The notes below the pieces were generated by a model. It was not told the origin of the DNA. It did not search any database and worked only from the letters and a program-made list of their open reading frames with translations. Shown here piece after piece: positions 1 through 64,000 of a DNA stretch of 64,000 bases (position 1 is its first letter; every line of letters begins with the position of its first letter). The position numbers and the translations under genes are program-made. Location: assembly GCF_019977355.1 (NCBI RefSeq), contig NZ_AP024655.1, forward strand, positions 1,116,001-1,180,000, in the 5' to 3' direction. This DNA is from Arthrobacter sp. NicSoilB8 (GTDB taxonomy: Bacteria > Actinomycetota > Actinomycetes > Actinomycetales > Micrococcaceae).

Positions 1-192
1 GACCGAGTCTGCAGCCACCCTGAAAAGGGACTGCCACGGATTAGTGACGTCCGGCTTCAAGACGTCGCGACCGTGACGGCACGCCACATAAGAGCTCGTG
101 AGCACGCCTCGATGCGGATGCACGACACCGGCTGTGCGCTTGTTCTCCAGGACGTATGGTCTCTCCGGCGGTGACGGCTTTGCTATGCGTAC

Positions 193-303
193 ACGGTCCG
201 TGGTCGCCCCCGACTTCTTGTCCATGGGGACGTGTTCAGGGTCGACTCCTGCGGCACGCAGTGCGTCCAGCTGGCGGGCGAGGTCCTGTGTGGCGGTCCA
301 GAC
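193..303 (-). pseudogene. Serine recombinase (resolvase/invertase) fragment
   Basis: The minus strand encodes a short stretch reading ATQDLARQLDALRAAGVDPE and, after a few residues, DKKSGATTDR. This is the characteristic N-terminal segment of small serine recombinases. There is no start methionine, the first residues with the catalytic serine (normally in YxRVS) are missing, and the frame after ATTDR does not continue as a recombinase. It is therefore a relic of a resolvase, not a working gene. It lies downstream of the defence cluster and next to inverted repeats (321-395), consistent with old transposon or integron-like activity at this end of the island. The family assignment is firm; the history is inferred. 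Confidence 0.7.
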
Positions 304-320
304 CGGCGCGCGTATCCATT

Positions 321-395
321 GTCCGTTCCCGAACCGTACGAAAATTGTCTTCGTACGCCCCGAATACGGCGGGACTTTTGGCATAGGGAACGGAC
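321..395. repeat. Nested inverted repeats beside the recombinase relic
   Basis: A perfect 10-base inverted repeat (GTCCGTTCCC at 321-330 and GGGAACGGAC at 386-395) encloses a second dyad with 8-base arms (CGTACGAA at 335-342 and TTCGTACG at 350-357). The position immediately upstream of the recombinase relic suits a resolution or inversion site, but it could also be a transcription terminator. No protein-coding frame explains it. Confidence 0.45.
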
Positions 396-570
396 GCCAT
401 GACTTCACGGACTTACGGGGTTTGTTACGACGGCGGAAAGTAGCGGGGACGGTCTTCGGTTTCCGAAGAAACGGGACATTGGTCGACACGCTAGGGGGTC
501 AAGGGGCGGTTGAATGCAGAATTTGTCCTTTCCGGGAGGGAAACTGGCCGGTCACAATCGCAGCTCTCCT

Positions 571-604
571 GGCCAATAGCCCAAAGCGCTTGGGACTATT
601 GGCC
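571..604 (-). terminator. Hairpin after the DUF499 gene
   Basis: A near-perfect stem (GGCCAATAGCCCAA paired with TTGGGACTATTGGCC, one bulged base) with a four-base loop lies 15 bases past the DUF499 stop codon. There is no long U-run, so termination strength is uncertain. It marks the probable end of the three-gene defence operon. Confidence 0.6.
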
Positions 605-618
605 GGTTGCGACGGCGC

Positions 619-3600
619 TCAGGCCTCCTCGAAGCCCTGCTGGTCGAACCTGAGCTGCGTCGCGTTCTCGCGTACTGTGCGCACTTGTTGCTCTGAGAAG
701 CCCGCGGGGGCCATAGCGGTGATTTCGATGCGTACCTCTAGTTGGACTCCCTCAACCGCATCAAGGTGCGCTAGCACCTCCTGCTGCACCTTCGAAAAGT
801 CAGCTGCATACTTCTCAGAGTTTAGGGTCTTTACACCGAAGAATCGTCGTTGTGTCGGCTTTGTCGGGGGCGGCGTCATGGTAGCGCCTCCGGTCCCAGG
901 AGGGGCGGTCGTCGAGCCACCATTGGTCTGGTTTGGGACAGGCGTTTGGCTCTTGCCGATCCCATCGGCGGTTCCGTCGATACATTCACCGGCGCTTTGG
1001 GATTCTTTGGCTCGCTGCTGAGCGGCATGCTCGGGTTTTACGAGAAGAGTGTCGTCGGTAAGATACACCTTCTCGGGCTTCTCCTGCGGTAGCCAGAGGG
1101 CGATGTATCTCTCGGTGGCGTCGTCAAACGCGTCGGCGAGAGCGAAGGCGTCGTTCTGCCAGAGCAGCACATCGGCTGCGCCCAAGACGGCCTTCTCTAG
1201 GACGGAGCGGTCCTTCAGGCGTTTGAGGTAGGGGTGCTGAGCGAACCAGTTCCACAAATCGCCGAAACGAACGTGACCACTTGCCCATGCGCTCGAAAGT
1301 GGACCATCGAGGGCCATCCGAACCAGCTGGGTACCCAGAATTTCGGTGACCTTACCACCTGTCTTTAGGGTCGAGGTAACTCGTTCTGCAAGCGTGCCGC
1401 CCATGTCGCCGATGCGAACGAAATCTATCCGTGGCGCTTCGCCAGGGACTGCGTTGGGCACCAAAGCGGCAGTGTATGTCGCCCGCAGACGAACGTCGAC
1501 GGCGTCGTTGAGCTGATTAGCACGAGTTACGGCCTGATTGCGCTGCTGTGGGCTTAGCTCGAGCTGATCGGCCTCACTGGCGATTGACTTCCATGCCTTG
1601 TACTCCCTGACCACACCCTCGAGTTCGGGATACCGGCCGCGGTCGGGTGCCACCAGGATTATCATGTTTCGCCGCTGTCGCTGAGATGATCCGACTTGGG
1701 TCAGCAATTGCTCGGCGAATTGTCCAGCAGCCGATGCCTCTTTGGTCCACTGGAATCGTGGATGCAACAGGACGAGTCGGAGGGCGTCGGAGTCGGGAAC
1801 GTCGCCGGTATCGGTGGGCGCGGCGTGGATACCAGCAAAGGCACCCTTGTTCTTCCGCGACTCGGCGACGAGCCGGTCTGCGATCTCGGCGTGCACGTCG
1901 GCTTCGCGGTAACCTTGCGATCGGTCGGTCGCCACGCGAGAAACTGAGGCGGCCACGTCGTACCAGTACCGGTCGCCGTCCTCGTAGAAGTATGTCGCTC
2001 GCTGTCCCAGGAGTTCGCGGGCGTCGCCCATGTGACTCATAACGTCACCAGGCACGGCAGCGCCGAGACGCAGGTGCTGAGCGTCGACTCCGCGATGGGC
2101 AGCGCGGAGAGTCGGCACCGTTGCAATGAATACTGTCCGCGCGATGCGGCGGGTGAGCGCGCGGGCTCCGAAAGAAGGGCGCTCCTTATCGATAAACACA
2201 GGCGTCGACCCTTCCCCGTCCACATCCTTGTCCACGATAGGTTTCCAGTTGTCATCTAGGTACTTGGTGATCTCGCTGAACACCTGCGTGTCATTTACTG
2301 GCACTGATCCTGGCGCGATCAGCGGGGCGGTGTCGCCGACGTTCCACAGAGCATTGATCACGACGCTCATCAATCGTAGGACACCACGTGTGCGCTGGAA
2401 CTTCGGAAGCGCCGACCAGTCCTCATAGAGTCTGTCGAAAAGCTCCGGGTGGATTGGGTAAGCGGCCCTGAATCGTGCCTCATATTCTCCGGAGGTGGTC
2501 TCTCGCGGGAAGAAGCCAGTATTTTCCTGGTAATACTTCACGTACTGCTTAGCCACAGCCGCTATGTCGGCCAGGGCCGCGGCATCGGGCTCTTGGAAGA
2601 GGCGTCGGCGGACGATCTCGAACGACTCGATGTTGTTCGCTGGCCGCCAGTCGTCACCGTTGCGGCCGATGACCTGCTGCAGAGTTTCCAGAGCCACGTG
2701 CCCGTTGGGTCCGCCGACCTCAAGGGCCGAGCCGCCTCCGCCGTCGTCTAGGCTGTCAGACGCCGGGACGGAGACGACAAGCATGACACCGGGGGTGGTC
2801 TTGGCCATTTCGGTCAGATGCTGGGCAAATGTGTGCTGGACTGAGAACGATCCGCCAGGCAGATCGTCACGTCCGACGAGTTGGCGGGCGTAGGCGACCC
2901 ACTCGTCGATCAAAATCAAGACCTTCGTTCCGGAGGTGACGGCATCGCGAATGATTGAGTCCAAGGCTTCCCCCGGGTCGGCCGCGTTTGCGTCAGCGTT
3001 GGCTACCCGCTCGAAAGCGGAGCGGCCACCGAGCTGCCATGCGAGCTCGCCCCACAGCGTGCGCACCTGTGTCCCGTCATCCTTGACGCTGGGCTGGCCT
3101 GGAGAGAACCTCGTGCCTACAAGCGTTATCCGCTTCACATCTAGTGAAGCGAGTGGGTCGCCGCCGTTACTTCCGAGGGTGGAGTAGACCAGATCTTGAA
3201 CGCCTTGGGGGAGCGAGGTGGTTTCGACGCCGGAGAATAGGTGATACAGCGCGAGCATCGAGTGCGTCTTGCCCCCGCCGAACTGTGTTTGCAGGTTCAC
3301 AACTGGGCTGGCACTGGCGTCACCCGACAGCCGGCGCAGGGCACGTTCGAGCAGATCCTCCAGACCTGACGTTAAGTACGTGCGGGCGAAGAACTCGCAG
3401 GGGTTGGTGTATTCGGGTGAGGTGCTCAGGTCATTGGCGACGGCATACAGGTCTGCAGCAAACTCCGCGGCACTGAACTGCCCCTTCATCACGTCGGGGT
3501 GTGGAGTGATGACTTCCCGCCAAGGCTTTATCGCCGTCCCAGCCACTGCACCTGGGACATTCACGGTGTTTGTGGCCCTCAGGACGCGATTGCGGGTCTG

Positions 3601-4038
3601 CTTCTCAAATACGTCGCGCTGATGTTCGTAGTGCAGCTCGCCTGCCTTCTTGGCCTGCTCGGCAGCACCCACTGCCTCGAGTAGGCGCTCGATGGTATCG
3701 AGCGTTCGACCGGTGTCGTCACTATCGAACTTTTCGCCGTGGGCCCAGTCGTTCCCTGCCTTCCGGAGCTCCGTCGCGAATGCGCTCTCCACACGGTTGA
3801 GGTCATTGGCGAAGACGCGCCAATCTTCAGTAATAACTCGCAGAAGGAAACGTGGGTCGTCGAGCGAGTGCGTTGGGATCTTGCCATACTTCTGTGCGTC
3901 CCGCGCAGCAATTACATCGACCCAGGCCTTGTGGGTTGACGGCATGGACTTCTGCATACGCTCGTCGACCCAGCCGCGGAGGCCGTCGGCGAGCAAGGCG
4001 AAACCACGACCCACCTTCTCATTATTAGTCAGTGCCAT
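619..4038 (-). CDS. DUF499 AAA+ ATPase with N-terminal Swt1-like HEPN domain
   Basis: This 1139-residue protein has an N-terminal helical domain (about 1-125) resembling Swt1-type HEPN, then a DUF499 P-loop ATPase core. The Walker A is QFGGGKTH at about 252-259, and a Walker B-like ILIDEWVAY follows some 120 residues later. A proline-rich linker and a small C-terminal domain end the protein. In the HEPN domain the usual RNxxAH reads GNDWAH (95-100), so the catalytic arginine seems lost. The start at 4038 is chosen because the upstream methylase stops at 4040 (TGAGATG), giving translational coupling and a GA-rich ribosome site; the open frame reaches further up but only inside the methylase gene. 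DUF499 ATPases recur beside DUF1156 methylases in defence islands, so I infer a nucleic-acid-sensing or motor role. Confidence 0.88.
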   Translation of the reverse strand: MALTNNEKVGRGFALLADGLRGWVDERMQKSMPSTHKAWVDVIAARDAQKYGKIPTHSLDDPRFLLRVITEDWRVFANDLNRVESAFATELRKAGNDWAHGEKFDSDDTGRTLDTIERLLEAVGAAEQAKKAGELHYEHQRDVFEKQTRNRVLRATNTVNVPGAVAGTAIKPWREVITPHPDVMKGQFSAAEFAADLYAVANDLSTSPEYTNPCEFFARTYLTSGLEDLLERALRRLSGDASASPVVNLQTQFGGGKTHSMLALYHLFSGVETTSLPQGVQDLVYSTLGSNGGDPLASLDVKRITLVGTRFSPGQPSVKDDGTQVRTLWGELAWQLGGRSAFERVANADANAADPGEALDSIIRDAVTSGTKVLILIDEWVAYARQLVGRDDLPGGSFSVQHTFAQHLTEMAKTTPGVMLVVSVPASDSLDDGGGGSALEVGGPNGHVALETLQQVIGRNGDDWRPANNIESFEIVRRRLFQEPDAAALADIAAVAKQYVKYYQENTGFFPRETTSGEYEARFRAAYPIHPELFDRLYEDWSALPKFQRTRGVLRLMSVVINALWNVGDTAPLIAPGSVPVNDTQVFSEITKYLDDNWKPIVDKDVDGEGSTPVFIDKERPSFGARALTRRIARTVFIATVPTLRAAHRGVDAQHLRLGAAVPGDVMSHMGDARELLGQRATYFYEDGDRYWYDVAASVSRVATDRSQGYREADVHAEIADRLVAESRKNKGAFAGIHAAPTDTGDVPDSDALRLVLLHPRFQWTKEASAAGQFAEQLLTQVGSSQRQRRNMIILVAPDRGRYPELEGVVREYKAWKSIASEADQLELSPQQRNQAVTRANQLNDAVDVRLRATYTAALVPNAVPGEAPRIDFVRIGDMGGTLAERVTSTLKTGGKVTEILGTQLVRMALDGPLSSAWASGHVRFGDLWNWFAQHPYLKRLKDRSVLEKAVLGAADVLLWQNDAFALADAFDDATERYIALWLPQEKPEKVYLTDDTLLVKPEHAAQQRAKESQSAGECIDGTADGIGKSQTPVPNQTNGGSTTAPPGTGGATMTPPPTKPTQRRFFGVKTLNSEKYAADFSKVQQEVLAHLDAVEGVQLEVRIEITAMAPAGFSEQQVRTVRENATQLRFDQQGFEEA

Positions 4039-4039
4039 C

Positions 4040-6862
4040 TCAGTCCTCGTCCTCATCGAAGTTGAAGGTGTCTTGGATTGCTGGCGGCCGGATGCTCCTG
4101 GCTGTCTGTGAAACATCCGCCCATGCGCCGCCGAGGCCATTGAATAGGCTTGCTGTACCAGCGTCTTTCGACTCCATTAGCTCGTACAGGCGGGTGGCCA
4201 ATCGGTTCACTGCGTCGATGTTGACCTTCGGTCCAGCGCTGGCCATAAGTCGGGCTGCCGCCTCGCGGCCCTCCGCCGCGTAGACTCGGGCGAGGTGACA
4301 GGTGACTTCCCATAGGGAAAGTCTGTCGTCAGTTGCAGGGTTCCATTTCGCATCGAGGTCCTGCGGTTTGACGAGCGAAACCTTGCCGCCTCCCGACAAG
4401 ATCACACCACCGCGCGCAATGCCAGCGACGGAAAGGCCGAGAGGGACTGATAGTGACTCGGCATCGCCGTATGGACGGGTTGACCATCCGTACGATTTGA
4501 ACCAGTCGAGGCAGAAGCGAGTGTCAGGATCGAGGTCCGTGTCTTGCTCGCTCTCGATTGCGTCAAACGTCTGGTTGATCAACGCCAGCGCCGTCTTGAC
4601 CGATACGTGCGTGCCATCGTCCTCGAGTACTCGGCTGTACCGTGAGAAGACAGCCATCCCTGGACCGAGCACGGTTTGACGGAGGTCTGCCGGTGCAATT
4701 GACCCCTGGCGGATCTCGGGCAAAGCGTGTTCGAGCTCCCGATGCAGCGCGGCGAGAAAACCTGACCGATCAGTTGCTGGGGCGCTGATTTCCCGAGGCC
4801 GCAGGGCAAGGACGATTGATGAAGCTAGAGCGTTGGCGCTTTGTCCTCGCATGCGCGACTCCATTTCGGAGCGCACGGGCCATGTTGCGGTAATGGTCCA
4901 GCCCTGCCGCACTAGTCCTTCAAGGAAGGTAGACCAACCGGTACTTGCCACTCCTTCCTTCTCAAGCTCGGCTTGCTTGAAAGCATAGAAGACGGTTATC
5001 GGGTAGTCGGCCGACGCAGAAGCCCGTGCATGGCCAAAGACTCTTTGAAATCCTTCTTCAAAGAACCGCTCAGCGTTTTCGCCTCCTCCGTGCCGGAAGG
5101 GCTCGGCCACCAATTCTTCAGCCTTGGGAACGAGCATGGTGGAAAACAACGAGGGATGGACATCGCGGAGAGTCTTTCTGAGCCAGATGTAAAAAAGATC
5201 CGAAAGATCCGCGTATCCGATGTTGTCGTAGTACGGCGGATCAGTAGCGATGACGAGGTTGTCGTAGCTTCGCTGAGCTGCATCTGCTTGGGTGACTGTG
5301 GCGGGGCCAGAAGCGCGGCTCAATTCCAGGGCTCGCGCAACGGCTTTAATCGCTGCGTCAAACGAACCGCTGCTTGATGCCAGGGTGTTTGCCTCGGAAA
5401 AGTCCCAAGTCCAGGTAACGGACTGGCGGCCATAACTCTGCTGAGATACTTGCCCGTTGCTCTCCCATCGGCAGAGAGAATTGGACCAATCAGCGAGTCT
5501 AGACAGGGCCAGGCCCAGATAGGTAGCAACGACGTCGGCGTAGGCCTCGGCCCCCGAACCACCGTCCGAAAGTCGCTCGCCGGCGTCGAGATCTGCAGCA
5601 AGGGCGTCTTTGACGACCTGCGAACGTATCTCCCTTACCAAGTCGCTGAGGGTCGTGAGTGCTAGCAACTGCCGATCAGTGAAAATGTCCGTCCACTCGG
5701 ACATTCCGTAACCCTGAACGCGGAATCCGAGAGCCGCGGTTGGAAGGTCCCCGGCTGGGCCGTCGGTCGGCCGCGGCACATTCGAATGCTCTGTGTGTTC
5801 CAAGGTAGGTGGTAAATAGATGCGCTTGCGATTTCCTTGCGCGACCACGGCCATGAGTTGTGTGCCAAGGCGCTTGGCCTTGCCCTCTGAACGAATGTGC
5901 TTGAGTTCAACGGCCGTCCCGCAGGCTATGCAGGTGGCACCGGATTGGCCAACTGTGCCTTCTGTGACCCGTGGTGGGGCCGACTTAGGGTCGTGGCCAA
6001 TGCTAAAGGTGACCCGTCTGCCACCGGGCGCACTGGGGTCATCAATGATGGCCGGAATGACGAAGGCTTCCTTGCCCTTCTTCTTGCTCAGCCACCATGT
6101 ACTGGTGAGTGGCATCTGTATTCCGCACGCTGGATTCCAGCATGTAACGAGCCGAACCCAAATCCAGGCAATTGCTGTTGCCGTTTCGCCTGACGGCAAC
6201 TTAGCGGGCGGGTACAGATGCCCGATGCGCTGCGTCGCTCGATCGCGAAGCAGCGCGCCATAGCGGCGCACATCCTCAGCGAGTCCCAGGGCCCGCGGCC
6301 AGCCGCCGAGCGTCGACTCGGCGGCGCCCGGGAAAACCGGCGACGATCCTGAGAAAATTGGTGGTAGTTCGATTAGCGCCTTGTTGATCAGCACAGGGAC
6401 CGGGTTAAGATCGCTGGCGTGGGCATGTAGCCCAAGTCGTTGGGCCTCCAACGGAATCGCGCCACCGCCGGCAAACGGATCCAAGATAGCTGGCGGAGCG
6501 CCGCCAGTCCATCGGCGTATCTCCAAGCGGGCCTCATCGAGGATTGCCTCGTCATACGTGGAATCCCACTGTACAAGGCGAACTAGGAGCTTATGGAGTC
6601 GGCGACGCTCGACCGCGATCTCTTCATCCGTACTAAACAGCTCGGGATGAGAGGAGGGGTCGTCCACGAGTTGTGCGAAAAGGACGGCCCGGGCGGCGGT
6701 TATGGGTCGTCGCGCCCACCAATGGTGGATCTGCTGGGGCTTGCCTACCTTCCTGTCTTTTTCCGCCTTGAGCGCTTCGTTCACCTTCTCCAGCGGCATC
6801 GAAACCTCAATGAGCTTGCGGATGGGTGCTTTGTTTGCGGACGCGGGCAGGGAGAAGTTCAC
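4040..6862 (-). CDS. DUF1156 zinc-ribbon N6-adenine DNA methyltransferase
   Basis: The 940-residue protein begins with the DUF1156 signature (KLIEVSMPLEKVNEA, then HHWWARRPITAARAVLFAQL). The SAM-binding motif DPFAGGG is at 128-134 and the catalytic DPPYYDNIGY motif lies in the second half. Two CxxC-type pairs (around CWNPACG and CIACG) form the zinc ribbon. It probably methylates adenine in host DNA so that partner proteins can tell self from phage DNA. The start is GTG at 6862, supported by the conserved KLIEV segment near the N terminus. It is second in a helicase-methylase-ATPase operon, 90 bases after the helicase stop and one base before the DUF499 start. The target sequence cannot be read from the protein. 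Confidence 0.9.
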   Translation of the reverse strand: MNFSLPASANKAPIRKLIEVSMPLEKVNEALKAEKDRKVGKPQQIHHWWARRPITAARAVLFAQLVDDPSSHPELFSTDEEIAVERRRLHKLLVRLVQWDSTYDEAILDEARLEIRRWTGGAPPAILDPFAGGGAIPLEAQRLGLHAHASDLNPVPVLINKALIELPPIFSGSSPVFPGAAESTLGGWPRALGLAEDVRRYGALLRDRATQRIGHLYPPAKLPSGETATAIAWIWVRLVTCWNPACGIQMPLTSTWWLSKKKGKEAFVIPAIIDDPSAPGGRRVTFSIGHDPKSAPPRVTEGTVGQSGATCIACGTAVELKHIRSEGKAKRLGTQLMAVVAQGNRKRIYLPPTLEHTEHSNVPRPTDGPAGDLPTAALGFRVQGYGMSEWTDIFTDRQLLALTTLSDLVREIRSQVVKDALAADLDAGERLSDGGSGAEAYADVVATYLGLALSRLADWSNSLCRWESNGQVSQQSYGRQSVTWTWDFSEANTLASSSGSFDAAIKAVARALELSRASGPATVTQADAAQRSYDNLVIATDPPYYDNIGYADLSDLFYIWLRKTLRDVHPSLFSTMLVPKAEELVAEPFRHGGGENAERFFEEGFQRVFGHARASASADYPITVFYAFKQAELEKEGVASTGWSTFLEGLVRQGWTITATWPVRSEMESRMRGQSANALASSIVLALRPREISAPATDRSGFLAALHRELEHALPEIRQGSIAPADLRQTVLGPGMAVFSRYSRVLEDDGTHVSVKTALALINQTFDAIESEQDTDLDPDTRFCLDWFKSYGWSTRPYGDAESLSVPLGLSVAGIARGGVILSGGGKVSLVKPQDLDAKWNPATDDRLSLWEVTCHLARVYAAEGREAAARLMASAGPKVNIDAVNRLATRLYELMESKDAGTASLFNGLGGAWADVSQTARSIRPPAIQDTFNFDEDED

Positions 6863-6952
6863 CTGTCAAATATATGGGTAGTTGTTGATAACGACCGCAT
6901 AGAAGCGCGCAGCGTCGGAAAACCGGTCGGATCCTCGGCGAGAGGAGGCGCG

Positions 6953-9900
6953 CTAGTGCGGTGCCACCCCGCGATCCCATTCTCTCTTCCAAGGCCGCCG
7001 TAGATCGTTTGTGTATTCGTCGAGAATGAGGTCGCGGAACGGGTCAACTACGTAACGGATCTCGTCGGCAGAACCGTCGAGACTGCTGGTATCGACTGCC
7101 ACCAGTGCAAGCCGGTACTGGGGATGTGTGTTCTTGCCCGTGATCACCTCACTGAAAGTGACGGTAAAATCCTCTGCGCCCAGCACACGGCCCTTGACTT
7201 CGATGAAGATCGTCGAGCCCTCGGGAGTTATGGATTTAATGTCGAATCCCTTGTTGTTGTGGGCCATCTCGATGGGGAGACGGCCAAGGCTTCGCTCGGC
7301 AGCGAGGACAGCGTCGACGGCTCGACGCTCGGTGAGTGAGGTGTCGAGCGCTCTACCCAAGGCCTCATCGGTTTGCGCCGCCCCTTCATTCGGCCCAGGC
7401 GGCGAAAGCTCAATGGTGCTGAGGGGAAGGACAAGTGCCGCGCTCACAACCCTGGGCGGGCGGACCAGCACTTGCTCCTCAAGGTTCAATTCTGCGAGAC
7501 GGCGATCGAGGCGCACCTCAAGTTCCTGCGCCCGTTGTCGGGCCGTGGCCGGGGAGAGACGGATCCGCCTCCCGGCGGCCTGTTCTTCGGACAGCCGGGA
7601 GGCTTCTGCGTACCAGTGGTTCATCTGGGCTAGTAGTCGCTGTCGAACGAGCCTGCGAGTGCGTTCGATGGACGGTTGGACTCGAGCGGTGACCTCCGCC
7701 CGATGACTGGGCAGACCCTCGCTAATGGCCCACCGCTGTGCGAGCTCTTCGGCTCCGTGGCTGGACCATTGTTGGGACAGGATCGACTCACGGTAGGAAC
7801 GGATCGACACCGCTGCAGCTGTGCCGTTCTCCACAATTTGCATGTCCAGGTAAGGCGCGGTGCTGGCGGGGCCCGTGCTACCGTCCGGCAGCACTTCTAC
7901 GTAGTCAAAGCGGCGGCTCACAGGGCTGCCATTGCCATCGACGAGCTCTTCAAGCAGTTGAACTACGAGTCGCGGACTGGAAGGGGCATTGGATGCGTCG
8001 ATCAAAGTGGCGCCGCAGACCAAGGCATTGCCGAACCTTTCCAAAACGGCTTCCACAAGAGCGTCCATGAGGGGGTGACCAGGGGCGACCAGTTCAGCGG
8101 TTGGTCGCTCTGTGACCTCGATTGCGTCGGGCTCAAAGGTGATCCGCGAGTAGCGCGGCGCGACGGGTCGTGTGCTCGTGCGCAAGAATGCTGGGACGTG
8201 GGTGATCTCGTACCGATCCCGTTCACGTGCGGAGACACGCCCCCCGAATGCGCGCAAGGCTTCGAGGACGAAGACCTGAACGAAGTGTGGCTGAAGGCGG
8301 CGGGCGCGAGCTTCGTCCATCTGCTTGCGAAGGTTCGCTAGCTCCTCGAGGCTGATCTCGGGAGTTGCCAGAGCTCGCTCGCGCATGAGGTCTTCCAGAC
8401 CATCTGCCACCGACGAATCGATGACAAGGTCAAGCCGAGCGCGTACTTCCGGACGCTCCCCGTAACGAATCGCCTGGACGAGCAGCTCCCGCAGTGGCGT
8501 ATCGGCGAAGGCGTTCTCACCAAGGACGTCGAAGACTTTGCCACCGTAAGCTCGGCGCTGCTCTTCGATCTTGTCCAGAAGACGCCGGAACACTTGGCCT
8601 TCGCGCGTCTGGGCAGCCACAAGATTCCACAAACGGCAGACTTCCCTCTGCCCAATGCGGTGGATGCGTCCGAAACGTTGTTCGATCCGGTTTGGATTCC
8701 ACGGCAGGTCGTAGTTCACCATAAGGTGTGCTGCCTGTAGGTTCAGTCCCTCTCCGGCAGCATCCGTAGCAACAAGAATGTGGCATCGTGGATCGTTGGA
8801 GAACCGCGCGCGGATGTTCCTGCGTTCTGCATGAGGGGTCGCCCCCTCGATGACGACAACAGCGTCATCGTCGCCGAGCAGCGTGCGTACGCGGTCACGC
8901 AGGTAGACGAGCGTATCCCGGTGTTCAGTGAAAACGATCAGTTTGTGGGGAATTCCAATGCTGCTCCTGAACCCGTCGTCGCGGGCTTCAAGCACGAGTG
9001 TACGCAGCTCAGTCCACTTGCGATCCTCTCCCGACGTGCGGACCTCCTCGGCAATCTCTTCGAGCCTGGCGAGCGAATTGAGCTCCGCATCGAGCTCTGA
9101 GGCCGTGCGTGCCGCAGTCGCGGCGTCGAGGACTTCTTCTTCGATGTGCTCCAGTTCTTCAGGCGAGAAGTCTTCGTCGGGAACAAACTCGTCATCCGCG
9201 AGAGCCCTCTCGACCGAGAACTCAGGGAAGAAGGGAACGTTCAGAATTCGATCACGATGTGAGCGCAGCCGCGCTGACCTGCGGCGGATGCTTTGGTAGA
9301 TCGCCTCAGGGCTGGAGGCAAGGCGACGCTGGAGGACGGTCAGAGCGAAGCCAACGGTGCGGCGGCGGCCGGTGCCTTCATCCAGTCCGTCGGCACGGTT
9401 CATCTCCGTGCGGACGTACTCGGAGACCTCATCGTACAGTTTGAGTTCAAGGGGGGAGAGCGTGTATTCGACCGTCTCGGCGAATCGTTCGGGAAACAAG
9501 GGCTTCCCTTCGAAGGTGAGCAGGTCCTCCTTGATCATGCGGCGCATCAAACCAGAGGTGTCTGTTGAATGCACGCCCGGACGGTACTGGCCGGCAAATC
9601 GGTCAGGGTCCAGGAGGGCTAGGAATGCCTGGAAGTTTGCCTCGTTGCCCGCGTGCGGAGTCGCTGTCATGAGCAAGAGGTGCCGCGTCACCTTCCCGAG
9701 AGCCTCTCCTAGTTCGTAACGACGGGTGCGCGTCAGCTCGTTTCCGTACCAGCGGGCAGCCATACGGTGAGCTTCATCAACGATCACCAGGTCCCATTCG
9801 GACCTTCCCAAGGCTTCGAGCCACTCCTCGTCGCGGGCAAGCTGGTCCATGCGTGCGATCAGTAAGGGGTTTTTACGGAATGGATCGCCTTCAAGGTCCG

Positions 9901-10462
9901 CCGCAGCCAGCGAACGGGTCAGGATAGTTAGCTCGAGTCCAAACTTCTCTGCGAGCTCGGTTTGCCACTGATCCACGAGGCCGCCGGGCGCGACGATTAG
10001 GCACCGCTGTACATCTCCGCGTAGCAAGAGTTCTTTGAGGTACAGGCCGGCCATAATCGTCTTGCCGGCACCGGGGTCATCCGCGAGTAGGAAACGCAGC
10101 GGCCCCGGCTGGTCGAGAAGTGTGCCGTACACGGCTCGGATTTGGTGGGGTAAAGGGTCGACCGCGCTCGTCTCTACCGCGAGCATCGGGTCCGACAGCC
10201 CAACGTACTTCATCCGCAGGGCTTCAGCAGCCAGTCGGAACTCAGCACCGTCGGCGTCGAACGTCCACCTGTGGGGAGTGGCTTGGGCCTGAAGTCGGGC
10301 GAGGTCCTCCGCAAAAAGGATCTGCTCATCGAGCGCGCCATCTTCATGCCGGACGGTGACTTGAACCGCGTCGGCGCCGATCCGAGCCGCCGAGACAACA
10401 GTAGCGGGCCTAGATCCCAAACCAGTGACACGGATGCCTGGTTGCACTTCGTCGGCTAGCAT
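6953..10462 (-). CDS. SNF2/DEAH helicase with C-terminal DUF3883 domain (DrmD-like)
   Basis: This 1169-residue protein is a superfamily 2 helicase of the SNF2 type. Walker A is ADDPGAGKT (127-135), the DEAH box sits in VIVDEAHRM (about 220), and motif III is TATPHAG. A second RecA domain carries VATDAAGEGLNLQAAHLMVN and the arginine-finger motif QRFGRIHRIGQ. The C terminus, around FDIKSITPEGSTIFIEVKG, matches DUF3883, a PD-(D/E)xK-like fold often fused to defence helicases. It resembles DrmD of class 1 DISARM, yet no drmA, drmB or drmC is in the window. It is the first gene of the operon with the methylase and DUF499 ATPase, and probably translocates on foreign unmethylated DNA. Confidence 0.9.
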   Translation of the reverse strand: MLADEVQPGIRVTGLGSRPATVVSAARIGADAVQVTVRHEDGALDEQILFAEDLARLQAQATPHRWTFDADGAEFRLAAEALRMKYVGLSDPMLAVETSAVDPLPHQIRAVYGTLLDQPGPLRFLLADDPGAGKTIMAGLYLKELLLRGDVQRCLIVAPGGLVDQWQTELAEKFGLELTILTRSLAAADLEGDPFRKNPLLIARMDQLARDEEWLEALGRSEWDLVIVDEAHRMAARWYGNELTRTRRYELGEALGKVTRHLLLMTATPHAGNEANFQAFLALLDPDRFAGQYRPGVHSTDTSGLMRRMIKEDLLTFEGKPLFPERFAETVEYTLSPLELKLYDEVSEYVRTEMNRADGLDEGTGRRRTVGFALTVLQRRLASSPEAIYQSIRRRSARLRSHRDRILNVPFFPEFSVERALADDEFVPDEDFSPEELEHIEEEVLDAATAARTASELDAELNSLARLEEIAEEVRTSGEDRKWTELRTLVLEARDDGFRSSIGIPHKLIVFTEHRDTLVYLRDRVRTLLGDDDAVVVIEGATPHAERRNIRARFSNDPRCHILVATDAAGEGLNLQAAHLMVNYDLPWNPNRIEQRFGRIHRIGQREVCRLWNLVAAQTREGQVFRRLLDKIEEQRRAYGGKVFDVLGENAFADTPLRELLVQAIRYGERPEVRARLDLVIDSSVADGLEDLMRERALATPEISLEELANLRKQMDEARARRLQPHFVQVFVLEALRAFGGRVSARERDRYEITHVPAFLRTSTRPVAPRYSRITFEPDAIEVTERPTAELVAPGHPLMDALVEAVLERFGNALVCGATLIDASNAPSSPRLVVQLLEELVDGNGSPVSRRFDYVEVLPDGSTGPASTAPYLDMQIVENGTAAAVSIRSYRESILSQQWSSHGAEELAQRWAISEGLPSHRAEVTARVQPSIERTRRLVRQRLLAQMNHWYAEASRLSEEQAAGRRIRLSPATARQRAQELEVRLDRRLAELNLEEQVLVRPPRVVSAALVLPLSTIELSPPGPNEGAAQTDEALGRALDTSLTERRAVDAVLAAERSLGRLPIEMAHNNKGFDIKSITPEGSTIFIEVKGRVLGAEDFTVTFSEVITGKNTHPQYRLALVAVDTSSLDGSADEIRYVVDPFRDLILDEYTNDLRRPWKREWDRGVAPH

Positions 10463-10497
10463 GGCTCCTCCTCCAGCGCCGTGTAAGGTGAATCGGC

Positions 10498-10755
10498 GTC
10501 ACGAATAATCTATTCGACAACTCGGACATCGCCTCGCAACAAAGACTGCAGAACATCCGAGGGGCCGAGTTCGCGGCGCTCCCTGATGAAGGGAAGAGCG
10601 TAGAGGGAAGCCCCTCCGAACCATGCCGAGTCGACAGAGACCTAGACGCAGCTATCGACAGAGAAGTCAGTTCGGCACCAGCGACGATTCCCCAGCCTCT
10701 CTGCGCGACGAACATCATCGTGCAGGCGAACCATTTGGGTCCCGTCCGACACTAG
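10498..10755 (+). pseudogene. Open frame without a start codon, unknown
   Basis: Between the helicase and the DUF1643 gene the plus strand has an open frame of about 85 codons, reading TNNLFDNSDIASQQRLQNIR near its beginning. The composition is polar and protein-like, but the codon in the start position is GTC, preceded closely by a TGA, so no usable start exists. It may be the decayed N-terminal end of a gene, or chance. It runs convergently into the end of the DUF1643 gene. I recognise no family. Confidence 0.25.
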
Positions 10756-11252
10756 GCCTCTGACGGAGTGCGCATCTGGAGGGCCGCTGCCAAGGCGAGG
10801 GGGAAAGCCAGCCCGGGATAAGCACGATAAGTGTGTCGCTGCCATCGCGAGGGATGACGGGGGGCTCCGCCGACCCACCAAACCGCCAGCCCTCGATTAG
10901 TTATCTGGTCCTCCAGCCACTTCACCTGAGCGAGATGATGCTCCGCGGCAGTGCCTGTGGGTTTGCTGACCCCATACGCCAACAGCACCGCTGAGGCTTC
11001 GTCGAGGGCCCGATTAAGGGAGGGCCGAGCTTCCAGCCAACCTTCAGACGAAACTCCGGCTACGGCAATCCCACCCGTCCGATGCGTTGGGAGGCTGAAT
11101 AGATTGGCCATCTGACAATATTCAAACTGCAGAAGGCCCCTGGCCTGTTCGGCGCGTGCCAGAGTGCGGTGCCCATCAGTTGTAGGTGGGTTGCTACCAA
11201 TCAGCAAAAGGGTTCCTCGGCGTCTGGGTGCTTCGGTATCTCTTGATTGCAT
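10752..11252 (-). CDS. DUF1643-like protein
   Basis: The 166-residue product shows the DUF1643 pattern: a strand with LLLIGSNPPTTDG (family: MLNPSxAD), a helical stretch, FEYCQMANLFSLPTH (family: xxVxNLFAxR), then ADxxAxLL-like and VWWVGGAP strands and a final HPLY-like HPSRWQRHTYRAYPG. DUF1643 proteins occur in phages, mobile islands and next to nucleic-acid enzymes; their reaction is not firmly known. The gene lies upstream of the helicase on the same strand, separated by about 290 bases, so it may or may not be in the same transcript. A terminator at 11281-11311 isolates it from the gene further upstream. Confidence 0.7.
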   Translation of the reverse strand: MQSRDTEAPRRRGTLLLIGSNPPTTDGHRTLARAEQARGLLQFEYCQMANLFSLPTHRTGGIAVAGVSSEGWLEARPSLNRALDEASAVLLAYGVSKPTGTAAEHHLAQVKWLEDQITNRGLAVWWVGGAPRHPSRWQRHTYRAYPGLAFPLALAAALQMRTPSEA

Positions 11253-11280
11253 GGAACAAGGCTACGCGGGACACAAAAGA

Positions 11281-11317
11281 AACCCCGCCAGTCGCAATGA
11301 CCGGCGGGGTTTTCTAT
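11281..11317 (-). terminator. Rho-independent terminator
   Basis: The stem AACCCCGCC/GGCGGGGTT (11281-11289 and 11303-11311) is followed on the minus strand by TTTCTTTTG. It terminates the 171-residue gene at 11358-11873 before the DUF1643 gene begins. Confidence 0.85.
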
Positions 11318-11357
11318 TGAGCAGGAATCCGGGAAGTCCATCTGCCTCGGCTCTCGG

Positions 11358-11873
11358 CTAGTGCTTGCCGGCGGCCAGTAGGTCGGCGGCCAAAGAGTCA
11401 AACATGCGACCCGTGCGGCCGTCGTTGGTGACACCCTTGCTCGGAAGCGACACGTAGGCAGGCGGCATGCCTCCAAATGTCGCAGTGAAGGACACGTATT
11501 CCTTGCTCGCGGAGGTGTCCTCTGCATAGCCGAAGTATTCAACATGATGCACTGCCAGACCTTGTATTGCGGTGCGTGGGACCATGTGAACCACTCCATC
11601 AGGCAGCCTCTGAAATCCCCGCTCCCGCGCTGCGCTCAAAGCACCCACAATCACCATTTCAGCCGTGAGGACAAGGGCGGAATAGCTAATAGTCGCCTCG
11701 GTTTCATCAACCGTTGCAACGCAGTGCTCAACCGTGGCGTCGCCAATGCAACGCGCCAGCCACCGCTCCAGGTAGACGGCCTGGCCCTCGGCATGGTTGA
11801 AAGCCGATCTAGGCCAATAGTGGTTAGCTGCGGTCAGGTGTTCGTTGATTGCATCGACTATCTTCTTCGTCAT
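11358..11873 (-). CDS. Hypothetical protein, 171 aa
   Basis: A complete reading frame starting MTKKIVDAINEHLTAANHYW with balanced codon use and its own terminator. There is no signal peptide, no clear membrane segment and no motif I recognise. The middle has alternating hydrophobic residues typical of an alpha/beta globular fold. Its place among phage-like small genes suggests an accessory or prophage origin. Function unknown. Confidence 0.7.
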   Translation of the reverse strand: MTKKIVDAINEHLTAANHYWPRSAFNHAEGQAVYLERWLARCIGDATVEHCVATVDETEATISYSALVLTAEMVIVGALSAARERGFQRLPDGVVHMVPRTAIQGLAVHHVEYFGYAEDTSASKEYVSFTATFGGMPPAYVSLPSKGVTNDGRTGRMFDSLAADLLAAGKH

Positions 11874-11968
11874 TGGTTTCCTTACCCCAAGTCAGGCGCC
11901 GGGCAGATCGCTATAGCGCTACGGCGTCACCGTACATTGCAGCTCCGACAGAAGCGGTTGATGCTGGC

Positions 11969-12181
11969 CTAAGCGGGGATGAACCCGGGCGGGCGGTCGC
12001 CCCATTGGATGCTGCGCAGGTTTTCGGGGCAGCGGTGGTATTCCCGGATGTCCCATTCGGAGTCGTTTACGCGCTCCACGTTGCCGGCGGGTATCCACGC
12101 CCAATGCGGGTGCCTGCCGTCGTCCGCCCATGAAAAAATGTGCGAGGGGTTCCAGCGCTCCGCCACCGCGTAAACAGTCAC
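11969..12181 (-). CDS. Small hypothetical protein, 70 aa
   Basis: The product is rich in Trp, Pro and His (for example HPHWAWIPAGNVERVNDSEW and GDRPPGFIPA at the end). The frame reads much more like protein than the overlapping frames on either strand. Unknown family; probably a phage or mobile-element gene. It precedes the 171-residue gene on the same strand with a gap of about 95 bases. Confidence 0.55.
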   Translation of the reverse strand: MTVYAVAERWNPSHIFSWADDGRHPHWAWIPAGNVERVNDSEWDIREYHRCPENLRSIQWGDRPPGFIPA

Positions 12182-12223
12182 CGTGGCGCCGTCAGCTAGG
12201 GGAACAGTTGCAAGCGCCCTGGG

Positions 12224-12427
12224 TTAAGCACCATAAGTCCATGACTTAGCGTCTTCCGGCGCGTGCCCTGTATCCGGTTTCAGATACTCGTACGTTTGGC
12301 CGCCGTGCGTGAAAGATGCCATGGCCCGAATATACCGGCGTCCAACTCTCGCGCCCTCCAGCATCCTTTGCACGGCGCCCACATCTATCTTCACCACGTC
12401 TCCGAGGTTACGGGCAGGGCGCGACAA
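12224..12427 (-). CDS. Small hypothetical protein, up to 67 aa
   Basis: The frame ends GGQTYEYLKPDTGHAPEDAK and then SWTYGA. A shorter start at MASFTHGG (about 32 residues) is also possible, so the N terminus is uncertain. No family recognised. It is oriented with the neighbouring small minus-strand genes and diverges from the plus-strand gene at 12514. Confidence 0.4.
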   Translation of the reverse strand: MSRPARNLGDVVKIDVGAVQRMLEGARVGRRYIRAMASFTHGGQTYEYLKPDTGHAPEDAKSWTYGA

Positions 12428-12513
12428 TGAGCTGAGGTGGATGCGCGAGAGTGTTGGCTGGGCATACTAACCTAGGACTCAGCCAAGCAACGCACGGACA
12501 AAGGATTGAACGA

Positions 12514-12927
12514 ATGAACGCACAACAGCCCGGCCCGCCTACGGAGGACTACGATCACAGCATCCCTCTGAAGGCTGTGAAGGTTTATCCACCCGCGACC
12601 GAGGCCGCCTCCCCGCGAACGACGACGTACACGGTTCGCATTGAGTTGAGCAGGAACGGGTCGGTATTCGAGAAAAAAGCCGTCGAGAAGTTCTTCCCCC
12701 AGGGGCGCATATACGGGAACACGCTGGAACTCCTTGACACAACTGTCGAAACAATCGCAGAGGGCGCCTCTCTCGTCTCAAGCCAGCTAACAGCCTTGGA
12801 AAAAGAGGCCAGGAAAGCAGCGGACGCTGAAAATGAACTTCAGCGTCAGCGCGACGCGGAAGCGGCAGCCGAAGCCGCCCGCTATGAAAACCTCACACGT
12901 ATGGCTGCGGAGGTCCGTTTCGACTGA
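12514..12927 (+). CDS. Hypothetical protein with C-terminal coiled coil, 137 aa
   Basis: The start MNAQQPGPP at 12514 is preferred because AAAGGATTG sits 7-13 bases upstream; the open frame extends further but without a ribosome site. The middle holds a beta-rich segment (TTTYTVRIELSRNGSVFEKK) and the C-terminal 50 residues are an Ala/Glu/Arg-rich coiled coil (EKEARKAADAENELQRQRDA). No family recognised. It looks like a phage structural accessory or host-interaction protein, which is a guess from context. Confidence 0.6.
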   Translation: MNAQQPGPPTEDYDHSIPLKAVKVYPPATEAASPRTTTYTVRIELSRNGSVFEKKAVEKFFPQGRIYGNTLELLDTTVETIAEGASLVSSQLTALEKEARKAADAENELQRQRDAEAAAEAARYENLTRMAAEVRFD

Positions 12928-12928
12928 C

Positions 12929-13196
12929 ATGGCGACGCCGGAACCCCCGCCAGCATGGTTATCTGACCGAGCCCATGACGCCATGACCTGAGTTCTACGC
13001 ATATGAGTATTGTTCATCCGCAAAAGGTCCTGAAAATGAATCCCGTATACGGTTTTTGACTCGCAATGGTATCGCGCTCCTTGCCCTAGGTTTCGCGATT
13101 GGTGTTGTGCCGCCCTACTTTGGCGGCCGATTTGTTCCTGAGTTCGGAACCGCTTTGTTCAGGGGGTTTCTGCGGCGGTCTGCTCTCAGTCCCTGA
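12929..13196 (+). pseudogene. Small membrane-protein gene split by a frameshift
   Basis: An ATG at 12929 just after the previous stop begins MATPEPPPAWLSDRAHDAMT and then meets TGA. The next frame (12987-13196) continues without a start as EFYAYEYCSSAKGPENESRI followed by a hydrophobic segment GIALLALGFAIGVVPPYFGG. Joined, they would give a plausible 90-residue protein with one membrane helix. One-base loss near 12987 explains it. A sequencing error would look the same. Confidence 0.4.
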
Positions 13197-13299
13197 TAAC
13201 TCCGACAATTTTCTCGCTCCTGTGTGCGGTGCCATGCATAGCAACGCTTATTTGAGCCGCTGCATTGAAGCAGCACAACAAATAGGCAACGGGCGGGGT

Positions 13300-13539
13300 C
13301 TAGCGGTTGTGTTTTCCGAAGTCGTCCGGCCGAAAGCTGCCGTCCAGGACAGCCGCCCAAATTGCCGGACCTTCGCCCCCGCCCGACGTGGTGCCAGCTA
13401 TCCGCGCGCGGTAACAAACACCGCCTTTGAACCATGCCCGGACCTTGCCTCGCGGCGAATCGAAAGACTGCTGCACGATCAGGTAAGGGTCGGCCTCAAG
13501 AGGGACCACTACGGGCCCTGCAACGCGCCTCCTAGCCAT
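13300..13539 (-). CDS. Hypothetical protein, 79 aa, coupled to the terminase-like gene
   Basis: The start MARRRVAGPVVVPLEADPYL at 13539 overlaps the stop of the upstream gene by 8 bases (ATGGCTAG), a sign of translational coupling. The remainder reads as a compact beta-rich protein (LIVQQSFDSPRGKVRAWFKG). No family recognised. Its operon partner suggests a phage packaging or head-region gene. Confidence 0.55.
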   Translation of the reverse strand: MARRRVAGPVVVPLEADPYLIVQQSFDSPRGKVRAWFKGGVCYRARIAGTTSGGGEGPAIWAAVLDGSFRPDDFGKHNR

Positions 13540-13894
13540 GAGTCGCAACCGCGCTACGATGAGCCGCCCACCGGCTGTCATTCGCCTTCTGAGCCCTGAT
13601 CTGAGCCACAGTCAACGGCTTCGAATCATCCTCTGCCGGCAAACCAAGAGCGCTAATCGTCTTTGCCAAGGAATCCCGATGCTTACGGATTTCGTCGTAC
13701 ACACGGGACACAACAGGCTGGCCCGTGCTGCCCTGAGTGATCAAGTCGCCCTCCAAAATGGCCGTTCTGAGGACTTCCAACTCATCCACGGTCCTGCAAG
13801 CCTCCAATAGCAACCGCAATTCAGGCGGGGTCCTGGCGACTCGATGGCGAGGGTGTATGCATGTTGAGCTGTACTCTTTTCCTTGCACTTTCAA
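13532..13894 (-). CDS. Phage terminase small-subunit-like protein, 120 aa
   Basis: The pattern LLLEACRTVDELEVLRTAIL, then GSTGQPVVSRVYDEIRKHRD and LAKTISALGLPAED, matches the small terminase proteins of actinophages: two helices, the TxGSxGQPVxNP-like turn, and the RxHRxxLxxLLxxLGLP helix. Small terminase normally recognises phage DNA for packaging. No large terminase, portal or capsid gene is in the window, so this is a leftover or a host-domesticated copy. It overlaps the next gene by 8 bases. Confidence 0.65.
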   Translation of the reverse strand: MKVQGKEYSSTCIHPRHRVARTPPELRLLLEACRTVDELEVLRTAILEGDLITQGSTGQPVVSRVYDEIRKHRDSLAKTISALGLPAEDDSKPLTVAQIRAQKANDSRWAAHRSAVATHG

Positions 13895-13914
13895 TCAAAT
13901 AAAGGGGGAACTCA

Positions 13915-14244
13915 GTGGAGTTCAAATCATCGGCTTTCATCTTCGTGACGGGCTTCGTTTTGTTTGTTGTCGGCGGATTCATGAATGCCATGGCGATGTC
14001 CGTGTCGATTACGAGCGCAATGACACGAAGCATTTACTCCTCCAGTAGCAACGGCGGGGCAGTCGTACTAGGACTCTTGGGTAGCGTCTTCGCGTTGACC
14101 GGCCTTATCCAGATGTGCATGGGTGCACATCGTGCACTTTCGAAGATTGATGCGTTGCCCGTTCCGGCTGTTGTCGAGACCGAGCGGGTCAGCGTTCCGG
14201 CGCAACCGGCAGCGGCGCCCACGTCGGATCCGGCCGAGGCCTGA
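13915..14244 (+). CDS. Small two-helix membrane protein, 109 aa
   Basis: The GTG start at 13915 follows a strong AAAGGGGGAA ribosome site. Two hydrophobic helices (FIFVTGFVLFVVGGFMNAMA and AVVLGLLGSVFALTGLIQMC) are followed by a Pro/Ala-rich tail with VPAQPAAAPTS. It is followed at once by a strong terminator, so it is monocistronic. Unknown function; small membrane proteins of this kind occur in phage and defence loci. Confidence 0.7.
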   Translation: MEFKSSAFIFVTGFVLFVVGGFMNAMAMSVSITSAMTRSIYSSSSNGGAVVLGLLGSVFALTGLIQMCMGAHRALSKIDALPVPAVVETERVSVPAQPAAAPTSDPAEA

Positions 14245-14252
14245 GCATGAGC

Positions 14253-14293
14253 ATCCCACCACGCCCGGACGGGCGAGGTGGGATATTTCTTTC
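14253..14293 (+). terminator. Rho-independent terminator
   Basis: The stem ATCCCACC/GGTGGGAT, extended by CGCCC/GGGCG inside, is followed by ATTTCTTTCT. It lies 9 bases after the stop of the two-helix membrane protein. Confidence 0.85.
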
Positions 14294-14386
14294 TCCGAAG
14301 GGGCCGCACCGCAACATCCAGGCAAAAGTCGGGCCGAGTAAGACACGCCTGAGGGTGGCGCTGCGCGTTGTGGTTATGGTTGTCGG

Positions 14387-14641
14387 GTGACTGATGATAT
14401 TGCGCCGAAGCGCCCGAGGTTCTTGACGATTGACCAGGTAGCTGAGGAGTTGGCTGTGGGTGCGCCGACTGTTCGCCAGTTGCTGAAGACGGGTGAGTTA
14501 CGTGCGTTGCAGATCGGGGGCCGCGGGATGTGGCGTGTAGCTGCAAAGGACCTTGAGGACTACGTCGAGCGTGCGTACCGGGTAACCGCTGAAAAGATCA
14601 CTGCGGGAGAGCTGCTAGCTGACGAGGAAGTCGGCTCTTAG
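14387..14641 (+). CDS. Helix-turn-helix excisionase-family DNA-binding protein, 84 aa
   Basis: The core LTIDQVAEELAVGAPTVRQL and then TGELRALQIGGRGMWRVAAKDLEDYV is the MerR-like winged helix of the excisionase/SinI-like HTH_17 family. GTG at 14387 is the start. Such proteins direct excision of integrated elements or act as small regulators. No integrase gene is seen in the window, so its recombinase partner is missing or lies outside. Confidence 0.8.
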   Translation: MTDDIAPKRPRFLTIDQVAEELAVGAPTVRQLLKTGELRALQIGGRGMWRVAAKDLEDYVERAYRVTAEKITAGELLADEEVGS

Positions 14642-14668
14642 TCATAGCGATGGGGTTGTTCTGACAGG

Positions 14669-14929
14669 ATGAACCACATGAACAATGCAGAAGAACGTGA
14701 AGCAGAGCGAACCCAAAACGAAAACATCCTGCGCGAGTTTGATTCTGAGGCGCTTCTACGCGCCGAAGGGACAATCAGTGGCGAGGAACTGGCGAACAAA
14801 GTGACCGCTAAGAACGCCGCGACAGCTCGTCTCGCCGAAATGGCAAAGGAAGATGCCGCAAACAAAACAAAGCCCAAGGATGTGCACACGGAATTGCTGG
14901 TTTCTCAGGACGGCGAACTCAACTTCTAG
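14669..14929 (+). CDS. Small charged hypothetical protein, 86 aa
   Basis: A helical, highly charged protein (EEREAERTQNENILREFDSE and AATARLAEMAKEDAANKTKP). No family recognised. It follows the HTH gene after 27 bases and precedes another small gene by 17 bases, so all three may be one transcript. Confidence 0.5.
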   Translation: MNHMNNAEEREAERTQNENILREFDSEALLRAEGTISGEELANKVTAKNAATARLAEMAKEDAANKTKPKDVHTELLVSQDGELNF

Positions 14930-14946
14930 CGCGGTAGCTTGAGTGC

Positions 14947-15207
14947 ATGACTATTAACCTTGGCGATCATCTATTCCGTGAGGTCCAGCGTTCTCCCCTC
15001 GAATTCCAGTATCGCGGTCGCGACCTTCGCCTTACACCTGATGGTCCTGACCGCATTCAGATCCTTGACGACGATGCGCCTCTGGCGTTCTTGACTCGGT
15101 ATTCAGAGTCCGAGTCGGGAATACTGCGCCTCGGTAGCCCCAGAAATATCTTGGCGCCCTTGTACAGGACCTTGGATGAGGCCTTGAACTCCTTGCGTTT
15201 GGACTAG
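14947..15207 (+). CDS. Small hypothetical protein, 86 aa
   Basis: The sequence has a beta-strand pattern (LEFQYRGRDLRLTPDGPDRI) and a C-terminal helix (LYRTLDEALNSLRLD). A strong hairpin at 15217-15256 lies 10 bases after the stop. No family recognised. Confidence 0.6.
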   Translation: MTINLGDHLFREVQRSPLEFQYRGRDLRLTPDGPDRIQILDDDAPLAFLTRYSESESGILRLGSPRNILAPLYRTLDEALNSLRLD

Positions 15208-15216
15208 CTCCGACCT

Positions 15217-15256
15217 GTTGTGCCCGTAGCCGTATTTATGTAGCTGCGGGCACAAC
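15217..15256. terminator. Long hairpin after the small-gene cluster
   Basis: GTTGTGCCCGTAGC pairs with GCTGCGGGCACAAC (14 base pairs with one G-U), with a loop containing TATTTATG. No U-run follows, but the position just after a stop codon supports a terminator. Confidence 0.65.
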
Positions 15257-15310
15257 GTTTGACCGTGGGCCAGACGCAATCATGCAGGAGCCGCCTGCTT
15301 TTCTGGTGTC

Positions 15311-15840
15311 CTAGCCTGCTGCCGTCGTAGGTGTCATCTGTTCCGCTGTCCAGCGGATGTGTCCGTTGCCGGATGCTCCAGCCGTGACGGTTTGGACGTA
15401 CAGGTCGAACCCGGTCGTAGTGACGTTGGCGGCGACTGCGATTAGCCGGGTCTGGTCGGTAGCTAAGATGACTACCGGTGCAAGGGTGAACCTGCCCGCG
15501 GGGAACGCCTGAGCATGCGGACCAGTCAAAGCGGACGCGCCAACAGCACCAATGTTGGTCGTGCCAGCAGCATTCGCGTACGAGCGCGAGTACCGGTGCC
15601 AGATCCTGCCGTCCCAAATCTCCAAGGGCAGGCCAGTCACATCGAGGCGGCAGACGACCATGCCCGGGAACTTTCCGGTCAGTGCGTCCCGCTGGGTCGA
15701 GCCAGCGGCAGGTATAACGCGTTGGCTTTCAGGAACGCGGGGGCGAGGTCGCCGGTCAGGTCGTACGGGCCCGAGTTCGTGGCACCGGAATGCCGTTCTG
15801 CAAAGTCTGGGGCACGGCCAGTTGTCCTTCTTATTGGTTG
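15311..15840 (-). pseudogene. Phage tail/minor structural protein, C-terminal fragment with frameshifts
   Basis: The last part (from TQRDALTGKFPGMVVCRLDV to HIRWTAEQMTPTTAAG, 15311-about 15690) reads as a phage tail protein with receptor-type beta repeats. Just upstream the same protein continues in a second frame (SGPYDLTGDLAPAFLKANAL) and before that in a third (LAVPQTLQNGIPVP). Two frame changes within 150 bases show decay, and nothing upstream encodes the rest of the protein. It is a prophage relic. Confidence 0.7.
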
Positions 15841-15892
15841 GTCCGGTCGGTTTCGATAGCCAGGGTGGCTCTTTCAGGTTGATTTGGGTACA

Positions 15893-15917
15893 AAAAAGGC
15901 CCGCCATGAGCGGGCTG
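15893..15917 (-). terminator. Rho-independent terminator
   Basis: On the minus strand GCCCGC-TCATG-GCGGGC is followed by CTTTTTTG. It lies upstream of the tail-protein relic and so probably ended a minus-strand gene that is now lost. Confidence 0.7.
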
Positions 15918-15950
15918 TGGATGATGCTAAATGTGTGGCGTTCTTTTCGA

Positions 15951-16175
15951 ATGACTAATGAAAATGACGGTCTCCTCGATCGCCGCGTACTTGCCGCGGA
16001 GAAGTATGGCGAGACGATGCGTAACTGGGACAAGGTTCACAGCGCATGGATGAGAAACGAGGCGTCTATTGAGGAGGACATCGTCGCTTGGCAGGAGCGC
16101 AAAGCGGCTTTTGACGAATTGAGGCGTATCGAAGAAGAGCTCGAAAGCGAGAAGCCCGTAGAGCCGAACGCTTGA
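15951..16175 (+). CDS. Small coiled-coil hypothetical protein, 74 aa
   Basis: Starting at MTNENDGLLDRRVLAAEKYG, the protein is almost wholly helical and charged (KAAFDELRRIEEELESEKPV near the end). The open frame extends far upstream, but across the terminator at 15893, so the internal ATG is chosen. No family recognised. Confidence 0.5.
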   Translation: MTNENDGLLDRRVLAAEKYGETMRNWDKVHSAWMRNEASIEEDIVAWQERKAAFDELRRIEEELESEKPVEPNA

Positions 16176-16289
16176 ACGCCGGGGAGTCTTCCTAATTCCG
16201 CGTTTGGGCGTTACAGTCGAGCCTGTAGTGCCCCAAAAGCTGAGGATCGATACTCGGCCTAGGGGCACTCAAGGCTTAAGCAGGTTGCC

Positions 16290-16800
16290 TCACTTGTCCG
16301 AGTCGGCGAGGGTCTGGATCTGGGAGTGGAGGTTGTACATCCCGAGTTCGGACGGCTTTTCGAGGTGGAAGGCTAGGGAGTTTTCGAATGCCTTACCAAG
16401 GTTGTTTTCGTTCTCCAGGCTGTGTTGGTTGAGGTACCAGAGTTCTTCAACCATTGCGCCATAGTACGGGTGCGCTTCGATGTAGGAGTTGGCGACGTTG
16501 GCCCAGTCGGCTTCGAGTGCACGGCTCACGACTGCGGCGGCAAGGATGTTGTCCCCTGAGAGCTGGCCGCTGTCGAACAGTTGCACTGCTTTCGCTTCGT
16601 CATTCGTTCCGAGGTTCGCAATCCTGTCCTGGGCGTCACGGTAGGAGATGACGTCTTGCGGGCCGGGGTTGTCAGACATGCCGAACACGGTTTTTCGGAT
16701 GTGGTTGATCCTGTTGGTGCGTGTAGCGGCTTCCTGTTTCTCAACCCTGCTTACTTCATGCTTGCTGCGGAGGTAAAGAGCCGTGATTTGAGCGCGTTTG
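16290..16800 (-). pseudogene. Phage-type protein truncated at its N terminus
   Basis: From RAQITALYLRSKHEVSRVEK to the end (MYNLHSQIQTLADSDK) the frame is clearly coding, with helices and EAHPYYGAMVEELWYLNQHS in the middle. Before RAQIT the frame becomes an antisense reading of the type III restriction fragment on the other strand, so the natural N terminus is lost at about 16800. A chance open frame runs on to 16934 with start codons, so a fusion protein could still be made. I infer phage origin from style and neighbours. Confidence 0.6.
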
Positions 16801-17560
16801 CCGGGACGCGCTGGAGGCCCAGTGCGGTTCCCGTGTGGAATCCTGGCGGCGCAACACCGCCGGCTCGGTCGCACGCCTGAAGCCGACGCAGCGCCAGGAA
16901 TTTGAAACCATCTTCGCCCCCATCGGTTCCGCATCGACCAGCAACCTAGGTATGCCCGAGATGATCTCCAAGAAAACGGAGACCCTCAACAAGGAAACGG
17001 CCTGGTCGAAGAGCTCCCGTTGTATGCGGGGCACCGCTACGCGCTGCCCGACACCAAGCTGTACCCGGACACCTTCACCGGATGGGACGAGAGCGTGCTC
17101 GAAGCCGAGCAGTCTTCGGGCACATTGTTGGGCTGGTACCGGAACCCAGTGGGCGGCAGCCACGCGCTGTCGGTGCACTATCTGGACTCCGAAGTGTCCA
17201 AGAACCTCTACCCGGACTTCCTGTTCTTCCACGATGACGGTGATGACGGGGTAGCCATTGACATGGTGGACCCCCACAACCACTCCTTGGCGGACACAGC
17301 ACCAAAGTGGGCCGCCTTGGCCCGGTACGTCCGAGAGCACGACGGGGATTTCCGCCGAGCTGCGATTGTCATCAGGGACGCTGCAGGAGTGCTGTCGGTC
17401 GTCCAGCTATCCGGCCAAACTGACGACAGCTTGGAAAAAAGGCTGGCCGCGGCAACGTCCAAGGAAGCCATTGAGCAGCTATTCCGCGAGATGGGCGGAA
17501 GCGTGCCGGAGTGGAGCATTGTTTATCTGCGGGGCGGTCGCCCGCGAGTCCGTCCCGTCT
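16800..17560 (+). pseudogene. C-terminal fragment of a type III-like restriction helicase (Res)
   Basis: The first part (VESWRRNTAGSVARLKPTQR to SNLGMPEMISKKTETLNK) and the second part (ELPLYAGHRYALPDTKLYPD, then GWYRNPVGGSHALSVHYLDS, YPDFLFFHDDGDDGVAIDMV) are the tail of a type III-type restriction helicase. The D...VAID pattern is the remnant of its PD-(D/E)xK nuclease. The two parts are in different frames, with the shift near 17010. The helicase domains and the Mod methylase are absent. It is a dead relic of a former restriction system. Confidence 0.75.
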
Positions 17561-18173
17561 TCCAGCCTGGAATTGCATCGTCCAGGAGCTTGATCTTCAC
17601 GGATTCGAGCTCGCCAAGGCGGCGCTTCTGTCGCTGGGCATGCAACCACACGCCCAAGGTGTGTTCCCGCTCAGAATCGCATTTCTTGTGGCGGGGCCAA
17701 TCGTTGCCTTCGGCTCGGAACTGCACGAGCTGGGCGAGTAGTTTGTGCCACCTGGCTTCCTCGGCCGCCGCCCTGGGGTCCCTGTCCCATCCGGGGACCC
17801 GTGCAAGGCCTTCGCCGTAGGTGGCGTGTAGGGTGCCTTGGTCTACCTCGCGCCGTCGGTCGGAGAACCACCTGGCCATTGACCGTTCGGACTTGTCCAT
17901 TGAGCGGTCACGGGGGAAACGGTCCTCGGACGCAACCCACATGATGATCTCTTCCATGCGGGCGAGAGCCGCAGGGGAGGGGGCAGATCCGGCAGTGGCG
18001 GCGGCCAGATGGGCGGCTTCTAGCTGCGGATCCCGGCGTCGCGCGACAACGAGGTGGTAACCGACAGCGGAGGGTTCGGCACGCACCAGCTCAGCGATGC
18101 GTTTCCGGCTCAGCCCGAGCCGGTACATCAACACCCACTCTGCGTCAGGGGCGCGCCGCAATCGCTTGTCCAT
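17523..18173 (-). CDS. Helicase-associated-domain protein, 216 aa
   Basis: The start MDKRLRRAPDAEWVLMYRLG is chosen because homologous-looking HTH content (LSRKRIAELVRAEPSAVGYH) begins there; the frame extends 31 codons further up without support. The C-terminal part (WHKLLAQLVQFRAEGNDWPR ... LGVWLHAQRQKRRLGEL) is the helicase-associated (HA) domain with its conserved Trp and Gly pattern. These proteins are widespread in Arthrobacter and often sit in mobile islands. A DNA-binding role is likely. Its 3' end overlaps the end of the type III relic on the other strand. Confidence 0.75.
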   Translation of the reverse strand: MDKRLRRAPDAEWVLMYRLGLSRKRIAELVRAEPSAVGYHLVVARRRDPQLEAAHLAAATAGSAPSPAALARMEEIIMWVASEDRFPRDRSMDKSERSMARWFSDRRREVDQGTLHATYGEGLARVPGWDRDPRAAAEEARWHKLLAQLVQFRAEGNDWPRHKKCDSEREHTLGVWLHAQRQKRRLGELESVKIKLLDDAIPGWKTGRTRGRPPRR

Positions 18174-18501
18174 GATGGGAGATATCCTGCCACAGTGCCG
18201 GCTCGAAACGATGCGCCGAAAGATGTACGACCGAAAATCGCCGGACAGCGCCTGGACGTGATGCATTTCGGGAGTCGCGAGAGCATCGGCGGGGGCTTAC
18301 ATAAAGAACATAGAAAATATAAAGCTGTATAAAGGAGGGTCCGTCGAGTGCCTTTTCGAATAGGCTCCCGGCCTGCGTCAGCCAGTTGGGCGAGACGATA
18401 TTGCGTACCCATGAGCGCGCGACAGCCGTGGGTCCTGACAGCGCACCATCACGAAGGCGATTCGATTCGGGGGCGTTCCGGCGCCGTTGCGGCCTTCGGG
18501 A
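18174..18501. other. AT-rich spacer, possible lost gene start
   Basis: This stretch includes an unusually AT-rich block (around 18300-18335) and a perfect AAAGGAGGG ribosome site at 18331-18339, followed after 8 bases by a GTG at 18348. The open frame after that GTG (to 18542, 64 codons) does not look like protein, so I read it as the remains of a start region whose gene is gone. The block may also carry the promoter of the helicase-associated gene. Confidence 0.3.
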
Positions 18502-18630
18502 TCACGACCCCCTCAGCTTCCGCAAGTATTCGTCCTTCGTGACTTCGCTGCGCAAGTACGCATTGATGTTCTCCACGGTCTGACGGGCGGGATGTAGACC
18601 ATCCAGGGCCCAGCTGGCCATAACGTCCAT
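18502..18630 (-). pseudogene. VbhA-like antitoxin remnant
   Basis: The minus-strand frame reads LTPEQKRELTMDVMASWALD, then GLHPARQTVENINAY and SEVTKDEYLRKLRGS before the stop. This matches VbhA-type antitoxins of Fic toxins: the ASxxLEGLxPxP helix and the VxGExTxxExxxxL helix. An ATG inside (18630) would give 42 residues; coding sense extends up to about 18685, where the IS3 element begins (18709). No Fic toxin follows downstream. The gene was probably cut by the IS. Confidence 0.6.
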
Positions 18631-18759
18631 GGTGAGTTCGCGTTTCTGCTCAGGGGTCAGGACGGTCAGCTTGTTCGGCGGCCGTGGGCATCAGCAGTCT
18701 TCGCTTCTTGGTGACACGGGACTGCCCCGGAATTCGTTGACTCTCGGGGTTTGGTGTCG

Positions 18760-19623
18760 CTAGGCGGCTTTGAGGCCGCTATTGATTGTCTCAAACTCGA
18801 CCGGTGTTAGCCGTCCGAGGCGCCGCTGGCGGCGTTTCCGGTGGTACGTTTTCTCGATCCACGTCACGATGGCCAGGCGCAGGTCCGCCCTTGTGGACCA
18901 TCGCTGGCTGTCCAGCACGTTCTTCTGCAGGAGCGAGAAGAAGGATTCCATGGCGGCGTTATCGGCGCACGCGCCGACCCGTCCCATCGATCCTGTGAGC
19001 CGGTTGCCCTTCAACGTCCGCACGAAGGCGTTTGAGCGGAATTGGGAGCCGCGGTCACTATGGATCACGGTTCCCTCCGGCTCCCGGAGCGCTATTGCGT
19101 TGTGCAGGGCCGAGACTGCCAGGGACGCCTTCATCCGGGAATCGATGGAGTAACCCACGATCCGGTTGGAGTAGACGTCTTTGATGGCGCACAGGTAGAG
19201 CTTGCCCTCGTCGGTCCGGTGCTCGGTGATGTCCGTGAGCCACAGCCGATCCGGTGCCGTTGCTGTGAAGTCCCGCCGGACGTGGTCATCGTGCACGGGC
19301 GGGCCGGCCTTGCGGGTCAGGCCGCGCTTCTTGGCGAAGACAGACCAGATCCGCTGGCTGCTGCACAGCCGTGCGACCCGGTTCTCTCCGGCGCTGAAAC
19401 CCTGGTCTTCGAGCTCGTCGGCGATAAACCGGTACCCGAACCCCGGATCGTCCCGGTGGACGTCCACCGCCGCGTTGATCAGGTGGGCATCTGACCAGTC
19501 GCGCTCGGAGACGGGACTTCTCTTCCATTCGTAGAAGGCCTGTTTGGAGAAACCCAGCACCCGGCAGGCCACCGCGACGGGAATTCCGTCCGCGGCAAGG
19601 TCAAGGACCAGCGGAAACTTCAT
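18760..19623 (-). CDS. IS3-family transposase OrfB (DDE integrase)
   Basis: The 287-residue protein has the HTH_21 region (YRFIADELEDQGFSAGENRV) and an rve integrase core. The acidic triad is visible: D in RLWLTDITEH, D in VIHSDRGSQF and E in NAAMESFFSLLQKN, with DD(about 35)E spacing. Its ATG overlaps the OrfA stop by four bases (ATGA). Intact, so the element may be active. Confidence 0.95.
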   Translation of the reverse strand: MKFPLVLDLAADGIPVAVACRVLGFSKQAFYEWKRSPVSERDWSDAHLINAAVDVHRDDPGFGYRFIADELEDQGFSAGENRVARLCSSQRIWSVFAKKRGLTRKAGPPVHDDHVRRDFTATAPDRLWLTDITEHRTDEGKLYLCAIKDVYSNRIVGYSIDSRMKASLAVSALHNAIALREPEGTVIHSDRGSQFRSNAFVRTLKGNRLTGSMGRVGACADNAAMESFFSLLQKNVLDSQRWSTRADLRLAIVTWIEKTYHRKRRQRRLGRLTPVEFETINSGLKAA

Positions 19624-19904
19624 TTTGGGGGCAGCTCCCGGGCGAAGAAGGCCGCTGCCCGGCGCAGAATCTCGTTCTCCTGCTCCAGCAGCCGGATCCG
19701 CTTCCTGGCATCCCTGAGTTCTGCCGCTTCCTTCTCCGTCACTCCGGGGCGGACGCCGTCCTCGACGTCGGCTTTCTTGAGCCAGTTGTGCAGGGTCGCT
19801 TCGGAAATCCCGAAGTCTTTAGCGATCTGTGAGATCGGGGCTTCGTGCTTGCGTGCCACGGCGACCACGTCACGGCGGAACTCAGCGGGGAAAGGCTTGG
19901 GCAT
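19620..19904 (-). CDS. IS3-family transposase OrfA (HTH_Tnp_1)
   Basis: This 94-residue protein has the helix-turn-helix FRRDVVAVARKHEAPISQIA and then EATLHNWLKKADVED, followed by a leucine-zipper segment (RDARKRIRLLEQENEILRRA). It binds the element ends and helps build the OrfAB transposase. The overlap with OrfB is ATGA, without an obvious slippery run. Confidence 0.95.
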   Translation of the reverse strand: MPKPFPAEFRRDVVAVARKHEAPISQIAKDFGISEATLHNWLKKADVEDGVRPGVTEKEAAELRDARKRIRLLEQENEILRRAAAFFARELPPK

Positions 19905-20139
19905 GTGAACATCCTTGCTGCAAGGACTGAATCCTCACAAGTCAGGAGTCAACAAAACCGGGGGCAGTCCCCATCACCTATCGGCGACCCCTGACCACCG
20001 GCTCCCGTCTAGACGGATTTTCAGGAGCGGGTGCATCGTTCGCCTGGGCCACGCTAAGCCCTTGGCTGTTCTGGACCTCTCGGAGATGATGAATGCAACG
20101 GACTGAGAGGGGCAAGGAAGTGTCCGCTCACAATGAATA

Positions 20140-20483
20140 AGGTAAAGCGTCCAAGGAAGAATCCATCCTCCGGATTCGGCGGGGAATACGGGCGGCCCAG
20201 CTTCGGATTACCATGGACGAGGTTCAGAGGCGTCAGACGTCGGAGGCGGTAGTACGACTGGCGAAGCTGACACCGCCGCGGTTGCCGTCACCCTTCGTTA
20301 CGCTGAGAACGCCGGACGGAAAGCTCCGGGCAGATCCCGGCGTGCCGGAGGAAACTGGCTATCCACGTGCGCCGCAACATTCTGGCCGCGCAGCTCCGAG
20401 TGGCCCTGGACAAGGAACGGGGCCGCGTGACCCCCGAAGCCGTCACGAGGCTCGCCCAGATGGAGCTTCCAGAACTGGAATAA
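20140..20483 (+). pseudogene. Degraded gene with two copies of an AAQLR helix motif
   Basis: Two segments in different frames share one pattern. The first (20168-20254) reads LRIRRGIRAAQLRITMDEVQ then SEAVVRLAKL; the second (20364-20483) reads VRRNILAAQLRVALDKERGR then TPEAVTRLAQMELPELE and stop. The repeat is RRxIxAAQLRxxxDxxxxRxTxEAVxRLA. The second could start at GTG 20367 as a 38-residue peptide, but a shared frame between the copies is lost near 20343. I know no named family; a small helical DNA-binding or antitoxin-like protein is possible. The rest of 19980-20765 shows nothing else. Confidence 0.45.
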
Positions 20484-20765
20484 GCCGTCGGCGTCGCCTC
20501 GGAGTAATTGGGCCACCAGCTGATAAGCCGTCGATGCGGGGAACGATGCGCACTAACTGCAATAGGATGGGCTTGATCGGCTGTTTCGGAGGGCCTGACC
20601 TCCGACCCCGCCGCCTATTGATGCGTAAACGACGTGTCTCGTGCCCGGAGCGGGCACAGGGTGAGCGACTGTGCTCGAAGGGATCCGCAAATCGGTTCCA
20701 TCGGCAACCGATTTGAGGGGCGAAACATTGGCACCGCCCGGAGACGCGAAGGGGGACGAGCGGCG

Positions 20766-22691
20766 ATGGAGCCGATGAGCGACGAGATTGACCCGCTTTG
20801 GTGGGAGGGTGTGCTGACCGCGGCACCGCTGGATGGCCCGTATGAACTGCCAGAGTTGTTGTCGGCGCATCTCGACCGGGCGGCTGCGGATCCGGCGGTC
20901 ATCGGGCTTCAGGAGCTGGTCCTGCAGGCGCTGGCGACGGTCTCGTCGGCGATGTTGAATACCGATGATTGGTTGGAGCCGTTTACACCCGCGATGCAGT
21001 TCGGTGGTAAGCGAACGTTAGTGCCGGCGGACTTAGATGAGGACCAGGTGGCGTTGCTGGCCCGTATCGCTCCGCTGATAAAGCGTGACGATTTGCGGGC
21101 TCGGGTTGCTGACGTCGCATGGTTCTACGGGGACCGGTCTAATGTCGCGATGCTGGACCGAGCCATCGACGCGTACCGGGCGGCGCCGCTAACAGGCGAT
21201 GCGTGGTTCAGGGTGGGCAAGGACGCGTGGGTTCGGGCGTTCGAGCTTGCAATGCGGCGCGGACCGGACGGCCGCGCCCGAATACAGGAAATGTCGGACG
21301 CGCTCAAGGCTCAGATCTTGGCCGGCGAGGTGTCGGACAACTTCAGGACCGTGGGGTTCGCGGAGACGTTACGTCGGCATTGCCGGGTCGACGCGGCCGG
21401 GCGCGTTGAGGTGCGCGAGGCGCTATTCGGGCTTGCGGCACAGGCCTCATCGATAAACCCTCGCCTGTCACGTCATCTGGAGCGTGAGGCGCTCGCGTGG
21501 CTGGGTGGTTCGGATGTGGCGGCGGCGAACGCTGCGACTGAGCGCGTAGCGCGGACCTACATCGAAGAGGCGGATGCGCGCATCCAGGCGGACTCGAAGG
21601 AGGGTGTGCTCGTCGAAGGCCACTTCGTGGAGAAGGCGATTGCGGTCCTGCGAACCATCCCGCGCTCCTATCGCGTTGAGAACGGTCTCGTCGAGCTCCT
21701 TGACGAACTCCGCGGCCGGCTACGTGATAGCCGGGAGTCGTCGATGGAGCAGATGATGCGCATTGAGTCGGACCCAGTCGATCTGACAGATGCCGTGTCC
21801 TATGCGCGGTCGCAAGTCTCGGGTCACACGGACAAGTTCGACGCGCTCGCTGCTTTCGCGATGCTTGCACCGCCCATGGACGAATCCAGTACGCGAGAGA
21901 ACGCCGCCAAGATGCTGGAAGGCACCATCAGCCACATCTTCGCGTCCTCGACGTTTTCCTCCGACTTCCGGAAGGTTGCCGCCAGTCCAGGGTCTTCGGG
22001 TCAGGACGACGAGAACGCGATTTGGGCCAATATGGTCCGCACGGTGTTCTTTCACTCCCAGATGGTCGGAAAGGGCGTCATCCAGCCTGCACAGGAGGTT
22101 TTGACGACCGAGCACCGGTTCAGTCGGCAATACATGGTGTCGCTGTGCATGGAGTCGCCTACGGTGCCGGAGGGGCACGAGACGTTGTGGGGCGACGGGC
22201 TGGCGCTCGGCTTGGGCGGCAACTACGGTGCTGCGGTCTCTGTTCTGATACCTCAATTGGAACAGGTCGTGCGGGTCATGTTGAAGCGGCACAACGTGGA
22301 TACGCTGTTCGTCGATGAACTCGGCGTGGAGAGCGAGAAGAGTTTGAACGCGCTTCTTGACATGACCGATACTGAGAAAATCTTCGGTGCGGGGATGGTC
22401 ATGGAGATGAAGGCGATGCTGGTCGTCCAAGGCGGCCCGAACCTGCGCAACAACGTTGCGCACGGCCTTCTTGACGACAACTCGGCGTGGAGCTACTCGG
22501 CGCTGTACATGTGGTGGTTCTGCCTGCGACTCGTGACGTGGCCGGTCACCAAGAGTATGAACAGCGCGCGGACGCAGGCTGCGAAGCCTGACGAAGACTC
22601 CGTGATGGCGGCCCGCGGAGCGGACACCGATCCGACAACAGAGACCGCAGAAGATGCCGCGCCGGGGACCTCGACGGAAGGTTCGCGTTAA
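20766..22691 (+). CDS. DUF4209 protein with C-terminal HEPN-type RxxxxH motif
   Basis: The 641-residue protein is almost all helical. Its C-terminal part (LEQVVRVMLKRHNVDTLFVD ... NLRNNVAHGLLDDNSAWSYS) matches DUF4209, where R561-N-N-V-A-H566 is the HEPN ribonuclease motif. Such domains usually act as RNases in toxin-antitoxin or abortive-infection systems. ATG 20766 (MEPMSDEIDPLWWEGV) is chosen because the sequence before it is not protein-like; ATG 20775 is also possible, with GGAG just upstream. It stands alone between degraded sequences, with no partner gene on the same strand for 760 bases. A stand-alone antiphage role is inferred. Confidence 0.8.
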   Translation: MEPMSDEIDPLWWEGVLTAAPLDGPYELPELLSAHLDRAAADPAVIGLQELVLQALATVSSAMLNTDDWLEPFTPAMQFGGKRTLVPADLDEDQVALLARIAPLIKRDDLRARVADVAWFYGDRSNVAMLDRAIDAYRAAPLTGDAWFRVGKDAWVRAFELAMRRGPDGRARIQEMSDALKAQILAGEVSDNFRTVGFAETLRRHCRVDAAGRVEVREALFGLAAQASSINPRLSRHLEREALAWLGGSDVAAANAATERVARTYIEEADARIQADSKEGVLVEGHFVEKAIAVLRTIPRSYRVENGLVELLDELRGRLRDSRESSMEQMMRIESDPVDLTDAVSYARSQVSGHTDKFDALAAFAMLAPPMDESSTRENAAKMLEGTISHIFASSTFSSDFRKVAASPGSSGQDDENAIWANMVRTVFFHSQMVGKGVIQPAQEVLTTEHRFSRQYMVSLCMESPTVPEGHETLWGDGLALGLGGNYGAAVSVLIPQLEQVVRVMLKRHNVDTLFVDELGVESEKSLNALLDMTDTEKIFGAGMVMEMKAMLVVQGGPNLRNNVAHGLLDDNSAWSYSALYMWWFCLRLVTWPVTKSMNSARTQAAKPDEDSVMAARGADTDPTTETAEDAAPGTSTEGSR

Positions 22692-23455
22692 GACAAGCAA
22701 GTCGGTTGTCGGGGCTGCCGGGCCGGAGGATGCCAAGTGCGCTAGGCACACTGGGGTGTAAGCGGGGAAGTGGTCAACTCGTGTGCGACTGGGGTCAGTC
22801 AGACGAGCCCGGCCTGGCTGCAAGGGAAAAGACAGGTCCTCTTGATCCAACGCACGGTTGCGACCCAGATTTCCTCCGGGTAGTCCGCCGGCGCCTCACG
22901 TGGTTCTTCTGCGGCAGCGAGAAGAGGGACTCCATCGTCGCGCGGTATATCGAGCAACCGCGGCGTGACGGTTGAACGCGAGTACGAACCTGCGGCTCAG
23001 GGTTGTAGCCTGCGGTGGTTGTCCGGGAGGCAGCCCGGTTACGTCCCCGCCTTCAGTCTGGCGGTAGGCGAGTCAAAGCCCGTTAGTCTTCGACAAGGGG
23101 TTGTTTGGTGACGGAACGTGGTGAAGCTCCGCTTCAACTCCGGGACGTGCGCGGGGCAACTATGACCTATGTGTTCCTGGCCGCCCCGCCCTCGATGCGA
23201 AGCAGACTCACAACATAATGACCGTTATGTTGAGCGTCTTAACCCCTAGTGCCATCTTCTCTCAATCGACGGCGGACTTCCCCCCAGGCGGCGAGGTTGG
23301 CAAGGCCCCGATTCGGCGGAAAGATGAACTGGCGTCGGTGAGTCGGCATCCACGAGCCACAGTAGCAGGGGTCCTGCTGGCGCGGGTGCGTCTTCAGGCA
23401 GCAGAGTCATTGAGGCAGGAGCGTCTGGAAATGCCGAGAGAAATGAGGTGCGAGT
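22692..23455. other. 764-base gap without a convincing gene
   Basis: No frame on either strand looks like a complete protein. A minus-strand stretch at about 22800-22950 (LDIPRDDGVPLLAAAEEPRE, then IWVATVRWIKRT) may be the end of a decayed gene of unknown family. A clean palindrome lies at 23211-23232, listed separately. Confidence 0.4.
23211..23232. promoter_or_regulatory. Operator-like palindrome CAACATAA-N6-TTATGTTG
   Basis: Eight-base perfect arms separated by six bases, AT-rich within GC-rich surroundings, about 225 bases before the GNAT gene. The form fits a dimeric repressor site (TetR- or GntR-like). No regulator is encoded next to it, so the binder is unknown. Confidence 0.4.
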
Positions 23456-23941
23456 ATGTATCTCATGCTGATAAGGTGCGCCACCGCGGCCGATACAGCT
23501 TCCGTTGCGGATCTCATTGAGGGCTGGAGACCAGATGAGAGTTACAGGATGCGGACTGGCCGGCGAACTCAGCGGGACCCAGAATGGGTAGCGATTGCGA
23601 ATGGGAAGACGCTGGGGTGGCTGGAGGGGCGCCACGAGCAACCGGAGATCTGGAAGCACTTGGCCGAGTACGCGAATAGTCCGGAGGGACGGCGTTGCTC
23701 GTACATCAAGGAAGTATTTGTCAGTTTGGAGGGCCGGTCACTGCGCGGCGTCGGAAGCGCGCTCCTAGCTGGATTCGAGGAGGAAGCCAGGACTTATGGG
23801 AATACTCTGATCGTGCTGAACCCCGACTCCTCTGCACCAGGACTCGAGGAGAAGTTGCGAATCTTTTATGCCAAGAACGGCTACTACCTTCCCGAGCCTG
23901 TAGATGGATTTCCCAAGTACCTGCTAGCAAAGAAGATATAG
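23456..23941 (+). CDS. GNAT-family N-acetyltransferase, 161 aa
   Basis: The protein has the GNAT layout: an N-terminal beta-alpha unit (IRCATAADTASVADLIEGWR), a central strand (YIKEVFVSLEGRSLRGVGSA) where RSLRGVGSALL corresponds to the acetyl-CoA loop RxxGxG/A, and a C-terminal FYAKNGYYLPEP unit (family: FYxxxGF). Substrate unknown. Start ATG 23456; ATG 23465 in the same frame is an alternative. It may be cargo of the island. Confidence 0.8.
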   Translation: MYLMLIRCATAADTASVADLIEGWRPDESYRMRTGRRTQRDPEWVAIANGKTLGWLEGRHEQPEIWKHLAEYANSPEGRRCSYIKEVFVSLEGRSLRGVGSALLAGFEEEARTYGNTLIVLNPDSSAPGLEEKLRIFYAKNGYYLPEPVDGFPKYLLAKKI

Positions 23942-24089
23942 GTAGAAGGGTCTGGGGCGAGCCTGTATTGCGTCTGTTGCACTATCGCCATCAGACCTTG
24001 AGTGATTTTCGCTGTCGGCGTGCCAGTCGGAACCCACCTGAAAAGCTCCGGTCCGGACGAACTTGCCAGGCTGGTGAGCCGGGGTCGTC

Positions 24090-24118
24090 AGGTCTCCTTT
24101 CCTGGCGGGAGACCTTTT
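24090..24118 (+). terminator. Rho-independent terminator
   Basis: AGGTCTCC and GGGAGACCTTTT form a 7-8 base-pair stem with a U-run. It lies about 150 bases after the GNAT stop; the sequence between (23942-24089) holds no recognisable gene. Confidence 0.7.
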
Positions 24119-24336
24119 GAGCTGAACGTGACTGCAGGAAGGGTTCGCACTCGCGGACCCGGTCGTGGTGGAGGATCGCGTCGAGCTCAACGGACAAGGC
24201 CGTCGCTGGGCCGCTCAACGGGCCGCGGCTTAGTTGCGGATTCAGCAATCAAGGTTCGGAAGACAGATCGCGTAGCAGGGTCTTGGATCACACGATTCCT
24301 GCAATCCCATCTGAGCCGCTAATGTGTGTGATTGCT

Positions 24337-25023
24337 TCAGTTGCATGGCAATGAGATGTGGACGAGGGCTCGCTCGCCGTCCGTGATGGTTTGCGGCATT
24401 ACAGCCCGAGCGGCAGGCAAGCCATCAGTCGGCAGCGTCGTCTTCCCGCGGTAAAAGCTCCGGAGAACAAACTCGATGAAGTGGTAGGGCGTGATGGCCG
24501 CTGAGGCTGCGATCCGGCAGTTGGGATATTGGCCGAGTGTTAAGTGGCTGACGGGGTGCAAGACTTCCTTCACGACGTCTTCTGAGTCGTCGTAGTCGAA
24601 TCGCAATGGAACAGTCACCGCGCGTTTGTCGATCACATCTCCGTACGGCTCATCGTGAAGATACAGCTCTGGGTCTTCCTGGAACGTGACGAGCGTCGGT
24701 GAGGGGAGAAAACGCAACTCGCTCTTCGCGAGAGTGTCTGCATCCCTAAATAGGAACCTAAACTGCACGAATGCCCCGTCGAGAAACTTTAGGTCGTAGG
24801 CGCGAGACTCCGCTAGTCGAGCATAGAGCTCGGAATACGGAATCTTCTCCTGCATTCGAGGCGCATCCGCCCAGTAGTTAGCCTCCAAGGCAACGTAGCC
24901 GTTCATGCCCGGGCGGCGCGCAACCAAGTTCTGGTCGTCCACAAGTCCCTTACCCACCAAAAAGACCGTCACGTCCTCTATTTCCTTCTTGAGGAGTTCG
25001 ACAGCAGGTTTCCGCTTACTCAT
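24337..25023 (-). CDS. DUF2290 protein, 228 aa
   Basis: The sequence matches DUF2290: an N-terminal helix, a beta-rich middle (FVQFRFLFRDADTLAKSELR, FLPSPTLV), then DEPYGDVIDKRAVTVPLRFD and HPVSHLTLGQYPNCRIAASA with the TPYHFIEFVLRSFY helix. The GTG or ATG further up is less likely than ATG 25023, which overlaps the stop of the upstream UvrD-like helicase by 8 bases (ATGAGTAA), giving translational coupling. DUF2290 proteins often pair with DEAD/UvrD helicases in variable regions; their biochemical role is unknown. I infer a two-gene nucleic-acid-related, probably antiviral, module. Confidence 0.8.
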   Translation of the reverse strand: MSKRKPAVELLKKEIEDVTVFLVGKGLVDDQNLVARRPGMNGYVALEANYWADAPRMQEKIPYSELYARLAESRAYDLKFLDGAFVQFRFLFRDADTLAKSELRFLPSPTLVTFQEDPELYLHDEPYGDVIDKRAVTVPLRFDYDDSEDVVKEVLHPVSHLTLGQYPNCRIAASAAITPYHFIEFVLRSFYRGKTTLPTDGLPAARAVMPQTITDGERALVHISLPCN

Positions 25024-27181
25024 GACGTAGAAGTGCCTCAAGCCGCGCCAACGTTGCTGGATCGAGATCCTGCGGATAGAACGAGCCGGACTCCAGGTCT
25101 TCTACGAGCCTTTCCAGCGAAGATCCGTGCCCGCGAAGCCGCTTCTCCACCTCGGGTGGCACCTCCCTGTGCAGAATCTGCATCGTCTTACGCTCGTCCT
25201 CGGTCGGGTACACAAAGTCCAAAGTGAAGCCCGAAGCTTCGATTTTCTTGTATTCATCTAGAAGGTCCTGCATCTCGGGTCCAACGCCGGTGACTCGTAC
25301 CCAACCTTTGCTTCGGGTGATGGCGGTGAAAAGGCGGTTACGCGTACGTGCCTGGTTCTGCTTCGTGGAAAAGTTTTCGTGCGCATTCGCGACGTAGATC
25401 ATTGCAGCTTCGTTGCCTTTAGCGCGATAGATCCCGGTGAAAGTTACGCTTCGTTCGTCTTGTCTGAAGAAGATGTCTGCGCCAACATCTACGCCGGCGA
25501 GGTGGCTCTGAATGCTCCGTTCCATTAGCGCGCGACGCACGGGACCAAGGTTATTTCGAGTCGTGAGAGGGTTTGGATTGATTACGATAATGTCGTTGGC
25601 AACTAGTTCATCTTGATTGAGATTTTGTTCAATCTCATTTGCAATCCATTCATTCTGTTCATTGACAGTGTCGAAAACTCTGAAAGTCAGAAGGTCCCCG
25701 GGAGACGAGTGCTCTTCTAAGAAGCGGGGGCTAGATTCGGCGTCACGCTCAAGTCTGACGTGTTGACCGTCCCCGAGTGTGCCCTCTCTCACCCGGTAAC
25801 CAACATCTGTCCAAAGATCCTTCTGCTCAAAGATCTGGACGATGCCCGTGGTCGCAGGAGGAGAGGGATCCTTGTAGATGCCGAAACCCAGGGCATGTGC
25901 GGTTACCAAAACAGGCCTGGAGTTGCGGTAGCACTTCTCCAGAATGATGTCGCGTCGCCCGCCTTCCGCGCCCCCGAAGTCCACGCGCGGGCGCCCTGCG
26001 CTTGTGCTGCCAAATATTTCCTCCGCCGGGGGAAGGCCTGCGCCGTTAAGGGTTTGCAATTCGTCGTAGGCATAGACCAGTCGCTTCTTCTCACCCAGCA
26101 TCTCGTAACACATCCGCAGGAAGGCAGGCGGGAGATCTTGGGCTTCATCAACGAGGATCGCGTCGTATAGCGGCTTGGAACTTTCGGCTTCGCCTAGGGC
26201 CAGTTCGCAGACTCCTCCTAATGCGTCCTGTGCTCCATACATGCCCTTACCCGAACCGAAATCGTAGTATGTGGCTCCGTTCTCGACGCAAAACCGGTGA
26301 TACAGCCCTTCACGATTGCCGCCGCCGGAAGCTCCCCACGCTTGGATTATGTCCACCATGGACCAGTCCGGTTCGTCGCCTGTCTGGTCTATTGTGAAAT
26401 TGTTTATGAATCGCCGGAACTGGTCCCGTAGAGACCTCGTGTTGAAGGTCACCGCGATCCGCCAATCGGGGTGCTGGGCGTGCAGGTATGCCGCTTTGAG
26501 GGCCAAAACGACCGTCTTGCCGGAACCCGCCAGTCCTCTGATCCGTTGCACGTCCTCTGCCGTCTCGATGACCGCATGACTCTGCTGGGCGTCCAGAGTG
26601 GCAATTGAGTCTTCCAAGCGCTTTAGTATGGCTCCGCGGGAGTCCTCGCGACGGACAGGCCGGACAGCGCCGGAGCGACGAATGCTAGACATGCTCTGGA
26701 GTGCCGAAAGGGCGCGCTCATGAATCTCCGGTTCAAAGTCCGCGCTGACCATGCGGGAAAGGGCCTCGTGGATGGTTGCGGCGTTGGCGACTGGGTACTC
26801 AAGATCCTCAGGCACTCTGGACATCCCTGGCGCGAACGTCAGGGTGTGGACCTGCACCTTTAGCCGGCGTCGATCTACAAGTGACGGATGAGATTTGAGT
26901 CGGACTTCGAGACGGGTGTAGACGTCATCCTGACGAGTCTGGTAGTCGCCAAGGTCGGCACCTTCGACTATGTCGAACGCTACGACTCCAGTGCGCGGGG
27001 ACACGTAAACGGCATCAAGAGGACCCCTGTCCTCAGACACCGTCGTAACTGGGTAGCCGATGGTTAGATGGCCGCCTGCGGGAGCAGTTTCGGATTCGAA
27101 AAACCGTGCCAACGCTTCGCTCGCTGCGGGCTTTCCATTCGTACCGCGGCTGACCACATTGGGGAGTGACTCCTGAGACAT
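25016..27181 (-). CDS. UvrD-type superfamily 1 helicase with degenerate nuclease-like N terminus
   Basis: This 721-residue protein has Walker A GLAGSGKT (216-223) with a Q motif upstream, Walker B LVDEAQD (343-349), the motif III-like YAYDELQTLNG, and C-terminal SF1 motifs (TGIYRAKGNEAAMIYVANAH, RNRLFTAITRSKGWVRVTG). The N-terminal 200 residues contain LDAVYVSPRTGVVAFDIVEG (55-74), which resembles a NERD/PD-(D/E)xK strand but lacks the ExK pair, so nuclease activity is doubtful. It forms an operon with the DUF2290 gene, overlapping by 8 bases. ATP-driven translocation on nucleic acid is near certain from family; defence is inferred from the partner and neighbourhood. Confidence 0.85.
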   Translation of the reverse strand: MSQESLPNVVSRGTNGKPAASEALARFFESETAPAGGHLTIGYPVTTVSEDRGPLDAVYVSPRTGVVAFDIVEGADLGDYQTRQDDVYTRLEVRLKSHPSLVDRRRLKVQVHTLTFAPGMSRVPEDLEYPVANAATIHEALSRMVSADFEPEIHERALSALQSMSSIRRSGAVRPVRREDSRGAILKRLEDSIATLDAQQSHAVIETAEDVQRIRGLAGSGKTVVLALKAAYLHAQHPDWRIAVTFNTRSLRDQFRRFINNFTIDQTGDEPDWSMVDIIQAWGASGGGNREGLYHRFCVENGATYYDFGSGKGMYGAQDALGGVCELALGEAESSKPLYDAILVDEAQDLPPAFLRMCYEMLGEKKRLVYAYDELQTLNGAGLPPAEEIFGSTSAGRPRVDFGGAEGGRRDIILEKCYRNSRPVLVTAHALGFGIYKDPSPPATTGIVQIFEQKDLWTDVGYRVREGTLGDGQHVRLERDAESSPRFLEEHSSPGDLLTFRVFDTVNEQNEWIANEIEQNLNQDELVANDIIVINPNPLTTRNNLGPVRRALMERSIQSHLAGVDVGADIFFRQDERSVTFTGIYRAKGNEAAMIYVANAHENFSTKQNQARTRNRLFTAITRSKGWVRVTGVGPEMQDLLDEYKKIEASGFTLDFVYPTEDERKTMQILHREVPPEVEKRLRGHGSSLERLVEDLESGSFYPQDLDPATLARLEALLRHE

Positions 27182-27208
27182 AGTCTGAGATTACAGTGGA
27201 TATCGATG

Positions 27209-27236
27209 TTCCGGCCGGAACCGGTTTCGGCCGGAG
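27209..27236. promoter_or_regulatory. Inverted repeat in the UvrD-gene promoter region
   Basis: TTCCGGCCGGAACC and GGTTTCGGCCGGAG are complementary at 12 of 14 positions with no loop. It lies 28 bases upstream of the helicase start codon, so it may be an operator or leader hairpin. No other sign of control is seen. Confidence 0.4.
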
Positions 27237-27523
27237 CAAGGTTGCCTGATATCTCCGCGTACCCCGGGGGCCGAGGATACTCGCGTGGCATGAGTGGCGG
27301 CGAAGGCATACCAGCGGGAGCCGGTCTTGCAGGAGGACCCCGCCACGTCATAGATGATCTTTCCTTGCGGAATCCGGACGGGGTGGGTTGAAGTTGCGTA
27401 CCGGTCACTACGGGCGTATTCCGAGGGCCGGCCCGCCAGATCCCGGCGACGATGGGGAAGCAGGCGGCCGCGTCACCAAGCCACCGTGAAAATTCTGTTA
27501 CCGCTGGACTCTTCCAGATAAGC

Positions 27524-27568
27524 AAAAGGCCCTGCTTCCCTTTGTTTACAATGGAAGAAGGGCCTTTC
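27524..27568 (-). terminator. Terminator after the tRNA fragment
   Basis: On the minus strand AAAGGCCCT pairs with AGGGCCTTTT over a 24-base loop that itself can fold, with U-runs on both sides. It stands 8 bases after the tRNA 3' end, the normal place for a tRNA terminator, so it came with the tRNA end. Confidence 0.75.
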
Positions 27569-27575
27569 TCATCCG

Positions 27576-27600
27576 CGGTGACGGTGGGATTTGAACCCAC
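27576..27600 (-). tRNA. 3' fragment of a tRNA-Ser gene (attachment-site remnant)
   Basis: The minus strand reads GTGGGTTCAAATCCCAC, a complete T-psi-C arm, followed by CGTCACC, a 3' acceptor strand, and G as discriminator base. A G discriminator and a GGTGACG-type acceptor fit tRNA-Ser. The sequence upstream (27601-27667) does not fold as the rest of a tRNA. Integrases commonly use exactly this part of tRNA genes, so this is probably one attachment site of the island. No CCA is encoded. Confidence 0.75.
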
Positions 27601-27667
27601 GTTCGGGTCCACTTCCCCAAAAGTACGGGACAATGGAAGTCCCGAGCCATGAAAGCGGGCCACCTTG

Positions 27668-28489
27668 ATGAGTCTCCAGCAGGATGCCGACGGCTTGAGC
27701 CGGCTTCATCCGGCTGAGTCCATGTGTCTGATCAGTGCCGGCGGCGCCGGCCATCTCGATCCGCTGCTGTATCCGTGGGACCCGCCCGTGGCCTCCGGTG
27801 TCATGGACGGTAATGGGTTCCGGCCCCTTGGGCTTTCAGCGGGACTGGATGAGGCCCTCCTGCAAGCGGGTGCGGCACCGCTGGAGGCCCGTTCCCTGGT
27901 GGTCTCCATCGGTTCGAATTCAAGCGCCGACGTGATGCGGCGGAAATTCGCCAACTACCACCAGCCTGTCAGCGCGGTCCTGCCGCTGGTCCGGGGGCAG
28001 CTCCACAACGTCGCCGTTGGCCACTCCGCCCACGTGAGCAAGGCCGGCTACATCGCCGCCGCCCCGTATCCGCTGATGGAAGAGTGCACAGCGGTCTGGC
28101 TGTCGTGGCTGGACGAGGTCCAGCTGATGGCCCTCGACAAAACGGAGCCCAACTACCGGCGGATCCTGCTGGACGGCGACGCCTGCCCGCTCGAAGCGGA
28201 CCACGGGGAACCTCCGGAGGAGTTTTCGCTGTTCACTTCGCGCTGGGGCGTGCTGACCGACGGCGACGGCGGGAAGCTTCCCTTCCTCGACCAGCCTGCG
28301 CTCTTCGGGCTCCTCGCCGGCAGCGGCACCGGGGACCTCCTGGCGGAGGGGAAGTCCGTGTTCGAGGGGCCGCCGGAGCTGGTTGTCGAGCAACTCGCAA
28401 CTCCCGCGGTCCAGGCCTGGGCCAGGGAATGGTTCAGCTCGGCCGGCCTCGCCGCTCCAGTGGACTTCGACGGGCCTTGCGCCGGGTAG
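27668..28489 (+). CDS. Unknown conserved protein, 273 aa (copy A)
   Basis: A complete, high-GC gene. Recognisable stretches are ARSLVVSIGSNSSADVMRRK (about 75-95), GQLHNVAVGHSAHVSKAGYI and LTDGDGGKLPFLDQPAL. The SIGSNxxxDVMRRKF segment is loosely like gamma-glutamylcyclotransferase-type YGSN loops, but this is weak and I do not assign a function. A paralogue about 90% identical by eye is at 39948-40715, and their upstream regions also match (GAAAGCGGGCC before the start). It is convergent with the flavin monooxygenase gene. Confidence 0.75.
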   Translation: MSLQQDADGLSRLHPAESMCLISAGGAGHLDPLLYPWDPPVASGVMDGNGFRPLGLSAGLDEALLQAGAAPLEARSLVVSIGSNSSADVMRRKFANYHQPVSAVLPLVRGQLHNVAVGHSAHVSKAGYIAAAPYPLMEECTAVWLSWLDEVQLMALDKTEPNYRRILLDGDACPLEADHGEPPEEFSLFTSRWGVLTDGDGGKLPFLDQPALFGLLAGSGTGDLLAEGKSVFEGPPELVVEQLATPAVQAWAREWFSSAGLAAPVDFDGPCAG

Positions 28490-28509
28490 CCACGTCTGGA
28501 ACGTCTCCT

Positions 28510-29796
28510 TCACCGGCCCGCGATGTTCCCCGCAATGTGCTGCGCAATGTACTCGGCATCGCGGCCCACGCCCGCCACGATGGACGAGCCGTGCCCGGTC
28601 AGCCACGGCAGCCCGACGGCGTACAGGCCCGGGTGTTCGGTGACGCCGCGGTGGTGCCGGGGGTAGTTCCATTCGTCCAGCACCGGGATTTCCAAGATGC
28701 TGAAATCCAGCCGGTAGCCCGTGGCCCAGAGGACCGACGTGACGTTGGCGGCCTCGAGGTTCAGCCGCGCCGGCTCCGAGGGAAGCCAGTCGTCCTTGCG
28801 CGGCGGCTCCGGCTCCGGTGCCGACATGCCGGTGGCGGCAATATAGCTGTCGAACATCGGCTTCATCCGCTGGTAGAACGCCGCCTCCACCAGGCCCAGG
28901 CGTTCCGGAAGGTCATCACTGAAGACGAGGTCGCCGTCGTCGGCTGCTTCCAAATGGCCGTGCAGCCGGACGCCGCGCCGGCCGAGGTCCCGCAAGTGGA
29001 TGTCGTGGCCGCCGTCGGCGCCGGACACCAGCGGGTTGCAGGCGAACCTCGCCGCGGGGGAGGGCAGCTGCCCGACGGTGAGGCCGTTCAGTCCGTAGTC
29101 GGGGCCGAATTGTGCAAGCTGCATCATCCAGTAGAGGAGGTCCTGGCCGCGGTACCGGCGCGGTGCTTCCGGGCAGGTGGACACCGCCAGGTGGATTTCG
29201 CGGCCGACGGCGAGCAGTTCCTCGGCGATCTGGCCGCCGGACTGGCCGGTGCCAACGATGAGCACGGCCCCGTCGGGCAACTGGCCCGGGTTGCGGTAGC
29301 TGTCGGTGTGAAGTTGCAGGATGTGGCCAGGCAGTTGCGCCGACAGTGCGGGGATTTTCGGCTCCTGGTAGCCGCCGGTAGCGAGCACCACATTCCGGGC
29401 CCACCAGCCGCCCCGGGTGGTGGCCACGGTGAAGCCCCCGCCATCCGCGGGCGCGATACGCGTGACGTCCGCACCCGTCCGGACAGGAGCGCCGATGAGC
29501 TCCGCATAGTGCCGGAAATGGCTGATGAGGTCATCCCGCGGCATGAATGCTTCCGGGGCGGGGCCGTCATACGGCATGCCGGGCAGCGCGAGCGAGAAGT
29601 TCGGCGTGTTCAGGCAAAACGCGTCCCAGCGGTCCTGCCACGCCCCGCCCAGCGTGTCGCGCCGTTCCAGCAACTGATGTTCGACGCCGGCCCGGCTTAG
29701 CCAGTAGCTCGTGGCCAGGCCAGCCTGCCCGGCCCCGATGATAAGGGTGTTGACGCTTTGCGGAGCCGCACGTCGCGCGGCCGTCGGGGTCTCCAT
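28510..29796 (-). CDS. Flavin-containing monooxygenase (FAD/NADPH)
   Basis: The 428-residue protein has an FAD-binding GAGQAG at 21-26, the NADPH-binding GTGQSG at 182-187, and the ATGY motif (VLWATGYRLDF) near the C terminus, as in YUCCA-like and Baeyer-Villiger-type class B monooxygenases. The likely reaction is NADPH-dependent oxygenation of a small molecule; the substrate is unknown. The start METPTAARRAAPQ at 29796 has a GGGAGAAG ribosome site; the open frame above is not protein-like. Two broken relatives of this gene occur at 40738-40950 and 42000-42075. Confidence 0.88.
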   Translation of the reverse strand: METPTAARRAAPQSVNTLIIGAGQAGLATSYWLSRAGVEHQLLERRDTLGGAWQDRWDAFCLNTPNFSLALPGMPYDGPAPEAFMPRDDLISHFRHYAELIGAPVRTGADVTRIAPADGGGFTVATTRGGWWARNVVLATGGYQEPKIPALSAQLPGHILQLHTDSYRNPGQLPDGAVLIVGTGQSGGQIAEELLAVGREIHLAVSTCPEAPRRYRGQDLLYWMMQLAQFGPDYGLNGLTVGQLPSPAARFACNPLVSGADGGHDIHLRDLGRRGVRLHGHLEAADDGDLVFSDDLPERLGLVEAAFYQRMKPMFDSYIAATGMSAPEPEPPRKDDWLPSEPARLNLEAANVTSVLWATGYRLDFSILEIPVLDEWNYPRHHRGVTEHPGLYAVGLPWLTGHGSSIVAGVGRDAEYIAQHIAGNIAGR

Positions 29797-29891
29797 GGTT
29801 CTTCTCCCGTAGCCATATGTGCAGAGCTGGCTTTGTTGGCAGGATATGCCCGCATCGTCGCCGCGTACAGCAGCTTCCCGGGGAGGCTTCT

Positions 29892-30386
29892 TTACACCTC
29901 CAGCCGGAACACCCAGAGAAGCACATCCTCGCCGGGCACGTACCAATCGCCGGCCGGAACCCTCTGGAAGCCCAGGGATTCGTAGAGACCATGGGCCCGT
30001 TCCATGAACGTCGCACTCGTGATGCTGATTCCGCTGATATCCGGCAATGACTGCGCATGGTCGAGGATCCGGCGGACAACGGCGCGTCCCACCCCGTTGC
30101 CTTGAACAGCCGGATCAACAGCGAGCATCCGGAACTCCAGCTCATTGTCGCGGGCGATCTCGCTGTAGGGCTGCCCCGCGAAGGTCAGCGTCACCGCCGC
30201 GATCACCGCGCCCGAGGCTTCGGCCACCCACGCCTCGGCATGCTCCGCCCGGTGTTCCACGTTCTCCAGCACGCTCATGTACGGGTGCCCGCCGGAGAAA
30301 TGACCGGGGCGGAGGTACGCGTCCCGGGTGATCCTCCGGACCGCTGGATAGTCGGCCGGCCCGGCAGGTCTGAATTTCAGGTTCAC
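29892..30386 (-). CDS. GNAT-family N-acetyltransferase, 164 aa
   Basis: The GNAT fold is clear: FRPAGPADYPAVRRITRDAY, LEFRMLAVDPAVQGNGVGRA with the acetyl-CoA loop Q-G-N-G-V-G, and HGLYESLGFQRVPAGDWYVP. The start is GTG at 30386, overlapping the ribokinase stop as GTGA, which indicates coupling in one operon. A longer open frame in this register reaches back across the ribokinase gene but is not coding. Substrate unknown; co-expression with ribokinase is the only hint. Confidence 0.85.
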   Translation of the reverse strand: MNLKFRPAGPADYPAVRRITRDAYLRPGHFSGGHPYMSVLENVEHRAEHAEAWVAEASGAVIAAVTLTFAGQPYSEIARDNELEFRMLAVDPAVQGNGVGRAVVRRILDHAQSLPDISGISITSATFMERAHGLYESLGFQRVPAGDWYVPGEDVLLWVFRLEV

Positions 30387-31255
30387 CGGCAAGCAACCCC
30401 GGTTTCTGCAACCCGGGCAATGTACGTCTCCAGCGGAGCCAGCGCCGGCTGGGACGAGGGGTCGCCCACCGCATCGGCCCCCACGGCATTGGCCACAGCC
30501 AGCGCCGTCGAGTAGTCCAGCCCAGCCCGCAGCGCCAGAACCAGAGCCGCGCAAAACGCGTCGCCCGCACCGATGGTGTTCGCGACCGTCACGGCCGAAG
30601 CGGGGGCCTCTGCCAACCGTCGCCCGCGCTCGAGCATCGCCGATCCGTCCTTTCCGTACGTCACCGCCACCAGCTTTGCGTCGGCCAGGGCCGGAATCAG
30701 CTGGTACTCGCTCTCGTTGACGATCACCAGGTCGCACCGCTCCAGCAGCTCGGCCGGCAGGTCCATGGCCGGTGCGGCGTTCAGGACGAAGATCCCGGCG
30801 GAGCGCCGAGCGGCTTCCTGCACCACGGGCAGGCCGACCTCGAGCTGGCACAGCACCGTCTCGTCCGGGCCGAAGGCCATACCCTCCAGTGAGAACCCTG
30901 AGTTGGCCCCCGGGCAGACCACGATCTGGTTTTCGCCGTCACGGTCCACCACGATCAGCGCCGTACCGGTCGCGCCGCCGTCGAGCACTGCCACATCGGC
31001 GGTGTCCACTCCCGCGCCGGACAGGGACTCGACCATCAGACGGCCCTGGGCGTCGTCGCCCACGGCGCCGATCATCCGGGCGCTCCCGCCCAGCCGGGCG
31101 GCGGCAATGGCCTGGTTGGCGCCCTTGCCGCCGGGCTGCTGCTGAAGGACACCGCCGCCCATGGTCTCGCCGGCGGTGGGCAGCCGGTCCGTGGTGGCGA
31201 TGATGTCCAGGTTGATGCTGCCGACGACGGTGACGGCAGGAAGTCGAGTGCTCAT
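30383..31255 (-). CDS. rbsK: Ribokinase (PfkB family)
   Basis: The 290-residue protein carries the PfkB signatures: NLDI near the start, GGKGANQA (42-49) and NTIGAGDAF, with D232 as the catalytic base. It phosphorylates D-ribose to ribose 5-phosphate in the cytoplasm. It is divergent from an MFS transporter and nucleoside hydrolase, so ribose released from ribonucleosides is its probable substrate. The promoter between them holds a GntR-type operator. It overlaps the downstream acetyltransferase by 4 bases. Confidence 0.9.
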   Translation of the reverse strand: MSTRLPAVTVVGSINLDIIATTDRLPTAGETMGGGVLQQQPGGKGANQAIAAARLGGSARMIGAVGDDAQGRLMVESLSGAGVDTADVAVLDGGATGTALIVVDRDGENQIVVCPGANSGFSLEGMAFGPDETVLCQLEVGLPVVQEAARRSAGIFVLNAAPAMDLPAELLERCDLVIVNESEYQLIPALADAKLVAVTYGKDGSAMLERGRRLAEAPASAVTVANTIGAGDAFCAALVLALRAGLDYSTALAVANAVGADAVGDPSSQPALAPLETYIARVAETGVACR

Positions 31256-31309
31256 GAAGAAGTCCTATCAGGTCGAGCCAGAGGCGGCTGGATTAGGAAA
31301 TAGTGTACG

Positions 31310-31349
31310 GCATGGTTGTACTTGCGTGTCAGACATGGTTGTATAACAA
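31310..31349. promoter_or_regulatory. GntR-type operator between the divergent ribose/nucleoside genes
   Basis: TTGTATAACAA (31339-31349) fits the TnGTnnnACnA consensus of FadR/HutC-type GntR regulators exactly. A direct repeat CATGGTTGTA occurs at 31311-31320 and 31334-31343, so a second half-site lies one to two helical turns away. The site is 48 bases before the transporter start and about 85 before the ribokinase start. A similar site precedes the GntR gene at 39769. Confidence 0.65.
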
Positions 31350-31396
31350 CTCACATCCTAAAGGCAGGATCCGCCTGCAGAACAAAGGAGTTTGAT

Positions 31397-32833
31397 GTGA
31401 ACACCCCGGCAACAGTCGCCACCTCGCCGCCCGCCGCCGTCGGAAACCCGAAGGGCGAGGACCCCACAAAACTCGGCGGCCGCCGCGCCGCCCTGCTGAT
31501 CTCCACCCTGCTGCTCGGCGTGCTGTCCTTCCAGCTCAACGCCAGCATGGTCACCCCGGCGCTGCCCCAGATCGCGGCCTCCTTCGGCCAGGGACCCGAC
31601 AGCGTGGCCCCCGTCCAGTCCATGTTCTTCCTCGCCGGCGCCATCGCCGGGCCCGTCATCGGACGCTGGAGCGACTTCATCGGCCGCCGCGCCGCCCTGC
31701 TCCTGGTCCTCGGCATCATGGGCGCGGGAACCATTCTCTGCATCGCCGCCCCCACCCTGCCGCTCCTCATCGCCGGCAGGTTCCTGCAGGGAGTCTCCAG
31801 CGCGGTCTTCGCGCTGGCCTACATCGTCCTGAGCGAAAACCTGCAGGCCCGCGTCTTCGGCACCTCCGTGGGCATCATCGCCGCCATCAACGGGGGAGTG
31901 GGCGGCGCGGACGGCTACGTCGGCGGCCTCATGGCCGAAACCCTCGGCTTCCGGTCCATCTTCGTCGTAGTCCTCGTCCTGACGGCCATCGCCGCTGCCT
32001 GCATCATCAAAACCGTCCCGAAGGGACGCCCCCAGGGTGTCCGCGGTGCGATGGACTGGTGGGGCGCCGGATCGCTGTCCCTGTTCCTGGTCTTCATCAC
32101 TTACTTCGTCTCCGACGGCTCGGCCGCGGGCTGGACTGCGCCCAGCGCACTGGCGCTGCTCGCCGGAACCGTCGTGTCCTTCGCCGCCTTCTGGATGATC
32201 GAGAAAATGCGGAACCACCCGCTCATCGCCGTCCACCACCTGCGCTCCCGCCAGGTCTGGCCCGTCATCGCCACCACCGTCCTGACCCTCGCCGGCATCT
32301 TCGCCATCATCAACTTCACCGTGGTGCTGCTCACCCAGGACGTCCACCACGGCTTCGGGCTCAGCGCCTCCCTGTCGGCGCTGCTGTTCCTGACCCCCGC
32401 CGCGCTGATCGGCGTCTTCGCTGCACCCCTGGCCGGCTGGCTCGCCGACCGCCGCGGCTGGATCAAAACCCTCCGGGCCGGAACCGGGCTGAGCCTGGCC
32501 TGCGCCATCGCCGCGGCTACGTTCTCCGACAACCAGATCGCCGTCCTGATCGCCATCGCGGCCCTCGGCATCTTCTACAACGGCCTCTTCCTCACCGCCA
32601 TCAACGGACTCTCCGTCCTGCTCTCACCCAAGGAAGCACCCGCCGCCCTGCCCGGCATCAACGGCGCCTCCTTCGGCATCGGCGCGAGCCTCGGCGTCGT
32701 GCTCGTGGCACCGTTCGCCGCCCAGGCCACCTCCGCCGGCTACGCCACCGCCCTCTGGATTTCGGTCGCCATCACCGCGGCCGCCTTCCTCGTCAGCCTC
32801 TTCGTCGCCGCCCCCAAGGGCGAAAAGCTCTGA
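31397..32833 (+). CDS. MFS transporter, probable nucleoside or sugar uptake, 478 aa
   Basis: About twelve to fourteen membrane helices with major-facilitator features: the loop motif GRWSDFIGRRAALLL after helix 2 and LQGVSSAVFALAYIVLSENL. GTG 31397 is the start, six bases after AAAGGAG. The next gene, nucleoside hydrolase, begins 33 bases after its stop, and the divergent gene is ribokinase. Uptake of ribonucleosides is therefore the best guess, although the sequence itself resembles DHA2-type drug transporters. Control by the GntR operator just upstream is likely. Confidence 0.85.
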   Translation: MNTPATVATSPPAAVGNPKGEDPTKLGGRRAALLISTLLLGVLSFQLNASMVTPALPQIAASFGQGPDSVAPVQSMFFLAGAIAGPVIGRWSDFIGRRAALLLVLGIMGAGTILCIAAPTLPLLIAGRFLQGVSSAVFALAYIVLSENLQARVFGTSVGIIAAINGGVGGADGYVGGLMAETLGFRSIFVVVLVLTAIAAACIIKTVPKGRPQGVRGAMDWWGAGSLSLFLVFITYFVSDGSAAGWTAPSALALLAGTVVSFAAFWMIEKMRNHPLIAVHHLRSRQVWPVIATTVLTLAGIFAIINFTVVLLTQDVHHGFGLSASLSALLFLTPAALIGVFAAPLAGWLADRRGWIKTLRAGTGLSLACAIAAATFSDNQIAVLIAIAALGIFYNGLFLTAINGLSVLLSPKEAPAALPGINGASFGIGASLGVVLVAPFAAQATSAGYATALWISVAITAAAFLVSLFVAAPKGEKL

Positions 32834-32865
32834 CCTCCACACCAGCACCAACTGAAAGAAGAACC

Positions 32866-33885
32866 ATGACCACGCCCACCAGCCACCCGTTCTACCTCGA
32901 CTGCGACACCGGCATCGACGACGCCCTCGCCCTGGCCTACCTGCTCGCCTCCCCGCACGCGGACCTCCGGGGGATCGGCACCGTCAGCGGCAACGTCAGT
33001 GCCGCCGTCGGCGCCCGGAACACCCTGGACCTGCTCGAGCTCGCCGGGCACGCCCACGTCCCCGTCGCCCTCGGCGCGCACGACCCCCAGGCCGGTTCAT
33101 TCGGCGGCGGAGCTCCGTGGGTGCACGGCGCCAACGGGATCGGCGAGGTCACGCTTACGACGGCGGCTGCCGGGCTGGCGGCCGAGTCTGCCGCCGAGAT
33201 GCTGGTCCGGCTTGCCCACGAACACCCCGGCACGCTGCGCATCCTGGCCATCGGACCGCTCACCAACATCGCCGCAGCGCTCCGCCTGGACCCGGGGCTG
33301 CCCGCGCTGGTGCAGGACATCACCATCATGGGCGGCGCCGCGTTCGCGCCCGGGAACGTCACCGCCGTGGCCGAGGCCAACATCGCCAACGACCCCGAAG
33401 CCGCCGCGGAGGTGTTCGCCGCCGGCTGGGACGTGACCCTGGTGCCGCTGGACGTCACCATGTCCAATGTGCTCGAGGAAAGCCACCGGCAGGAACTGCT
33501 CGCCTCTTCCGGTGCTGTGCCGCGGGCGCTGGGGGAGATGCTGGGCTACTACTTCCGCTTCTACGAGAGCCAGTTCGGCCGGGCCTGCTCGGCGATGCAC
33601 GACCCCCTCGCCGCGGCCCTCGCGGTGGGCGGCGTCAGCGCGGCGTTGGCGCCGGTGGTGACGGTCGACGTCGACACCACGTCCGGACCCGGCCGCGGGC
33701 AGACCATCTGCGACCTCCGCGGGCGCTACATGGACTACCCCGAGCAGCCCGGTGCCCGCTGCCGGGTGGTCCTTTCGCTTGAGGATGACTTCGCGCCGCA
33801 CCTGGTGGAGACGTTGCTGTCATCTTCCGAAAGTTCTGAACGTACGACGGCGGCGCTCGCCTCCGCGGTTCCGTCACCGGTCTGA
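32866..33885 (+). CDS. Inosine/uridine-preferring nucleoside hydrolase
   Basis: The 339-residue protein begins with the calcium-binding signature FYLDCDTGIDDALAL (D12, D14, D18, D19) and has ILAIGPLTNIAAALRLDPGL, ITIMGGAAFAPGNVTAVAEA, NIANDPEAA and an AMHDPLAAA motif with the fourth calcium ligand. It cleaves the N-glycosidic bond of ribonucleosides to ribose and free base. ATG 32866 follows GAAAGAAGA. It works with the transporter and the ribokinase. A copy of its last third lies at 37186-37541. Confidence 0.92.
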   Translation: MTTPTSHPFYLDCDTGIDDALALAYLLASPHADLRGIGTVSGNVSAAVGARNTLDLLELAGHAHVPVALGAHDPQAGSFGGGAPWVHGANGIGEVTLTTAAAGLAAESAAEMLVRLAHEHPGTLRILAIGPLTNIAAALRLDPGLPALVQDITIMGGAAFAPGNVTAVAEANIANDPEAAAEVFAAGWDVTLVPLDVTMSNVLEESHRQELLASSGAVPRALGEMLGYYFRFYESQFGRACSAMHDPLAAALAVGGVSAALAPVVTVDVDTTSGPGRGQTICDLRGRYMDYPEQPGARCRVVLSLEDDFAPHLVETLLSSSESSERTTAALASAVPSPV

Positions 33886-33905
33886 GTCCGTTCCCGCTCC
33901 GGGCT

Positions 33906-33958
33906 CTTGGACAGATAATGCACGCTTGGAATGACCCAAGCCGCATTATCTGTCCAAG
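33906..33958. repeat. Long palindrome after the nucleoside hydrolase gene
   Basis: CTTGGACAGATAATG (33906-33920) pairs with CATTATCTGTCCAAG (33944-33958), with CGCTTGG/CCAAGC inside. It can act as a bidirectional terminator. A related palindrome (GGACAGAT ... ATCTGT) follows the duplicated gene end at 37575-37622. From here to 34104 only a weak frame (AELVAGAVRKHLPDYLLATA) is seen, perhaps a gene remnant. Confidence 0.65.
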
Positions 33959-34104
33959 AACGCCAGACGGGTCCAGCGACCCCACGCCACGGGCAGAGCT
34001 GGTCGCCGGGGCGGTGCGCAAGCACCTTCCGGACTATCTGCTGGCCACCGCCATGGGGCGGCTGGTGGCGGATGTACGTCCCCGACCGCGCGGAGGAATC
34101 GCGC

Positions 34105-34668
34105 TCAGCGCCTCGTCTCGTACCTGGTCAGGACCACGCCGCCGGGAAACGTCCGCGTCTCCACCAGATTCAGATTCACCCAATTGTCCAGCGCGGTGAA
34201 GAACGGCGTGCCGCCGCCCACCAGGACCGGATGGGTGACCAGCGCGTATTCGTCGATCAGCCCGGCCCGCATGGCCGCCCCGGCGAGCGTTGCGCCGCCG
34301 ACGCTCATCGGCCCGCCGTCCCCGGCCTTGAGCCGGGTGATCTCGGCGACCGCGTCGCCGGTGACCAGGCGGGTGTTCCAGTCGACCGTGTCGATCGTCG
34401 AGGAGAACACGACCTTCGGCGTGTCCCGCCAGTTCCGCGCGAATTCGATCTCCGCCGGGGTGGCGTTGGACTGCTGGTCGCCGGTCGGCCAGTAGGAGCT
34501 CATGGTCTCCCACAGCTTGCGCCCGTACAGCGTCAGGCCGCTCGCCAGCTCCTGCTCGAGCCACCACTGGAAGAGTTCGTCGCTCGGCCCGCCCCAGCCG
34601 ATGTCGTCGCCGGCCGCGGCGATGTAGCCGTCCAGGGTCAGGTTCATGCCGTAGATCAGTTTCCGCAT
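34105..34668 (-). CDS. Dihydrofolate reductase/RibD-C family protein, 187 aa
   Basis: The fold signature is clear: MRKLIYGMNLTLDGYIAAAG, LYGRKLWETMSSYWP, PKVVFSSTIDTVDWNTRLVT, GGPMSVGGATLAGAAMRAGL and a C-terminal YALVTHPVLVGGGTPFF. These stand-alone RibD-C proteins are NADPH-dependent reductases of unknown or varied substrates and are common in Actinobacteria. The ATG at 34668 is the start. It is monocistronic. Confidence 0.88.
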   Translation of the reverse strand: MRKLIYGMNLTLDGYIAAAGDDIGWGGPSDELFQWWLEQELASGLTLYGRKLWETMSSYWPTGDQQSNATPAEIEFARNWRDTPKVVFSSTIDTVDWNTRLVTGDAVAEITRLKAGDGGPMSVGGATLAGAAMRAGLIDEYALVTHPVLVGGGTPFFTALDNWVNLNLVETRTFPGGVVLTRYETRR

Positions 34669-34892
34669 GGCGCCAGCCTTCCGTCAGTCGGTCTCCAGCT
34701 TATGGACCAGCACGGCGCGGTAACCTCCGTCGTCCCGCACATGATCAGCAGCGTCCTGTCCCTCAAAGCCCACCGTAACGGCAATGATCTGGATGCCATA
34801 GCCTTCGGTCCTCGATTCAACTGAGCTGTCTGGTGAAGGATCCCCCACTGGACGCAATGCCCCAATGACTTCCGTCGTGCAAGAATCACCGC

Positions 34893-35165
34893 ATGGACGA
34901 GGATGAGCGGCAGACACGGCAAGAACTGATGATCCTCGATGCCCTGATGCAGGCGATGGATCGGCGTGACGAGGTCTTCCAGATAATTGAGGATTCAGAG
35001 GACGTGGACGAAGCAAGGCGTCGGGTGGGTCAGCTGTTGGGTGTGGGAGAGTTGCCCAGCCGGGCAGTCCTCGACCTGCAGGCTAGAAGACTCACCCGCG
35101 ACCAGCGTCAGGCCCTCGCTTCCCGTGTAGAAGAACTCAGATCAAAGTTGCCTGATGCCCGCTGA
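34893..35165 (+). CDS. Small protein resembling the GyrA/ParC coiled-coil segment, 90 aa
   Basis: The pattern LMILDALMQAMDRRDEVFQI, then DVDEARRRVGQLLGVGELPS, RAVLDLQARRLTRDQRQALA matches the end of the GyrA/ParC breakage-reunion domain (ILEGLLxAxxxLDEVIxxIR ... ILDMxLxRLTGLExxKL). There it forms the coiled-coil tower and C-gate. The protein starts with its own MDEDERQTRQ and is not a fragment of a larger frame. It could bind or mimic type II topoisomerase subunits, but that is inference. It overlaps the next small frame by 11 bases. Confidence 0.65.
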   Translation: MDEDERQTRQELMILDALMQAMDRRDEVFQIIEDSEDVDEARRRVGQLLGVGELPSRAVLDLQARRLTRDQRQALASRVEELRSKLPDAR

Positions 35166-35301
35166 GGACTTCGTGCTCTCGCTCGATTACTGGTTCCCTC
35201 AGCGCGACGTTACTAGGAACCAGCTGCTCACCGTTGTGCCGGCCTTGCACGACTTGGAGCTTGCACCTGACGGTCAGGGCGCAGCGCGAAGGGCCTCATA
35301 G
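35155..35301 (+). CDS. Small hypothetical protein, 48 aa
   Basis: ATG 35155 lies inside the end of the GyrA-like gene and opens MPAEDFVLSLDYWFPQRDVT, ending GQGAARRAS. The overlap of 11 bases suggests coupling. The last 28 bases overlap the end of the DUF2252 gene on the other strand, so the C terminus may be an artefact of rearrangement. No family recognised. Confidence 0.35.
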   Translation: MPAEDFVLSLDYWFPQRDVTRNQLLTVVPALHDLELAPDGQGAARRAS

Positions 35302-36635
35302 TCGAGCAGCGATTGCCGGGCGTAGCTGAACGACCAGTCGACAACAGCTTCGGTGGCGGCCTCCGATTGCCCCAGGTAACCGAGGATCTGGCCTGCCGCG
35401 GGGCTTTGCGCGTGGGCGCGTGCGAGCAGGAGTGCGCACGTGCGGACGTAGTCGAAGAACGGGACAAAGTCGAGTCCCGCCAGGTCGATCGATCCCTTCA
35501 TGTCATGGAACTGGCGCACGTAGTAGTCGCGTTCGTCGTTCTGCAGATGCCCTAGGAACGGATCCGACACTGCCTGCAGCACCCGTTGGAGCTGGACCAC
35601 GCGGGTACCCTGACCATGCTCTGCCACATCCTGCGCGCTGCTGGGCTGCGGGATGCCGCCGTAACGTTGCAACACTGACTGCCCGGCCTCCTTCACCTGG
35701 AGCAGCAGCGCATCCCCATCGGGGGACTGCAGCAACTGCAGGAAGCAACGGGTCCCGACGCTCCCGACGCCGACCACACGGCGGGCCAGATCGGTGGGGG
35801 TGTACTGGGCCAGAACGGTGCGGACGTCGAGACTGACCGTGCGGCGGTATTCGGCGAACAGGCGCGGTACCACGTCGGTGTTCTGCACGGGCGCAGTCGT
35901 CATTGCCGGAGGCCGTTCAACGAAACGCAGGCGACCGTCGTGGTCTATCTGCGTCGTGCGACGCACGGCCCGCTGGTTGGTGCGCTTCCTGGCCGCCCTG
36001 ATCGCGTGGTGCAGCACCTTCTGGGCGTCCGCGCTCAGGAGGCTGCGGGCGAATTTGATGTTGCTATGCATGTAGTAGCGCTCGTACGGGTTTCGTTCCA
36101 ACATCGTCGTCAGTGCGCTGCGATACGCCCCTACGGTCCCTTGTGCTGCCTTGCGCACCTCGCGTTCCGTGTACTCGGCGTGCATTCCGCCGACCACCAC
36201 GCTCGTGACGAGCCGTTTGAGGTCCCAGTCCCACGGGGCTGCGCCGGCCTCGTCGAAGTCATTGAGGTCGAAGACGAGTTTGCGTTCCGGGGAGGCATAG
36301 AAGCCGAAGTTGCTGATGTGCGCGTCACCGCATGCCGCGACCACGATCCCCGAGTGCGGGTCGCGGGCGAGGTCCATGGCCATCAGCCCGGCCGTCCCTC
36401 GGTAGAACGCGAAGGGGTTCTCGAGCATGCGCTCCATGCGCAGGGGCACCAGTTCCTGATTGCGGTCTTCGTTCTGTTCGCGGATATGAGCGACGGCGTC
36501 ACGCTGTGCCGTGCTCCGCTCGGCCAGTGCACTACGCGGCGTGGTCCGGCGCAGTTGGCGGCCGCGGGCATACGCATCGGCACGGCTCAACTGCAGCTCT
36601 TCGCGAACCGGTGCGGAGGAGGACTCGTCAGGCAT
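35274..36635 (-). CDS. DUF2252 protein (kinase-like fold), 453 aa
   Basis: DUF2252 motifs are present: MLENPFAFYRGTAGLMAMDL, CGDAHISNFGFYASPERKLV followed by FDLNDFDEAGAAPWDWDLKR, and SVGTRCFLQLLQSPDGDALL then QVKEAGQS. The DxHxxNFG and FDxNDFDE segments correspond to the catalytic loop and metal site of an aminoglycoside-phosphotransferase-like fold. The biological substrate is unknown. The start MPDESSSAPVREE at 36635 is chosen; the frame above it runs into the GntR relic. Confidence 0.85.
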   Translation of the reverse strand: MPDESSSAPVREELQLSRADAYARGRQLRRTTPRSALAERSTAQRDAVAHIREQNEDRNQELVPLRMERMLENPFAFYRGTAGLMAMDLARDPHSGIVVAACGDAHISNFGFYASPERKLVFDLNDFDEAGAAPWDWDLKRLVTSVVVGGMHAEYTEREVRKAAQGTVGAYRSALTTMLERNPYERYYMHSNIKFARSLLSADAQKVLHHAIRAARKRTNQRAVRRTTQIDHDGRLRFVERPPAMTTAPVQNTDVVPRLFAEYRRTVSLDVRTVLAQYTPTDLARRVVGVGSVGTRCFLQLLQSPDGDALLLQVKEAGQSVLQRYGGIPQPSSAQDVAEHGQGTRVVQLQRVLQAVSDPFLGHLQNDERDYYVRQFHDMKGSIDLAGLDFVPFFDYVRTCALLLARAHAQSPAAGQILGYLGQSEAATEAVVDWSFSYARQSLLDYEALRAAP

Positions 36636-36696
36636 GAGGTCATTTTGGACGCCCGCACCCGGTTCCGCAACAGGCCAACGAGACGCCACAAATAGT

Positions 36697-37185
36697 GCAC
36701 GCGAGCGTGCTTGACGTACTGCGTCAGCACGAGCACCGGATCCGGGGCGCGCAGGTCGAGCAGCTTGGCGCGGCTCGGCCCCACCTGGCTGAGGCTGGTC
36801 TGGCATTCGCCGGGACCCAGTACCCTACCGAAGCGGCTATTGAGGCTGGCGAGCAGGGTGCCGTCGTCGTCTTCCATCTCTAGCGGCGCCGGCGCAGCGG
36901 AACTGCTGCCCAGGCTGACCGGGAGCGCGGAGATGTTTCCTGCAGGTGGGCGATGGCTTCGCCGTCGCGGATCAGGACCGACTCCCACAGCCAGCAATCG
37001 GCGCCGCGCTCCACGCCCACGCCGGGGCCACGAACTCGGAGGCCGGCTGCCGCTGCCGTTGGATGCGTTTGATCTCGATGTGTTGTTCGGGGCCGCCCAG
37101 GACTTCCTCGAAGGGGCGGATCCGCTCGATGCCGATGCGGGGCAGGGTGTCGGCTACGAACCGGCCGACGCCACGGCGGGCCCGC
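36697..37185 (-). pseudogene. Truncated GntR/UTRA regulator copy
   Basis: The minus strand encodes parts of a UTRA-domain regulator (GVGRFVADTLPRIGIERIRP, FEEVLGGP, then ECQTSLSQVGPSRAKLLDLR and VLVLTQYVKHA) highly similar to the intact GntR gene at 38935-39711. The N-terminal DNA-binding domain is missing, the last 20 or so residues are lost at about 36700, and the reading frame shifts within (the two halves are in different frames). It is joined directly to a nucleoside hydrolase fragment at 37185. Confidence 0.8.
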
Positions 37186-37541
37186 TGGGGGAGATGCTGG
37201 GCTACTACTTCCGGTTCTACGAGAGCCAGTTCGGCCGGGCCTGCTCGGCGATGCACGACCCCCTCGCCGCGGCCCTCGCCGTGGGCGGCGTCAGCGCGGC
37301 GGTGGCGCCGGTGGTGACAGTCGACGTCGACACCACATCCGGGCCGGGACGCGGCCAGACCATCTGCGACCTCCGCGGGCGGTACATGGACTACCCGGAG
37401 CAGCCCGGCCCCCGCTGCCGGGTCGTGCTGGAGCTCGACCGCGACTTCGCGCCGCACCTGGTGGAGGTGCTGCTGTCATTTTCTGAAAGTTCCGAAAGTC
37501 CGACGGCGCGGCTCGCCTCCGCCGTCCCGTCACCGGCCTGA
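37186..37541 (+). pseudogene. Duplicated C-terminal third of the nucleoside hydrolase
   Basis: LGEMLGYYFRFYESQFGRAC through RGRYMDYPEQPG to the stop matches 33530-33885 nearly base for base, with the last 30 residues diverged. There is no N-terminal half: the reading frame upstream is antisense of the GntR relic. The open frame from 36711 could make a fusion, but it lacks the catalytic aspartates. Confidence 0.88.
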
Positions 37542-37574
37542 ACTGCCGGCCTGAATCCCGGCCGCCGCGTGTTT

Positions 37575-37622
37575 GTGGACAGATGCCGCCCGTGGCGCGA
37601 CCCAAGGGCGGCATCTGTGCAC
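37575..37622. repeat. Palindrome after the duplicated hydrolase end
   Basis: GTGGACAGATGCCGCCC and GGGCGGCATCTGTGCAC flank a centre containing GACCCAA, as does the palindrome at 33906-33958. Arms differ between the two, yet both keep GGACAGAT/ATCTGT, so base-pairing was preserved after duplication. Likely a terminator. Confidence 0.6.
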
Positions 37623-37690
37623 ATGACCCGCAAGGGTAATTTTCCGGCAGACGCTTCCGGCCGGTGCAGATTCGGGACAAGATGCTCCGT

Positions 37691-38932
37691 ATGAAAAAAC
37701 TTGTTATAGCCGGCTTCGGAGCGGTGGTCCTGGCTCTTGGTGCGGTCACCGCAGCTGTCCCGGGCAACGCGGCAACGGAGCCGCAGCAGATCACGGGTCA
37801 GATCCTCGTCAAGTTCCGCGATAACGGGGCGGCAGCGGACGTCCTACGCCAGCATGGCCTCAGTGAAGGCCCGGGTGTCGGCAGCACCGGCGCTCACGTG
37901 GTCAATGTCCCGGCCGGCAAGGAATCCCAACTCATCGACGCTCTGAGCCGCAACCCGGCCGTCGAATACGCCGAGCCGGACGAGACGGTCACTGCCGCGA
38001 CGGATGACCAGTATTTCCCCCGCCAGTACGCCCTGCAGAACACGGGCCAATCGTTTACGAACACGGCCGGCACGCTGACCGTGGCCGGGTCCACCCCGGA
38101 CGCCGATGTGGACGCCGTCGAAGCCTGGACCGTCACCACCGGGAGCGGCATCAAGGTTGCTGTTCTCGATTCCGGTGTTGCCAGCGACAACCCCGACATC
38201 AACCCGAAGGTTGCACTGCGGGCCAACTTCAGCACTGCGGCAACCAACGAAGACAATTACGGCCACGGTACCCACGTGGCCGGCCTCGTCGGCGCCAGCG
38301 CCAACAACACGATCGGTGTCGCCGGCGTGTGCCCGGGCTGCTCGGTCCTGGCCGGCAAGGTGCTCAACGACAGCGGTGTCGGATCCAGCTCGAGCCTTGC
38401 CAACGGCATCGACTGGGCTGTCACGAACGGTGCGAAGGTGATCAACATGAGCCTGGGAGTGCGGGCGTCACGCACCCTCGAGACGGCCATCAACAACGCC
38501 TGGAGCAAGGGCGTGGTGCTCGTTGCCGCAGCAGGCAACGGAGGCAACCAGAGCAAGATCTACCCCGGCGCGTACCTCAACGTCATTGCCGTCGCCGCCA
38601 CCGACAACGCCGACGCCAAGGCATCGTTCTCCACCTACGGGGCCAGCTGGGTGGACATCGCAGCACCCGGCGTCAATGTCTACTCAACCTTCCCCAACCA
38701 CCCCTTTGTCCTCGGAACACAGAACAACCGCTCCTTCGGTTACGACGTCGGCAACGGGACCTCCATGTCCTCCGCCGTCGTCGCCGCAACGGCCGCGCTT
38801 GCCTGGAGCTCCCACCCCGGTGCGACGAACACGTCAGTGCGTGCAAACGTCGAATCGACCGCCGACAAGATTTCCGGCACCGGCACCTTCTGGGCGAACG
38901 GCCGCGTGAATGCAGACAAAGCCGTTCGCTAA
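37691..38932 (+). CDS. Secreted S8 subtilisin-like serine protease, 413 aa
   Basis: A signal peptide (KKLVIAGFGAVVLALGAVTA, cleavage likely after PGNAA) is followed by an inhibitor-I9-like prodomain (ILVKFRDNG...VNVPAGKE...VEYAEPD) and the peptidase domain. The catalytic triad is D160 (VAVLDSGV), H192 (YGHGTHVAG) and S358 (GNGTSMSSAVV); the oxyanion Asn is in AAAGNGGN. It resembles thermitase/fervidolysin-type enzymes and is probably exported to digest extracellular protein. ATG 37691 is chosen; ATG 37682 is possible. It converges with the GntR gene with 2 bases between the stops. Confidence 0.92.
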   Translation: MKKLVIAGFGAVVLALGAVTAAVPGNAATEPQQITGQILVKFRDNGAAADVLRQHGLSEGPGVGSTGAHVVNVPAGKESQLIDALSRNPAVEYAEPDETVTAATDDQYFPRQYALQNTGQSFTNTAGTLTVAGSTPDADVDAVEAWTVTTGSGIKVAVLDSGVASDNPDINPKVALRANFSTAATNEDNYGHGTHVAGLVGASANNTIGVAGVCPGCSVLAGKVLNDSGVGSSSSLANGIDWAVTNGAKVINMSLGVRASRTLETAINNAWSKGVVLVAAAGNGGNQSKIYPGAYLNVIAVAATDNADAKASFSTYGASWVDIAAPGVNVYSTFPNHPFVLGTQNNRSFGYDVGNGTSMSSAVVAATAALAWSSHPGATNTSVRANVESTADKISGTGTFWANGRVNADKAVR

Positions 38933-38934
38933 GG

Positions 38935-39711
38935 CTAGAGCGACTGCATCACCGAGAGGTGTCCGGCCCGGTCCGCGATGAGGCATTTGGCCAGGTAGAA
39001 GGGCCGGTTCGCGTGTTTGACGTACTGCGTGAGCACAAGGACCGGGTCCGGGGCGCGCAGGTCCAGCAGCTTCGCGCGGCTCGGACCCACCTGGCTCAGG
39101 CTGATCTGGCACTCGCCCGGGCCGAGGCCCCTACCCGCCGCCTTGGTGAGGGCGGCAAGCAGGGTGGTGCCGCCGTCGTCGTTAATTTCCAGCGGCGCGG
39201 CGGCACCGCCGGCGAACCGGACGGGAAGGGCGGAGATGTTTTCCTGCAGTTGGGCGATGGGCTCGCCGTCCCTGATCAGGACGGATTCCCACAACCAGCA
39301 GTCCTCGCCGGGCTCGATCCCGACGCCCGGGGCCGCGAATTCGGAGGCCGGCTGCCGCACCACCTGGATGCGTTTGATTTCCACTTGCCGGCCGGGGCCG
39401 CCGAGGACTTCCTCGAAGGGCCGGATGCGTTCAATGCCGATGCGGGGGAGGGTGTCGGCGACGAACCGGCCGACGCCCCGGCGGGCCCTAATGAGGCCGT
39501 CCTCCTCGAGCAGCATCAGGGCCTCGCGGACCACGGTGCGGCTGACCTTCATGTCCGCGCCGAGCTCCGTCTCTGTGGGGAGCATCGAGCCGGGGGTGAG
39601 CAGGCTGTTGCGGATGGCCTCGGCGATCCGGGAGTACACGGCCACCCGGAGGGGCGAGCCGGGCTGGGCCTCCACCGGCTGGGACAGGAACCGGACGGCG
39701 TCCTCGTGCAC
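38935..39711 (-). CDS. GntR-family regulator with UTRA domain (HutC subfamily), 258 aa
   Basis: An N-terminal winged helix (PLRVAVYSRIAEAIRNSLLT, LPTETELGADMKVSRTVVRE, ALMLLEEDGLIRARRGVGRF) is followed by a UTRA effector domain (KRIQVVRQPASEFAAPGVGI ... VLVLTQYVKHANRPFYLAKC). The GTG start at 39711 follows GCGAGGC; the frame runs further up without support. A TTGTTGGACAA operator lies 58 bases upstream, suggesting autoregulation, and the like site at 31339 suggests control of the ribonucleoside genes. A broken copy is at 36697-37185. Confidence 0.88.
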   Translation of the reverse strand: MHEDAVRFLSQPVEAQPGSPLRVAVYSRIAEAIRNSLLTPGSMLPTETELGADMKVSRTVVREALMLLEEDGLIRARRGVGRFVADTLPRIGIERIRPFEEVLGGPGRQVEIKRIQVVRQPASEFAAPGVGIEPGEDCWLWESVLIRDGEPIAQLQENISALPVRFAGGAAAPLEINDDGGTTLLAALTKAAGRGLGPGECQISLSQVGPSRAKLLDLRAPDPVLVLTQYVKHANRPFYLAKCLIADRAGHLSVMQSL

Positions 39712-39768
39712 GTTTTGCCTCGCTTGCGTTTGTTCGGGGATCTCAGCGTACCGCGGGGTGTGACGTGT

Positions 39769-39779
39769 TTGTTGGACAA
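39769..39779. promoter_or_regulatory. GntR operator upstream of the GntR gene
   Basis: TTGTTGGACAA fits TnGTnnnACnA exactly and shares both outer halves with TTGTATAACAA at 31339-31349. It lies 58 bases before the GTG start of the regulator. Confidence 0.6.
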
Positions 39780-39947
39780 GGCCCACTCGCGGGAAAGGCC
39801 TCGAACCGAAGCGGCGGGGGTGGCCGGCTCCTAAAGCTCCGAAGGTTCGCTTTCCCCAAAGTGCGGGACACTGGAAGTACCGACCACGAAAGCGGGCCCC
39901 CTGATGAGTCTCCAGCACGATGCCGACGGCGTCACCCGGCCGAGCCC

Positions 39948-40715
39948 ATGGGACTGAGCGGGGCCGGCGGCGCCGGCCATCTCGATCCGCTGCTGTATCC
40001 GTGGGATCCGCCCGCGGCCTCGGGTGTCATGGACGGCAATGAATTCCGGCCCATGGAGCCTTCAGCCGGGCTGGATGAAGCCCTCGCGCAAGCCAGCGCG
40101 GCACCGCTGGAAGCCCGTTCCCTGGTGGTCTCCATCGGCTCGAATTCAAGCGCCGACGTGATGCGGCGGAAATTCGCCAGCTACCACCAGCCCGTCAGCG
40201 CGGTCCTGCCGCTGGTCCGGGGCCAGCTCCACAACATCGCCGTTGGCCACTCCGCCCACGTGAGCAAGGCCGGCTACATCGCCGCCGCCCCGTATCCGCT
40301 GATGGGGGAGTGCACAGCGGTCTGGCTTTCGTGGCTGGACGATGTCCAACTGATGGCCCTCGACGACACGGAGCCCAACTACCGGCGGATCCGGCTCGAC
40401 GGCGAGGCCTGCCCGCTCGTGGCGGACCACGGGGATCGTCCGGAGGAGTTTTCGCTGTTCACCTCGCGCTGGGGCGTGCTGACCGACGGCGACGGCGGGA
40501 AGCTTCCCTTCCTGGACCAGCCCGCCCTTTTCTTGCTCCTCGCCGGCAGCGGCACCGGGGACCTCGCGGAGGAGGGGAAGTCCGTGTTCGACGGGCCGCC
40601 GGACCTTGTTGCCGAGCGACTCGCGATGCCCGCGGTCCAGGCATTGGCCAGGGAATGGTTCAGCTCGGCCGGCCTCGCCGTGCCCGTGGACTTCGACGGG
40701 CCCTGCGCGGGATAG
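39948..40715 (+). CDS. Unknown conserved protein, 255 aa (copy B)
   Basis: Paralogue of the gene at 27668-28489, with the same landmarks (SIGSNSSADVMRRKFASYHQ, GHSAHVSKAGYI, LTDGDGGKLPFLDQPAL, SSAGLAVPVDFDGPCAG). Relative to copy A a 10-base deletion at about 39937 destroys the original reading of the first codons (ATG 39904 now meets a stop after 17 codons). Translation would have to start at ATG 39948, which lacks a clear ribosome site. The remaining frame is intact, so it may be expressed poorly or not at all. Confidence 0.65.
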   Translation: MGLSGAGGAGHLDPLLYPWDPPAASGVMDGNEFRPMEPSAGLDEALAQASAAPLEARSLVVSIGSNSSADVMRRKFASYHQPVSAVLPLVRGQLHNIAVGHSAHVSKAGYIAAAPYPLMGECTAVWLSWLDDVQLMALDDTEPNYRRIRLDGEACPLVADHGDRPEEFSLFTSRWGVLTDGDGGKLPFLDQPALFLLLAGSGTGDLAEEGKSVFDGPPDLVAERLAMPAVQALAREWFSSAGLAVPVDFDGPCAG

Positions 40716-40737
40716 CCGCCCCTCTCTCGAATGTCGC

Positions 40738-40950
40738 ATTCACCGGGCGGCGATGTTCGGTGCATTATTCTCGGCGATGTGCTGTGCAATTTATTCGGCA
40801 TCGCGGCCCCGACCACCAGGGTGTTGATGCTTTGCGGATCCGCATGTCGGGCGGCCGTCGGGGTCTCCAGAGTTCTTCTCCCGTAGCCAATGTGCAGGGC
40901 TGGCCTTGTTGGCAGGATATGTCCGCGGCGTCGTTTCAGGTCGCCGTCAT
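40738..40950 (-). pseudogene. Flavin monooxygenase relic 1 (internal deletion)
   Basis: 40738-40806 matches the 3' end of the monooxygenase gene (28510-28575) and 40807-40940 matches its first codons and upstream region (29730-29855). The middle, about 1.16 kb, is missing; the joint lies in CGGCCC, shared by both edges. It keeps the same order relative to copy B of the unknown gene as the intact pair has at 27.7-29.8 kb. From 40950 to 41064 nothing is seen. Confidence 0.85.
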
Positions 40951-41064
40951 CAGCGCTGCCACCGTTCCCCGCAACTGCCTGGCATCTTGAGGCCCCGCAA
41001 GGCAGCTATCCCCATGCCGGTGGAGGATCACGGACGGGTTACGTGCTGTATGGAGTTGATCGCG

Positions 41065-41850
41065 CTATTCGCAGCCAACACCGTCACCGTTGCGGTCCAA
41101 GCCGTAGATGTCACTTCCGACGACGGTCACTGGTCCTCGCACGTACGCTGGACCGTTGCCACTCCCGCCGGCGCAGTCCACGTCTGAAGCGATCGGTACG
41201 CATGCACCTGAATAGTTGCTATCGCATCCAGAGGGAGCTGCTGGGACAACCGGCCGAACGGGGGTTTGAACTTTGGCTGCGGCAGCCGCCGCGGCTGCAG
41301 CCTGCTGTTGTGCGGCTTCAGCGGCTGCAGCCTGTTGGCGGGCGGTTTCCGCGGCTGCAGCCTCTTGGCGTGCGGCTTCCGCCGCGGCTTGTTCCTGCGC
41401 AGCCTTGGCTTCCGCTTCTTTGGCGGCTGCATCAGAAGCCGCCTTGGCGGCAGCGGCTTTGAGGGCGAGCGAGGCGGCCGCTGCCCGAGCATCCTTTGCC
41501 CGTTTTGATGCTGATTGCTCCATCCACAGCAGCTTTCCGTCGTCAGCCTTCGTGCAGATAAAGACAGTTTGCTGGTGGGTTTCACTTGAATCTTCCGTGG
41601 TGCAGGAGATTGTTGCGGGTGCAGTAGTTGTGTCTGACGCTGTTGGCGTAGCGGAACTAGAAGCTGACGCCGTCGATAGTGAGGCCACAGCTTGGCCTCC
41701 ACACGCTGTCAGCGCCAGGAGAGCAGCGCTCGCCATGACTGCGGTCTTTGCTAGCCGACCAGAAACTCGTGAAAGCCGATTGCCGTCGGTCGAGTGGCAA
41801 GTCATTCCGTCCAGAAATCGAACATCTTTGCGCTCAAAGCGTGTATTCAT
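41065..41850 (-). CDS. Lipoprotein with Ala-rich coiled coil and Excalibur-like C terminus, 261 aa
   Basis: The N terminus has a signal peptide ending in a lipobox (AALLALTACGG), so the protein should be lipid-anchored outside the membrane. The centre is an alanine/glutamate/glutamine repeat of about 90 residues (AAAEAARQEAAAAETARQQA) forming a long helix. The C terminus (SDVDCAGGSGNGPAYVRGP, then YGLDRNGDGVGCE) matches the Excalibur-type calcium-binding DxDxDGxxCE motif. Start ATG 41850; GTG 41862 is an alternative. Possible cell-wall or extracellular calcium-linked role. Confidence 0.75.
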   Translation of the reverse strand: MNTRFERKDVRFLDGMTCHSTDGNRLSRVSGRLAKTAVMASAALLALTACGGQAVASLSTASASSSATPTASDTTTAPATISCTTEDSSETHQQTVFICTKADDGKLLWMEQSASKRAKDARAAAASLALKAAAAKAASDAAAKEAEAKAAQEQAAAEAARQEAAAAETARQQAAAAEAAQQQAAAAAAAAAKVQTPVRPVVPAAPSGCDSNYSGACVPIASDVDCAGGSGNGPAYVRGPVTVVGSDIYGLDRNGDGVGCE

Positions 41851-41999
41851 TTGTGCCCCCACAAATCAGATTCAGATGAAAGTTCTCGCCGACCTTAGCA
41901 CTGGAACTCGCGTTCGATATAGACTTCTCTACTCAACAAAATCTGTCATTTACGCCATTAATTTGTGTCAACTGCAATAGCTCTGCATTTCGCTCTTGG

Positions 42000-42075
42000 T
42001 TCGCCCGTAGCTGGTGGTCAGCCCGGCCTGCCCGGCCCCGATCGCCAGGGTGTTGACCCACTGCGGAGCCGGATT
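42000..42075 (-). pseudogene. Flavin monooxygenase relic 2 (N-terminal snippet)
   Basis: The minus strand reads QWVNTLAIGAGQAGLTTSYG, matching SVNTLIIGAGQAGLATSYWL of the intact monooxygenase at 28510-29796. Only the FAD-binding loop region of some 75 bases remains, ending where the HNH gene's stop lies close by. It is a third, older trace of the same gene. Confidence 0.8.
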
Positions 42076-42080
42076 TCGTT

Positions 42081-42662
42081 TCAGTTCGGGAGCGGCTGCC
42101 GTTCGCCGACGGCAACCGCATCTTCGAGCGTTACGTACGTCCGCCGTCGTCGTTCCAGTCTTTCCTGCTGGCCGGGCGACGGGATCTGCGCGCCTTTCGC
42201 GCGGTTGCACCTGCTGCACGCGGCGACGAAGTTCCGCAGGCTGGTGGATCCGCCCTTGGACCACGGGTAGAAATGGTCACCGTGTTCCGCCGGACGGGCA
42301 CAGCGGCTGCGGAAGGCCGCCTCCATCTCGCACTGGCCGTCTGCCCGCGACATGCCTTCGCGGCGCTGCTGGCGGCTGAAGCGCCGGACCGGATCGCGGC
42401 GCTTGACGTCCCGTGCGCGGAGGACCGACGCGCAAATGGTCAGGACGACGGCGAGGACGCCTGGAAGCGTGACGGCCGCCAGCACGCCCTCGAACATCCC
42501 TGTAAAGACGGCTGTGACGGTCGTGGGTGCTCGTACCGCAGTTGCGTACCCGGAACGCGCCACGAGCGACAGGATGGCAGCGGCGAGGATCCACACCGTC
42601 AACGCGGCCATGGCCAACCGGAGTAATTGGCGCGTCCAGTAGATGCGTTTCAATTCAAGCAT
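42081..42662 (-). CDS. Membrane-anchored HNH endonuclease, 193 aa
   Basis: Two N-terminal membrane helices (LLRLAMAALTVWILAAAILS and FEGVLAAVTLPGVLAVVLTI) precede a cytoplasmic HNH domain: DGQCEMEA...CARPAEHGDHFYPWSKGG, then STSLRNFVAACSRCNRAKG, with the zinc cysteines and HH/N motif in place. The start MLELKRIYWTRQ at 42662 follows GGGGGAGA. An HNH nuclease tied to the membrane is unusual; it might act on incoming DNA, though this is inference. Confidence 0.8.
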   Translation of the reverse strand: MLELKRIYWTRQLLRLAMAALTVWILAAAILSLVARSGYATAVRAPTTVTAVFTGMFEGVLAAVTLPGVLAVVLTICASVLRARDVKRRDPVRRFSRQQRREGMSRADGQCEMEAAFRSRCARPAEHGDHFYPWSKGGSTSLRNFVAACSRCNRAKGAQIPSPGQQERLERRRRTYVTLEDAVAVGERQPLPN

Positions 42663-42890
42663 TTGGTCTCCCCCATAAAGACTCCGGCCAAATAAAGCCG
42701 GGCGGCGTCCCGCTCGCTGAGACAGATCGTACCTTCGCTGGCACTGCGGGAGGTGGTGCCTCTCCAAGCGTGGTCTTCGTCGAGGGTGTTCCGGTTCAGT
42801 CCGGACCGCTACCTTTTTCCTAGGGGCATGGGCAGCAACGGCGCTTTGACCCCCGACAGGAATTTCTACTCAGAAGGAGTGGGAAAGGTC

Positions 42891-43628
42891 ATGAATCGGC
42901 GAACCAAAACCTTCTTTGGGGTGATCGTCCTGTTGCTGGTTGTTGGTGGGACGACATTATTTGTCTTCGACAAGACAAAAGGGAGTAGGGCCACCGAGTA
43001 CAACCCGCAGATCATCCCCGCCGATTTCACTACTGAAATCACCAACAAATACTTCGCCCTCCCGGTCGGCAAAAAACTGACTTACGAGACCACCGAACAA
43101 GGAAGAGTCACCGAGAGGATCGAGATCGAAATCCTGCCAGAGACCAAGACCATAGAGGGTGTGGAGACGGTGGTCTATCTGGATAAGGAGTACAAGAACG
43201 GGCAATTGGTAGAGGAAACCCGGGATTACCTGGCGCAACACAAAAACGGGGACGTCTGGTACTTCGGCGAGGACGTGAACAACTACTCAAATGGAATGTT
43301 GGTAAGCCACTCCGGCAGCTTTCTCCATGGAAAAGACGGGGCAAAAGCCGGCATCTGGATGAAGGCCGACCAGCGCGTCGGCGATTCCTACCGGCAGGAA
43401 TTCTACCCCGGTCACGCGGAAGACATGCGGGACACCGTAGCTACCGGCGAGACCGTCTCCACCAAATCAGGCACGTACACCGACTGCGTCAAGGTCTACG
43501 ACTGGACGCCGCTTGAAAAGAACTCCCGGGAGTACAAGTATCACTGCCCCCAGATCGGTGCGCTGGCCCTTACCGAGGACCTGGAGACCGGCAGCCGGTC
43601 AGAACTCGTGAATGTCGTCCTGCCCTAG
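42891..43628 (+). CDS. Secreted or membrane-anchored protein of unknown function, 245 aa
   Basis: One N-terminal helix (KTFFGVIVLLLVVGGTTLFV) is followed by a beta-rich extracellular domain with recognisable phrases (FALPVGKKLTYETTEQGRVT, DVWYFGEDVNNYSNGMLVSH, VGDSYRQEFYPGHAEDM, CVKVYDWTPLEKNSREYKYH). Similar proteins are scattered over many bacterial phyla but lack a known function. ATG 42891 has GGAAAGG before it. It is visibly less GC-rich than its neighbours, which suggests transfer. Its stop overlaps that of the TfoX-like gene. Confidence 0.75.
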   Translation: MNRRTKTFFGVIVLLLVVGGTTLFVFDKTKGSRATEYNPQIIPADFTTEITNKYFALPVGKKLTYETTEQGRVTERIEIEILPETKTIEGVETVVYLDKEYKNGQLVEETRDYLAQHKNGDVWYFGEDVNNYSNGMLVSHSGSFLHGKDGAKAGIWMKADQRVGDSYRQEFYPGHAEDMRDTVATGETVSTKSGTYTDCVKVYDWTPLEKNSREYKYHCPQIGALALTEDLETGSRSELVNVVLP

Positions 43629-44017
43629 CCTTGCAACTTCTTGGGCCGGGGCTTAGAAACCTTCGGCTCCTTGGGCGGCAGCCCGGCCACGTACTCGAAT
43701 GCTTTCTCCACCCAGGCCTTGGCCCGCGCCTCATCGCCGTCGCCCTCGGCGTTCCAGAATTCCGGCAAGCCCGTATAGCCGCCCATGGGGCGCTCCGGCG
43801 GCCCGAACGGAACGGTCCGCTCGGTGCTTTCAAGCGCCTCTTTATCTGCCTCGGCCAGCTTCACTCCAATGGTGGGACCGAACAAGCCGGCGAACATGTT
43901 GCCGTGCACGAACGCCCCAAGGTTCCCAAACATTGGCTTGACGACCACCTCGGGATGGTCCGGGAGCACCGAGCGGAAGTGCTCCTTGTCGGCGTCGGAC
44001 GCTTTCGGCATTTCCAT
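43625..44017 (-). CDS. TfoX N-terminal-domain protein, 130 aa
   Basis: The family pattern is VVKPMFGNLGAFVHGNMFAG, LFGPTIGVKLAEADKEA and ERPMGGYTGLP(E)FW, as in TfoX/Sxy N-terminal domains. The C terminus is basic (KVSKPRPKKLQG). Stand-alone copies are common in Actinobacteria and their role is not settled. The start MEMPKASDADKEHF at 44017 follows CGGAGGAAG. Confidence 0.88.
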   Translation of the reverse strand: MEMPKASDADKEHFRSVLPDHPEVVVKPMFGNLGAFVHGNMFAGLFGPTIGVKLAEADKEALESTERTVPFGPPERPMGGYTGLPEFWNAEGDGDEARAKAWVEKAFEYVAGLPPKEPKVSKPRPKKLQG

Positions 44018-44187
44018 GGATCTTCCTCCGGTAACAGGTCGCGGACTGGTCTTCCTGCAGGATATGCCTGCGGCCGGGCACGGGACAGGCGGGGGCCTGC
44101 AGACGCTGGCTCTACTGCCGCCGGTCACAAGGCCCAAGCCCTGGGGCGGAACACCTTACCCGCCGGATCAGGGCGCAGCCGTGTCAT

Positions 44188-44556
44188 TCAAAATGTAGAC
44201 CCCCGGCCCGGCGGGGCAAGCCTGGCCTCTGCCAGTTGCTCGGCTTCCTTGAAGTCGCGGTCCCAGGCTTTCTTGTCCTGGCCGACGCGCCACCTGTAGG
44301 TCCCGGTCCACTTAGGCTCCACCACGGGACCGGCCGCTTCGATCTGCTGGCGGGTCGGTCTGGTCTTGGGTGCAAGCCTCACGGCAGCGGGCGGGGCGTA
44401 TGCCGCTCGCCGCGGCGGCCACCCCGACCCCGCGGCCAGTGGCCGCGGCCGTCTCCGGCTATACCTGGCGAGGGCAACGATGGGGAGAATTATGCAGGCC
44501 AGGCACACGCCGACCCAGAGCATCAGGAGGATGACGATCCCAAGCAACATTCCCAT
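44188..44556 (-). CDS. Small membrane protein, 122 aa
   Basis: From MGMLLGIVILLMLWVGVCLA one long or two short membrane helices are followed by a basic, proline-rich cytoplasmic tail (RRAAYAPPAAVRLAPKTRP) and a helix ending KEAEQLAEARLAPPG. The frame extends to 44799 but not as recognisable protein. No family recognised. Confidence 0.5.
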   Translation of the reverse strand: MGMLLGIVILLMLWVGVCLACIILPIVALARYSRRRPRPLAAGSGWPPRRAAYAPPAAVRLAPKTRPTRQQIEAAGPVVEPKWTGTYRWRVGQDKKAWDRDFKEAEQLAEARLAPPGRGSTF

Positions 44557-45031
44557 GACCCAGATTAACTTCAATGCGGCCCATTGCGGAAGGGTTCGGA
44601 TACGCCCTCCGGCGGACTCGTCCCCGCCGCGCGCGGCGGTACGGATCCGGTGCGCAGCGCCACCCAGTACGCGGCCGCAGCTTCCCGTCTGGAACGCGCC
44701 TTCGCCCCACGCCGGCATGGAGCATCGCCAGCGGGAGAAGCGGGAGCCGACAACCGTGGTGAATGACTTCCTGGCGGCTGGCCAGATGCCGATCAGCACG
44801 ATGGGTAGCCGAGGCCTTCGGTGTGGGCATGTGGACGCCCGTTAGCCGGTGGTAATTTGCGTCCGGAAACTCCTGTACAGTTGATCCTGTTGTTGTGTTT
44901 ATGCAGTTCGTAGTTCAGGCAGTACGCATGGTCGAAAGCCCATGTTCTTCTGAAGCAGCGGTTTTGAGCACCCCAAACAGGAGGACCCGAAAGTCGGGAC
45001 AGTTCCTCCACCTTCACGAAGGACAAAAATA
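44557..45031 (+). promoter_or_regulatory. Promoter and structured 5' leader of the cold-shock gene
   Basis: The last 150 bases before the csp start are AT-richer than the surroundings and lack genes, as usual for the long leader of cold-shock mRNAs. At 44980-45009 GGAGGA-CCCGA-AAG-TCGGG-ACAGT-TCCTCC folds into a two-tier hairpin that traps a purine-rich GGAGGA. The true ribosome site is GAAGGAC just before the ATG. The first part (44557-44850) shows nothing clear. Confidence 0.5.
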
Positions 45032-45235
45032 ATGGCTACTGGTACCGTCAAATGGTTTAACGCTGAAAAGGGCTTCGGCTTCATTTCCCCCGATGACTCC
45101 TCACAGGACGTTTTCGCACACTACTCTGCGATCAACTCCTCCGGCTTCCGCTCCCTCGAAGAGAACCAGAAGGTCTCCTTCGAAACCGAGCAGGGCCCCA
45201 AGGGTCCCCAGGCCACCAACATCCAGGCTATCTAA
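45032..45235 (+). CDS. cspA: Cold-shock protein, 67 aa
   Basis: A classic OB-fold cold-shock domain with both RNA-binding motifs: KGFGFISPD (RNP1) and VFAHYSAI (RNP2, usually VFVHFSAI). It starts [17 protein letters not shown]. It acts as an RNA chaperone. It has a long leader and its own strong terminator. Confidence 0.97.
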
Positions 45236-45267
45236 TTTCCTTAGATACCCGGAACCGTTAGGTTTCT

Positions 45268-45304
45268 AGCAGGGCCCGTCTTCGGACGGGCCCTGCTTTT
45301 GTTT
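45268..45304 (+). terminator. Rho-independent terminator of the cold-shock gene
   Basis: AGCAGGGCCCGTC-TTCG-GACGGGCCCTGCTTTTGTTT: 13 base pairs with a UUCG tetraloop and a U-run. Confidence 0.97.
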
Positions 45305-45331
45305 AACCCACCTGTGCTGTGTCGGACCCGC

Positions 45332-45637
45332 TCAGCTGCCGAATTCCAGATCGAGTTCGACGTCGACCTCGTCTCCGGCGCGCAGGCCCGCCGCCGTCCT
45401 GATGGCCTTCTTCACCGGCAGGAGGTACGAGCCGCTCTTGGTGTCCGGGAAAAGCGAGGTGGACCACCGCTGCCCGGCGATCGAAGCGGTCACCTTGACC
45501 GAACCGAAGGCCTTGGCGAACGGGGCGGCGTCGTCCCGGAGCTCTTCGGCCAGCTCCGTGGGCAGCGTAATGAAATGCCACCCGGATTCCTCGGGATAGT
45601 GCCACAGCTCGCCACGGAACGAGTACGACGCCGTCAC
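45332..45637 (-). CDS. DUF1905 protein, 101 aa
   Basis: The pattern SYSFRGELWHYPEESGWHFI, TLPTELAEELRD, FGSVKVTASIAGQRWSTSLF and KAIRTAAGLRAGDEVDVELD is the DUF1905 beta-barrel domain (PF08922). The start GTG at 45637 (VTASYSFRGE) lies 16 bases after the stop of the upstream regulator, so they are likely co-transcribed. Function unknown. Confidence 0.85.
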   Translation of the reverse strand: MTASYSFRGELWHYPEESGWHFITLPTELAEELRDDAAPFAKAFGSVKVTASIAGQRWSTSLFPDTKSGSYLLPVKKAIRTAAGLRAGDEVDVELDLEFGS

Positions 45638-45653
45638 GTGCCAACCAACCGGA

Positions 45654-47465
45654 TCACAGCGAGACGCCGTGGCGCCGGTCCAGGAAGGCGGCCAGCGCGG
45701 GATTGTCGATCTCCCGGGCCAGCCACGGCACGGTCTGGGCGGCAGCCTCGTCGCCGAGGACCGCGCGGTGGGACTGCGCCCGGACCACGAACTCCCGCAT
45801 CCCGCTGCGGCTGGCCAGCGCGGCCAGGCGCTCGACGAACTCGGCAGCACGCGGGGATCCGGTGGCGATGGCGACTTCCGCGGCAACATCGAGCAGCCGG
45901 GCCGAATACCAGAGGTACCACGGCGTGGGTTCCAGGCCGCGGTTGATCCAGTGCTCTGCGGCGGCGAGGTCGCCGTGCGCCAGGAACAGCCGGGCTTCGG
46001 CGCCTGCCGCCAGAGCCATGTAGCAGTGGTCGCCGGCGAGCTCGGCCATGACCCAGGACCGGTCGATCAGGTCCGCCGCGGCGTCCAGCCGGCCCGCGGC
46101 GAGGTAGGTTTCGCCCCGGACTCCGGCGACGAACGGCTCGAACGCCGTCCAGTGTTCCCCCGCCACCCAGTCCAGGGCCCGGTCCAGACAGGCGGCCGCC
46201 AGCTCCAGGTCCCCCCGCAGCAGGTGCACTCGACCCAGCAGGGCCTCGCTGAACGCCTGCTGCCGCCGGTTCCCGACCTCCCGGGCCAGCCTCCCGGATT
46301 CGGTGAAGGCCGTCACCGCGTCCCCATAGTGTGCGGTGTCCGAGGCCAGCATGCCCTGGATCGCCAGGATCCGTGCCTGCTCGTCCGGGATTCCCTGCGC
46401 CGCGCGCGTCGCCCGGTCCAGCCAGCCGGCCGCGCGGTCCGGAACGCCGCGCTGCACGGACAAGTAGCCCAGCTCGCGGAAGGCGGTAGCGGCAGTCCGG
46501 GAGACGCCGTCGGGCCCTTCCGCGGACAGCGCGCGGTGCAGGAGATCGGCCACCTCGGCTCCCCGGCCGCCGGCCTGGTGGATCATGGCCCCGGACAGCG
46601 TGACCAGGGATTCGGCGAGCAGATGATGATCATCGGTGCGCTGGGCGAGCCCGACGGCGAGCCGCAGCTGCTCCAGCCCGCGGTCCACCGAACCCGCCGA
46701 GAGCGACGCCCCGGCGGCGTCGAGGTAGGACCGCACCGTGGCCGCACTGGCCGGCATCCCCGGCTCGGCCGCGGGGTCCGCGTCCGCCAGCGCCCGGCGC
46801 ACCTCCGCGGGCAGCCCGAGCCCGAGCTCCCGGCGGTAAAGGTCCCGGCACTTGTCCGCCTGCTCCCGCGCCCGCCGGTACTCGCCCAGGGAGAGCAGGG
46901 CCTTGATCAGCACGGCGTGGCAGTCGGCGTTGAACGGGTCCAGGCGCAGCGCGCGGGTGGCGAGGTCGACGGCGTCGTCCGCCCTTCCCGCCGACAGCGC
47001 ACCGAGCGACGCCTCGTAGAGCAGCGCCAGCACGCAGTTCTCGAGCCGGTGCCGCTGGTCCTCCAGCCACGACTCGAACACGGGGCAGTCCGCGAAGGAC
47101 AGGCCCTCCAGGAGCTGGCCATCGAACGCGCGGGGGTCGGCGTCGCCGGCGGGGTGCAGGACCGCGAGGACGTCGCAGTGCCATCCGGCCGGCATTGCGA
47201 GCCGCAGCGGATCGCCGCCGACCGAGTCCGTGCCGAGGGTCCGCCGCAGCTCGGAGAGGTTCCAGCGCAGGGCACCGAGGGGGTCCTCGGCGTCGGGGAA
47301 CAGCAGGGCCGCCGTCCGGGCGCGGCCGGTGCCGTCCGGTTGCAGCGCGAGGTAGGCCAGCACAGCCCAAGCCTTGCGGCCCCTGGGCTGCCGGGGTGGG
47401 GTGCCAGCGGACTCGATCCTGGGCGGACCGAGGAGCCGAATCCATGTGTCGGCCATATGAGTCAT
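45654..47465 (-). CDS. BTAD-domain transcriptional regulator (SARP-like), 603 aa
   Basis: An OmpR-type winged helix (IRLLGPPRIESAGTPPRQPR ... AEDPLGALRWNLSELRRTLG) is followed by the BTAD domain (LYEASLGALSAGRADDAVDL, ALLSLGEYRRAREQADKCRD, LYRRELGLGLPAEVRRALAD) and about 350 residues of TPR-like helices. There is no NB-ARC ATPase between, so it is a short SARP variant. The start is ATG 47465 or ATG 47456. The target genes are unknown; no antibiotic cluster lies nearby. Confidence 0.85.
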   Translation of the reverse strand: MTHMADTWIRLLGPPRIESAGTPPRQPRGRKAWAVLAYLALQPDGTGRARTAALLFPDAEDPLGALRWNLSELRRTLGTDSVGGDPLRLAMPAGWHCDVLAVLHPAGDADPRAFDGQLLEGLSFADCPVFESWLEDQRHRLENCVLALLYEASLGALSAGRADDAVDLATRALRLDPFNADCHAVLIKALLSLGEYRRAREQADKCRDLYRRELGLGLPAEVRRALADADPAAEPGMPASAATVRSYLDAAGASLSAGSVDRGLEQLRLAVGLAQRTDDHHLLAESLVTLSGAMIHQAGGRGAEVADLLHRALSAEGPDGVSRTAATAFRELGYLSVQRGVPDRAAGWLDRATRAAQGIPDEQARILAIQGMLASDTAHYGDAVTAFTESGRLAREVGNRRQQAFSEALLGRVHLLRGDLELAAACLDRALDWVAGEHWTAFEPFVAGVRGETYLAAGRLDAAADLIDRSWVMAELAGDHCYMALAAGAEARLFLAHGDLAAAEHWINRGLEPTPWYLWYSARLLDVAAEVAIATGSPRAAEFVERLAALASRSGMREFVVRAQSHRAVLGDEAAAQTVPWLAREIDNPALAAFLDRRHGVSL

Positions 47466-47518
47466 GCTACGCCGGGGGAGTGGCGGCGGTGCAGGGGCTT
47501 CGCAGGCCGCGCGCCCGA

Positions 47519-47995
47519 TCAGTTCGCGCGGGTTCCTCCGCGTCGCGTGGAGGGATAATCGGCAGGCATGCCGGGGCCGAGGCGGATCGCGACCTCCTCC
47601 GCGGGCACAATGCCGCACGCCTCGCATGTTGCGACCGCGTGCACCGCGCCGTCACCGCAGACGGCGTGCCGGTACAGGATCGGCGGTTCGATAGGGGACG
47701 CCCAGGTGTCGCCCCACTCGGTGAGCGCGATGAGCGCGACCGCGAGTGCGCGGCCCTTGGCCGTGAGGATGTAGTCGGCGGAACCTGCGCGCTCCATGAT
47801 GCCGCTGGTGACGAACGAATCCAGCCGGGACGTGAGCACGTTTGTCGCGATCCCGAGGTTGTGCTGGAAGTCGCCGAAGCGCGTCACCCCGGCGAACAGG
47901 GCGTCGCGGATGATGAGCAGACTCCACCGCTCGCCGACGAGCTCGAGTGATCGCGCGATCGAGCACACCTGCGTGTCGTAAGACTTCCCTAGCAT
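47519..47995 (-). CDS. HxlR-family transcriptional regulator, 158 aa
   Basis: The HxlR wing-helix signature is complete: CSIARSLELVGERWSLLIIR, DALFAGVTRFGDFQHNLGIA, NVLTSRLDSFVTSGIMER, and LTAKGRALAVALIALTEWGD. The C-terminal part has a CGDGAVHAVATCEACG possible metal site. It is divergent from the SRPBCC gene, with two operator copies between the genes (48010-48059), so it probably represses both. Confidence 0.92.
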   Translation of the reverse strand: MLGKSYDTQVCSIARSLELVGERWSLLIIRDALFAGVTRFGDFQHNLGIATNVLTSRLDSFVTSGIMERAGSADYILTAKGRALAVALIALTEWGDTWASPIEPPILYRHAVCGDGAVHAVATCEACGIVPAEEVAIRLGPGMPADYPSTRRGGTRAN

Positions 47996-48009
47996 GGCTC
48001 GACTCTACC

Positions 48010-48059
48010 ACTTGCGTGATGCAAGTCACCCGGCCTACACTCACTTGCATCACGCAAGT
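48010..48059. promoter_or_regulatory. Doubled palindromic operator between HxlR and SRPBCC genes
   Basis: ACTTGCGTGATGCAAGT (48010-48026) and ACTTGCATCACGCAAGT (48043-48059) are exact reverse complements of each other, and each is itself a near palindrome (ACTTGC...GCAAGT). The centres are 33 bases apart, three helical turns, which suits cooperative binding of two dimers. Confidence 0.8.
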
Positions 48060-48104
48060 TCAGAAGCCCTCTCCGCCGAGGGAGGCAGGCAAAGGAGCAG
48101 AAAA

Positions 48105-48632
48105 ATGACCGCGAACTACACGACAACGATCACCGTGGATGCCACGCCGCAAAAGGCGTTCGATGCGATCAACAACGTCCCCGCGTGGTGGGGGCGGATC
48201 ACCGGCTCGACCACCGCAGTCGGCGACGAGTTCGTCTACGTCGTCCCGGGGCTGCACTACAGCGGATTCCGGGTCACCGACATCGAACCGGCACGACGCA
48301 TCGCGTGGCTCGTCACGGGCAGCTACCTCGATTTCACCGCAGATAAGCAGGAGTGGAATGGCACGACCGTCCGGTTCGACATCCAGGAGGCCGATGGCGG
48401 AACGCGGGTCACCTTCACCCACGAGGGCCTCGAGCCCGAGGACGAGTGCTACGACGTGTGTTCGAACGCGTGGGGCATGTTCGTGAACGGTAGCCTCAAG
48501 GCGCTCATCGAAACCGGCGTAGGCCAGCCGTACTCATTCGATGGCGACGAGGCGCTCACCGCAGCCGATCATGCAGAGCTGCACCACCAGGTGGCCGCGG
48601 CAGCCAGGGCCGCGAACAACAACGCAAGCTGA
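48105..48632 (+). CDS. SRPBCC (AHSA1/START-like) domain protein, 175 aa
   Basis: The fold signature is present: YTTTITVDATPQKAFDAINN, VPAWWGR, HYSGFRVTDIEPARRIAWLV and TRVTFTHEGLEP, plus a C-terminal helix (WGMFVNGSLKALIETGVGQP). Such proteins bind hydrophobic ligands. ATG 48105 follows AAAGGAG. Control by the divergent HxlR protein is likely. Confidence 0.9.
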   Translation: MTANYTTTITVDATPQKAFDAINNVPAWWGRITGSTTAVGDEFVYVVPGLHYSGFRVTDIEPARRIAWLVTGSYLDFTADKQEWNGTTVRFDIQEADGGTRVTFTHEGLEPEDECYDVCSNAWGMFVNGSLKALIETGVGQPYSFDGDEALTAADHAELHHQVAAAARAANNNAS

Positions 48633-48690
48633 CGCGAACCAGAGGCCCGGCCGCATCATTCGGCGCCGGATAGGTGAGCGCCGTGCACGT

Positions 48691-49167
48691 TCACGGGGCC
48701 TGCGCAGCCCCGGTTTGAGGAGGCCTGTCCTTCAAGAGGACCGTCGCGGCGATGACGGTCGCACATGCGAAGAGGACCAACGGCGTTTGGAAAACCGCGC
48801 CCAGGACGGCAAGCCCGGCGTCGGCTATTGGCCTCGACGCCGAAAACAGGCACGCCACGTCGATGGCCAACGCGGCCGCATAGCCGACGAAGAAGCAGAG
48901 AAGCAGCGCGGGAGTCCTGTAGGTCTTGGTAAACTCCCTCACCGCGAAGTCGTAGGCCAGGTATTTGAGCCCGATGATGGTGGGAGCGAAGGTCAGAACG
49001 TAGAAGACGTCCACATCCTCCGGAAATTCGGCGAGCGGAACGTTCGCGGTGCCCTGGTAAATGCCGGCTGAGTGGAACCAGAAGCCCGCCAGCTGGGCAG
49101 CGACAAGCAGGACGGCCGCGGCACCGTCCCGCAGCACCGTTCCACCCCGTGTCATTCCGATTGCCAT
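48691..49167 (-). CDS. Four-helix membrane protein, 158 aa
   Basis: Four hydrophobic helices (AAAVLLVAAQLAGFWFHSAG, VFYVLTFAPTIIGLKYLAYD, ALLLCFFVGYAAALAIDVAC, TPLVLFACATVIAATVLLKD) with short loops. Start MAIGMTRGGTVLRD at 49167; the frame above is not protein-like. No family recognised. Confidence 0.7.
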   Translation of the reverse strand: MAIGMTRGGTVLRDGAAAVLLVAAQLAGFWFHSAGIYQGTANVPLAEFPEDVDVFYVLTFAPTIIGLKYLAYDFAVREFTKTYRTPALLLCFFVGYAAALAIDVACLFSASRPIADAGLAVLGAVFQTPLVLFACATVIAATVLLKDRPPQTGAAQAP

Positions 49168-49362
49168 GGCGTCAGTATGCCAGTGCCCGTCAAGGGCTCC
49201 CGCCTCGAAGACCGGGCCACGGGCCGCCGTCGTGACCGCAGGAAACCTGCGCAAACCAGGAATGGAACTGCTCGTAGTCCGGCACGACGGCGGGAGGCCG
49301 GCCGCTGCCGGACGCTCGCCGTCGTACTGGTGTCCGCGGCGGGCTGTCCTGACGAGTGGCCG

Positions 49363-49545
49363 TTATTTTGCCTTGGGGATGAGGATCCACAACGCGATGT
49401 AGACCAGCTCGCCGACGCCGAAGAAGCCGAAGAACACGAAGCCGAGGCGGACCAGGGTCACGGAGATGCCGAAGCGTTGGGCAATGGCTGCGCAGACTCC
49501 CGCGAGGATCTTGCGGTTCCTTGGCCTCATCAGAGATCGTTCCAT
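49363..49545 (-). CDS. PspC-domain protein, 60 aa
   Basis: The PspC domain is complete: LMRPRNRKILAGVCAAIAQR, FGISVTLVRLGFVFFGFFG and a second helix ending YIALWILIPKAK. It is a small inner-membrane protein related to the phage-shock system. ATG 49545; ATG 49530 is also possible. Confidence 0.9.
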   Translation of the reverse strand: MERSLMRPRNRKILAGVCAAIAQRFGISVTLVRLGFVFFGFFGVGELVYIALWILIPKAK

Positions 49546-49840
49546 CCAGCCAAGGTAGCAGTGCGGCCACGCCAGCGGAACAGCCGAGCTGAACAGCTCA
49601 GCGGGACTGCGGAGCCGGGCTGCGGCGTCGGCGTCCAACCTTTGACGTTGAGGGTCCCACCGCTCACACGCTGGCTCACACGGTGGCCGCGGAAACTGGA
49701 CATGTCCTCTTAAAGGGACCGGAAACCTAAACAACAACCGCAGCTCGCACCGCACCGATCACCCCGGAATCCGGCCCCGACCAGGAACTTCATCACTCGC
49801 CCCAACAACCCGCTTCTTCAATCGCCCGAGGTGCCTTCAA

Positions 49841-50014
49841 ATGGAATTTGCCGCCATCCTGCTCGTAGGATTCATGGTCTATGCAGCCGTCGCCACCATC
49901 GTCGCGGTCGCCCGCGACGGCCGTGGCCACACCCCGCTCGAGCGGTCCACCCGCTCCTGGACGGCGGGTAACCTCCCCAGCGAACCGTACGCGTCGCTGC
50001 GGTCCCTGCGCTGA
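49841..50014 (+). CDS. Small membrane protein, 57 aa
   Basis: ATG 49841 begins MEFAAILLVGFMVYAAVATI, a membrane helix, followed by VAVARDGRGHTPLERSTRSW and a polar tail. A weak GAGGTG lies 8-13 bases upstream. It is typical of short Arthrobacter membrane proteins. The gap before it (49546-49840) holds nothing clear. Confidence 0.6.
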   Translation: MEFAAILLVGFMVYAAVATIVAVARDGRGHTPLERSTRSWTAGNLPSEPYASLRSLR

Positions 50015-50159
50015 CCGGACTCCAGCAGCCGGACGCCAATATCCGCACGGGCCTGACCGCCGCTTCCAGCGTTGGGAGTGGCGCAGGCCCGGCGTCGTGC
50101 GGTTTCCTTGTGGAGTTCAGCGCTTCGGAAAAGGAGTCGGCCGCCCGCAGGCGCATCCC

Positions 50160-50290
50160 TCAGCAGGCTTTGGTCTCCCGGATGGCAGCGTAGAGGATCA
50201 TGTCGCAACGCTCACCGGCGATCTCCTGATGACTGCGAAGTAAGCCCTCGCGTTCGTAACCAACGCAGGCCAATCGGGCCGCTTCGGGGG
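50160..50290 (-). pseudogene. C-terminal fragment of a GNAT (RimJ-type) acetyltransferase
   Basis: The minus strand reads EAARLACVGYEREGLLRSHQ then EIAGERCDMILYAAIRE before a stop, which is the ASxRVLEKxGFxxEGxLR...DxxxYxxL ending of RimJ/RimL-type enzymes. Everything before it is missing; the fragment abuts the stop of the VOC gene at 50291. It is a relic. Confidence 0.7.
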
Positions 50291-50728
50291 TCAGCCTTTC
50301 TTCAGTTCCTCGGCGAGCATCACGATGATTCCGCTGGGGCCGCGGAGGTAGGTGAGTTTATAGACGTCCTTATAGGTCGCCACACCGCGTAGCGGATGGC
50401 ATCCGTGCTTCGCAGCTATCTCGAGGGCCTTATCGATGTCGTCTACCGAGAAGGCCACGCGGTGCATGCCAATCTCGTTGGGACGAGTCGGGTTCGACTC
50501 GATCGCTTCGGGATGGATGTATTCGAAAAGCTCGAGTCGACCATGACCGTCCGGGGTCTGGAGCATCGCGATGTTGGCGTGGTTTCCGTCAAGTCCGACG
50601 GCGGTATCGGTCCACTCGCCGCTGACCGTGTCACGGCCGATGACGGTGAGCCCGAGGTCGGTGAAAAAGGCGATTGCTGCTTCGAGGTCGCGGACGGCGA
50701 TGCCGACGTTCTCAAGTTTGATGGCCAT
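50291..50728 (-). CDS. VOC-family (glyoxalase/dioxygenase superfamily) protein, 145 aa
   Basis: Two beta-alpha-beta-beta-beta units: MAIKLENVGIAVRDLEAAIA, FFTDLGLTVIG and RLELFEYIHPE in the first; MHRVAFSVDDIDKALEIAAK, HGCHPLRG and LRGPSGIIVMLAEEL in the second. Metal ligands H/E are present. Possible isomerase, lyase or resistance protein; the substrate is unknown. ATG 50728 is the start, with ATG 50737 close by. Confidence 0.88.
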   Translation of the reverse strand: MAIKLENVGIAVRDLEAAIAFFTDLGLTVIGRDTVSGEWTDTAVGLDGNHANIAMLQTPDGHGRLELFEYIHPEAIESNPTRPNEIGMHRVAFSVDDIDKALEIAAKHGCHPLRGVATYKDVYKLTYLRGPSGIIVMLAEELKKG

Positions 50729-51128
50729 GCGTTGCATGCTACCGAGCCGGGCCGGATAGCTCCAGCGGTCCCGGAACCAGGCCGAAGCAGCCCCCGTCCG
50801 GCCAGGCACGCAGGGGACGACCTCAGCATCGGCTGCGAAATCGAGTTCACCTCCTACGAGAAAAACGCGCCGGGCCGCCGGTTCCGCAGGGCGGGACCCG
50901 CCAACCCTGCAGACGTGAGGGTGTGCCGACTGACCACTACGTCATCTAGACACCCGCAGCGGCGCGGGAGCATCCTAAACGTGTGCGCGTTTCGGGAGGA
51001 GAGCGGCAACGGGGCGGGGAGCTTCCGCCCCGGCTGGAGGAATCCGGGGCAGCCGGCGGGCCGCTGGAAGGCGGGTCTCACTCTCCGGGCGTGCGGACAC
51101 GATCGGCGAGGGAAGCTGGTACCAGATC
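50729..51128. other. 400-base spacer, nothing recognised
   Basis: No coding frame with protein-like composition and no conserved RNA is seen. It contains GC-rich stems (for example GGGGCGGGGAGC with GCTTCCGCCCC at 51013-51036) that could be a terminator for a neighbouring gene. Confidence 0.4.
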
Positions 51129-51596
51129 ATGGACGAAACATCCGATACACGGCAGAAGCTGTCCTCCCGGATCGACGAGAAACAGCAGGCCATCCGCTCC
51201 TATCTCGGCCGGGAACGGCCCCGGCGCACCCGGCTGGCCAACATCAGCATCGTGGGCAGCGCGCTGGCCGCGGCGTTCACCGCCGGCCCCGCCGTCGGGG
51301 GTACAGGGTTCACCAACGCGGTGGCCGAACTCTTCAACCTGAGCGACGACTCGCTGGTGTGGCGCGGACTGTGCCTGCTGGCGGTGATCTGCTCCATAGC
51401 CGCGGCGCTGGCCACGAATTTTGCCACGTCCCATTCGCTGGCGGACCGGGTGAGCGCGGCCGAGACTGCCAGCGCCCAGCTGGAGGGGCTGCAGGTCGCG
51501 TTGAACTTCGGCCATATAGAGATCGACGAGGCCGTCAAGCTCTATCAGCAATACGCGACCCAGGTGCCTTTCGTCGAGGCCCTGCCGACGCAGTGA
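51129..51596 (+). CDS. Membrane protein with two helices, 155 aa
   Basis: A charged N terminus (QKLSSRIDEKQQAIRSYLGR) is followed by two hydrophobic helices (ANISIVGSALAAAFTAGPAV; LVWRGLCLLAVICSIAAALA) and a C-terminal cytoplasmic helix (RVSAAETASAQLEGLQVAL). Layout recalls SLATT-type membrane effectors, but similarity is too slight to assign. It converges with the VapC-like toxin gene 6 bases away. Confidence 0.65.
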   Translation: MDETSDTRQKLSSRIDEKQQAIRSYLGRERPRRTRLANISIVGSALAAAFTAGPAVGGTGFTNAVAELFNLSDDSLVWRGLCLLAVICSIAAALATNFATSHSLADRVSAAETASAQLEGLQVALNFGHIEIDEAVKLYQQYATQVPFVEALPTQ

Positions 51597-51602
51597 GTGC
51601 GT

Positions 51603-52001
51603 TCAGCCCGGGACTCCGGGGGAGAAGACGCTGAGGCCGGCGTCGACGGCGGCGGCCAGCAGCTCGGCGTCGTAGGCGACTACGACATCGGCCTGGAGCC
51701 GGATAGCCGCCGCCAAGTGAATGGCATCAGCGCTGCGCAGCCGGCCAGGCAAGGCGGCCGCGTACATCAAGTCCGAGCGCGCCACGTCCGCCAGATTGAT
51801 TCCACTCAGCACGGAATTAACCAGCCCGCCGGGAAGTCCCCGCCGGTTGGCGGCGCAGTGAAGCTCCGTGTACAGGAGCATGGAGGCCGCCAGCTTGTCG
51901 CCGCGGGACACGGCGGCCTCGAGGTACTTTGCCAGGGCGGGCGATTCCGGTTCCTCCACCACGAGTTTGAGGGCGGCCGACGTGTCCACGTAGAGGATCA
52001 A
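51603..52001 (-). CDS. vapC: VapC-like PIN-domain toxin, 132 aa
   Basis: PIN-domain acidic residues are in place: D at YVDTSAALKL, E at LYTELHCA, D at LRSADAIHLAAAI and D at VVVAYDAELL. It is a probable RNase toxin. The start ATG overlaps the antitoxin stop by 4 bases, the standard arrangement. Confidence 0.92.
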   Translation of the reverse strand: MILYVDTSAALKLVVEEPESPALAKYLEAAVSRGDKLAASMLLYTELHCAANRRGLPGGLVNSVLSGINLADVARSDLMYAAALPGRLRSADAIHLAAAIRLQADVVVAYDAELLAAAVDAGLSVFSPGVPG

Positions 52002-52264
52002 CGGTCGCCGCGAACGTCGCCCAGTATTTCCGCGGTCGTGGATGCTGCACCGACCCGCGGCAGCGACTGAAAATCAACGGCACCCGGGGCGGCCCGCCGG
52101 ATCTGCCCTGCCAAAAGCAGCCGCTCGAACGGGGAGGAGGACGGAGGGATGAGAACCGCGGCGACTTCCCCGTTGTTGGTCACCTCAATGGTTTCGCCGT
52201 TTTTCACGCGCTCAAGAATTTTGCTGCTCTGGTTGCGAAGTTCGCGGTGCGGAATTGTTGTCAT
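51998..52264 (-). CDS. Phd/YefM-type antitoxin, 88 aa
   Basis: MTTIPHRELRNQSSKILERV, then VKNGETIEVTNNGEVAAVLI, is the Phd/YefM DNA-binding fold. The C-terminal half (LLLAGQIRRAAPGAVDF, then TAEILGDVRGDR) would wrap the toxin. ATG 52264 is the start. It represses its own operon and neutralises the PIN toxin. Confidence 0.92.
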   Translation of the reverse strand: MTTIPHRELRNQSSKILERVKNGETIEVTNNGEVAAVLIPPSSSPFERLLLAGQIRRAAPGAVDFQSLPRVGAASTTAEILGDVRGDR

Positions 52265-52473
52265 GCCAGCCTCCGTAGCAATCGTAGCAACGCGCTTGTC
52301 GCCCGGGAAGGGCAGGACGTTAGGGGGCGATGAAGCGACGAAATGGTGCACCTGCGAGTGCACGAAACAGCGGTACTCCACGCGCCGCGGCTGCATTCCA
52401 CGGCCGGGCAGTCGCTCTGCTGGGCCAGCCCGAGGCCAGCCCGGCGCATGGCGCAATGGTCGGCCGCCGCCGA

Positions 52474-52821
52474 TCAGCCTGCCTTGTAATCGAACGTCAG
52501 CTGGGCCGGGGGAGGACCCTGCAGCATCTCGGACGTCAGGCCGTGGAGCTTCACGAGCTGCTCGCGGAACCACACGTCGTAGGGATCGTCCGAGGTCGCG
52601 AGCGTTCCGAACGCCTTGGCCAGGTCCTCGGCCTCATGGAACAGGCAGACGAAGTCCCCCTGCGGGGTCTGCATGAGGCTGGCGACCTCCCGGGTGATGC
52701 CCATGCGCTCGCGCGAGCGTTTGTGGTCGTCGGCGCGGGCCCCGGCCATCTCGGCGTCCAGGGCCTTCCACTCCTCCAGTTTCCCGGGCAGGATCGGCGC
52801 GAACCACGTTATGCATTCCAT
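52474..52821 (-). CDS. Hypothetical protein with dimeric alpha/beta-barrel look, 115 aa
   Basis: MECITWFAPILPGKLEEWKA then RERMGITREVASLMQTPQGD, FVCLFHEAEDLAKAFGTLAT and VWFREQLVKLHGL: this alternation of strand, helix and strand resembles EthD/antibiotic-monooxygenase-type ferredoxin-like proteins. The start ATG 52821 has GGAAGGACA upstream. Function unknown. Confidence 0.7.
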   Translation of the reverse strand: MECITWFAPILPGKLEEWKALDAEMAGARADDHKRSRERMGITREVASLMQTPQGDFVCLFHEAEDLAKAFGTLATSDDPYDVWFREQLVKLHGLTSEMLQGPPPAQLTFDYKAG

Positions 52822-52938
52822 GACAGATGTCCTTCCACGCAACAGTTTCCGCACGGTGGCAATCCCATCGGTGCAGCTGGAATCTTAGTCCTGCCGCCGA
52901 CGCCGGGACAGAGGCTGCGCCAAGGCCAAACGGCAAGC

Positions 52939-54147
52939 TCACCCGGCCACGCTGACGAGACCGGCCAGGTCGGCGAGGACCTGAGCGCCCGTCCGGGCAC
53001 CGCCGGCACTGCGGAGGCGGGCGCCGATAAACGCTGCGGCCTTCCGCTGGCTCTCCGATGCCAGGAGAGCCGTAAGCGCGGCGCCGATCTGGTCCGGCGA
53101 CGACTTGCGGCTCAGGAGCACGCCGGCCCCCGCATTGCTGATGGCCTTGCCGACCATGTGCTGGTCCATCATCGGGTGCATCGGCAGGACCATGACCGGA
53201 AGTCCGAGGGCCAGCGCGCGCATGGAGGTGGAGTGCCCGCCGTGGCAGATGACCGCGCTGCAGCCCGGCATGATCTCGCTGTGGTCCACGTAGCGGCGCA
53301 CCGAGGCGTTCGCCGGCGCGGACAGGCTCGCGGGATCCACCGCGGGGCCCGTGGTCACAATCAGCTCCACGGGCAATCCGGACGCCGCGTCCAGGATCTT
53401 CTGCAGCACTTCCTGCTGCCCGGGAAACGCCGTGGTGCTCAGGCTCGCCAGGACCCGCGGCGGCGTCCCGCCGTCGGGAAGCTCGGCCAGCGGCGAGCCG
53501 CCGTCGGGAAGCGCGGCGGCAGTTCCGGGCGCCCCTGCGGCAGTGGCCGGTACGACGTCGTCCACCACGGCCCCGGACCACACCACCCGGTCCGGGTCGC
53601 TCTCCCAGGAGACGCGGTCCCAGGATCCGGCCGGATCCAGCAGCGGATCCGCGCAGACCAGCACCCGGTCCGCCCGCCCCAGCACGCGGCGCGGCGGCAG
53701 CCGCTTGAGCGAGAGCGCGGCGCCCATGGGACCATGCCGGAACGGGCCGTCGAAGTACGCGAAGAAGCTGTGCACCAACACAACTTGCGGCAGCCCGGCC
53801 TTCGCCGCTGCTTCGATCGCGCCCAGGAGCAGGCAATCGACGACGACGACGTCCGGCGGCTCCCGCCGTGCCTCCTCCACGAGGTCCCGGCCGATGCCGG
53901 AGTCGCTGAACACGTTCAGCATCGCCGCGAACTGCCGGTGCGCCGGGGCGGGAACGGCCGGATCCAGCGTGGCCGCACAGCGGTAGGGGAGGAATTCGGC
54001 GCCGGCGGCTTCCACCGCCGCCGCCTGAGTGGCGTGCCCGAGGAAGCGGACCCGGTGTCCTTGCCGCAGCAGCTCGCGGGCGATGCCCAGGGCCGGCGCC
54101 AGGTTGCCGCCGGCGTCGAGCGTGGCGAAGAGGAAACTCGGCATCAC
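52939..54147 (-). CDS. UDP-glycosyltransferase-like protein (GT1, MGT type), 402 aa
   Basis: A GT-B glycosyltransferase: MMPSFLFATLDAGGNLAPAL (family: HxxP region, here with N for the catalytic His), LAPALGIARELLRQGHRVRF, and the C-terminal nucleotide-sugar motif MPGCSAVICHGGHSTSMRAL, then GLPVMVLPMHPMMDQHMVGK. The replacement of the usual catalytic histidine near residue 15 is odd. Likely glycosylation of a small molecule or lipid. Confidence 0.85.
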   Translation of the reverse strand: MMPSFLFATLDAGGNLAPALGIARELLRQGHRVRFLGHATQAAAVEAAGAEFLPYRCAATLDPAVPAPAHRQFAAMLNVFSDSGIGRDLVEEARREPPDVVVVDCLLLGAIEAAAKAGLPQVVLVHSFFAYFDGPFRHGPMGAALSLKRLPPRRVLGRADRVLVCADPLLDPAGSWDRVSWESDPDRVVWSGAVVDDVVPATAAGAPGTAAALPDGGSPLAELPDGGTPPRVLASLSTTAFPGQQEVLQKILDAASGLPVELIVTTGPAVDPASLSAPANASVRRYVDHSEIMPGCSAVICHGGHSTSMRALALGLPVMVLPMHPMMDQHMVGKAISNAGAGVLLSRKSSPDQIGAALTALLASESQRKAAAFIGARLRSAGGARTGAQVLADLAGLVSVAG

Positions 54148-54379
54148 GTCCCCCTCAAGTCGTCAGCCGCCCGTGCCTATGCGAGGCCCGACTGTCCAGA
54201 CCCCAACCAGCCCGGTCATCACGAAAAGACCGGCGCTCAGACGGCAATCCCGTGAAGTCCAGCAAGAAACAGCAACACCGGCCGTCATCGCACCGGTACT
54301 GCTGCATGTTAGTCCTTCGGGCGCGGCCGGGACAGGGCCAAATTGCGGCGGCGCCCCCGCCTCGCCCGAACGGAGGCTG

Positions 54380-55057
54380 CTAGGGATTCCTCCGAGCGAC
54401 GAGCGCCGCACTCTGGGCCCGGACTTCGGCAAGGCTGCCCGCCAAGCCGCACAGCACGATACCGGCGTCGGCGGCCTGCTGCGGGGAGTCCGGCGTGTTC
54501 AGCCCGTCGGCGCGGAGGTTGACCAGGGATTCCACCAGACGAAACACCAGATCCCCGTTCTGGCCGGCGGCGGTCCACCCGTTCTCGGGCAGTTCCGCGC
54601 CGAGGCGCTGGTACAGTCCCCGGAGCTCCGTCCGGTCAGCCATGAAGCTGTGGAACCGCGCGCTGCGCGCCTCCGGCAGGTTGTAGAGCACGCCGAGGTT
54701 CCACCTGGCGTTGCACAGCTGGGTTCCGTCATAGAGGGCGACGGCGTGCAGCCGCGCCGCCGCGGCCACGGGGCTGCGGTCGCCGTCATCCCCGGCGCAC
54801 ACCGCGCGGGCAAAGGCGAGGCCGCTGGCCACCGTGCCTGCCAGGAGAACTTCAAGGATGTCGTCCTTGTGGCTGAAGTGGTGGTAAAGCGATGACTGGC
54901 GGATCCCCACGGCCTCGGCGATGGCGCGGGTTGAGGTGTTGGCGTACCCCTGGGTGGTGAAAAGTTCGGCCGCGGCGTCGAGGATCTCGTCCCGCGCCGT
55001 AGCCCCGGGGCGGGAGGGTTGCTGCTTGCGGGGGCGCCCGGGGCCGGTTGTTGTCAC
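54380..55057 (-). CDS. TetR-family regulator, 225 aa
   Basis: The helix-turn-helix ARDEILDAAAELFTTQGYAN, TSTRAIAEAVGIRQSSLYHH, FSHKDDILEVLL is canonical TetR. The C-terminal ligand domain is typical in length. GTG 55057 (VTTTGPGRPRKQQ) is chosen because the sequence before it is not coding. It is divergent from the carboxylase operon, with 254 bases between, and is its probable regulator. From 54148 to 54379 nothing is seen. Confidence 0.88.
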   Translation of the reverse strand: MTTTGPGRPRKQQPSRPGATARDEILDAAAELFTTQGYANTSTRAIAEAVGIRQSSLYHHFSHKDDILEVLLAGTVASGLAFARAVCAGDDGDRSPVAAAARLHAVALYDGTQLCNARWNLGVLYNLPEARSARFHSFMADRTELRGLYQRLGAELPENGWTAAGQNGDLVFRLVESLVNLRADGLNTPDSPQQAADAGIVLCGLAGSLAEVRAQSAALVARRNP

Positions 55058-55240
55058 GGCATCATTCTTGCACCTGACGGGCCCGCGCGGCCGCGTCCGC
55101 AGCCCGGTGAGATCCGGGAAACACCACGGAAATATTCCGGCTATCCACCTTTTACACAGGCGAAACGAGTTCGGGACGTCCGGCTGGAAAACTATCAAGT
55201 GACCGGTATTCCGCAGTGTTGGGCCCAGTGCTGCATTTGC

Positions 55241-55279
55241 CGGAACGCATCAACCGAACGCATCAACCGAACGCATCAA
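55241..55279 (+). repeat. Three tandem 13-base repeats in the permease leader
   Basis: CGGAACGCATCAA, CCGAACGCATCAA and CCGAACGCATCAA follow one another without spacing, ending 32 bases before the permease ATG. They might be regulator sites or a slippage-prone leader. The same leader shows no guanidine riboswitch that I can recognise. Confidence 0.75.
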
Positions 55280-55311
55280 CCCCAACGCCGTTCCAGCCCC
55301 GGAGATTTTCG

Positions 55312-56829
55312 ATGACATCCACAGTTCTCCCCTCATCCGCGCAGACGGATGACGCAGACCTTACGTCGCTTGGCTACGAGCCCTCCCTGCACCGCAAGCT
55401 GGGCCGCTATGCTTCCTTCGCGGCAGGCTTCTCCTTCGTTTCCATCCTGACCACCATCTTCCAGCTCTTCGCGTTCGGCTATTCCTTTGCCGGCCCGGCG
55501 TTCTTCTGGACCTGGCCGGTGGTGCTGATCGGCCAGCTGCTGGTGGCCCTGAACTTCGCGGAGCTCGCGGCACGCTACCCGCTCTCCGGGGCGGTCTACC
55601 AGTGGGCCCGGCGCGTCGGCGGTGAAACGGTGGGCTGGTTCGCCGGCTGGTTCATGGCCCTGGCACAGGTGGTCACCGCCGCCGCCGCGGCCATCGCCAT
55701 GCAGGTGGTGCTGCCCCAGCTCTGGGAAGGATTCCAGCTGGTGGGAGGCGACCCTGCGCTGAACACCACCACCGGCGCCGCGAACGCCGTCGTCCTCGGC
55801 GCCATCCTGCTGGTGATCACCACCGTGATCAACTCCCTGGGCGTCAAGCTCATGTCCCACGTGAACTCGGTGGGCGTGACCTGCGAAATCGTCGGCGTCG
55901 CCGCCGTGATCCTGGCGCTCATCACTGCCGCCCAGCGCGGGCCCGACGTCGTGATGGACACCACCGTCCTGGCCGGATCCGACCTCGGAGCCTTGGGCGC
56001 ATTCATGGTCTCGGGCCTGATGGCCGCCTACGTCATGGTGGGCTTCAACTCGGCCGGTGAGCTCTCCGAGGAGACCAAGTCCCCGCGGCAGACGGCGCCC
56101 CGGACCATCCTTTCGGCCCTGATCATCTCCGGCATCGGCGGGGCGCTGATGATCATCACGGCGCTGATGGCAGCGCCCAGCCTCGACGACGGCCGGCTCG
56201 CCACCGAGGGCCTTCCGTACGTGCTGACCGCCGTCCTGGGCACCTTCTGGGGCAAAGTGCTCCTGGTGGATGTGGCCGTGGCCATCTTCGTCTGCACCCT
56301 GGCCATCCAGACAGCCGGGTCGCGTCTCGTGTTCTCGATGGCGCGGGACGGCAAACTCCCCGCCTCGGCCCTGCTCTCCTCCGTCCACCCGACCCGCGGG
56401 ACCCCAATGTGGCCTTCCATCGCCATCGGCGCACTGGCCGTGGGCGTGCTGGCCATCAACGTCGGCAACGCCGCACTCTTCACCACGCTCTGCAGCGTCT
56501 GCATCGTCATGGTGTACGTGGCCTACCTCCTGGTCACGGTGCCGCAGCTCCTCAACCGCCTCCGCGGCGACTGGGACCGCGTGGGCCAGACCATGCCGGC
56601 AGGGCTGTTCTCCCTGGGCCGCTGGGGCCTGCCCGTCAACATCCTCGCGGTGCTCTACGGCGGCGTCATGGTGGTCAACCTCGCCTGGCCGAGGCCCGAG
56701 GTCTACGACCCCTCCGGCGACAACGGCATCCTCCTCTACTCTGCCCCGCTGATGGTGGGCATCGTGCTCCTCCTCGGCCTCTGGATCCGGCGCGCCAGCG
56801 CCCGGTCTGCCGCCCGCAGCGACGCCTGA
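55312..56829 (+). CDS. APC-superfamily amino acid/amine permease (possible guanidine or urea-type uptake), 505 aa
   Basis: About twelve membrane helices. The N-terminal phrase LGRYASFAAGFSFVSILTTI, FAELAARYPLSGAVYQWARR and GFNSAGELSEETKSPRQTAP are characteristic of APC-family permeases. ATG 55312 follows GGAG. It starts the operon with the DUF1989 proteins, carboxylase and allophanate hydrolase, so its cargo is probably the substrate of that pathway. Confidence 0.88.
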   Translation: MTSTVLPSSAQTDDADLTSLGYEPSLHRKLGRYASFAAGFSFVSILTTIFQLFAFGYSFAGPAFFWTWPVVLIGQLLVALNFAELAARYPLSGAVYQWARRVGGETVGWFAGWFMALAQVVTAAAAAIAMQVVLPQLWEGFQLVGGDPALNTTTGAANAVVLGAILLVITTVINSLGVKLMSHVNSVGVTCEIVGVAAVILALITAAQRGPDVVMDTTVLAGSDLGALGAFMVSGLMAAYVMVGFNSAGELSEETKSPRQTAPRTILSALIISGIGGALMIITALMAAPSLDDGRLATEGLPYVLTAVLGTFWGKVLLVDVAVAIFVCTLAIQTAGSRLVFSMARDGKLPASALLSSVHPTRGTPMWPSIAIGALAVGVLAINVGNAALFTTLCSVCIVMVYVAYLLVTVPQLLNRLRGDWDRVGQTMPAGLFSLGRWGLPVNILAVLYGGVMVVNLAWPRPEVYDPSGDNGILLYSAPLMVGIVLLLGLWIRRASARSAARSDA

Positions 56830-56884
56830 CTCCACGCCCGCCTGACCCGCAGCCCGTGCACCTCCACGCCACCCCAGGATTGAC

Positions 56885-57766
56885 ATGACACAGACGACTG
56901 AAACACCAGCCCCCGCGACCGCCACCACCGCCGGAGCCCGGGCGCACGCCCGCGAGCAGCACGGCCGCACGGCTGACACCATGCGGCACGTCCCGGCCGG
57001 CGCCGCCCCGGCGCGGTACTCCGCGGGCCTGCCCGAGGCCGCCAGGGAACGCCTGAGCTGGGCCGAATCCGTGGCGTTCGGCCGCTACACCGCGCTGCCG
57101 CTGGCCCGCGGCACCCGGATCCGGCTCACGGACACCGACGGCGACGCCTGCGTCCACGTCCTGATCTACCGGAGCGGGGCCCTGCATGAACGGCTCAATG
57201 TGGCGGACACGGTCAAGGTACCGTGGCAGGCATACCCCACGGCGGGCCACCCGCTGCTCTCCGACGCCGGCCGGCTGATGGGCACGATCGTGGCCGACAC
57301 GTCCGCCCGCCACGATGCCCTGACCGGCACCACCACACTGGCCGGGAACACTGCCCGCTACGGCGCCGGGACGGTCCACAGCAGCTCGCCCGCCGGGCGG
57401 GAACTGCTGACCCTGGCCGCGCTGAAGCAGGGACTGGGCGCACGGGATGTGGCGCCGTCGCTCTCGCTCTTCAAGGGCATCCGGGTTGACCCGGAGGGCG
57501 GCATCCGGTTCACCGGGTCCGCCGGCGCCGGAGCCGCCGTCGAGATCCTCCTGCAGATGGACGCCGTGGTGCTGCTGGCGAATACCGCCCACCCGCTGGA
57601 TCCGCGGCCAGACTTCACCGGAACCGCCGTCGACGTCGTCGCCTGGCACGCGCCGGACGACCTCGGCCTGCTCGAGCAGGGGCACCTGACCGGGCCGCTG
57701 ACCCCCGAACACCGGCAGGCCCTGAACAACACCGAACACGACCTCACGGCAAGGACCGCCCGATGA
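56885..57766 (+). CDS. DUF1989 protein, urea-carboxylase-associated protein / carboxyguanidine deiminase subunit, 293 aa
   Basis: The DUF1989 core is present: RGTRIRLTDTDGDACVHVLI, YRSGALHERLNVADTVKVPW, LLSDAGRLMGTIVADTSARH and LLQMDAVVLLANTAHPLDP. This is the longer of the two family members always found together beside urea carboxylases. In bacteria studied with guanidine, the pair forms the heteromeric carboxyguanidine deiminase (CgdAB), which hydrolyses carboxyguanidine to allophanate and ammonia. The gene overlaps the next one as ATGA. Confidence 0.85.
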   Translation: MTQTTETPAPATATTAGARAHAREQHGRTADTMRHVPAGAAPARYSAGLPEAARERLSWAESVAFGRYTALPLARGTRIRLTDTDGDACVHVLIYRSGALHERLNVADTVKVPWQAYPTAGHPLLSDAGRLMGTIVADTSARHDALTGTTTLAGNTARYGAGTVHSSSPAGRELLTLAALKQGLGARDVAPSLSLFKGIRVDPEGGIRFTGSAGAGAAVEILLQMDAVVLLANTAHPLDPRPDFTGTAVDVVAWHAPDDLGLLEQGHLTGPLTPEHRQALNNTEHDLTARTAR

Positions 57767-58458
57767 ACACCGCCACTCAAACCCTGACACCCCCGGCCGC
57801 CACCGCGAGCGTCCCTGCCAGCCGGACAGCGCTCGCGGCCGGCGCCGTCATCCTCGACGAATGCGTCGAAGCGCGCGGACCCTGGTCCGGCGTCGTGGCC
57901 GCCGGAGACGTCCTGACCATCGTGGACCTTGACGGCAACCAGGCGGTGGACTGTTTGCTGTACGCGGCAGACGACACCGAGGTGCGCTACTCCGCCGCCG
58001 TTACAGTCGCCGCTCAGCGCTCCATCGTGCTGACCACCGGTTCCGTGCTTCGCTCCGACGCCGGCCTGCCGCTCATGACCGTGGTGGCGGACGAGGTGGG
58101 CGTGCACGACACCATCGGCGGGGCCTGCTCGCAGGAATCCAACACGCTGCGCTACGGGCAGCACACCCGCGAACAGCACGCCTGCGTGGAGAACTTCCTG
58201 ATCGAGGGGTCCCGCTGGGGGCTGGGGAAGCGTGACCTGGTCTCCAATATCAACTGGTTCATGAATGTCCCGGTGGACCCGGACGGCGCCCTCGGCATCG
58301 TGGACGGCCTGTCCGCCCCGGGCAAGCGGGTGGCCCTCCGGGCCGAGGTGGACACCCTGGTGCTGGTCTCGAACTGCCCGCAGATCAACAATCCGTGCAA
58401 CGGCTTCAACCCCACGCCCGTCCGCATGATCGTCACCCGCCCGGAGGCCGCCCTGTGA
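57763..58458 (+). CDS. DUF1989 protein, second urea-carboxylase-associated / carboxyguanidine deiminase subunit, 231 aa
   Basis: Shorter partner of the preceding gene: VVAAGDVLTIVDLDGNQAVD, CLLYAADDTEVRYSAAVTVA, LRSDAGLPLMTVVADEVGVH, DTIGGACSQESNTLRYGQ, NINWFMNVPVDPDGALGIVD and NCPQINNPCNGFNPTPVRMI. Conserved Cys and His residues that could bind zinc are in place (CSQE, CPQINNPC). ATG 57763 overlaps the upstream stop; its own stop overlaps the carboxylase start (GTGA). Confidence 0.86.
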   Translation: MNTATQTLTPPAATASVPASRTALAAGAVILDECVEARGPWSGVVAAGDVLTIVDLDGNQAVDCLLYAADDTEVRYSAAVTVAAQRSIVLTTGSVLRSDAGLPLMTVVADEVGVHDTIGGACSQESNTLRYGQHTREQHACVENFLIEGSRWGLGKRDLVSNINWFMNVPVDPDGALGIVDGLSAPGKRVALRAEVDTLVLVSNCPQINNPCNGFNPTPVRMIVTRPEAAL

Positions 58459-61400
58459 ACCGCTTCGACACCCTGCTGATCGCCAACCGCGGCGAAATCG
58501 CCTGCCGCATCATCGAATCCGCCCGGAAGATCGGGTTGCGCACCGTGGCCGTGTATTCGGAGGCCGACCGGGGCGCCCGCCACGTCAGGCTGGCCGATGA
58601 GGCCGTGCTCCTGGGCCCCGCCCCGGCCAAGGACTCCTACCTCAAGGTCGAGGCCATCCTGGCGGCGGCCGCGGCCACCGGTGCCGGCGCCATCCACCCC
58701 GGCTACGGGTTCCTCTCGGAGGACGCCGGCTTCGCGGAGGCCGTGGAGGCCGCCGGGCTGGTGTTCGTGGGACCCACCCCGGAGCAGCTCCGGATCTTCG
58801 GCACCAAACACACCGCACGGGATGCCGCCCGGGCCGCCGGCGTGCCCATGATCGCCGGATCCGGCCTGCTCGCGGACGTCGACGCCGCCGTGCTTGCCGC
58901 CCGGGACATCGGATTCCCGCTCATGCTCAAGGCCACGGGCGGTGGCGGCGGCATCGGGATGACCGTGTGCCGCACCGAGGCCGAGCTCACCGAGAGCTAC
59001 CCCCGCGTGGCCCGCCTCGCCGGCGCGAGCTTCAGCACCGCCGGCGTTTTCGCGGAGCGCTACGTGGAGCATGCCCGGCACGTGGAAGTGCAGATCTTCG
59101 GTGACGGCAACGGCCGGGTGGTGAGCCTGGGCGACCGGGACTGCTCGCTGCAGCGCCGCCACCAGAAAGTGCTCGAGGAGGCGCCCGCACCGGACCTGCC
59201 CGGAGCACTCCGGGACGAACTGCACCGCAGCTCCCGGGCCCTGTGCGGATCGCTGGACTACCGCTCGGCGGGGACGGTCGAGTTCGTCTATGACCCGGTC
59301 CGCCAGGAGGCGTCCTTCCTCGAGGTCAACGCCCGGCTCCAGGTCGAGCACCCCGTCACGGAAGCCGTCACCGGCGTCGACCTCGTGGAGTGGATGCTCC
59401 GCCTGGCCCAGGGCGGGACCGAGGCCGCCGGCGTGCTGGCCGGACGCCCGGACAGCATCCCCATCTCCGGCTACGCCGTCGAGGCCCGGCTCTACGCCGA
59501 GGACCCGGCCCGCAACTTCCAGCCAAGTTCCGGAACGGTCACCAACGCCGCCTACCCCGGAGCTGACGGCGTGCGCGTGGACGCCTGGGTGGAAACAGGC
59601 AGCGAGGTCTCCACCAACTACGATCCGCTCCTGGCCAAGATCATCACCACCGGCACGGACCGGAACCAGGCCTTCGACCGGCTCGGCGCCGCGCTGAAGG
59701 CCACCCGGATCGATGGCATCGAGACCAACCTCGGGATGCTCCGGGCCGTGACGGCCCTGGATGTGGTCCGCGACGCGGCCCACTCCACCGGCACCCTGCA
59801 TGACCTGGGGGATCCGGAACCCCGGATCACCGTGGAGCGGCCCGGCCTGCAGACCTCCGTCCAGGACTGGCCCGGACGCGTCGGGTTGTGGCAGGTGGGC
59901 GTACCGCCCAGCGGCCCGATGGACGACCTGTCCTTCCGGCTCGGCAACCAGGCCCTTGGCAACCCTGAAGGCGCCCCCGGGCTCGAGTTCACTATGACCG
60001 GCCCCAGCCTGCACTTCACCCACAGCACTACCGTGTGCGTCACCGGCGCGGACGTGGCGGTTACCGTGGACGGCACCGACGTGTCGGCCTGGGAACCGGT
60101 GACGGTACCCGCGGGAGGCACGCTCGACGTCGGCACGGCCGAAGGCTCAGGCCTCCGGGGCTACATCCTGTTCCAGGGCGGGCTTGACGTGCCGCAGTAT
60201 CTGGGCAGTGCGTCCACCTTCACCCTGGGCCGGTTCGGCGGCCACGGAGGCCGCGTCCTCCGGTCCGGGGATGTGCTCCGCGCCGCGGCCCCGGAGACGG
60301 TCACAGATTCGACGCCGGCCCCCCAGCCTGCGGCAGCCCTGACGGCAGCTCCGGGCAAGGCCGGTCCCGTTCCGTTGGACAGCAGGCCCGCCCTGACGTC
60401 CGCATGGGAGCTGACGGTAGTGGAGGGCCCGCATGGCGCTCCCGAGTTCTTCCAGCGCGAGGACATCGAGGAGCTCTACGCCGCGAGCTACGAAGTGCAC
60501 TTCAACTCCGCCCGCACCGGCGTCCGCCTCGTCGGCCCCAAACCGCGGTGGGCGCGCAGCGACGGCGGCGAGGCGGGACTGCACCCCTCGAACATCCACG
60601 ACACCGCCTATTCGGTGGGCGCCCTGGACTTCACCGGCGACACCCCCATCCTGCTCGGTCCGGACGGCCCCAGCCTGGGCGGCTTCGTCTGCCCCGTGAC
60701 CGTGGTGACGGCCGACCGCTGGAAGCTGGGCCAGCTCCGTCCCGGCGACACCGTCCGCTTCGTGCCGGTGGAAGCCCGCCAGGCGCCGTCGGCCGGGGAT
60801 CTGGGACCAGGCCGGCAGCTGGTGCTGCCGGGCGACGCCGGCTGGTCCCGTTCCCCCGGCGGTGCCCCCGCCTGCCCGAACTCCGAAGCCGCCCCGCCGT
60901 CCGCCGTCGCCCTGACTCCCGCTGCCGGCATCCGCCGGGGAGACGGCGACGACGGCGTGCTGGGCCGGGTGCCGGAAGGTCCCGGCCGGCCCGCGGTCAC
61001 CTACCGGCGCTCCGGCGATGACAACCTGCTGGTGGAATACGGCGACATGGTGCTGGACCTCAGTCTGAGGGCCCGCGTGCACGCCTTGCACCAGCACATC
61101 CAGGAGCTTCGCATGCCGGGGATCGTGGACCTCACGCCCGGGATCCGGTCCCTGCAGGTCAAAATCGATCCGACGGTGCTTCCGGCGCCGCGTCTCCTGG
61201 CCCTGGTGCGGGAAATCGAAGCCGCCCTGCCGGCCAGTTCGGAGCTGGTGGTGCCCAGCCGCACCGTCCGCCTGCCCCTGTCCTGGGATGATCCGGCCAC
61301 CCGCGAAGCGATCCAGCGCTACATGGCCGGCGTCCGGGATGACGCTCCCTGGTGCCCGTGGAATATCGAGTTCATCCGGCGCATCAACGGCCTGGAGTCC

Positions 61401-62324
61401 GTGAACGATGTCTTCGACACCGTCTTCGACGCCGAATATCTGGTCCTGGGCCTGGGTGACGTGTACGTGGGTGCCCCGGTGGCCACACCCCTGGATCCCC
61501 GCCACCGCCTGGTCACCACCAAGTACAACCCGGCCCGGACCTGGACGCCGGAAAACGCCGTGGGAATCGGCGGGGCCTACATGTGCATCTACGGCATGGA
61601 AGGCCCCGGCGGCTACCAATTCGTGGGCCGGACCACCCAGGTGTGGTCCCGCTACGCCGATTCCGCGCCGTTCGAACCGGGCTCACCCTGGCTCCTGCGG
61701 TTCTTCGACCGCATCTCCTGGTATCCCGTCAGCCCGGAAGAGCTCCTGGACCTGCGGGCGGACATGGCCGCAGGCCGGGGACGCGGCGTCGACATCGAAG
61801 ACGGCACCTTCTCGCTTGCCGAACATGAGGACTTCCTGGCCCGGAACAGCGAGTCCATCGCGGTGTTCCGCAAGCAGCAGGCGGCGGCTTTCGCCGTCGA
61901 ACGTCAGGCCTGGGCCGACGCGGGCGAGTTTGACCGCGCAGATGCCGCCGCCGCCGTCGTCCCGGACCCCGAAGAACTGGTGGTGCCCGACGGCGCCACC
62001 CTGGTGGCCGCACCCTTCGCCGCCAGCGTGTGGAAAGTAGACGTCACGGCGGGGGAGCACGTGGTGAAAGGCCAGCCACTCGTGTCCCTGGAGGCGATGA
62101 AGATGGAGACCGTGCTGACCGCCCCGTGCGACGGCGTGGTCCAGCAGGTGCTGCCGGCGGCCGGGTCCCAAGTGGTGGGCGGCGAAGCCCTGGTGGTCCT
62201 CGGGCTGCCCGTGGAAAGCTCCACCGCGCACCCGCCCGCGGAGGAACGGATCACGGACCTGGACAACACAGAACGGGACAACACAGAACTGGACACCAAG
62301 GAACTGGAAGAGGCCACCGCATGA
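58455..62324 (+). CDS. Biotin-dependent urea/guanidine carboxylase, 1289 aa
   Basis: Domains in order: biotin carboxylase (1 to about 450; FDTLLIANRGEIACRIIESA, ATP-grasp KATGGGGGIGM, EVNARLQVEHPVTEAVTG), carboxyltransferase half KipA/AHS2 (about 465-800; VERPGLQTSVQDWPGRVG), half KipI/AHS1 (about 840-1140; LHQHIQELRMPGIVDLTPGI), and biotinyl domain with VSLEAMKMETVL, the lysine of MKM carrying biotin. It carboxylates urea to allophanate or guanidine to carboxyguanidine. GTG 58455 overlaps the upstream stop. The last 20 residues are a repetitive acidic tail (LDNTERDNTELDTKELE). The length is typical of the bacterial enzyme. Confidence 0.93.
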   Translation: MNRFDTLLIANRGEIACRIIESARKIGLRTVAVYSEADRGARHVRLADEAVLLGPAPAKDSYLKVEAILAAAAATGAGAIHPGYGFLSEDAGFAEAVEAAGLVFVGPTPEQLRIFGTKHTARDAARAAGVPMIAGSGLLADVDAAVLAARDIGFPLMLKATGGGGGIGMTVCRTEAELTESYPRVARLAGASFSTAGVFAERYVEHARHVEVQIFGDGNGRVVSLGDRDCSLQRRHQKVLEEAPAPDLPGALRDELHRSSRALCGSLDYRSAGTVEFVYDPVRQEASFLEVNARLQVEHPVTEAVTGVDLVEWMLRLAQGGTEAAGVLAGRPDSIPISGYAVEARLYAEDPARNFQPSSGTVTNAAYPGADGVRVDAWVETGSEVSTNYDPLLAKIITTGTDRNQAFDRLGAALKATRIDGIETNLGMLRAVTALDVVRDAAHSTGTLHDLGDPEPRITVERPGLQTSVQDWPGRVGLWQVGVPPSGPMDDLSFRLGNQALGNPEGAPGLEFTMTGPSLHFTHSTTVCVTGADVAVTVDGTDVSAWEPVTVPAGGTLDVGTAEGSGLRGYILFQGGLDVPQYLGSASTFTLGRFGGHGGRVLRSGDVLRAAAPETVTDSTPAPQPAAALTAAPGKAGPVPLDSRPALTSAWELTVVEGPHGAPEFFQREDIEELYAASYEVHFNSARTGVRLVGPKPRWARSDGGEAGLHPSNIHDTAYSVGALDFTGDTPILLGPDGPSLGGFVCPVTVVTADRWKLGQLRPGDTVRFVPVEARQAPSAGDLGPGRQLVLPGDAGWSRSPGGAPACPNSEAAPPSAVALTPAAGIRRGDGDDGVLGRVPEGPGRPAVTYRRSGDDNLLVEYGDMVLDLSLRARVHALHQHIQELRMPGIVDLTPGIRSLQVKIDPTVLPAPRLLALVREIEAALPASSELVVPSRTVRLPLSWDDPATREAIQRYMAGVRDDAPWCPWNIEFIRRINGLESVNDVFDTVFDAEYLVLGLGDVYVGAPVATPLDPRHRLVTTKYNPARTWTPENAVGIGGAYMCIYGMEGPGGYQFVGRTTQVWSRYADSAPFEPGSPWLLRFFDRISWYPVSPEELLDLRADMAAGRGRGVDIEDGTFSLAEHEDFLARNSESIAVFRKQQAAAFAVERQAWADAGEFDRADAAAAVVPDPEELVVPDGATLVAAPFAASVWKVDVTAGEHVVKGQPLVSLEAMKMETVLTAPCDGVVQQVLPAAGSQVVGGEALVVLGLPVESSTAHPPAEERITDLDNTERDNTELDTKELEEATA

Positions 62325-64000
62325 GCACGACGACTGCAGGACAGAGCGCAACCGCCCGGGTGCGGGCGGCGCTGGCCGCCATCGAAACCTCCGGCCGGCC
62401 GGAAATCTGGATCGCTGTGCGGGGCGCGGACGAACTCCTGGCCGAGGCAGCGGCTGTTGATGACGCGGTGGCCGCGGGTACGGACCTTCCCCTGGCCGGG
62501 CTGCTTCTGGCCGTGAAGAACAACGTCGACGTGGCAGGGATCGACACCACGGCGGCGTGCCCCGGCTTCGCTTACACACCGGAACGGGACGCGGAGGCGG
62601 TGGACCGGCTGCGGGCGGCGGGCGCGGTGGTTGTGGGGGCCACTAACCTGGACCAGTTTGCCACCGGGCTCGTGGGAACCCGCAGCCCGCACGGCACGGT
62701 CCGCGATGCGCGCCGCCCGGACCGTATCTCCGGCGGCTCCAGCTCCGGCTCCGCCGTGGCCGTGGCCCTGGGGCTGGTGGACATTGCCATCGGCACGGAC
62801 ACCGCCGGATCGGGGCGTGTCCCGGCCGGGCTGCAGGGCATCGTTGGCATCAAGGCCACCCTGAACGTAGTGTCCACCGCCGGGGTAGTGCCGGCGTGCC
62901 GTTCCTGGGACGCCGTGACCATATTCGCGCGGGACCTGGGCACGGCGGAGCTGGCCATGGGGACGATGGCCGGCGGGGCGCGCCCGTGGCCCGCCGATGT
63001 CCGGCTCGCGGCGCCCAGCCGGCCGCGCGTCGCCTATCCGTCCAGCCTTCCTGAGCTTCCGCAGGCGTGGGCGGCCGAATTCGGCCGCCAGATCGCCAGG
63101 CTTCAGGCCGCGGGCGTGGACGCGGAGCCGATCGAGTTCGACGTGTTCCTGCAGGCCGCGCGGTTGCTGTACGACGGCGGACTGGTCGCCGAGCGCTACG
63201 CGGCCGTCGGGGCATTCGTAGACGCCGCGGGCGACAGCTTGGAAAATCCTGCGGGGCTGGACCCGACGGTCGCCGGGATCGTCCGCCGTGCCGGCCAGGT
63301 GCCGGCACACACGTATGTTGCGGACACCGCCCGGCTGGACGGACTGAAGGACCGGGCGATGGCGCTGCTGGAGGGGTTCGACGCGTTGGTGGTCCCCACC
63401 GCGCCGTTCCACCCGACCCTGGCGGATGTCGCGGCGGACCCCGTCGGCGTGAACTCGCGCATGGGCACCTACACGAACTTCTGCAACCTGTTCGACCTCT
63501 GTGCCGTTGCCGTCCCCGCAGGAGAGGTGGAGGGGTCCCAGTTCGGGCTCACCGTTGTAGGGCGCACGTTCGATGATGCTGTGGTGGCCGACATCGCCCG
63601 CAGGATTGAAACCGCGCCGCCGGCGCCGGAGCTGTTCGCGGCCGGGGCCGCTCCTTCCAGGCCGTTGCCCTTGGGAGAGCCGTGGCCCGTCCGGGCCGGC
63701 GCGCCCTCGGTGCCTTTGGTTGTGGTGGGGGCGCACCGCAAGGGCCAGCCGCTGGCGCACCAACTCGAATCCCTGGGAGCCTCCTGGGACGGGCACGTCC
63801 GAACGGCGGCCCGTTACCGCATGGTCGCACTGGACACCCAGCCGCCCAAACCGGGGGTGTACCGATCGGAGGATGGGGCGGAACTAGTGGCCGAGCAGTG
63901 GCTTCTCTCCCAAGCGGCTCTGGGGCAGTTCCTGGCGGCCTTGCCGGAGCCGATGCTCCTTGGCTCGGTGCGCCTCAGCGACGGATCCACCGCCGTCGGC
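62321..64000 (+). CDS. atzF: Allophanate hydrolase (amidase family), 3' end outside window
   Basis: ATG 62321 overlaps the carboxylase stop as ATGA. The amidase signature triad is visible: K in LLAVKNNVDVAGIDT, the cis-Ser and nucleophile Ser in ISGGSSSGSAVAV and GTDTAGSGRVPAGLQG. After the amidase domain (about 1-440) begins the C-terminal allophanate hydrolase domain (PLVVVGAHRKGQPLAHQLES, ASWDGHVRTAARYRMVALDT). 560 codons are present and the frame is open at position 64000. It splits allophanate into two ammonia and two carbon dioxide, the last step of the operon. Confidence 0.93.
   Translation, partial: MSTTTAGQSATARVRAALAAIETSGRPEIWIAVRGADELLAEAAAVDDAVAAGTDLPLAGLLLAVKNNVDVAGIDTTAACPGFAYTPERDAEAVDRLRAAGAVVVGATNLDQFATGLVGTRSPHGTVRDARRPDRISGGSSSGSAVAVALGLVDIAIGTDTAGSGRVPAGLQGIVGIKATLNVVSTAGVVPACRSWDAVTIFARDLGTAELAMGTMAGGARPWPADVRLAAPSRPRVAYPSSLPELPQAWAAEFGRQIARLQAAGVDAEPIEFDVFLQAARLLYDGGLVAERYAAVGAFVDAAGDSLENPAGLDPTVAGIVRRAGQVPAHTYVADTARLDGLKDRAMALLEGFDALVVPTAPFHPTLADVAADPVGVNSRMGTYTNFCNLFDLCAVAVPAGEVEGSQFGLTVVGRTFDDAVVADIARRIETAPPAPELFAAGAAPSRPLPLGEPWPVRAGAPSVPLVVVGAHRKGQPLAHQLESLGASWDGHVRTAARYRMVALDTQPPKPGVYRSEDGAELVAEQWLLSQAALGQFLAALPEPMLLGSVRLSDGSTAVG

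Follow-up and report, generated by a model that had tools for sequence, protein, structure and literature searches.

A complete Hma-type defence operon predicted in Arthrobacter sp. NicSoilB8, with an HEPN domain that lacks its catalytic arginine

The window (the whole stretch of 64,000 nucleotides analysed here) carries three large adjacent genes on its minus strand, from 10462 to 619, which are found in its list of open reading frames (ORFs) where the first-pass annotation had placed them and which are transcribed in the order hmaA, hmaB, hmaC. The genes and their features are listed below, with the basis for each in brackets.

6953..10462, minus strand: hmaA, SNF2-family helicase with a C-terminal DUF3883/NOV_C PD-(D/E)XK nuclease domain, 1169 aa (ORF and profiles)
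9593..10093, minus strand: SNF2 N-terminal helicase lobe with Walker A GAGKT and DEAH (profile and motifs)
8651..8950, minus strand: helicase C-terminal lobe with motif VI QRFGRIHRIGQ (profile and motifs)
7088..7330, minus strand: NOV_C/DUF3883 domain with D1074, E1088 and K1090 of PD-(D/E)XK (profile, alignment and model)
4040..6862, minus strand: hmaB, predicted DUF1156 amino-methyltransferase, GTG start, 940 aa (ORF, profiles and motifs)
6590..6799, minus strand: DUF1156 domain of HmaB (profile)
5231..5242, minus strand: DPPY catalytic motif of HmaB, N6-adenine/N4-cytosine type (sequence motif)
4036..4042, minus strand: TGAGATG stop/start overlap at the hmaB-hmaC junction (sequence)
619..4038, minus strand: hmaC, HEPN_Swt1-DUF499 AAA+ ATPase, 1139 aa (ORF, profiles and database form P0001)
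3667..4008, minus strand: HEPN_Swt1 domain of HmaC (Pfam, 91.6 bits against a cut-off of 27.5)
3754..3756, minus strand: Gly95 codon where the HEPN Rx4H motif would have its catalytic Arg (sequence and alignment)
1573..3105, minus strand: DUF499 region of HmaC matched by Pfam (profile)

The domain reading of the first-pass annotation was borne out by the profile searches, which matched SNF2-rel_dom, Helicase_C and NOV_C (DUF3883) in the first protein, DUF1156 in the second, and HEPN_Swt1 and DUF499 in the third. The coupled TGAGATG junction that it had described is likewise present at 4042-4036, where the stop of hmaB overlaps the start of hmaC. The third ORF as mechanically listed is longer (619-4140, 1173 aa); because the protein database form P0001 has 1139 aa, the start at 4140 is unnecessary, and hmaC most likely begins with the ATG at 4038. 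The GC content over the operon is 0.59-0.61, and that of the right half of the window 0.61 to 0.73.

PADLOC profiles for the Hma system matched all three proteins near their whole profile length, with 1274 bits for HmaA, 985 for HmaB and 813 for HmaC. The match to HmaA covers residues 4-1143, and that to HmaC residues 203-1172 of the 1173-aa ORF, i.e., the part C-terminal to the HEPN domain. All three genes are full length, adjacent, on one strand and in the order A-B-C, an arrangement seen in 60/60 three-gene loci among the matches listed (the Arthrobacter locus included; a few have a split or contig-cut HmaA). Scores of 813-1274 bits together with this conserved order place the assignment to Hma far beyond chance. 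The first-pass annotation had suspected a little-studied defence system and proposed a PADLOC search, and the three near end-to-end matches give that system its name. Judged from sequence, the trio is a complete copy of Hma, which equals the Type-1 DUF499-centred BREX-related (BR) system, and a standard member of that family.

The name Hma dates from 2021, when 1,638 instances of this candidate system were reported from 26 phyla (Payne 2021, PMC8565338). The Type-1 BR system was described from 2446 taxa and compared with type-3 BREX (Rakesh and Krishnan 2026, PMC12839542), an HEPN-DUF499/SNF2-DUF3883 restriction-type operon had been sketched in 2013 (Anantharaman et al., PMC3710099), and a related arrangement was described in 2020 (PMC7641849). 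The Arthrobacter locus agrees with Hma in the nearly whole-length profile matches and identical gene order (PMC8565338), with the Type-1 BR system in combining an HEPN-DUF499 ATPase, a DUF1156 N6-methyltransferase and an SNF2 helicase with a C-terminal active PD-(D/E)XK domain (PMC12839542), and with the Ava_2192-type HEPN-AAA+(DUF499) restriction-modification (RM) system in having HEPN-DUF499 in one operon with SNF2-DUF3883 and RM components (PMC3710099). It differs in the HEPN domain, which lies ahead of the part matched by the PADLOC HmaC profile and has lost its catalytic Arg, whereas HEPN is marked active in the Ava_2192-type system (PMC3710099) and proposed to be a suicide RNase in the Type-1 BR system (PMC12839542).

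Of the 149 whole genomes searched, eight carry HmaB, among them the source genome and the distant G051 (32% identity), and a scan of named genomes yielded at least 79 loci that were kept. Among the matches listed, their hosts are Actinomycetes, Acidobacteria, Chloroflexi, Cyanobacteria, Proteobacteria, Lachnospiraceae, Methanothrix and others. Loci L091, L093 and L094 were dropped as duplicates of L028, L039 and L045, and L097 (from genome G051, HmaB identity 32%) as too distant; longer stretches took the place of the short loci L001 and L005-L011. Gaps of at least 400 bases between open frames occur between A and B in 24 and between B and C in 19 of the 60 loci listed, leaving room for inserted genes; 25 of the 60, the Arthrobacter locus likewise, have neither. 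Inserted genes in Hma clusters are known as HEC systems (PMC12111858, PMC11411939). In one Pyrinomonadaceae locus (L048:8904-11953), whose contig ends 1.7 kb upstream of HmaB, the genes that come after HmaB and HmaC encode an Aga_TIR-PNTD1-PNTD2 protein (450 bits) and a pAgo_I protein (664 bits). Hma, or BR-1, is a widespread and little-studied defence system.

A PDB sequence search related the helicase part of HmaA to SNF2 proteins, RapA among them. The D, E and K of the PD-(D/E)XK motif are intact in the Arthrobacter protein and in 60/60 aligned HmaA among the matches listed (L014, L020, L034, L035 and L072, incomplete or split, were left out of the alignment). An AlphaFold model of the NOV_C domain resembles the nucleases Hjc and PvuII, and the domain likely adopts a PD-(D/E)XK nuclease fold. 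The Arthrobacter HmaA thereby shows the combination of helicase and C-terminal PD-(D/E)XK domain, with intact catalytic residues, that is reported as a fusion in 79% of taxa with the Type-1 BR system (PMC12839542).

Methyltransferase profiles matched HmaB weakly and below their cut-offs, and the PDB sequence search gave no relative of this protein at E≤0.1. HmaB has been called an m5C enzyme (Payne 2021, PMC8565338), an assignment that the DPPY motif does not fit. We predict an amino-methyltransferase, with adenine as its most likely target.

The ATPase part of HmaC contains the motifs GGGKT (residues 254-258) and LIDEW (376-380), and its PDB sequence search returned only one chance match (E 0.9). 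The N-terminal domain has both the profile and the fold of HEPN_Swt1. Plain Foldseek with the HEPN model gave no match at E≤0.001, while a second structural look ranked yeast Swt1 second, after a designed protein, which lends modest support; the HEPN assignment is therefore carried by the Pfam match. Within the Rx4H motif of the Arthrobacter protein, Gly95 replaces the Arg and H100 is kept, so that the Rx4-6H pattern of HEPN ribonucleases is absent. R95 is kept in 68/72 diverse HmaC among the matches listed (HEPN sequences all distinct, some closely related; 5'-open HmaC frames, and L027 and L076 with no HEPN part, excluded) and replaced in 52/118 nearest full-length homologs (120 listed, minus the short HmaC P0057 and P0068 without HEPN). 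On a quick FastTree tree of these 118, the R95 state changes six times, loss and regain being indistinguishable in such counts. The His is invariant in both sets. No decay of the HEPN domain was seen in the non-R proteins among the 118, their constraint resembling that of R-bearing relatives in a comparison of non-independent pairwise identities between sets that differ in mean core identity (0.600 and 0.649). The HEPN domain of this lineage is probably a maintained non-catalytic module and not the proposed suicide RNase.

We consider it likely that the locus encodes a complete Hma system working as an RM-like, ATP-dependent machine of three proteins, in which HEPN is non-catalytic and the nuclease of HmaA, since the HEPN Arg is lost, is the main effector. 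Here, we infer the target, methylation, cutting and phage protection. HmaB would methylate a sequence in the host DNA and so mark self, and HmaC, an ORC/BrxC-like AAA+ ATPase, would form the platform for sensing and assembly. HmaA would then be loaded onto unmodified or otherwise foreign DNA, translocate by means of its SNF2 motor and cut with its C-terminal PD-(D/E)XK domain. The HEPN domain without its catalytic Arg would most likely be a module for binding, dimerisation or regulation. An intact HmaA nuclease beside a degenerate HEPN domain separates the two proposed effectors in natural copies, and such copies offer a ready comparison of which effector protects and of whether HEPN does more than act as an RNase.

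An HEPN domain that is still an active RNase, through R92 or some other residue, and acts as an abortive, last-resort effector appears unlikely to us. The published model treats HEPN as a suicide RNase (PMC12839542), and the domain is apparently as constrained here as in R-bearing relatives. In the 118 nearest homologs, H100 and N96 are invariant and position 92 is R in 114; where R95 is lost, it is R or K in 52/52, which makes another Arg conceivable. R95, however, is the family-wide Arg of Rx4H, kept in nearly all of the diverse HmaC among the matches listed, against 52/72 for R92 in the same set. R92 is also hardly commoner where R95 is lost (50/52, the other two being K) than where it is kept (64/66), as found when a compensating Arg was sought, and R92-x7-H falls outside the Rx4-6H spacing.

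Less probable still is protection without DNA cleavage, by a BREX-like replication block or by methylation sensing, with the PD-(D/E)XK domain merely binding DNA. A kinship with BREX has been argued (PMC12839542), and DUF499 proteins of EVE-linked systems have been suggested to interfere with replication (PMC7641849). Against this stand the PD-(D/E)XK residues D, E and K, which do not vary across the aligned HmaA, and an experimental study that credits the nuclease domain with defence in its title. Cleavage by HmaA remains our preferred reading. BREX itself was rejected as an identity for the locus: no PglZ was found among the selected neighbour ORFs scanned, and the one partial match in the genome (27.2 bits against a cut-off of 25, positions 113-173 of 179) lies ~0.7 Mb away.

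The minimal or DISARM-related system suggested in the first-pass annotation, i.e., a reduced or divergent DISARM, is very improbable: class 1 DISARM (DrmD and DrmMI) likewise pairs a related SNF2 helicase with a methylase, and HmaA gives 365 bits against the PADLOC DrmD profile, but this is far below the 1274 bits for its own family, the NCBI profiles give 369.3 bits against a cut-off of 610 for DrmD and 169.9 against 950 for DrmD_b, and the Arthrobacter locus has a DUF499 ATPase and no evident DrmA, DrmB or DrmC. To our knowledge, DUF499 is not a DISARM component. The absence of drmA, drmB and drmC noted earlier for the locus agrees with the genome searches: DrmB_fam had no match in the whole genome, the best DrmA match was HmaA itself (229.6 bits) with two others of ~24 bits, and DrmC_I had four matches, all below its cut-off of 133 bits and none above 42.2. 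PF09369 (MZB), which we take to be part of DrmB, has one match in the genome, in an 810-aa frame ~3 Mb away, and also matches 8/14 control genomes. Full DISARM genes beyond the window, which the first-pass annotation had named as counting against its reading, were found neither in the genome nor beside the operon, among the selected ORFs scanned on the right and ten ORFs on the left. DISARM was rejected, with DrmD below its NCBI cut-off and no DrmA, DrmB or DrmC gene standing out genome-wide.

To the left of the window lie a PDC-S11 gene (L002:12891-14060, 484 bits) and a type IV methyl-directed restriction enzyme of PLDc-helicase-DUF3427 architecture (L002:15147-18341, equal to C1:1111147-1114341; 1098 bits), both adjoining an operon that encodes a DNA methylase. 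Collinearity with the one relative compared (genome G010, ~45 kb past the left break) stops at C1:1108839, just before these two genes, and Hma is therefore probably part of a variable defence block. The right end of the collinearity was not found within the ~45 kb compared, and the gene at 38329-39834 of the window was of no use as a right-hand marker. No tRNA gene was found in the stretches L002, L108 or L109. Upstream of hmaA, the minus strand carries a small gene at 10752-11252 with a sub-cut-off match to DUF1643 (19.8 against 22.5 bits). A GC-rich inverted repeat, with T after it, stands at about 11310-11275. On the right side of the operon, the minus strand at 18760-19623 holds an ORF for an IS3-type transposase, which matched the rve integrase core and HTH_21 profiles. 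A DUF7380-DUF4209 protein (20634-22691) and a UvrD-like helicase ORF (25016-27181) in a stretch of lower GC are possible further cargo of the island.
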